Part shown: one piece after another, positions 1-26,210 of the stretch
Layout: each line of letters starts with the position of its first letter
How positions within the stretch are numbered: the first letter of the stretch is position 1
Source: a virus
Direction: 5' to 3' (one strand)
IMG/VR virus record: IMGVR_UViG_3300020478_000055
Location: 1-26,210 of that record
DNA length: 26,210 nucleotides
Notes under the pieces: model-generated
What the model saw: only the letters and a program-made list of their open reading frames with translations
Told to the model about the DNA's origin: nothing
Databases searched by the model: none
Program-made: the position numbers and the translations under genes

Positions 1-471
1 GGTGAAACCGATAAAGACCATATCGGGACAGATACCGTCTATGAAGGAGCACGATGTCCTTTTGCAAAGAAGGCTCTTGATGAAGGTAGGATTAAGTATG
101 TAAAAGTATATGATTACTTTAGTGCTTATGACTATTGGGAGGCTGTTAGTAAAGAATGTGATAAGTTTGATGATACTTATGATGTTGTTTTAGTTGTTGC
201 AAAAAGTAATGCGGATCATATAAATCAAGATATGATTGGCGGCGGCGTTGACGGACTCAACACGTTTCTGAATGAACAGGGAAAAGATATTTGGTTACTA
301 TGTAAAATAGATGGAATGTATACTATAGTCATGGTACAAAGATTAACAGCTCTTGATAATGCAAAAAAACAATTAGAGAAACAAGGTTACTATATTGGCC
401 ACTATAGTAAAGCGCAAATGGATAAAGTTGTGGATGGTCGTGCTAAGTATAGAGGTAGACTAAGCAAATGA
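1..471 (+). CDS. Hypothetical protein, 5'-truncated by the window edge
   Basis: The reading frame is open from base 1 to the stop at 469-471, so 156 C-terminal residues are visible and the true start lies outside the window. An internal Met at 232 is not the likely start, because the upstream codons read as normal protein (for example CPFAKKALDEG and YDVVLVVAKS). The visible part alternates hydrophobic strands (VVLVVAKS, IWLLCKIDG, TIVMVQRL) with charged helices and ends in a basic tail (KYRGRLSK). No signal peptide or membrane segment is visible in this part. I do not recognise the family. Its stop overlaps the start of the oxygenase-like gene in an ATGA arrangement, which suggests translational coupling and a shared early or middle transcript. 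Confidence 0.8.
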   Translation, partial: GETDKDHIGTDTVYEGARCPFAKKALDEGRIKYVKVYDYFSAYDYWEAVSKECDKFDDTYDVVLVVAKSNADHINQDMIGGGVDGLNTFLNEQGKDIWLLCKIDGMYTIVMVQRLTALDNAKKQLEKQGYYIGHYSKAQMDKVVDGRAKYRGRLSK

Positions 472-1142
472 AATCATGCGAAAAAGAAGATTTACCTAAT
501 TACGGTATACTTCAATGTGAATTAGACCAAAAAGAAATTGATTACCTGTGGAAACTGGTTCATAAGTACTTGCCTGGCGCTAAATGGGACGCCAGAGATG
601 GAAATAGACTCTATAGTATAGAAAATGAAGCGGATAAACAGTTTTCTATTAATGATGATGACTTATATTTTCAAGATAATTGTTTAATGCCAGCGGCCGA
701 GAAGTATTTTAAGGAATATGGAGTACCATTTAAGCTTAAAACGACTCGTTATCACCAATTAGCGTTCAATAGGTTCTGGGGTCGTGCATCTAATCACGGT
801 GATTATCAAAGTATTCATGACCATCAAGGGGTTTTTACCTTTGTCGTATGGTTAAAGATACCATTTGACCACGAAGAGGAACGTTCTGCACAGCCAGGGT
901 TCAGACCAGAAGCAGGAGATTTCGTTTTAGTTTACCCTGATACGTGTGGCCAACTTATTAAACGCAATTTTGTACTGAGTGAGAGAGCAGAAGGTAAAAT
1001 GTTGTTCTTTCCTAGCGATATTAACCATATAGTGTATCCACATTTTACAACAAAAGACTATCGTATTTCTCTTGCTGGTGATATTACACTGGATAGTAAT
1101 CATTGTGAAGGATTAATTAATCCTAGCACTAAAGAAACGTAA
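468..1142 (+). CDS. 2OG-Fe(II) oxygenase-like protein
   Basis: This 224-aa protein has the layout of a double-stranded beta-helix 2-oxoglutarate/Fe(II) dioxygenase. A conserved strand runs from residue 117 (H-D-H-Q-G) through VVWLKIP. A distal strand, GKMLFFPSDINHIVYP, carries H187, and the last core strand is YRISLAGDI with R199, the expected 2OG carboxylate anchor. Such enzymes couple 2OG decarboxylation to hydroxylation of a protein or small molecule. Marine T4-like phages often carry several, with unknown substrates. The first metal motif is H117-x-H119 rather than the textbook H-x-D, although D118 lies between them. The start at 468 overlaps the upstream stop (ATGA) and has a possible Shine-Dalgarno AGAGGT at 451-456. 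The fold assignment is inferred from motifs; activity is unproven. Confidence 0.75.
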   Translation: MKSCEKEDLPNYGILQCELDQKEIDYLWKLVHKYLPGAKWDARDGNRLYSIENEADKQFSINDDDLYFQDNCLMPAAEKYFKEYGVPFKLKTTRYHQLAFNRFWGRASNHGDYQSIHDHQGVFTFVVWLKIPFDHEEERSAQPGFRPEAGDFVLVYPDTCGQLIKRNFVLSERAEGKMLFFPSDINHIVYPHFTTKDYRISLAGDITLDSNHCEGLINPSTKET

Positions 1143-1155
1143 ATTTATAGATAGG

Positions 1156-1326
1156 ATGACATATGGTTACTCGCAGATGAATATTGATCTGGACGTAAGC
1201 GAGTTGGAATTGATCTATGAATCAATTCAATACCGACTCGAACACGATAATCACCTTATGTACCATCCGAACATAAGGAAAGATCTAGAGGATATGATGG
1301 CGGTTTGGGAAGATGAATACCTATAA
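1156..1326 (+). CDS. Small hypothetical protein (56 aa)
   Basis: This is a short acidic ORF with a helical look (LDVSELELIYESIQYRLEHD ... DLEDMMAVWEDEYL). The reading frame is convincing because amphipathic spacing of Leu/Ile/Tyr continues to the stop, and because it sits snugly between two genes on the same strand. The start is uncertain. The ATG at 1156 gives 56 aa, while the in-frame ATG at 1177 would give a 49-aa protein starting MNIDLDV. Neither has a well-placed ribosome binding site. It overlaps the next small gene by 14 bases. The function is unknown; small proteins of this type are common filler genes in marine myoviruses. Confidence 0.6.
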   Translation: MTYGYSQMNIDLDVSELELIYESIQYRLEHDNHLMYHPNIRKDLEDMMAVWEDEYL

Positions 1327-1471
1327 CGTCTTTATAGGCGATAAAGAGATCATGTCAGATGTCAGTGAACATGATCTCAAGTACAAATTAGAGTTTTTAA
1401 GAGCATATTTTACTCATTATCCTGATGACGAACTCAGAAATGAGGAAATTAAAGTAGTTAAGAAATCTTGA
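1313..1471 (+). CDS. Small hypothetical protein (52 aa)
   Basis: This ORF starts inside the end of the preceding small gene (14-base overlap) and encodes 52 residues beginning MNTYNVFIGDKEI and ending in a basic VVKKS tail. The central part (SEHDLKYKLEFLRAYFTHYP) looks like an amphipathic helix ending in a Tyr-Pro turn. The overlap suggests translational coupling with the upstream ORF. Its stop is followed by a 70-base gap holding the promoter of the glycosyltransferase gene. I do not recognise a family, and no function is assigned. Confidence 0.55.
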   Translation: MNTYNVFIGDKEIMSDVSEHDLKYKLEFLRAYFTHYPDDELRNEEIKVVKKS

Positions 1472-1490
1472 CTATATAATACACTTACTA

Positions 1491-1519
1491 TGGACAAAAT
1501 GATTTGACCGTGGTATACT
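1491..1519 (+). promoter_or_regulatory. Probable sigma70-type extended -10 promoter for the glycosyltransferase gene
   Basis: TGGACA (1491-1496) and TATACT (1514-1519) are separated by exactly 17 bases. A TG one base upstream of the -10 hexamer (1511-1512) makes it an extended -10 element. Transcription would start near 1526, giving a leader of about 16 bases before the ATG at 1542. The leader has no clear Shine-Dalgarno. This fits recognition by host RNA polymerase early in infection and contrasts with the late-type octamers at 2506 and 14230. Confidence 0.55.
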
Positions 1520-1541
1520 TACTATGTACTGAATACACGTT

Positions 1542-2300
1542 ATGGCTAAAGGATTTACAGTAAAAGCTAACGCCCCCAAAACTAAAAAGGTCGAAGACGA
1601 CTTTGATTTGGCGAAGGCAAAAGAATTAGCGAAAGGAAAAGCATTTGTTTTCTGTTTGCCTGGTAGAGGAGTCTCATATATCTTCTTAAAAGCATTCGTT
1701 CAACTATGTTTTGACCTCGTACAAAACGGATCTAGTATCCAAATCTCCCAAGACTACTCTTCAATGGTCAACTTCGCACGTTGTAAGTGCTTGGGCGCAA
1801 ATGTCTTAAGAGGCCCAGATCAAATTCCTTGGGATGGAAAACTAAAATACGACTATCAAATCTGGATTGACTCCGATATTGTTTTCGACAGTGAGAAATT
1901 CTACCGTTTGGTATGGATGCAAAAGGATATTGCTGCTGGTTGGTATTGCACAGAAGATGGAAAGACTACATCGGTTGCACATTGGTTAGAAGAAGAGGAC
2001 TTTGCTAAGAATGGTGGAGTCATGAATCATGAAACTATTGAATCTATCTCACGCCGTAGAAAGCCTTTCACAGTTGATTACACAGGATTTGGTTGGCTTC
2101 TCATTAAACATGGAGTATTTGAACATAAAGAGATGAAGTATCCTTGGTTTGCACCTAAGATGCAAGTCTTTGAGTCTGGTGATGTACAGGATATGTGTGG
2201 AGAAGACGTTTCTTTCTGTCTCGATGCGAAAGAAGCAGGATTTGAGATCTGGTGTGATCCAAAAATCCGTGTTGGCCATGAGAAAACTCGCATAATCTAA
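1542..2300 (+). CDS. GT-A-fold glycosyltransferase-like protein
   Basis: This 252-aa protein has the hallmarks of a GT-A nucleotide-sugar glycosyltransferase. After a charged N-terminal tail there is a first strand AFVFCLPGRG (residues 34-43). The segment MVNFARCKCLGANVL is followed by the metal-binding DxD motif in WIDSDIVF (D110-S-D112). The acceptor-side strand is TGFGWLLIKHGVF (181-193), then comes an acidic GEDVSFC (220-226) and a C-terminal VGHEK with His246 that could complete metal binding. It probably transfers a sugar to a host or virion target in the cytoplasm. The acceptor and donor cannot be read from the sequence. It has its own upstream promoter and a 2-base gap to the next small gene, so the two are probably co-transcribed. 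Confidence 0.7.
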   Translation: MAKGFTVKANAPKTKKVEDDFDLAKAKELAKGKAFVFCLPGRGVSYIFLKAFVQLCFDLVQNGSSIQISQDYSSMVNFARCKCLGANVLRGPDQIPWDGKLKYDYQIWIDSDIVFDSEKFYRLVWMQKDIAAGWYCTEDGKTTSVAHWLEEEDFAKNGGVMNHETIESISRRRKPFTVDYTGFGWLLIKHGVFEHKEMKYPWFAPKMQVFESGDVQDMCGEDVSFCLDAKEAGFEIWCDPKIRVGHEKTRII

Positions 2301-2302
2301 TT

Positions 2303-2467
2303 ATGGCAGACCGTTTATACAGAGTAATGGAGTTGGGGACAAATGGTTGGGGTGTTATCGATGAAAAACGCGATGTACACCTCACCAAGGCCCAGGCAGA
2401 AGAACGTTTGGAGTTTCATATCAATGAAGGTGTGTCTCCTCAGAGGTTAAGAGCAACTCCAGAGTAA
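2303..2467 (+). CDS. Small conserved-looking phage protein (54 aa)
   Basis: This compact ORF begins MADRLYRVMELGTNGW, followed by VIDEKRDVHLTKAQAEERLE and a short basic tail. The pattern suggests two N-terminal beta strands followed by a helix. From memory, similar short proteins with this MADRLYRVM-type start recur in T4-like cyanophages without a known function. It starts 2 bases after the glycosyltransferase stop and has no good ribosome binding site of its own, so it is probably translated by coupling. The coding call rests on position, strand and sensible composition. Confidence 0.65.
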   Translation: MADRLYRVMELGTNGWGVIDEKRDVHLTKAQAEERLEFHINEGVSPQRLRATPE

Positions 2468-2505
2468 AATTTCGGCGTAAAACAGCGGCGCGTTTTCCTC
2501 AAAAT

Positions 2506-2513
2506 TATAAATA
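2506..2513 (+). promoter_or_regulatory. T4-type late promoter (TATAAATA)
   Basis: This is a perfect match to the T4 late promoter octamer TATAAATA, 28 bases upstream of the ATG at 2542. In T4-like phages such sites are read by host RNA polymerase carrying the phage late sigma factor (gp55) with the sliding clamp. A ribosome binding site AGGAG (2532-2536) lies just before the start codon. This should place the small 2542 gene among late, virion-phase transcripts. Confidence 0.8.
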
Positions 2514-2541
2514 GAGTGAGATAAAGAAAACAGGAGTAGTA

Positions 2542-2697
2542 ATGGCAGATTCAGACCCAACAAAGTCACCCCATAACGTAGTAAGTGCTGGTTTTAAGGA
2601 GGGCAGTGTAAAGGGGCAGTATGATGTAAGTGCTCAAGCACGCAAAAAGTCTGCCGCAATCAACAATAATGCTCAATCTCCACTAGCTGCAGGGTAA
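2542..2697 (+). CDS. Small late protein (51 aa), unknown function
   Basis: The 51-residue product starts MADSDPTKSPHNVVSAGFKE and is polar, low in hydrophobic residues, and rich in Ala, Ser, Asn and Lys, ending NNNAQSPLAAG. It has no membrane segment and no Cys. It is flanked by a perfect late promoter, a strong Shine-Dalgarno (AGGAG, 5 bases before the ATG) and an intrinsic terminator 19 bases after the stop, so it is a complete monocistronic late transcription unit. That is typical of a product needed in high amount late in infection, such as a minor virion or assembly protein. The role is inference; I do not recognise the sequence. Confidence 0.75.
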   Translation: MADSDPTKSPHNVVSAGFKEGSVKGQYDVSAQARKKSAAINNNAQSPLAAG

Positions 2698-2716
2698 TTA
2701 AAAACCGAAAATCATT

Positions 2717-2753
2717 AAACGCCTTTGGGTTCCTTGCCTAAAGGTGTTTTTTT
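2717..2753 (+). terminator. Rho-independent terminator
   Basis: An 11-bp stem pairs ACGCCTTTGGG (2719-2729) with CCTAAAGGTGT (2737-2747), with two G-U pairs and a 7-base loop TTCCTTG. The stem can be extended by two A-T pairs at 2717-2718. It runs into a T7 tract (2747-2753). It lies 19 bases after the stop of the small late gene and insulates it from the baseplate operon. Confidence 0.85.
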
Positions 2754-2756
2754 GTC

Positions 2757-2764
2757 GCTAAATA
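2757..2764 (+). promoter_or_regulatory. Possible degenerate late promoter for the baseplate operon
   Basis: GCTAAATA matches the late octamer TATAAATA at 6 of 8 positions and lies just after the terminator and before gp25. It is only 4 bases from the ATG at 2769. If it is real, the transcript would begin at about that ATG and translation would start at the in-frame ATG at 2793. Otherwise the operon depends on readthrough of the terminator or on a promoter type not recognised here. Confidence 0.3.
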
Positions 2765-2768
2765 GAAT

Positions 2769-2945
2769 ATGATATACCTTTTTACTAAGGAAATGCATAA
2801 CGATCATATCAAAATTGACTATATTAGCTCTAATTTCAAGGAATTAGTCGATAAACCAGACAAAAAGGACAATTTATTGCGTGAAGTTGTTGGAGATTAC
2901 CTCCAAGATGCTAAAAGAAAGCAAAATTTGACCGAAAATGGCTAA
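2769..2945 (+). CDS. Small hypothetical protein upstream of gp25 (58 aa)
   Basis: This ORF encodes a charged, mostly helical 58-residue protein (KIDYISSNFKELVDKPDKKD, then NLLREVVGDYLQDAKRKQN). It is the first gene of the baseplate operon and overlaps the gp25 start by 8 bases. The alternative start at 2793 would give a 50-aa protein beginning MHNDHIKID. AAGG at 2787-2790 lies only 2 bases before that ATG, closer than usual. The overlap implies coupled translation with gp25. No family is recognised, and a role as a small assembly helper would be a guess. Confidence 0.6.
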   Translation: MIYLFTKEMHNDHIKIDYISSNFKELVDKPDKKDNLLREVVGDYLQDAKRKQNLTENG

Positions 2946-3354
2946 AGTTGACATCTCACTACAAAAAAGTCAGGCTTTTAAGGATATAAGTCTATCATTT
3001 GTCCGCCATCCTGTGACGGATGACATTGGAGTATTCACAAATGAGTCTGCAATTAAGAGGGCTGTCACAAATTTAGTCCGAACAAGGATTGGTGAGAGGT
3101 TTTTTAACCCATTATTGGGTAGTGAACTAGAAGATTCGTTATTTGAACAACAAGATCCAGATACTGCCATTGTTCTGGAGGATGATATACAACTTTTACT
3201 TGAAAACTTTGAACCTAGAATCTCTGGTTCAAAGGTATCCGTGATTTATCCTTTAGATACCAATGAATTGACGGTAGCTATTAGCTATAATATTGTTGGA
3301 TTATCTTACCCAAGACAAAATATAGAATTTGTTCTTCAATCAACTAGAATATAA
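2938..3354 (+). CDS. gp25: Baseplate wedge subunit gp25
   Basis: The 138-aa protein matches the GPW/gp25 family in length (T4 gp25 is about 132 aa) and layout. An N-terminal stretch with LSFVRHPVTDDIGVFTN leads into helix SAIKRAVTNLVRTRIGERF, then the signature FFNPLLGSELEDSLFE. After a regulatory-looking acidic helix the C-terminal strands are VSVIYPLDTNELTVAISY. gp25 is a conserved core wedge protein that sits next to gp6 and gp53, and the family is thought to help trigger sheath assembly and contraction. It overlaps the upstream small ORF by 8 bases. Its stop overlaps the gp6 start in a TAATG, the usual tight coupling of wedge genes. Confidence 0.93.
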   Translation: MAKVDISLQKSQAFKDISLSFVRHPVTDDIGVFTNESAIKRAVTNLVRTRIGERFFNPLLGSELEDSLFEQQDPDTAIVLEDDIQLLLENFEPRISGSKVSVIYPLDTNELTVAISYNIVGLSYPRQNIEFVLQSTRI

Positions 3355-5228
3355 TGTCATTTAACCAGTTTACAAACCTAGACTTTGCTGATCTTAGGGC
3401 ACAAATCAAAGATTATCTTCGTGTAAACAGCGATTTCTCTGATTTTGACTTTGAGGGGTCTAACTTTTCTACGTTAATTGACCTTCTAGCGTATAACTCA
3501 TACATTACTGCCTATAATACTAACATGGCAGTCAATGAATGTTTCCTTGATAGTGCAACTTTGAGAGAAAATGTAGTTTCACTAGCAAGAAATATTGGTT
3601 ATGTACCAAGATCATCTAGATCTGCACAAGCTGTTGTTAATTTCAGCGTAGATTTGGGTACAAATGACACAAAAATTGTAACTTTAAAGGCAGGACAGTG
3701 TGCATTAGGTACACAACAGGGTAGTTCTTACATATTTTCCATTCCAGACGACTTTATTGCTACAACTGGAGAGAATAATATTGCTCAATTTGACAATTTG
3801 ACCATTTATGAGGGTGTTTATCTAACAAAAACCTTCCAAATTGACTATTCTCAACCAAATCAACGATTTATTCTTCCAAACTCGAATATTGACACTACTT
3901 CTATCCGAGTTACCGTCAAATCTACGACTTCTGAGATTTATTCGCTCTATAATAACATTTTACAGGTTGATGCTACCTCTAAATTGTTCCTAATTCAGGA
4001 AATTGAGGATGAACAGTATGAAATCCTCTTTGGAGACGGAATTATTGGTAAAAAACCGCCTGCTGGAGCAATTATTGAAGTTACTTACATTGTAACTAAC
4101 GGAGCATTGGGAAATAACGCTAGAAATTTCTCATTTGTGGGAATTTTGAAGGATGATACTGATTCTACCATTACTGGCGGTATTTCACTCCTTACAACAA
4201 CCCAAAAAGCGGAAATGGGTGACAGTATTGAAGATGTAAGTACAATTAAGTATCTTGCACCTCGTATATACTCGTCACAGTACCGTGCCGTGACCGCCAA
4301 TGACTATTCGGGTATAATTCCATTCGTATATCCTAACGTTGAGTCTGTGACCGCCTATGGAGGGGAAGAACTTGATCCTCCTGAGTATGGAAAGGTCTTT
4401 ATCTCAATAAAACCTAAAAATGGTTCATTCTTATCGCAAATTACTAAGGATGACATTTCTAGGCAGTTAAAACAGTATTCTATTGCTGGAATTAAACCAG
4501 AAATCATAGATCTCAAATATCTTTACGTTGAAGTCGATACGGCAGTGTATTATAACACTAACGCAACTTCAGACGCTACTGAATTGCTTACTGCGGTTAA
4601 AAAGACGTTAACAACATACTCTTCATCATCAGATATTAACGATTTTGGTGGTAGATTCAAATATAGTAAAATTGTTGGATTAATTGATGACTCTGCAAGG
4701 GGTGTTACGTCTAACATCACTAGAGTCAAGATGAGGAGGGATATAACCCCTGAAATCAATACTTTCGCAACATATGAACTTTGCTATGGAAATGCCTTCT
4801 ATCAACAGTGTGGCGGATATGGAGTGCGTTCATCAGGGTTTACTGTAAGTGGTATTGATGGAACTTTATATCTTGGAGACATTCCTACTGCTGGAACAAC
4901 TGTAGGAAAAATTGTATTCTTTAAATTAGTGAATAATTTACCTCTAATCGTTAAGAATGATGCTGGGACAATTGATTATGCTCACGGAGAGCTTATTTTA
5001 GATGTGGTAAATATAACAGGTACTTCACTTGCAAACGGACTTATCGAAATTGAGACAATTCCCGAATCAAATGATGTTATTGCTTTGAAAGATTTGTATC
5101 TTCAATTAGATGTCGCAAATAGTAAAGTTACTGCTTTACCAGACGTTATTTCATCTGGTGAAAATACCTCTGCTACATCATACGTCAAAACCTCTAGTTA
5201 TGCTAGCGAAACAATCTATACAAGATAA
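3354..5228 (+). CDS. gp6: Baseplate wedge subunit gp6 (J-like)
   Basis: The 624-aa product is close to T4 gp6 in size (about 660 aa). The N-terminus (FNQFTNLDFADLRAQIKDYL, then STLIDLLAYNSYITAYNTNM and CFLDSATLRENVVSLARNIG) is the characteristic helical region of the gp6/baseplate J-like family. The middle carries ILFGDGIIGKKPPAGAIIEV and YRAVTANDY, typical of baseplate J-like proteins. gp6 dimers form the continuous ring of the wedges around the hub and change shape during sheath contraction. It begins in the gp25 stop (TAATG) and ends directly against the next start (TAA-ATG), so gp25, gp6 and the giant gene are a tightly coupled set. Confidence 0.92.
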   Translation: MSFNQFTNLDFADLRAQIKDYLRVNSDFSDFDFEGSNFSTLIDLLAYNSYITAYNTNMAVNECFLDSATLRENVVSLARNIGYVPRSSRSAQAVVNFSVDLGTNDTKIVTLKAGQCALGTQQGSSYIFSIPDDFIATTGENNIAQFDNLTIYEGVYLTKTFQIDYSQPNQRFILPNSNIDTTSIRVTVKSTTSEIYSLYNNILQVDATSKLFLIQEIEDEQYEILFGDGIIGKKPPAGAIIEVTYIVTNGALGNNARNFSFVGILKDDTDSTITGGISLLTTTQKAEMGDSIEDVSTIKYLAPRIYSSQYRAVTANDYSGIIPFVYPNVESVTAYGGEELDPPEYGKVFISIKPKNGSFLSQITKDDISRQLKQYSIAGIKPEIIDLKYLYVEVDTAVYYNTNATSDATELLTAVKKTLTTYSSSSDINDFGGRFKYSKIVGLIDDSARGVTSNITRVKMRRDITPEINTFATYELCYGNAFYQQCGGYGVRSSGFTVSGIDGTLYLGDIPTAGTTVGKIVFFKLVNNLPLIVKNDAGTIDYAHGELILDVVNITGTSLANGLIEIETIPESNDVIALKDLYLQLDVANSKVTALPDVISSGENTSATSYVKTSSYASETIYTR

Positions 5229-8200
5229 ATGACGGATATTAAAAGAGTAAAAGTCTCTCATTTAATAGAATCACAGATTCCTGAGTTTTTGAATCAGGAA
5301 TCGCCTTTATTTGGGGCTTTTCTAAATCAATATTATCAATCCCAAGAACATCAATCTGGTGTAGTTGATCTGGCAAATAATCTGCCAGAGTACAGGAAAA
5401 TTGGTGCTTTTAATAATGAAACTTTAATCCCAGCTACAACTCTTACTTTATCTTGTCTTGCAGGTGACACTAGTATAGAAGTTACATCAACAACTGGTTG
5501 GCCAGACACTTATGGTCTATTAAAGATTGATAACGAGGTTATTACATATACATCCAAAACCGCTACGACATTTGATGGATGTTCAAGAGGATTCAGTGGA
5601 ATAGATCAAATATCAAAAGAAGATGCTGCAGAATTTCTAAATTTTGCACAAACTTCTGCAAAGGCACATATTCAAGGTGCCACAGTAATTAATTTAAGTA
5701 ATTTATTTCTACAGACATTTTTTACTAAGTTTAAGACAGAATTTCTTCCTGGCTTTGAGAATAGATCGTTTATATCTGGAACATCAGTTACTAATGTCCT
5801 AACAAGGGCAAAAGACTTCTATATGTCGAAAGGAACTGATGCATCTTATCAGATCCTATTCAAACTTCTTTATGGTGAGGATATTGAACTCATCAAACCA
5901 ATTGAAAGAACATTAGTTCCTTCTGATAACGTATATTTCAAAACTAAACATGTTCTTGTAGAAAACTTGTTTGGTGGTCAACCATTAGAGACTGTTGGTA
6001 ACTTCTTGTATCAAGATGTTGCTGGTATTGGAACTGTTAGTGCTTCAATCTACAATGTTGAGTATAGACCTATTAATCAACAGGACTTTTACGAAGTATC
6101 ATTAGACTCTACATCATTTGATGGTACTTTCCAAGTGCCTGGTAAGACAAAAGCATTGGAATTAACTGACGCTAATTCTGATACTCTTGTTGTAGACTCT
6201 ACAGTTGGATTTGGTCAAAGTGGTACTCTACTAGTTAAACCTAGAGCTGGTGCAAACTTCCTAAATTTACGTTATACAGATAAAACTGTAAACCAATTCT
6301 TAGGAGTTACTGGTATCAGTACTTCTTTAGTTTTTGGTGCAGATATACTTGAAAATAAACTTGCATATGCATATGCTGGATATGGACAGACATCAAGACT
6401 TGATTTTAGACTTGTAAACGTTATTGATCAAGTAGATACATCCAAATCTACGAATATGCAACTTGGCGATAGTCTTAAGTTGCTCTCATTCGGTAAAGAT
6501 ATGGGTGAGAGTGCTAAATTCAACAATTGGATCTATAATATTCCTTCTAGTCATAGTATTGCGACTTTAAACCAAGTAAACGTCAATACTTACAGAATAA
6601 CACTTTTTGATTCATGTGTTTTCTATATTGATGAGATTTTAAAATTAAAAAATCAAAACCAAGAATCTGTTGACGTTACTATTAAACAAATTGAATATGC
6701 TTCAACGAATGTATCGAAAGTATATTCAAATACTATTGTTGTTCAAACTAGTGGTACTGTTCCAACGGGTGCAGACACTATTACCAAGACAGTTACCAAG
6801 GCTTCTCATAATTCCAACTACTTTGCAGGAGTAGATAGTTTCCCAGTTGGTATTCAGAACAGTTATCTTGACCATGATGAGAAATTCTTCTATGTAGCCT
6901 CATCTGGACTACCAAATTACCCTATTTTTGCAACTGACAATAAGGTATGGGTTAAGAGTAGTTCTGTAGAGGTCACAGATGGGTTTGGAACCCCTCTATT
7001 AGGTGGTGGCTATACATATACTATAAAATCAGAAGACCCCGCTGCCAACACTCCATTAAACCACAATTATGTAACTGGAGATAAAATCTATTGGGATAAC
7101 ACTACCAATAGTGGAATTAGTACTGGTATCTACTTTATTACTACTATTAACCAAACTGAATTTTATCTTTCATTCAGTGGTTCTGACGTATTTGCTAAAA
7201 AGTATATTGCTTTAAGAACAAATACTACAGGTCAGTACATTTATAAGTCTGGGTGGGAAAATAAAACACTAAAGAATCAAAAGATTCTTAGAAAGTATCC
7301 ATTCATTAAAGAAAAAACATTATTTGACGATCCGAATAAGAGAGAAGTTAATAATAAAGCTGTAGGATTAATGGCAAACGGTGTTGAACTGTTTCCTCCT
7401 ACTGTTTTTGATGAACAGATCTTCCACGGGAACATTACTAGCATAAAAGTAACTAACCCAGGCAAGGATTATGATGTTATAACAGGCCCACCTTTGGTCA
7501 TTAATGATCAACAAGGATCTGGTGCTGTTGGACATGCTAATATTTCTGGATCATTCAGAGAAGTTAAGTTAATTACTCCTGGCATTGGATATCAAGAAAA
7601 ACCAAAGATAACAGTCAGTGGTGGCAATGGATCTGGTGCTGTACTTGAGTCTAACCTTGTAAAAGGTAGAATTATTGCTAATTTCAAGGCAGATGGTACT
7701 TCAGTCAACACAACTGATGAAACTGTCACTTTCCAAGAAAGACACAACTTTGAAGTTGGTGAAGGTGTTGTTTATGATGCTAGAGGTAATACTCCTATTG
7801 TTAACGTTGTTAGTGGATCTACTTATTTCGTTGGAGTGGAGAATGAGAAGAGAATTAAGTTATACAATACTCCAGAAGAAGCTAAAATTGGAATTAACAC
7901 TGTTAACTTAGGAAATGTTAGTTTTGGTTTCCATAAGTTCACCTCAGTTAACGCCAAAAACACTATAACCAAGATTTACGTTAAAGAATCTGGTTCTGGT
8001 TATTCAAACAAGAAAATTATCATTCAAGCAAGACCTGTTAATGGTGATACGCAGTCGGGTATTAGTACATCCGATAATTATATTCTTGCATATGATCATA
8101 ATTTTGATAATGGTGAGATTGTTGAGTATTCTACTGATGGGACTGTTGCTAATGGTCTTTCAACCACTACACAATATGCTGTTAAGAAAATTGACTCAAA

Positions 8201-11200
8201 TAGGTTCAGACTGTGTGATGTTGGTGTTTCAACACTAAGAGATCTTACGAATTATGACAAAAATAAAACTGTTGTAATTAAGAGTTTGGGTAGTGGTAAA
8301 CATACCATAAAATACCCACCTATAGTAGTAAACGTAGAAAGTTTATCAGCTATTGGTAGCACAACTATCATTAAACCCGATATTTCTCCTTTAGTTTTAG
8401 GATCTATTGAAAGTGTTTACCTAGAAGAGGGTGGAATTGGTTATGGTTGTACTAATATTATGGACTTCCACAGAAGGCCTGATGTTGGTATATCTACCGT
8501 TGTATATCAAGCATTATTGAAACCAATCATTATTGATGGTTCTATTGTAGACGTTCAGATACTTGCTTCTGGTCAAGGATATAGAGAAGACTCTGATATC
8601 ATTGTTTACAGTCCTACAGGGGATTTTGCTGATATTAGACCAATTATCACTAATAATAGAATAACAGGTGTATCAATACTTGATGGTGGTGTTGGATATG
8701 CTTCTAGTGATACTACTTTAGATCTTCAAAATAGAGGTAAATCTGCTAAGTTTATTGCTAATGTTAAAGAGTGGAAAATTAACCAAGTCAATAAGAATGA
8801 AAATATTATCAGTGTTGAAGATTCTATCTTAACTAAACCAAGTACAAACCCAGAATATCAACTTCAAACAATAGGAATGTATCCTCCACAGAAGTTGAGA
8901 TATCAACTTGGAGATAATATTGACTCTGGTAACTTAGAAACGCCTAACGCAACTCATTCACCAGTATTGGGATATGCTTATGATGGTAATCCAATTTATG
9001 GCCCTTATGGTTATCAGAATGCTGTTGGTGGTGCCATTATTAGATTAAGTAGTGGATATATTCTTGATACTAGTCTTAGATCAGGTTTAAGACCTCCTGG
9101 CTTTGCATTTGGATACTTTGTTAATGATTATGTTTTTGATAACTCTGGAGACTTAGATGAACATGGTGGAAGGTATTGTGTTACACCACAGTTCCCAGAT
9201 GGTACTTATGCATATTTCTATAGTGTTGACGTTGACTCTAGTGGTGTTGCTAAACCTAAGTTCCCGTATTTGATTGGTGGTTCATTTAAGGATACTCCAA
9301 TTGAAGAGAACTTTGTAACTTTCTTCAATCAAGATATTGATCTTGCTTCTAGAAAACTTACTAGAAATATATCTCCATATTATCTAACATATGGTAACTC
9401 TGATTATGAATTAATTGATGATGTTAAAGATGCTTTAAAACAAGAATTTGAAGTTAGAAAAACAGAAAATGCTGGAATAACTTCGGTAACTATTTTTGCT
9501 AGAGGTGATGGGTATAAAGTAGACGATCCTCTTACTTTAGACAATAGAGGAACTGATGGTACTGGAGCAAGTATTGTTGTAAGTGAAATACTTGGTAAAG
9601 ATGTAGAATCTGTTGAAATAGGTGTATCTACATTCTCTGGTACAGAGTTAAGGAAGGATAAGGGTTTAATTATTGGTATAACAACAGTTCCACATGAAAT
9701 TGCAAGTGGAGAAACCATTGTTTTAAGTGGTATTGATACATCTCAATTCACCGAATTTAATGGGCCTCAGAAGGTTACTGTTATTGGTAGAACTGTTGGA
9801 TTGGCTACATTCTTAGATAATGTCACAAATACTGGAGTTAGTACCCACATTTACGTTACAGATACACGAGGTTTTGAACCAAGTGATCATATTGGAATAG
9901 GAACTGAGACATTCTTAGTTACAAATATTGATGAACAATTCTCTAGGTTATTTGTAAACAGAGAGAATTTTGTTGGTGCTGCAATGACTCATGCAGCAGG
10001 AGAATTTAATGTCATATTAAAACCAAAGAAATTCTCATTCCCAGTCGGTAATTCAACAGTTACACAGTTTACTTTTGAAAATTATACAACTTACTTTAAT
10101 CCACAACAGACTGTTGGTGTAGGTTCTACTGGAACACATTATGATATACCTCTTACTGGTTTAAGTACTACTGCTACACAAACTATAGAAAACAGGTTTG
10201 TACCTCAACAGAGAATTTATATTAAAGATCATACATTCTTTACTGGTCAAAACCTAACCTATAATATGGGTATTGGTGCAACTTCTATTGTTTGGGCAAA
10301 AACCAGTGCTGGTGCAACTTCTGGAGTAGGTACTGTAGTTCTTGCTGACGGAGATGTTTGGGCAATTAACTTTGAACCAAATTATATTGGATTAGCAACT
10401 GTTGGATTCCCTACAACTGGTGATGCAATATGGTTCTATACTCCTGCTTCTAATTCTGGGTTTGCACATTCACTTACAACCAATTATCCAAAAGTAACTG
10501 CGAAAGCTGAAAGATTCTACGGAAAAGTTGGAGTATCGACTGCTCATGGTCTTCTAACTGGAGATAAGATTACATTAGATGCATTACCTAAGTCTCAGGA
10601 ATCTATTTCTTTCAGATATGACCCAGTTATCGCAAAAGTAACTACTGCTAAAGTAGGATTTGGGTTAACAAGTTTCTCTTCAGATTTAACGCAAATAAAC
10701 ATTGCTAATGAGGACTTACAGAGTGGTGATAAAGTAGTTTATTATGATAGTGGAAATACTATTACTGGATTGGAAAATAATGAGACTTATTTTGTTCTTA
10801 GGGAAGATACTGAGTCTATCAAACTTTGCAAATACAAATCTGATGTAGTTACTTCTAATCCCGTAGCAATAACATCTGTAACGGAGTCTCAAGGAGGCAA
10901 TAAGAGTTATCTTGCTAAGATTAATCCACCATTAGAGTTCACAACAGGAAATACTATCACTTTTGATGTTTCTGATAACAGTCTATTGGATATGAGATTG
11001 GATTTCTTTGAAGATATTACTTTCAATTCAAGATTAGATGTTTATGGTTCAAGTACAAGTGGATTTAACATTACAAGAAATGGTATTTCTGGAAATGCAA
11101 ATGCCAATGTAGTTATTAGAACAGATATTGAATGGCCAAATAAAACATTCTATAATTTGACCCCTGTTGTTCCTTCTGATGCAAGAAAGACATACGGATC

Positions 11201-14200
11201 ATCTGATACTGATGTTACTGGAAGAAATAACATAACATTCAAAAATGTTATTCTGAAAAATGAACATAAGGTTATAAGAAGTGATGATAATAACTTTACT
11301 TTCAACTTACTAGAAAAACCATTAGAATCTCAAAAATATATCTCCAGAACAGGTGTAAGTACTATCACATATAGTACAACTTCTTCTACTGCAAGGGGTC
11401 CAGTTTCTCAGACTAAGATCAATTTCCCAGGCAAAGGATATACTGTTTTACCTAAAGTTATTGGTTTTGCTAGTACTCAAGGTCAGGATGCTATTGTTAA
11501 AGTTTCTTCACCAGAAATAGGTCAAATTGACACACTTGAAAGAGTAAAAGATGGATTTGATTATCCAACTGATCCTACTCTATTACCATTCTTAAGTGTT
11601 CCTGCCATTGTTGATATAAGTGGTATTGCTAGAATAGATCAAATCAAAGTTGTTGATGGCGGTAGAAATTATAATCAACCACCTAAACTTACTGTTCGTG
11701 GTAATGATAACGTATCAATTGCCGCACATGTAATTGGTGGATCTGTTGATAGTGTAGAAGTCATTGATAATGCTTATGAATTTAAAGAACCATTAAGCAT
11801 AATTACGACCAATAACTCTAATGGTTATGACATTGATGCTATAACTCATGCAGGAACATCTGTTACTGTTGAATTGTTATTGGATGCACAGTTTAATATT
11901 CCAATAAAAACTGGATTTGCGTCTACTGAGACTAAGTTGCCATTTGCTATTGGTGATAAGGTATTTGTTGAAGGATGTAGATTAAAACCATCATCTTTAG
12001 TTGCAGGAGAAGGTAATTTTAACTCTGCTGATTATGACTATACTTTCTATAGTGTAACTGGTGTAAGTACTGTCAATAATACAATTACCTTTAGTATGAA
12101 TGATGCTCCTGGCATTTCAACTGTTACTTTAGGTTCTTATGATGATGATTTCACTTTAGGTTCCATTGTCAACTACAATGACATGGCTAAGTTCAATATG
12201 ACAATTATTGACGATGCCAAGTATATCTCTGGTGAAAAGGTAACATCTACCAGATTTGAAGGATTTGTTTCTGAAAATGGTTGGAATGGAAATATTGGTC
12301 AACTTAGACTTAGAGATACTATTGGAAAACTGTTGCCTGGAGATACTTTATACGGTCAGGTTTCTAAACTCAGTGGTAATGTAAGAGATGTTAACAGATT
12401 TAGTGTTGACACTACTCTTGGGGTTACTAGAGATAAGATTTCTAAGAATGATATGAATGTTGGTATTCTGAATGATTTCAGTCAGAGATTATCAGATAAC
12501 TTCTATTATCAAAAGTTTGCATATTCTATTAAGAGTAAATTACCACATAACAAGTGGAAAGAGGCTGTAAAATCTATTGTCCATCCATCTGGATTCCTAG
12601 AATTCTCTGATCTTATAGTAGAGAGTAATTCCAAGAAGGATGCTGAAACACTGGATTTGGTATCTGTTGGTATTGCAAAATCGACCAATATGAAGGTCAA
12701 ACCAGCAGACATTAAGATCGATCTCATCTTGAATATTGATAGTGAGATGTATATGGGCAAAAGAGATAATTTTGCCATGGTTACGGAAGACGATCCTCTA
12801 CCAGATGGTTCTGTACAGAGGGTATATTTCCCAGAAGGTAGACCAATTAAGAGTTTTGTTATGAACAAGACTAATAAGGTCTTAAATTTAGATGATATTT
12901 CTAGTGGATTTAATGGTGCTCATGATAGAACTGGAACATTGGTTGGAAGTAAACAGTTCCAATTAACTTCTGGCGGCGTCCCTGCCTTTAAGAAACAATA
13001 TAATTCTGCTGATGGAAATGTTGTTGATCTAGCACTTAACATCATTAGTATCCAGAATCATGATTTCCAGACTGGACAAGCAGTGACATTGGATACTCAA
13101 GGTGGATCTAAAATTGGTATTGCAATTACATCACATACAACAGGTACTAAAGATATCGTTATGGCTGCCACAACATCTGGTATTGGTGGTAGTGCAATGT
13201 TTGAAAATGGATATAACGTTCAAATTCCAGGCCCTGTAACAGGAACAGCTGTTACTTCCTTCCCAATAGTTGTGTATAGGTGGTATGGATTTGGTAATAT
13301 TGATGGTGGATTGCCTGGCATATCAACCAGAGGTTCTGGTGCTAGATTCCAAGTTAAATTTGACTATGATCAAACAACAGGTGTTGCAATATCAACTGCT
13401 GTTGTATTAACTGTTGGTGGATCTGGTTATTTTGTTGGTGACAATGTAAGTATTGCTGGAACTCATTTAGGTGGTGCTACCCCTGCAAATGATCTTACAT
13501 TCCCAGTTACTAAAGTTACTGGTACAAGAACAGGTATTGAGACATCGTATCTTGATGTTCCATCTACAAATGATGGTTCTGGAAGTGGGGCGAGATTTAA
13601 TATTACTAGAGATGGTAATTTAGATGTTACTAATATCGGTGTTACAACTGGTGGAACTGGATATGCTTCTACCAATGTCATATCCATCGCAGGTACATAT
13701 ATTGGTGGATCTACACCAACAGACAACATATTCCTTACTCCTACAGAGTTGGGTACTGATGTTATGCCTGATGAATTGTTTATCCAAAAGGTTGATGATC
13801 TTAAGTTCAGAGTTGCTGGATTATCCACATCATTGCCATTTAATTTCGTTGGATTAGGAACAGGAACTCATCTCCTTAAAGTTCAGGATCCAACTAAGAA
13901 TGCTTTGATTATGATTGACAACATAATTCAAACTCCTATCAAGAATAAGAAGTTAAATATAACAGTGTCAAATGCTCTTGGCGCTGGTGATCAGGGTGTC
14001 ACAATTTCTGCTGGTATTGGATCATTATCTAAAGGAGATATTGTCAAAGTTAATAGTGAATATCTTAAAGTTAAACAGATTGGTGACACTACATTTGTTC
14101 AAGATAGAAAGGCTGTCCCACAAAAAGTGGTAGATAACAATTTCTATTATGATACTAACAGAATGAACTCAAATGTGACTTCTGCTGATACTACATTGGT

Positions 14201-14228
14201 AAGTCACGATGACAACCCTCCATATTAA
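5229..14228 (+). CDS. Giant baseplate/virion structural protein (2999 aa)
   Basis: This gene begins on the base after the gp6 stop, so it is very likely translationally coupled. Residues 1-285 form a non-repetitive domain (VSHLIESQIPEFLNQESPLF; IDNEVITYT...CSRGFSG; YQILFKLLYGEDIELIKP). I associate this with the protein following gp6 in T4-like marine phages, annotated variously as gp7-like or VrlC-like. The rest is a beta-rich mosaic: about a dozen G-x-G-Y elements (residues 745-2830), H-x-F/L-x-x-G modules near 7743, 8097, 10542 and 10710, and a YHYH-like domain (1248-1352). A conserved-looking block starts near residue 2425 (NFYYQKFAYSIKS, then VHPSGF), and a tandem pair lies near the C-terminus. 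T4 gp7 is only about 1032 aa. It probably lies at the wedge or baseplate periphery. The structural role is well supported; identity with gp7 is not. Confidence 0.85.
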   Translation: MTDIKRVKVSHLIESQIPEFLNQESPLFGAFLNQYYQSQEHQSGVVDLANNLPEYRKIGAFNNETLIPATTLTLSCLAGDTSIEVTSTTGWPDTYGLLKIDNEVITYTSKTATTFDGCSRGFSGIDQISKEDAAEFLNFAQTSAKAHIQGATVINLSNLFLQTFFTKFKTEFLPGFENRSFISGTSVTNVLTRAKDFYMSKGTDASYQILFKLLYGEDIELIKPIERTLVPSDNVYFKTKHVLVENLFGGQPLETVGNFLYQDVAGIGTVSASIYNVEYRPINQQDFYEVSLDSTSFDGTFQVPGKTKALELTDANSDTLVVDSTVGFGQSGTLLVKPRAGANFLNLRYTDKTVNQFLGVTGISTSLVFGADILENKLAYAYAGYGQTSRLDFRLVNVIDQVDTSKSTNMQLGDSLKLLSFGKDMGESAKFNNWIYNIPSSHSIATLNQVNVNTYRITLFDSCVFYIDEILKLKNQNQESVDVTIKQIEYASTNVSKVYSNTIVVQTSGTVPTGADTITKTVTKASHNSNYFAGVDSFPVGIQNSYLDHDEKFFYVASSGLPNYPIFATDNKVWVKSSSVEVTDGFGTPLLGGGYTYTIKSEDPAANTPLNHNYVTGDKIYWDNTTNSGISTGIYFITTINQTEFYLSFSGSDVFAKKYIALRTNTTGQYIYKSGWENKTLKNQKILRKYPFIKEKTLFDDPNKREVNNKAVGLMANGVELFPPTVFDEQIFHGNITSIKVTNPGKDYDVITGPPLVINDQQGSGAVGHANISGSFREVKLITPGIGYQEKPKITVSGGNGSGAVLESNLVKGRIIANFKADGTSVNTTDETVTFQERHNFEVGEGVVYDARGNTPIVNVVSGSTYFVGVENEKRIKLYNTPEEAKIGINTVNLGNVSFGFHKFTSVNAKNTITKIYVKESGSGYSNKKIIIQARPVNGDTQSGISTSDNYILAYDHNFDNGEIVEYSTDGTVANGLSTTTQYAVKKIDSNRFRLCDVGVSTLRDLTNYDKNKTVVIKSLGSGKHTIKYPPIVVNVESLSAIGSTTIIKPDISPLVLGSIESVYLEEGGIGYGCTNIMDFHRRPDVGISTVVYQALLKPIIIDGSIVDVQILASGQGYREDSDIIVYSPTGDFADIRPIITNNRITGVSILDGGVGYASSDTTLDLQNRGKSAKFIANVKEWKINQVNKNENIISVEDSILTKPSTNPEYQLQTIGMYPPQKLRYQLGDNIDSGNLETPNATHSPVLGYAYDGNPIYGPYGYQNAVGGAIIRLSSGYILDTSLRSGLRPPGFAFGYFVNDYVFDNSGDLDEHGGRYCVTPQFPDGTYAYFYSVDVDSSGVAKPKFPYLIGGSFKDTPIEENFVTFFNQDIDLASRKLTRNISPYYLTYGNSDYELIDDVKDALKQEFEVRKTENAGITSVTIFARGDGYKVDDPLTLDNRGTDGTGASIVVSEILGKDVESVEIGVSTFSGTELRKDKGLIIGITTVPHEIASGETIVLSGIDTSQFTEFNGPQKVTVIGRTVGLATFLDNVTNTGVSTHIYVTDTRGFEPSDHIGIGTETFLVTNIDEQFSRLFVNRENFVGAAMTHAAGEFNVILKPKKFSFPVGNSTVTQFTFENYTTYFNPQQTVGVGSTGTHYDIPLTGLSTTATQTIENRFVPQQRIYIKDHTFFTGQNLTYNMGIGATSIVWAKTSAGATSGVGTVVLADGDVWAINFEPNYIGLATVGFPTTGDAIWFYTPASNSGFAHSLTTNYPKVTAKAERFYGKVGVSTAHGLLTGDKITLDALPKSQESISFRYDPVIAKVTTAKVGFGLTSFSSDLTQINIANEDLQSGDKVVYYDSGNTITGLENNETYFVLREDTESIKLCKYKSDVVTSNPVAITSVTESQGGNKSYLAKINPPLEFTTGNTITFDVSDNSLLDMRLDFFEDITFNSRLDVYGSSTSGFNITRNGISGNANANVVIRTDIEWPNKTFYNLTPVVPSDARKTYGSSDTDVTGRNNITFKNVILKNEHKVIRSDDNNFTFNLLEKPLESQKYISRTGVSTITYSTTSSTARGPVSQTKINFPGKGYTVLPKVIGFASTQGQDAIVKVSSPEIGQIDTLERVKDGFDYPTDPTLLPFLSVPAIVDISGIARIDQIKVVDGGRNYNQPPKLTVRGNDNVSIAAHVIGGSVDSVEVIDNAYEFKEPLSIITTNNSNGYDIDAITHAGTSVTVELLLDAQFNIPIKTGFASTETKLPFAIGDKVFVEGCRLKPSSLVAGEGNFNSADYDYTFYSVTGVSTVNNTITFSMNDAPGISTVTLGSYDDDFTLGSIVNYNDMAKFNMTIIDDAKYISGEKVTSTRFEGFVSENGWNGNIGQLRLRDTIGKLLPGDTLYGQVSKLSGNVRDVNRFSVDTTLGVTRDKISKNDMNVGILNDFSQRLSDNFYYQKFAYSIKSKLPHNKWKEAVKSIVHPSGFLEFSDLIVESNSKKDAETLDLVSVGIAKSTNMKVKPADIKIDLILNIDSEMYMGKRDNFAMVTEDDPLPDGSVQRVYFPEGRPIKSFVMNKTNKVLNLDDISSGFNGAHDRTGTLVGSKQFQLTSGGVPAFKKQYNSADGNVVDLALNIISIQNHDFQTGQAVTLDTQGGSKIGIAITSHTTGTKDIVMAATTSGIGGSAMFENGYNVQIPGPVTGTAVTSFPIVVYRWYGFGNIDGGLPGISTRGSGARFQVKFDYDQTTGVAISTAVVLTVGGSGYFVGDNVSIAGTHLGGATPANDLTFPVTKVTGTRTGIETSYLDVPSTNDGSGSGARFNITRDGNLDVTNIGVTTGGTGYASTNVISIAGTYIGGSTPTDNIFLTPTELGTDVMPDELFIQKVDDLKFRVAGLSTSLPFNFVGLGTGTHLLKVQDPTKNALIMIDNIIQTPIKNKKLNITVSNALGAGDQGVTISAGIGSLSKGDIVKVNSEYLKVKQIGDTTFVQDRKAVPQKVVDNNFYYDTNRMNSNVTSADTTLVSHDDNPPY
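8970..9284 (+). other. YHYH-like domain inside the giant protein
   Basis: Residues 1248-1352 read G-Y-A-Y-D-G-N-P-I-Y-G-P-Y-G, then LDEHGGRYCVTPQFPDGTYA, then FPYLIGG. This resembles the YHYH domain (DG-x-PIYGP, GR, Y-H-Y-H, FPY-x-G). The family-naming Y-H-Y-H stretch is Y-A-Y-F-Y here (residues 1327-1331), so its histidines are missing while the surrounding scaffold is kept. The assignment is by motif memory and needs a profile search. Confidence 0.55.
13330..13740 (+). repeat. Tandem pair of a GSGAR...GxGY...SIAGTxxGG module
   Basis: Two consecutive copies of a roughly 80-residue module occur near the C-terminus of the 2999-aa protein. The first has GSGARFQVKF, then GGSGYFVGDNVSIAGTHLGG. 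The second has GSGARFNITR, then GGTGYASTNVISIAGTYIGG. Both end in a -TP- segment. The protein copies align well while many codons differ, so the duplication is not recent. Confidence 0.75.
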
Positions 14229-14229
14229 C

Positions 14230-14237
14230 TATAAATA
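14230..14237 (+). promoter_or_regulatory. T4-type late promoter (TATAAATA) in the giant-gene junction
   Basis: This perfect TATAAATA begins two bases after the stop of the 2999-aa gene and ends 20 bases before the ATG at 14258. Given a T4-like late start site, the leader would be about 14 bases. It gives the fibre-like gene and the second giant gene their own late transcription start, independent of the 11-kb upstream operon. Confidence 0.8.
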
Positions 14238-14257
14238 AAGAAAAACCGTTTTAAGTA

Positions 14258-15280
14258 ATGTCTAAACAGGGAATTAGTACTGGTTCTGCTCCGAACGACG
14301 GCACGGGTGATACCCTATTGGCAGGAACTATAAAAATTAATAGTAATTTTAGTGAAATATACGAAACTTTTGGAGACGGTGCTAACCTGTTGAGTTTTGT
14401 TTCTTATGCAACTACGGCTGGTTATTCTACTAACTGTGGTATTGCAACAACATCGATTGCAGCGGGTATTGCGAAGAGTGTCGCAGATGATATAAATGTC
14501 AATACAACTGGTGTTGTAACATCAAGTTATGCTGATGTTGGTAAGATAACTATTCAACAGCCAGGTGCAATTACGGATGGGCCTATTGAGGTTGGTTATG
14601 CAACCACCATGTTTAGGATCAAAGCTGATGGTATGGTTGGTATCGGCACATCACTGCCTACCTCACAGTTACAAGTTGCATCATTCTCAAACGAAAGACC
14701 TACTATATGGGCTATTGCAAAGGGTAATGCACATGGATTGAGAGTATCCGATCAAAATGTTACCGATGGAAAGTCATTTGTTGTTGATAAAAATGCATAT
14801 ACTGGAATAGGTTCTACTGCTCCAACTTGTAGACTAGATGTTCAGGGTGATGTTTTAGTCAGTGGTACTAGTACTTTAACTGATCAAGTAAACTTTAATG
14901 CAGATATTACAGAGAAGGTAGTAGGTAACTTTAGTGATAATCTCACTGTAAGTGCAGGTGGTACATTTACTGTTGATGTAAATCAGGGATCAGTTGTTCT
15001 AGGCGGACTTACAACTTCTGTTACTACATGGGATTTCACCAATGTTAGTGGTGCAAACAGTAAGGCAACAACTATTACTCTTATCAATAGATCTGGAATT
15101 GGTTATACTTACGGAGATTCTGTAAATGTCAATGGTGCTCCAGTTGCATCTGGTGTTAGGTGGGTTGGTGGTAATCCTCCGCCTGCAACCGCAAATGATG
15201 ATATATTAACTTTTAGTATTATCAGGGACAGTACTGGTGTTACTAGAGTTTACTGCAGTAGTTCCATTAACATAATATAG
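14258..15280 (+). CDS. Fibre-like virion structural protein (340 aa)
   Basis: The N-terminus GISTGSAPNDGTGDTLLAG followed by KINSNFSEIYETFGD is a motif seen at the start of many T4-like phage fibre and baseplate-attached proteins. Central segments MVGIGTSLPTSQLQV and YTGIGSTAPTCRLDVQGD look like the VGIGT-S-P-x-x-x-LDV repeats of trimeric tail fibres. The C-terminal third is beta-rich: TVSAGGTFTVDVNQGSVVL, then GIGYTYGDSVNVNGA, then FSIIRDSTGVTRVY. Together these suggest a trimeric short fibre or spike, probably attached to the neighbouring giant proteins. It has its own late promoter. The length is close to T4 gp8 (334 aa), but I see no sequence reason to call it gp8. Its G-x-G-Y element is shared with both giants. 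Confidence 0.8.
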   Translation: MSKQGISTGSAPNDGTGDTLLAGTIKINSNFSEIYETFGDGANLLSFVSYATTAGYSTNCGIATTSIAAGIAKSVADDINVNTTGVVTSSYADVGKITIQQPGAITDGPIEVGYATTMFRIKADGMVGIGTSLPTSQLQVASFSNERPTIWAIAKGNAHGLRVSDQNVTDGKSFVVDKNAYTGIGSTAPTCRLDVQGDVLVSGTSTLTDQVNFNADITEKVVGNFSDNLTVSAGGTFTVDVNQGSVVLGGLTTSVTTWDFTNVSGANSKATTITLINRSGIGYTYGDSVNVNGAPVASGVRWVGGNPPPATANDDILTFSIIRDSTGVTRVYCSSSINII

Positions 15281-15284
15281 AGGA
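15279..15284 (+). promoter_or_regulatory. Ribosome binding site of the second giant gene
   Basis: AGAGGA overlaps the stop codon of the 340-aa gene and lies 10 bases before the ATG at 15295. It supports that ATG as the start and implies translation linked to the fibre-like gene. Confidence 0.55.
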
Positions 15285-15294
15285 CGTAGATTAA

Positions 15295-18200
15295 ATGCCA
15301 AGGACTACGCCTGGACAAGGAGCTTTACTAAGACCAACATTTAACTCCACATATGGAGTTAGTGATATAGAGGTCTTAGCTGGTGGAGCTGGATACGCAA
15401 AAACAGATCCTCCAAAGATAGAAATAGAAGGTACAACATCTCCATTAACAGAGGGAGTATTCTTCCCTATTATTAGTGGTGTTGGAACCATATCTGATGT
15501 CGTAATATTTAAAGCTGGACTTGGATATTATCCAGTTTTTAGTACATCTACACAATCACAGGTTGTTGTAGAGAGGGGTGCTTTTGGTACTATAGCAACT
15601 GATCATAGTTCTGCTGGTATTGCATATTCTGTATTTTCTGGTGATTATAATATTGTAGATGATAATATATTTTTCAGCGATGCTCCTTACGGAAAAACTG
15701 GGCCAGTTGGTCTTTTAACTGGATCTTCCTTTTCTGGTAGATTATTTTCTAGAAAATTAGATCCATTTGATGTTGCAGATAAAAATACAATTTTAGATGA
15801 TATATCATTAGAATTTACTGGTGTTGCTGGAACTCAATTTACTTTAACAGAGAACCTTGGATTAGTTACTTCAGTTTATAATAATGTTAATACTGGCGTA
15901 GATATTAATAATAATCCATTTATTTTAATCAATAATGTAGTACAAACGCCAGGATTGGATTTTGAAATTGTTGATAATTCTTCAAACAAGATTAATTTCT
16001 TGAGTGGAGTACCAAGGGCGGGAAGAATCAATAAAGTAGGACTTCAAACTGGTTCTGGATATTACTTACCCACTAAAGCTTCTGCTAGAGTAGGTGTAGG
16101 ATCAACTGGAACTATTGAGTTTCTACAATTAGAAGGAAAGGGACAAGGATATAATTCTGTTCCAGAAATAAGTATTAGATCATCTCAAGGTACTGGTGCT
16201 GCTTTAACTGCATATCTTGGAACTTCATCAGGAAGTGCAGTTGCTATTAGTACTGCAGATTACAACCATATTGCTGGTATCTGTACATTTGTTACTGGTG
16301 CAACATCTCATGGATTTGAAGAAGGAGATAGAATTAGAATAACAGGAGCAGGGTTTACTTTTACTCCTGTTTCACCTAATAGGAATATTGCTGTATTTGG
16401 ATATGATTATGTAACTGGAATTGCAACTGTTCAAGTAAGTGGTGGGCATTATATTGGTACTGCTAGTAATCAAAGTAGAAGTTTAGTTATTAAACAAGTA
16501 CAAGTTTATAATGGTATAACAACTTATTTGTGGAGAGAAGACGCATATCCAATCGTTGATATCCCTGATGCCAACAACGTTTCTGTCGATGCTGGTATTA
16601 GTACACAACCTTTACAATATGTTAGTGGTGGATTGGTTCAAGCTGGTGTTGATACTGCCATTATGGATGGTAGGAATGTAATTGGTTTTGATGTATTATC
16701 TGGTACAACTACTAACACTTTTAGAGCCTTTATTGGTGTATCTACTTTTGCACACCAATATGTTAGTGGAGGAGTAATAAACAGAGCAGAGGCAGGAATA
16801 GTTACTAGTTTTGCTATTCTGGATGGTGGAACTGGATATTATGCACCAAGAACGATTTCATATATTGATGGAACCCCTGTAAATGGTATCACTACCCTTA
16901 CTGCTTATGGTAATCAGGCTGGAGGTAGTGTTGCAATATCTTCTGTAGCGTATGACGATATATCTGGAGTTGCAACAATTACTTCAGGTAGTGGACATGG
17001 ATTAACAACTTCCAGTGTTATTAAGTTGGTGGGAATTGCCTTTAGTACCAGTGATGGTGATATTACATTCCCATCTGATGCTCAGAGATATTATGGGATT
17101 AAGAGTGTTGTTAATGCAAATAACTTCACCATTAATATTGGTGCTGCAATGACAACATCAGGAATACACACTGGACATATAGGTGTTGGTTCCTTTATAC
17201 CATATCAAGGTCATGGATTAGAAACGGATGATTTTGTTAATGTAACTGGTATTGCAGTAACATTCTCAAGTGCTCCAGCTGTTAAAGTTGGTGATGTTGA
17301 GTATGATGAAACTAGTGGTATTGCTACAATTAGTACTAGACAAAAACACAATTTAACAGAAGATGATTGTGTTATTCTTTCTGGCATTTCTTTCACTTGT
17401 AATTACGATCCAGCACTAGGAATATCAAGTGCTGAATATGATAACACTACAGGTGTTATGACAGTAACAACTTCTGCTGCACACGGTTATAAAGTGGGTA
17501 AGGATGTTGTATTTACTGGTTTAGGATTTACATGTCAGTTGGACAATGGTGCTCAGGAACATTATTATCCAAGAAGTCGTTCTACTGCATTTGACACTGG
17601 AATACCTATTGTCAGTACTGCTGCCACAACTGTAACTGTTGATGTTGGATTTGCTCCATCAAAAGATCAATTTACACATACTTTTGATAAGGCATTATCT
17701 GGTGCCTTAATTACTGGTGGTGATTATAAACATAAGTTCCTTCGTGCAGAAGAAGGTGCATTATTGACTGGTGGATACTTTACACATAAGTTTGTAGGTG
17801 CTACTGCAGATTCTACATTTAGTGGAGGTAATTACGAACACAAATTTGTTAGTTCTGAAGATAAGACTATAAAAATCGGTGGTAATTATGCTCATACATT
17901 CGTTCCATCAAAAACGATTGCTGACTGTATCGATATAGTTGGTGCTGGTACAACTACACCGACAAATGCTGATTATAATGCATCTACTGGTGCATTAGTT
18001 CTAACAGTTCCTGGCCACGGATTATCAGGGCCAACATCTCATACAATAACAACTGCAAGATATAATGCTCTTGTTGGTATATTAACCATAACTGTTCCTG
18101 GCCATAACTTTGCTAATGGTGATCAAATTAAAATTGATAACGATGCCATTGGATTTAAGTGTTCAATGGATGGATATGCTTCTACACACACTTATCCAAG

Positions 18201-21200
18201 ATCTACCGATCCAGTAAGTGATCAATGGATACCTATATCAAATAAAACAACAAATACTTTTGAAGTCTTTGTTGGTATGAGTACCATTGTTAATTACAAT
18301 GTTACTGATGCCTTATACACACCTTCTGTAGGTGTGATGACCATGACTATTGGTAATCATGATTTATTGGCAGGTTCTAGTATTAAAATTAAACCATCTT
18401 CACTTGGATTTAAGTGTGAGATGGATGGTAAGACATCAACGAAATATTATCCCCGTTCAACAGACCCCGTATATGATACTGCAGTTCCTATAACAGGCAT
18501 AGGAACTACCACTATTACTGTGCAGGTAGGTATTTCAACAATAGTTAAGTACAACATTAGATTTGCAGATTATACCCCTGCAGTTGGTATTTTGACTGTT
18601 TCTCTTGATAGACTTCATGGATTTACTGCTGGAGAGAGTATTAAATTTAAAGAAGGTTCTATCGTCTTTAAATGTGCTAGGGATGCTTTCCAAACTAATC
18701 ATTTCTATCCAAGACCACAAGATCCTTTCTATAACACTTCAGTTCCTATTGTTAGTTGTGCTGGTACTATCTTTACCTGTAATGTTGGTGTAACAACTCT
18801 TGGAAACTTCGCACACTTATTTGTTCCAAATCAAGGTGTTGCAGTTGAGGGTGTAATTTCTGGTGGTGATTATGGTCATACATTTAGTGGAGTGGGAACC
18901 GATGCCGTAATCACTGGTGGTGTTTATGACCATACTTTTGAAAGTTCAGTTTCTGGCGGACTTAAGAGACCTTCAACTAAGGTTGAGATTTCTAAAGGTG
19001 CATTAACATTCAAATGTGCAAAAGATAATTATGCTAGTGAACATGCATATCCTCGTACAACAGACCCAGCATATAACACAGAGTTGGGAATTGTTGATAC
19101 CACATCAAATACTTTTGAAGTTAGAGTTGGCGTATCTACAGTTGAAGAACGTGCAATATCAAACGCTGGTTATAACCCTGCCACAGGAGATTTAACATTA
19201 ACAGTTGGAACTGGTCATTCTTACACTTCAGCAACCTCACACACGATTACAGACGCAGTATATAATCCATCCACAGGTGTGATGGAACCTACAATAGCAA
19301 ATCATGGGTTCTTAAGTGGAGATTATATTAAATTTGATAATGGAGCAATCACATTCACTTGTGAAGAAGATAATAATGCAACTAACCATCCATATCCTCG
19401 TCCATCCGATCCATATAGTAATCGATGGTTATCAATTTACAATGTAGGAGTTAATACATTCTCTGTATTTGTTGGTGTATCTACAAACACTACTGCACAT
19501 ACATTTGCCAGTGGTGCTGCTGGTGCTCTTAAGAAAGCAACTGATACTATTGGAATTAACACATCATCAATAGTGATGACATGTTTTAGGGATGAACATA
19601 AGACGAAACATGCTTATCCTCGTCCTGACGATCCTGTTGGTGGTAATAAGAGTATTGGTATTGGCGCCACAACTGATGATACTATTACACTCAATGTTGG
19701 TGTAACAACCATTAAGAATTATTCAATAACAACTGCTGCATATACAGCAAGCACTGGTATTGTAACCGTATTCTCTAACCGCCATGGATTGAGTGGTGCA
19801 TTAACACAGACTGTCAATTTTGCGAAGTATAATGCTTCTGTTGGTATTATGACAGTTACCACTGATGGTAGTCATAATTTAACAACTGGAGATAGAGTTC
19901 AATTTGAAAGAAACTCTATTAATTTCAGATGTATGATGGATGGTAGAAAGACCATCAAGAGTTATCCAAGGGCATCAGATCCAGTAGATCAACAATGGTT
20001 AGCTGTCGAGACTGTTGATGATACTAACTTTAAGGTTCAGGTAGGTGTATCTACTATTGTTACTCATAGTCCTACAAGTGGATCTTATGATCCATTTACA
20101 GGATTGATGACTGTAGATATTGGTGAACATTATCTTAAGAAAGGAAATGCAGTAAAACTTAAGACTAGAGCCTTTAAGTTTACTTGTGGTCAAGATAATC
20201 ACGCTACAAATCACTTCTATCCTAGAGCAACTTCTATCAGTGGCCCAGATCCTGCTTACAATACTGCAGTTAAGATTACTGGTACAACTGATACAACAAT
20301 TACACTAGATGTTGGTAAGTCTTCTAACCAATCTGATCATATCTTTATTTCTGCATCCGCAGATTCAGTTATTTCTGGTGGTGATTATGTTCATACATTT
20401 GAAAATGCGATACCCAATAATATAAAAATTGCTAGAGATACTATTGGTTTAACAACTAATTCTTACACCTTTAGGTGTTCTCAAGACAATTATGGATCTG
20501 ATCACACATATCCAAGATCAGGTTATGCTCATACATTTGTAAGTGCAACAGCTGGTGCTGCATTTACTGGTGGATCATATGCACATAATTTTGTAAGTGC
20601 TACTGCAGAATCCATTTATGTTACTCAAAGTGGTGCTAAATTAACACCAACAAATGCTGCTTACAATGCCGAAACAGGCAACATGGTTTTGACATTTGGA
20701 TCTAATCATGGTTTGGTTGCAGGTACTAATACAGTTGGTATTGCAACTAATTCAATTACTCTAACTTGTGATAGAGATAATCACGCTACAAATCATTCAT
20801 ATCCAAGGTCTACAGATCCAGTTCACGGTCTTACAAACGTTGCAATTGGTGCTACTACACTTGACACAATTACGGTTAATGTAGGTGTTAGTCAGATTGT
20901 ATCTAAGAATATAACTGCTGCAACTTATGATCCTGAAGCAGGATCAATGGAAATAACCATTGCCAATCATGGACTTTTAGTTGGTCAACCAATTGGTATT
21001 GTTACCAATTCAATGACATTTACATGTGCGAGAGATCTACATGCAACTAATCACACATATCCTCGTAATACTGATCCGTTCCACAATAAGAATATCTCTA
21101 TTGGGGCAACTACTGCTAATACAATAACACTATTTGTTGGTAAGTCAAATACTGGAGATCCACTGAATAATAAGGAAATTGGTATATTAACTTCAACAGC

Positions 21201-24200
21201 TGATACCTTTACTTTCAATGTTGGTGTAACGACTCAGGTTAGATACAACATAACCACATCTAGTTACACTCCTTCTACTGGTATTGTCACATTTACAACT
21301 GACAGTTCTCATGGATTAACTACTGCCACAAGTGTTGGTATTGCTACTAATTCATTAATATTCTCTTGTGACATGGATCAACATGCCACAGAACATGCAT
21401 ATCCAAGACCAGGCTATGCACATACAATGGTCAATGAACAAGGGACTCATACGTTTGTTAGCGGAACTGCAAATGGTCTTACTGCAAGTAATGGTGCAAG
21501 TGGAAACTTCACCGCTGCATCTGGTACAACCTACGATCCTTTGACTGGAAACTTAGTATTAACTATTGGATCTCATAGTTTAACCACAAGTAATAAATTA
21601 ACAATTGCTAATGGCGCAGTAACATTCACTTGTGATGTGGATAATCATGCAACTAACCATGCATATCCAAGAGCAACTGATCCTGCTTCTGGAGTGGCAC
21701 TGTCTATTACTGCTGTAACTGGAACAACTGTTACTGTTAATGTTGGTGCAGTCAGAAGTGGTTCTGCCGTTATAACTGGTGGAGATTATGCACACACTTA
21801 TGTAAGTTCTCTTGCTGGTGTTGCATTTACTGGTGGTAATTACAAACATAATTTTGTCAGTGCTGCTGCAGATTCAATTCATGTTGGTTCTTGGACTGGC
21901 ACAAAATTAACTCCTAATAATGTTTCTTATAATGCCGTTACAGGTAATATGGTGTTGAACTTTGCTTCTGCACACGGATTAATTGCAGGTAGTAATACAG
22001 TTGGAATTGCAACAGGTGGTATTGTTTTAACTTGTGAAAGAGATAATCATGAAACTAATCATGCATATCCAAGAGCTTCTGACCCTGTACATGGTCTTAC
22101 AAACATAGCGATTGGAGCAACTACTGTCAATACAATAACTGTTAATGTTGGTGTTTCTACAATCGTTTCTAGTGGTATTACAACCGCCACATATACTCCA
22201 TCTACAGGAGATATTGAGTTAACAGTTGGAGCTGGACATGGGTTACTTGCACAATCTCAAACAACTGTTACTAATGCGGATTATAACCCATATGCAGGTA
22301 TTATGACTTGTACTGTGGCTGGTCATGGATGGGAAGTGGGTGAATACGTTAAGTTTGATACCAATTCAATCACATTTACATGTGGAATTGATACTCATGC
22401 TACAAACCATTCATATCCTCGTCCAAGTGATCCATTCCACAATACTTGGTTACCAATTTTAGAAACAACTACCAATACATTCTCAGTTAAGGTACTTAAG
22501 GAAACTCCTTCTACTAGTGTTGGTGTTCACACCTTCTCAGGGTCTCAATCTAATGGTCTTAAGAAGGCAAATAATACTGTTGGTATTCATACTCGTTCTA
22601 TTACAATGACATGTGCTAGAGATGCACATGGATCGAATCATGCATATCCTCGTGACGCTGATCCAATCAATAACAAACAGGTTGGAATTAAGGCAGTAAC
22701 AGGTACAACAATAACAATTAACTGTGGTATTTCTACTCTTGTAACTTATGGTGTTACTGATGCGAATTACAATGATGTAAATGGTGAATTAGAATTAACA
22801 ATTGGTTCTGGTCATGGATTTGTTGTAAATGACAATGCTAACGTTGGTATTCAAACATCTGGTTTGACATTTACTTGTGCTTTGGACAAACATGCTTCAA
22901 ACCACACTTATCCTCGTACAAGTGATCCTATTCACAATAAGATTGTTTCTATTGGATCGACAAGTGATACTACAATTACATTAAATTGTGGTGCTGCAAA
23001 TATTGACGATCCAGCTCACTCTGCTGGACTATTACCAACGAAGATAACATCAAATACACTTAGTTTGAATGTTGGAGTAACAACTCAAGTTAAATTTGAT
23101 GTTGTACATGCTGACTACCAAGAGTCTGTTGGTGTGATGACTATGGCGATTGGTGCTCATAGTTTACAGATGGTTCAGACTGTTAAACTTGCAAATGAGG
23201 CAATATACTTCAAGTGTTCTAGAGATGGTAATGCAACTTCACTTGGATATCCTAAAGGTGGAGATCCTTGGTATAATGGAACACTAGTTAACAGGGTTAT
23301 TGATGCCAATAACATTGAGGTTAATGTTGGTGTAAGTACTGTTCCAACACATTACAATTCTGGTGGTACAGTTCAGGGTGTTATTATTGCTCCTAGAGAA
23401 TTTAATAATTCAGCAAGTGGCGTTGATTATGCTTCTGGTGGTACATTTGTTGATAAAATTATTGACGACTACAATTATGTTGTTAATGTTGGTATTTCTA
23501 CTGTAGATCACAATTACAATAGAGGTGGACTTTCACAACAAGGTAAGAGAGTTGCTGCTTCTATTGAGAAAGGATTCTCTGGATTCGATGTTATTGAAAA
23601 ATTAGATGCCGCATCTTTCCGAGTAGATGCTGGATTAACTACAGAAAGGGCTCTATTTAAGAGAGGTGGTAGAGTTGATAAACCAATATTTGTTGATATT
23701 GCACAACCTGATCCATATTTTAATAGAAAACTTGAATATATTTCTGGAGCAAGTGGTCTTGGAACAGATGCTAAAGTAGATTTCCGTATTAACGTTGATG
23801 GTCAGATTGGAGAGTTTGATATTCTTGAAGAAGGAACTGCCTTTAAAGTTGATGAAGAATTGACTGTTGCTGGTATTGTTACTGATCCTAGAGTGGGTGT
23901 TTTAACTGAATTCCAGTTAACAGTTACAGAATTGGAAAATGATACTTTCTCAGGATTCTATCCTGGCCAGTTCATCCTATTTGATGATATTTCTGCTTTC
24001 TTCAACGGAAAACGTAAGAAATTTACTCTATCTGTAACAACTGCTGGTACTACAGAGATCTTAAGTCTTAAGACTCTGCCTGGTAGTGATATGGATATTA
24101 CAAACAATATCTTTATCTACATTAATGATATTCTACAAACTCCACAATCTTCTTACGTTTTCAAAGGTAGTAGAGTTATCTTTAGTGAGGCACCAAAACC

Positions 24201-26210
24201 AAACTCTAAGTGTTCTGTATTCTACTTTAGAGGATCTAAGAGAGACGTTGAGACTGTTGATCCAGTTCAGTCATTGAAGCCTGGTGATGTTATACAGATT
24301 AAGGAGAATAGAAATGATCCACTTGATATTGATCAATTCCAAAGAACAAGTAAGAGAATCGTTGCTTCTGACCTATTAGAAACATTTACATATGACAGTA
24401 TTGGAATTAATACTGCTCAGGATGCTGAAAGACCATTAACTTGGGTTAAACAAAGACAGGATCAGATTCTTTCTGGTGTATTGATACCAAAATCAAGACC
24501 TAGTTTGAAGAGTAAAGTTCTTCCTACAACTAGAATTATCAAGAATGTAGGAAACTTAGATGACAAGATTTATGTGAATAATGCTTACCCAGTATTCACA
24601 AATATTGATAAACTAATTCAATCTGAAAGAAATATACAAGTATTCGATGATGGTGAAGTATCACCAGGCATTGTTACGTCTGTAGTATCAACATCCTCAA
24701 GTATATCTTCATTGACTATTGGTTATGCTGGAACAGGATATAGTAATCTTTCTAGTCCTAATGTTGCCATATCAAGTGCATTAATTAAACGTAAGGATCC
24801 TATTAAGGAATGGAGATTTGATGGAATTAGTGGTATTACTCAAACAGTTGACTTCAAGGCTATAACACAACAAGAACCAATTGTTGCTGTTGGTTCAAGT
24901 AGTTACTATATGAATACTAAGAGTGGTACATTCTGGGAAAGAGGACAAATTGGATTTGGTGGAACTATCACCTTTAATGGTGTTGGTATGGGATTCAGTT
25001 ATGCCAATCAGGGTAGTTTAAATGTCATGGCAGTTGGTGATTATGCTTCTATGGCTAGAGCAGTTTCTGTTGGTAACAGTATTAGTGCTTGGACTGAAAT
25101 AGATCTTAAAGAAGAAAGAACAATTCCTGCCATTAATCAAACAGGTGTATTTGACAGTACTTATGAAGGTAATCTCCAAGATGTTCTTTGGGAAGGAACT
25201 AGAAATATATGGGTTGCTGTTGGTGCTGCTGGATCTATCTTTACTGCTGTTGGTCTTACAACTGCAGAGGCATTCAGTCAATATTCAGGAACTCTACAAC
25301 AGTTAAACTCAGTATGTTACGGTCAGTCTGAATTTATTGCAGTTGGTAATGGTGGTGCTGTAATTGCATCTAATGACGGAACTGGTTGGGGTGATAAGAT
25401 CAGTAATACTGCATATAATATTAATGATATCATCTATGATGGAAATAGATTCATATATGTTGGTGATAATGGTACTATTGGTATTTCTACTAATAAGAAC
25501 TACTGGCAACCTTGGAGTCAACAGTTACCTGCTGGAACAGTTCACCCTGCCACATTTGACTTTAAGACAATTAAATTTATTGATAACATTTACATTGGAA
25601 TTAGTACTGTTGGTGATATGTACTATTCATTTGACCTTGCAAACTGGAATAAGAGGGATATAAATCATCCTAACCAGATAAGTGATATTGTTGATACAGC
25701 ATTTGGTGATTTCGCAAGTAGTAGAATTCTAGCAGTAGGATCCGCAACTACACACTTCTATGCAGATCCAGTAATTAATGCTGCTACTGCTACCGCATCT
25801 GTAACTGCTGGTGTTATAACCAGTATTATTGTAGATGATGGTGGATTTGGTTATGAGATCGGCAGTAATCCACCAGTTCTTATTGAAACAGATAAGACTA
25901 AGAAAGAAGACATCTTTGCAGTTAATTCTCAAGGTGATTTTGGTGATATTGTAGGAATAAATACTTGGTTGCCAGGCAGTGGTGCTAGACTTCCACAATT
26001 AGCGTTTACTCTGAAATCTCAATATAATGATAATACTAATTTGGGATATGGTTATTCTTCACTAAATGCTCTTGGTGTTGAATATTCTGGACTACAAAAA
26101 GGTGATTACTTCACCATCTATGATAGTTCTTTGGTTGTTGGACATGCATTAACTGGTATTACAACTTCCAGTGGTGCAAATGAAGTTGTTGGTATGGTAA
26201 CTGCTGGTGA
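15295..26210 (+). CDS. Second giant repeat-rich structural protein, 3'-truncated (at least 3638 aa)
   Basis: Reading from the ATG at 15295 I find no in-frame stop to the window end. The N-terminus (PRTTPGQGALLRPTFNSTYG) leads into G-x-G-Y elements (GGAGYAKTDPPKI, GLGYYPVF, GSGYYLPT, GQGYNSVP), with an NNVVQTP domain (ILINNVVQTPGLDFEI) near residue 210. Residues about 736-2666 are the YPR repeat array interleaved with 18-residue H-x-F repeats. A non-repetitive block follows at residues 2883-3136 (GQFILFDDISAFFNGKRKKF; IYINDILQTP; VFYFRGS; RPLTWVKQR), which I associate with large cyanophage virion proteins. Then comes a likely beta-propeller (about 3195-3488) and another G-x-G-Y element. It is probably a huge fibre or baseplate-peripheral protein. 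Cleavage into smaller virion parts is possible but not visible. The true end lies outside the window. Confidence 0.88.
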   Translation, partial: MPRTTPGQGALLRPTFNSTYGVSDIEVLAGGAGYAKTDPPKIEIEGTTSPLTEGVFFPIISGVGTISDVVIFKAGLGYYPVFSTSTQSQVVVERGAFGTIATDHSSAGIAYSVFSGDYNIVDDNIFFSDAPYGKTGPVGLLTGSSFSGRLFSRKLDPFDVADKNTILDDISLEFTGVAGTQFTLTENLGLVTSVYNNVNTGVDINNNPFILINNVVQTPGLDFEIVDNSSNKINFLSGVPRAGRINKVGLQTGSGYYLPTKASARVGVGSTGTIEFLQLEGKGQGYNSVPEISIRSSQGTGAALTAYLGTSSGSAVAISTADYNHIAGICTFVTGATSHGFEEGDRIRITGAGFTFTPVSPNRNIAVFGYDYVTGIATVQVSGGHYIGTASNQSRSLVIKQVQVYNGITTYLWREDAYPIVDIPDANNVSVDAGISTQPLQYVSGGLVQAGVDTAIMDGRNVIGFDVLSGTTTNTFRAFIGVSTFAHQYVSGGVINRAEAGIVTSFAILDGGTGYYAPRTISYIDGTPVNGITTLTAYGNQAGGSVAISSVAYDDISGVATITSGSGHGLTTSSVIKLVGIAFSTSDGDITFPSDAQRYYGIKSVVNANNFTINIGAAMTTSGIHTGHIGVGSFIPYQGHGLETDDFVNVTGIAVTFSSAPAVKVGDVEYDETSGIATISTRQKHNLTEDDCVILSGISFTCNYDPALGISSAEYDNTTGVMTVTTSAAHGYKVGKDVVFTGLGFTCQLDNGAQEHYYPRSRSTAFDTGIPIVSTAATTVTVDVGFAPSKDQFTHTFDKALSGALITGGDYKHKFLRAEEGALLTGGYFTHKFVGATADSTFSGGNYEHKFVSSEDKTIKIGGNYAHTFVPSKTIADCIDIVGAGTTTPTNADYNASTGALVLTVPGHGLSGPTSHTITTARYNALVGILTITVPGHNFANGDQIKIDNDAIGFKCSMDGYASTHTYPRSTDPVSDQWIPISNKTTNTFEVFVGMSTIVNYNVTDALYTPSVGVMTMTIGNHDLLAGSSIKIKPSSLGFKCEMDGKTSTKYYPRSTDPVYDTAVPITGIGTTTITVQVGISTIVKYNIRFADYTPAVGILTVSLDRLHGFTAGESIKFKEGSIVFKCARDAFQTNHFYPRPQDPFYNTSVPIVSCAGTIFTCNVGVTTLGNFAHLFVPNQGVAVEGVISGGDYGHTFSGVGTDAVITGGVYDHTFESSVSGGLKRPSTKVEISKGALTFKCAKDNYASEHAYPRTTDPAYNTELGIVDTTSNTFEVRVGVSTVEERAISNAGYNPATGDLTLTVGTGHSYTSATSHTITDAVYNPSTGVMEPTIANHGFLSGDYIKFDNGAITFTCEEDNNATNHPYPRPSDPYSNRWLSIYNVGVNTFSVFVGVSTNTTAHTFASGAAGALKKATDTIGINTSSIVMTCFRDEHKTKHAYPRPDDPVGGNKSIGIGATTDDTITLNVGVTTIKNYSITTAAYTASTGIVTVFSNRHGLSGALTQTVNFAKYNASVGIMTVTTDGSHNLTTGDRVQFERNSINFRCMMDGRKTIKSYPRASDPVDQQWLAVETVDDTNFKVQVGVSTIVTHSPTSGSYDPFTGLMTVDIGEHYLKKGNAVKLKTRAFKFTCGQDNHATNHFYPRATSISGPDPAYNTAVKITGTTDTTITLDVGKSSNQSDHIFISASADSVISGGDYVHTFENAIPNNIKIARDTIGLTTNSYTFRCSQDNYGSDHTYPRSGYAHTFVSATAGAAFTGGSYAHNFVSATAESIYVTQSGAKLTPTNAAYNAETGNMVLTFGSNHGLVAGTNTVGIATNSITLTCDRDNHATNHSYPRSTDPVHGLTNVAIGATTLDTITVNVGVSQIVSKNITAATYDPEAGSMEITIANHGLLVGQPIGIVTNSMTFTCARDLHATNHTYPRNTDPFHNKNISIGATTANTITLFVGKSNTGDPLNNKEIGILTSTADTFTFNVGVTTQVRYNITTSSYTPSTGIVTFTTDSSHGLTTATSVGIATNSLIFSCDMDQHATEHAYPRPGYAHTMVNEQGTHTFVSGTANGLTASNGASGNFTAASGTTYDPLTGNLVLTIGSHSLTTSNKLTIANGAVTFTCDVDNHATNHAYPRATDPASGVALSITAVTGTTVTVNVGAVRSGSAVITGGDYAHTYVSSLAGVAFTGGNYKHNFVSAAADSIHVGSWTGTKLTPNNVSYNAVTGNMVLNFASAHGLIAGSNTVGIATGGIVLTCERDNHETNHAYPRASDPVHGLTNIAIGATTVNTITVNVGVSTIVSSGITTATYTPSTGDIELTVGAGHGLLAQSQTTVTNADYNPYAGIMTCTVAGHGWEVGEYVKFDTNSITFTCGIDTHATNHSYPRPSDPFHNTWLPILETTTNTFSVKVLKETPSTSVGVHTFSGSQSNGLKKANNTVGIHTRSITMTCARDAHGSNHAYPRDADPINNKQVGIKAVTGTTITINCGISTLVTYGVTDANYNDVNGELELTIGSGHGFVVNDNANVGIQTSGLTFTCALDKHASNHTYPRTSDPIHNKIVSIGSTSDTTITLNCGAANIDDPAHSAGLLPTKITSNTLSLNVGVTTQVKFDVVHADYQESVGVMTMAIGAHSLQMVQTVKLANEAIYFKCSRDGNATSLGYPKGGDPWYNGTLVNRVIDANNIEVNVGVSTVPTHYNSGGTVQGVIIAPREFNNSASGVDYASGGTFVDKIIDDYNYVVNVGISTVDHNYNRGGLSQQGKRVAASIEKGFSGFDVIEKLDAASFRVDAGLTTERALFKRGGRVDKPIFVDIAQPDPYFNRKLEYISGASGLGTDAKVDFRINVDGQIGEFDILEEGTAFKVDEELTVAGIVTDPRVGVLTEFQLTVTELENDTFSGFYPGQFILFDDISAFFNGKRKKFTLSVTTAGTTEILSLKTLPGSDMDITNNIFIYINDILQTPQSSYVFKGSRVIFSEAPKPNSKCSVFYFRGSKRDVETVDPVQSLKPGDVIQIKENRNDPLDIDQFQRTSKRIVASDLLETFTYDSIGINTAQDAERPLTWVKQRQDQILSGVLIPKSRPSLKSKVLPTTRIIKNVGNLDDKIYVNNAYPVFTNIDKLIQSERNIQVFDDGEVSPGIVTSVVSTSSSISSLTIGYAGTGYSNLSSPNVAISSALIKRKDPIKEWRFDGISGITQTVDFKAITQQEPIVAVGSSSYYMNTKSGTFWERGQIGFGGTITFNGVGMGFSYANQGSLNVMAVGDYASMARAVSVGNSISAWTEIDLKEERTIPAINQTGVFDSTYEGNLQDVLWEGTRNIWVAVGAAGSIFTAVGLTTAEAFSQYSGTLQQLNSVCYGQSEFIAVGNGGAVIASNDGTGWGDKISNTAYNINDIIYDGNRFIYVGDNGTIGISTNKNYWQPWSQQLPAGTVHPATFDFKTIKFIDNIYIGISTVGDMYYSFDLANWNKRDINHPNQISDIVDTAFGDFASSRILAVGSATTHFYADPVINAATATASVTAGVITSIIVDDGGFGYEIGSNPPVLIETDKTKKEDIFAVNSQGDFGDIVGINTWLPGSGARLPQLAFTLKSQYNDNTNLGYGYSSLNALGVEYSGLQKGDYFTIYDSSLVVGHALTGITTSSGANEVVGMVTAG
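17671..17913 (+). repeat. 18-residue H-x-F repeat, cluster of five
   Basis: Five copies of a motif ending H-x-F are spaced by exactly 54 bases: FTHTF, DYKHKF, FTHKF, NYEHKF and NYAHTF, with their Phe codons at 17683, 17737, 17791, 17845 and 17899. The consensus is (T/S)-G-G-x-Y-x-H-x-F-V-x-A. A strict 18-residue period fits a rung-like beta structure, but that is inference. Confidence 0.85.
18808..18945 (+). repeat. 18-residue H-x-F repeat, second cluster
   Basis: NFAHLF, SGGDYGHTF and TGGVYDHTF have Phe codons at 18820, 18883 and 18937. The last two are exactly 54 bases apart and the first step is 63. The cluster sits between the fourth and fifth YPR motifs. Confidence 0.75.
20335..20610 (+). 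repeat. 18-residue H-x-F repeats flanking the tenth YPR motif
   Basis: A degenerate SDHIF (Phe 20344) and SGGDYVHTF (20398) are 54 bases apart. After the tenth YPR motif, SGYAHTF (20536) and TGGSYAHNF (20590) are again 54 bases apart. The YPR motif at 20476 interrupts this repeat and merges directly into it. Confidence 0.75.
21411..21460 (+). repeat. Half-period H-x-F pair after the thirteenth YPR motif
   Basis: PGYAHTM follows directly on YPR, and GTHTF follows 27 bases later, which is half the usual 54-base period (codons at 21427 and 21454). This looks like a shortened copy. Confidence 0.6.
21770..21860 (+). repeat. 18-residue H-x-F repeat, final cluster
   Basis: TGGDYAHTY (last codon 21799) and TGGNYKHNF (21853) are 54 bases apart. 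Together with the following sequence this block is a diverged duplicate of the region starting near 20521. Confidence 0.75.
24870..25770 (+). other. Probable seven-bladed beta-propeller domain
   Basis: Seven successive blade-like repeats share a core of hydrophobic-A-V-G, G-x-(I/M), and S-x(4-6)-W: IVAVGSSSYYMNTKSGTFW, VMAVGDYASMARAVSVG, WVAVGAAGSIFTAVG, FIAVGNGGAVIASNDGTGW, FIYVGDNGTIGISTNKNYW, YIGISTVGDMYYSFDLANW and ILAVGSATTHFYAD. Blades 4 to 6 are the clearest. The pattern resembles Ycf48/BNR-like propellers. It is likely a ligand- or surface-binding head or a docking platform in the virion. Confidence 0.65.

Follow-up and report, generated by a model that had tools for sequence, protein, structure and literature searches.

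The 26,210-nt stretch of viral DNA analyzed here (the window; positions 1 to 26,210 of IMG/VR record IMGVR_UViG_3300020478_000055) is part of the genome of a T4-like cyanophage and encodes a giant protein, at the gp7 position of a baseplate gene block, in which a protein module recurs 19 times. The explanation we favor, with a probability of roughly 0.6, is that each unit is an FCCH/endosialidase-type barrel carrying a cyanophage hairpin as a structural staple, and that the units are strung as a length-variable stalk within this wedge protein. How cyanophage baseplates reach and recognize picocyanobacteria is, to our knowledge, poorly understood. A near-invariant, recurring wedge-protein module with a confident single-domain model is a concrete unit for expression, structure, and binding tests, and it could unify proteins now labeled "gp7," "structural," "tail fiber," or "hypothetical." In ocean data, T4-like myoviruses are among the most abundant (PMC3037559).

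A giant protein in the baseplate gene block

The array-bearing protein (3,638 aa; 15295..26208, + strand) is open at the 3' end, where the contig end cuts its frame. SSSM7_103 of Synechococcus phage S-SSM7, the nearest relative that has a name (host, Synechococcus WH8109), is its orthologue and is annotated "gp7, baseplate wedge subunit." Because the final residue of the window protein aligns to residue 3,532 of a 3,632-aa frame in viral contig L010 and to residue 2,901 of the 3,001 aa in the S-SSM7 protein, about 100 C-terminal residues are absent from it. Upstream on the + strand lie a gp25-type baseplate wedge subunit (2938..3354; phrog_261; gp25 in S-SSM7), a gp6-type baseplate wedge subunit (3354..5228; phrog_219; gp6 in S-SSM7), a second giant wedge protein of 2,999 aa (5229..14228; YHYH domain, 2.3e-19; phrog_2885, baseplate wedge subunit), and, directly before the array protein, a T4 gp9/gp10-type connector (14258..15280; Pfam T4_gp9_10_N, 3.8e-8). 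The order in S-SSM7 is gp25, gp6, giant, connector, array protein, gp8. The array protein takes the gp7 position (connector, array protein, gp8), with gp8 seen in S-SSM7 and the window ending before it. We use "gp7" as a positional name because PMC7029224 reports that T4 gp7 is absent from cyano- and pelagimyophages and assigns its role in these phages to VrlC, a different protein that replaces it.

By homology only, the array protein is a putative virion protein; SSCSM1_26 of S-SCSM1, which has the unit, and SSCSM1_15, which has the C-side domain, are both annotated "virion protein." The S-SCSM1 NMNAT, named in the published mass-spectrometry virion proteome, carries the same annotation. The N-side flank of the array (aa 86-363; 15550..16383, +) weakly matched aa 3206-3494 of the S-SCSM1 baseplate wedge protein (25% identity, 2e-7; unlisted in another search at 1e-6). 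The conserved C-side wedge domain (aa 2797-3159; 23683..24771, +) matched 384 of 50,697 phage records, all of them named Synechococcus, Prochlorococcus, cyanophage, or marine. These two flanks are nearly adjacent in S-SCSM1. Searched whole against PDB sequences at E <= 1, the window protein gave no match.

Nineteen copies of a near-invariant motif

The frame contains 19 copies of the pattern C-x2-D-x7-Y-P, with Cys codons from 17533 to 23215 (residues 747, 956, 1041, 1127, 1241, 1356, 1430, 1546, 1631, 1728, 1825, 1911, 2025, 2113, 2247, 2363, 2440, 2528, and 2641); 5,000 residue shuffles of the protein gave a mean of 0.0012 matches and a maximum of 1 per shuffle. The original prediction of a 19-copy array at 17500-23290 is thereby confirmed, all copies lying inside that interval. 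The 19 modules span 17431..23337 (+), the outer boundaries having been placed manually on the unit alignment, and are spaced 74-134 aa apart, with one gap of 209 aa. Tandem Repeats Finder returned 0 rows: the repetition is at the protein level, in modules of about 85 aa, and the copies are not tandem repeats of DNA. A second repeat of about 18 aa (GG-x-Y/F-x-H-x-F...) is interleaved with the modules, 4 of its 10 copies lying at 17716..17901 (+).

The same prediction had assigned all copies the longer motif C-x2-D-x3-T-x-H-x-YPR-x2-DP. Its C, D, and Y-P are present in 19 of 19, but the full motif, including T, H, R, and DP, is strictly matched in only 8; Arg is found in 18 copies (Lys in one), His in 16 (Lys in two, Leu in one), Thr in 12 (Ser in six, Gln in one), and the second Asp and second Pro in 15 each. 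That Cys, Asp, and Tyr-Pro "never vary" was partly circular, since the copies were found by those letters. We therefore consider a profile with the nine motif columns masked, which yielded 626 distinct units from the window, S-SSM7, and viral contigs. Cys was retained in 625 of these, the first Asp in 588, Tyr in 606, Pro in 607, Arg in 591, the second Asp in 604, and the second Pro in 547; the His position held His in 491, Lys in 95, and another residue in 40.

Copy number and selection

Orthologues have 12 units in S-SSM7 and 16 to 19 in closer relatives. Those in viral contigs L010, L011, L012, and L014 have 18 units each and are 85-86% identical to the window protein; one module plus spacer of the window (about aa 2060-2156; 21472..21762, +) is absent from all four. 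The array thus gains or loses whole units between close relatives, and this natural series (12, 16, 17, 18, and 19 units) lets the role of array length be asked. Viral-contig relatives carry up to 28 units in a search that used six close units as the query, a 14-unit set being too diverse, so that recovery is biased to units of the NHATNHxYP kind. A Yoonia contig (L086) was rejected as a relative; it matches over 13 residues only and has zero motif copies. With dN/dS of 0.18-0.23 in three comparisons, the array is under purifying selection. No description of the repeat was found in the literature searched, which takes in only a minority of subscription journals and is accordingly not proof of absence.

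Family membership and predicted fold

The original prediction could not place the unit in a named family; a reading in which it has none was not supported. The window protein matched PHROGs 5342 (tail fiber; 4.2e-185), 701 (virion structural protein; 3.5e-181), and 1276 (unknown function; 1.1e-174), values that are summed over repeats (up to 20 stretches) and so inflated; phrog_1276 matched at 21 places in the window. At E <= 0.01, a single unit as query matched 277 of the 50,697 phage records. These PHROGs match the array protein but give neither fold nor mechanism.

Pfam E1_FCCH (PF16190), again summed over repeats, matched the window protein at 1.2e-6 and the L021 protein at 1.6e-8. Against a curated cut-off of 29.5 bits, the scores were 28.9 for the window, 24.7 for L010, 19.1 for S-SSM7, and 35.0 for L021, with no single stretch passing alone in any protein; the record of L027 had no E1_FCCH match, and the same loose search also gave matches in 4 of 14 control genomes. 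The modeled single unit had no Pfam match. A profile of endosialidase barrels aligned to the unit profile with a probability of 82% (P 1.1e-5) over 25 columns ending three residues before the Cys, a probability that was only 37% for the K1F barrel alone without its relatives. Iota-carbonic anhydrase came up weakly in a PDB profile comparison (0.0032), with no stretch passing alone, and this was judged to be chance.

In AlphaFold2 predictions, each unit forms one compact beta-barrel. A single module with Lys at the His position (aa 997-1084; 18283..18546, +), modeled alone, had a pLDDT of 94.3 and a pTM of 0.80; three consecutive modules (aa 916-1178; 18040..18828, +) had a pLDDT of 88.3 and a pTM of 0.54, at which the arrangement of domains is uncertain. 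VIA-align of the single unit (88 residues) returned a phage FCWL1 head-tail chain (Z 6.4, rmsd 2.3, 66 aligned), UBA6 (Z 6.1, rmsd 2.1, 64 aligned), UBA1 (Z 6.0, rmsd 2.2, 65 aligned), a phage T1 tail chain (Z 5.9, rmsd 2.5, 66 aligned), K1F endosialidase residues 423-492 (Z 5.9, rmsd 2.3, 68 aligned), and phi92 endosialidase (Z 5.8, rmsd 2.4, 68 aligned), all below 8 and hence in a range that, according to the tool, unrelated folds commonly reach; riboflavin synthase, an unrelated barrel, scored 5.2. Foldseek alone found nothing in the PDB at E <= 0.001, the best values being 0.38 for the unit and 0.086 for three units, and its alignments of the three-unit model were long and poor, with TM by query length <= 0.24 among the matches listed. 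Together, structural re-alignment and the weak profile matches point to a barrel of the E1-FCCH/endosialidase type. The unit looks like an elaboration, specific to cyanophages, of this barrel, which other phage tail proteins seem to contain as well.

In the single-unit model, strands run over residues 41-44 and 53-56, with Cys 45 right after the first, and the strand ahead of the Cys has the pattern L-x-F-x-C. Entropy alternates along the motif, being 1.76, 1.15, and 0.29 bits at offsets 7, 9, and 11 and 3.01 and 2.82 bits at offsets 8 and 10. This alternation, together with the secondary structure, suggests that Cys, Asp, and His cluster in space.

Proposed role of the module and alternatives

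We propose that each unit is a single all-beta barrel of about 85 residues, of FCCH/endosialidase-beta-barrel type, into which cyanophages would have built one more hairpin, C-x2-D-x3-T/S-x-H/K-x-Y-P-R-x2-D-P; because the endosialidase similarity ends just before the Cys, this hairpin may have been inserted. The Cys would end one strand, its side chain turned to the side on which the core hydrophobics lie, and T/S, H/K, and Y would share one face of the following strand. A packed polar staple fixing hairpin to barrel could be made up of Cys, Thr/Ser, His/Lys, Tyr, both Asp, and the Arg, a role that would be structural rather than catalytic or metal-binding. Placed in series, the barrels would make up a long segment of variable length between the conserved halves of the gp7-position wedge protein of T4-like cyanophages, and this segment probably forms a stalk or fiber that projects from the baseplate and reaches, and possibly binds, the cell surface. 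The array may act as a spacer, an adhesin, or both. The original suggestion is supported in part: this is a modular tail or baseplate protein, and its conserved residues most likely have a structural role in each module.

A more specific reading, compatible with a stapled stalk, is a polyvalent glycan-binding adhesin in which every barrel would bind sugar with low affinity, in the way the K1F endosialidase beta-barrel binds polysialic acid, and the number of copies would set avidity for the cyanobacterial surface. Differences in copy number between close relatives fit it, as do weak matches in 150 single-unit Pfam scans to Cthe_2159 carbohydrate-binding (9/150, best 0.0021) and End_beta_barrel (8/150, best 0.016); most of the 24 Pfam families matched at E <= 0.1 were matched by one unit each and were dismissed as chance over 150 scans. 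However, no sugar-binding residues were identified, K1F barrel positions G730, N732, and G742 fall outside the match range, and the hallmark residues appear to resemble core rather than surface. Nor is the array faster in close orthologues (dN 0.08 against L011, vs 0.11 on the N-side and 0.08 on the C-side), although its dN/dS is slightly higher (0.20 vs 0.14-0.16) and its dN against S-SSM7 is greater (0.29 vs 0.15-0.17). We regard the adhesin as possible, with the odds leaning clearly against it. More doubtful is a cyanophage-specific class of adhesive fibers with as many as 28 FCCH-type barrels in a chain, in which the inserted hairpin and a buried thiol network would make a surface-binding or mechanically tuned site and copy number would be a dial for picocyanobacterial attachment.

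The conserved Cys might instead form disulfides between neighboring modules or chains, rigidifying the fiber outside the cell. It is kept in 625 of 626 units, and 709 of 806 unit windows, each 80 aa long, hold no second Cys; in those windows it consequently has no partner, and disulfides within the module were set aside. Yet the L-x-F-x-C strand pattern suggests that the Cys faces the core, and pairwise intra-chain disulfides would leave one unit unpaired in odd arrays, e.g., of 17 or 19, making crosslinking improbable. Metal binding, which the original prediction had entertained, is disfavored and we consider it very unlikely. In each unit, a metal such as iron would be coordinated by Cys, Asp, and His, as PMC11705849 proposes for HxH motifs of marine phage fibers. 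Besides the Cys, this is consistent with a first Asp kept in 491/491 His units vs 79/95 Lys units and a second His at offset 5 in 217/626. But those fibers have His-x-His pairs, whereas the 3,638 residues of the window protein contain 0, and HxH iron binding was set aside. With the motif masked, Cys is near-invariant but His is replaced by Lys in 95 units and by other residues in 40 more, and a structural network therefore fits better than an obligate metal site.

Comparison with known systems

The closest known counterpart is S-SSM7 SSSM7_103 (YP_004324156.1), which is collinear, has flanks 77% identical and the same gene neighbors, and whose 12 units align to window units; it differs in having 7 fewer. 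S-SCSM1 SSCSM1_26, a "long tail fiber protein" of 1,478 aa at another gene position, has five listed masked-model matches (weakest 0.011) but a single C-x2-D-x7-Y-P copy, without His and without YPR. The K1F/phi92 endosialidase barrel (Pfam End_beta_barrel) shares an H-G-L-x2-G-D segment with the unit, whereas the C-D-H-YPR-DP hairpin is missing from six aligned endosialidase barrels. Pfam gives no sign of the endosialidase catalytic propeller in the window protein, where, without its ~100 C-terminal residues, only E1_FCCH and a weak KTSC matched at E <= 1. The E1_FCCH domain of ubiquitin-activating enzymes resembles the predicted barrel (Z about 5 to 6, weak profile matches), but the hairpin lies outside the matched stretch (profile positions 3-25). 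E1_FCCH is a domain of a cellular enzyme, and a common barrel says nothing on ubiquitin.

Window content and the repeat array

The window is an entire IMG/VR record of 26,210 bases, itself a genome fragment, and encodes a gp25-type wedge subunit, a gp6-type wedge subunit, a 2,999-aa giant wedge protein with a YHYH domain (5229-14228), a T4 gp9/10-type connector, and the array protein, a 3,638-aa open frame (15295-26208, +) that runs to the contig end. Upstream of the baseplate genes lie a 2OG-Fe(II) oxygenase-like protein (468-1142, phrog_81) and a phrog_1574 protein with weak glycosyltransferase matches (1542-2300).

The pattern C-x2-D-x7-Y-P occurs 19 times in the array frame, with Cys codons from 17533 to 23215; residue shuffles of the protein gave 0.0012 matches on average. 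C, D, Y and P are each present in 19/19 copies, R in 18, T or S in 18, H in 16, and the second D and second P in 15 each. The 19-copy array of the original prediction is thus borne out for this core, but the complete motif as then written, C-x2-D-x3-T-x-H-x-YPR-x2-DP, fits 8 copies only. Tandem Repeats Finder detected no DNA tandem repeats in the window, which suggests ancient or heavily diverged duplications in which the protein pattern was nonetheless kept. A second repeat of ~18 aa (GG-x-Y/F-x-H-x-F...) is interleaved with the barrels at 17716-17901 and elsewhere in the array; one pattern for it counts 10 occurrences in the window protein versus 5 in that of Synechococcus phage S-SSM7. An abbreviated unit (FTC-NYD...) without YPR lies at aa 699-716 (17389-17442), and half-modules of ~30 aa seem to recur and may account for spacings of 114-116 aa.

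Distribution, copy number and selection

The nearest named phage DNA came from S-SSM7 (two records) and S-SSM6a, with 75% identity over 78% of a 12-kb query. The S-SSM7 protein SSSM7_103 is orthologous and collinear, carries 12 units and has flanks 77% identical; relative to it, the window protein has extra blocks at aa 1742-1952 and 2039-2569. A single unit matched 277 of 50,697 phage records (E ≤ 0.01) and a 290-aa piece matched 157 (1e-5), all bearing the names Synechococcus, Prochlorococcus, Cyanophage or Marine. On viral contigs, 141 stretches were confirmed, and the best 80 of them, from 75 loci, were retained. Across 80 ORFs (viral contigs, window, S-SSM7 and the genome-contig locus L085), many of them from near-duplicate or cut contigs, we counted 810 motif copies, with a maximum of 28 per ORF.

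Three of four pattern matches on genome contigs were confirmed, at two loci: a Yoonia match 13 residues long without a motif copy, and L085, a Prochlorococcus single-cell assembly with 7 copies in its array ORF, which is perhaps a phage contig. The L085 array protein lies on a 189-kb contig of assembly AG-418-C09; its source may be a co-sorted or infecting phage, which would connect phage with host.

The module is real, well conserved and widespread. The original prediction could not place it in a named family; it is already collected in PHROGs, and a described fold or mechanism for it was not found in the literature searched.

Orthologues on four viral contigs (L010, L011, L012 and L014; 85-86% identical) have 18 units, L016 (87%) has 17, and L018 and L023 (62-63%) have 16. 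Relative to the first four, the window's extra unit reflects an indel that comprises a single module together with spacer. In three comparisons (L011, L014 and S-SSM7), dN/dS was 0.18-0.23 in the array versus 0.14-0.17 in the flanks, reflecting purifying selection that is slightly weaker in the array. Against S-SSM7, dN was 0.29 in the array and 0.15-0.17 in the flanks, with dS near or above 1.

Predicted fold of the unit

A single unit (aa 997-1084) with 149 diverse relatives gave a predicted fold with pLDDT 94.3 and pTM 0.80, with strands at residues 9-13, 18-22, 33-35, 41-44, 53-56, 67-73 and 77-81, Cys 45, a three-residue helical turn (46-48), Lys 54 in place of His, and Tyr 56. A three-unit model (aa 916-1178) reached pLDDT 88.3 but pTM 0.54, so that one can be confident of the module but not of how the modules are arranged. 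Foldseek alone found no significant PDB match for either model. VIA re-alignment paired 64-68 of the unit's 88 residues with phage FCWL1 head-tail, phage T1 tail, UBA6/UBA1, and K1F and phi92 endosialidase chains at Z 5.8-6.4, although Z under 8 can reflect a common arrangement and riboflavin synthase scores 5.2. The top hit among predicted viral structures was the S-SSM7 protein, at TM 0.93; an 'Endosialidase' of S-PRM1 was also listed, at E 0.032. The barrel itself is well predicted, and its assignment to the FCCH/endosialidase barrel family is moderately supported.

Sequence signals agree weakly in direction with the fold comparison. Pfam E1_FCCH scored 1.2e-6 on the window protein, below cut-off, and 1.6e-8 on the viral-contig relative L021, above cut-off, yet with no single stretch passing; the record of another relative, L027, had no match, and a loose E1_FCCH search also gave matches in 4 of 14 control genomes. 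Single units (n = 150, E ≤ 0.1) matched Cthe_2159 (9), End_beta_barrel (8), E1_FCCH (6) and Lipid_bd (5). A six-sequence endosialidase-barrel profile matched the unit profile at 82% probability over 25 columns ending three residues before the Cys (K1F barrel alone, 37%). Because ~20 residues, whose identity the aligner does not give, stayed unaligned in the fold comparison and this sequence match ends near the Cys, C-x2-D...Y-P-R-x2-D-P may be an added hairpin.

Constancy and role of the motif residues

A profile with the nine motif columns masked yielded 1,136 matches (880 distinct), of which 626 units remained after removal of 254 not spanning the motif. In these, with some bias left because the training units were picked by motif, C was conserved in 625, the first D in 588, Y in 606, P in 607, R in 591, the second D in 604 and the second P in 547, with H (491), K (95) or another residue (40) at the His position. 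Of 806 unit windows of 80 aa, 709 contained no Cys other than that of the motif.

Entropy alternates along the motif (1.76, 1.15 and 0.29 bits at offsets 7, 9 and 11 from the Cys versus 3.01 and 2.82 at 8 and 10), and L-x-F-x-C stands ahead of it; on strands, L, F and C would share one side, as would T/S, H/K and Y. A packed polar network would then link hairpin to barrel. A metal ligand or dyad at His/Asp would also fit the complete retention of the first Asp beside His (491/491 His units versus 79/95 Lys units), but the H/K exchange speaks for a cation close to the conserved Asp over a metal ligand. We infer a structural role for the motif.

Place in the virion

The domain C-terminal to the array (aa 2797-3159) matched 384 of 50,697 phage records, labelled, among the matches listed, as baseplate wedge initiator, gp7, structural or hypothetical protein. 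The 4,120-aa wedge protein of S-SCSM1, which lacks the unit, matches window aa 2797-3159 at residues 3492-3855 and aa 86-363 at residues 3206-3494, the latter weakly (2e-7; absent from the matches listed at 1e-6 when a larger set was searched). By these alignments, the array sits as if inserted between parts adjacent in the S-SCSM1 protein. Both flanks were matched by 17 relatives' ORFs, and the 11 counted had 18, 16, 12, 12, 6, 6, 5, 3, 3, 1 and 0 units between the flank matches (two, L045 and L046, look like near-duplicates). The window's 5229-14228 wedge protein aligns at 30% with the S-SCSM1 wedge protein over residues 2-2629 of the latter; the S-SCSM1-type protein thus looks split into two genes in the window and S-SSM7.

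The S-SCSM1 wedge protein and long tail fibre (one motif copy) are both recorded as virion proteins, and the NMNAT record bears the same note; PMC9602691 gives 45 virion proteins by mass spectrometry, NMNAT among those named. The array may take part in adhesion. Our preferred reading is that the unit is a cyanophage variant of the FCCH/endosialidase barrel whose copies have been amplified inside a baseplate wedge protein. T4 gp7 is missing from these phages, with VrlC in its stead, according to PMC7029224, so that 'gp7' is a positional name, and the S-CREM2 long tail fibre is described in PMC10665884 as like that of K1F.
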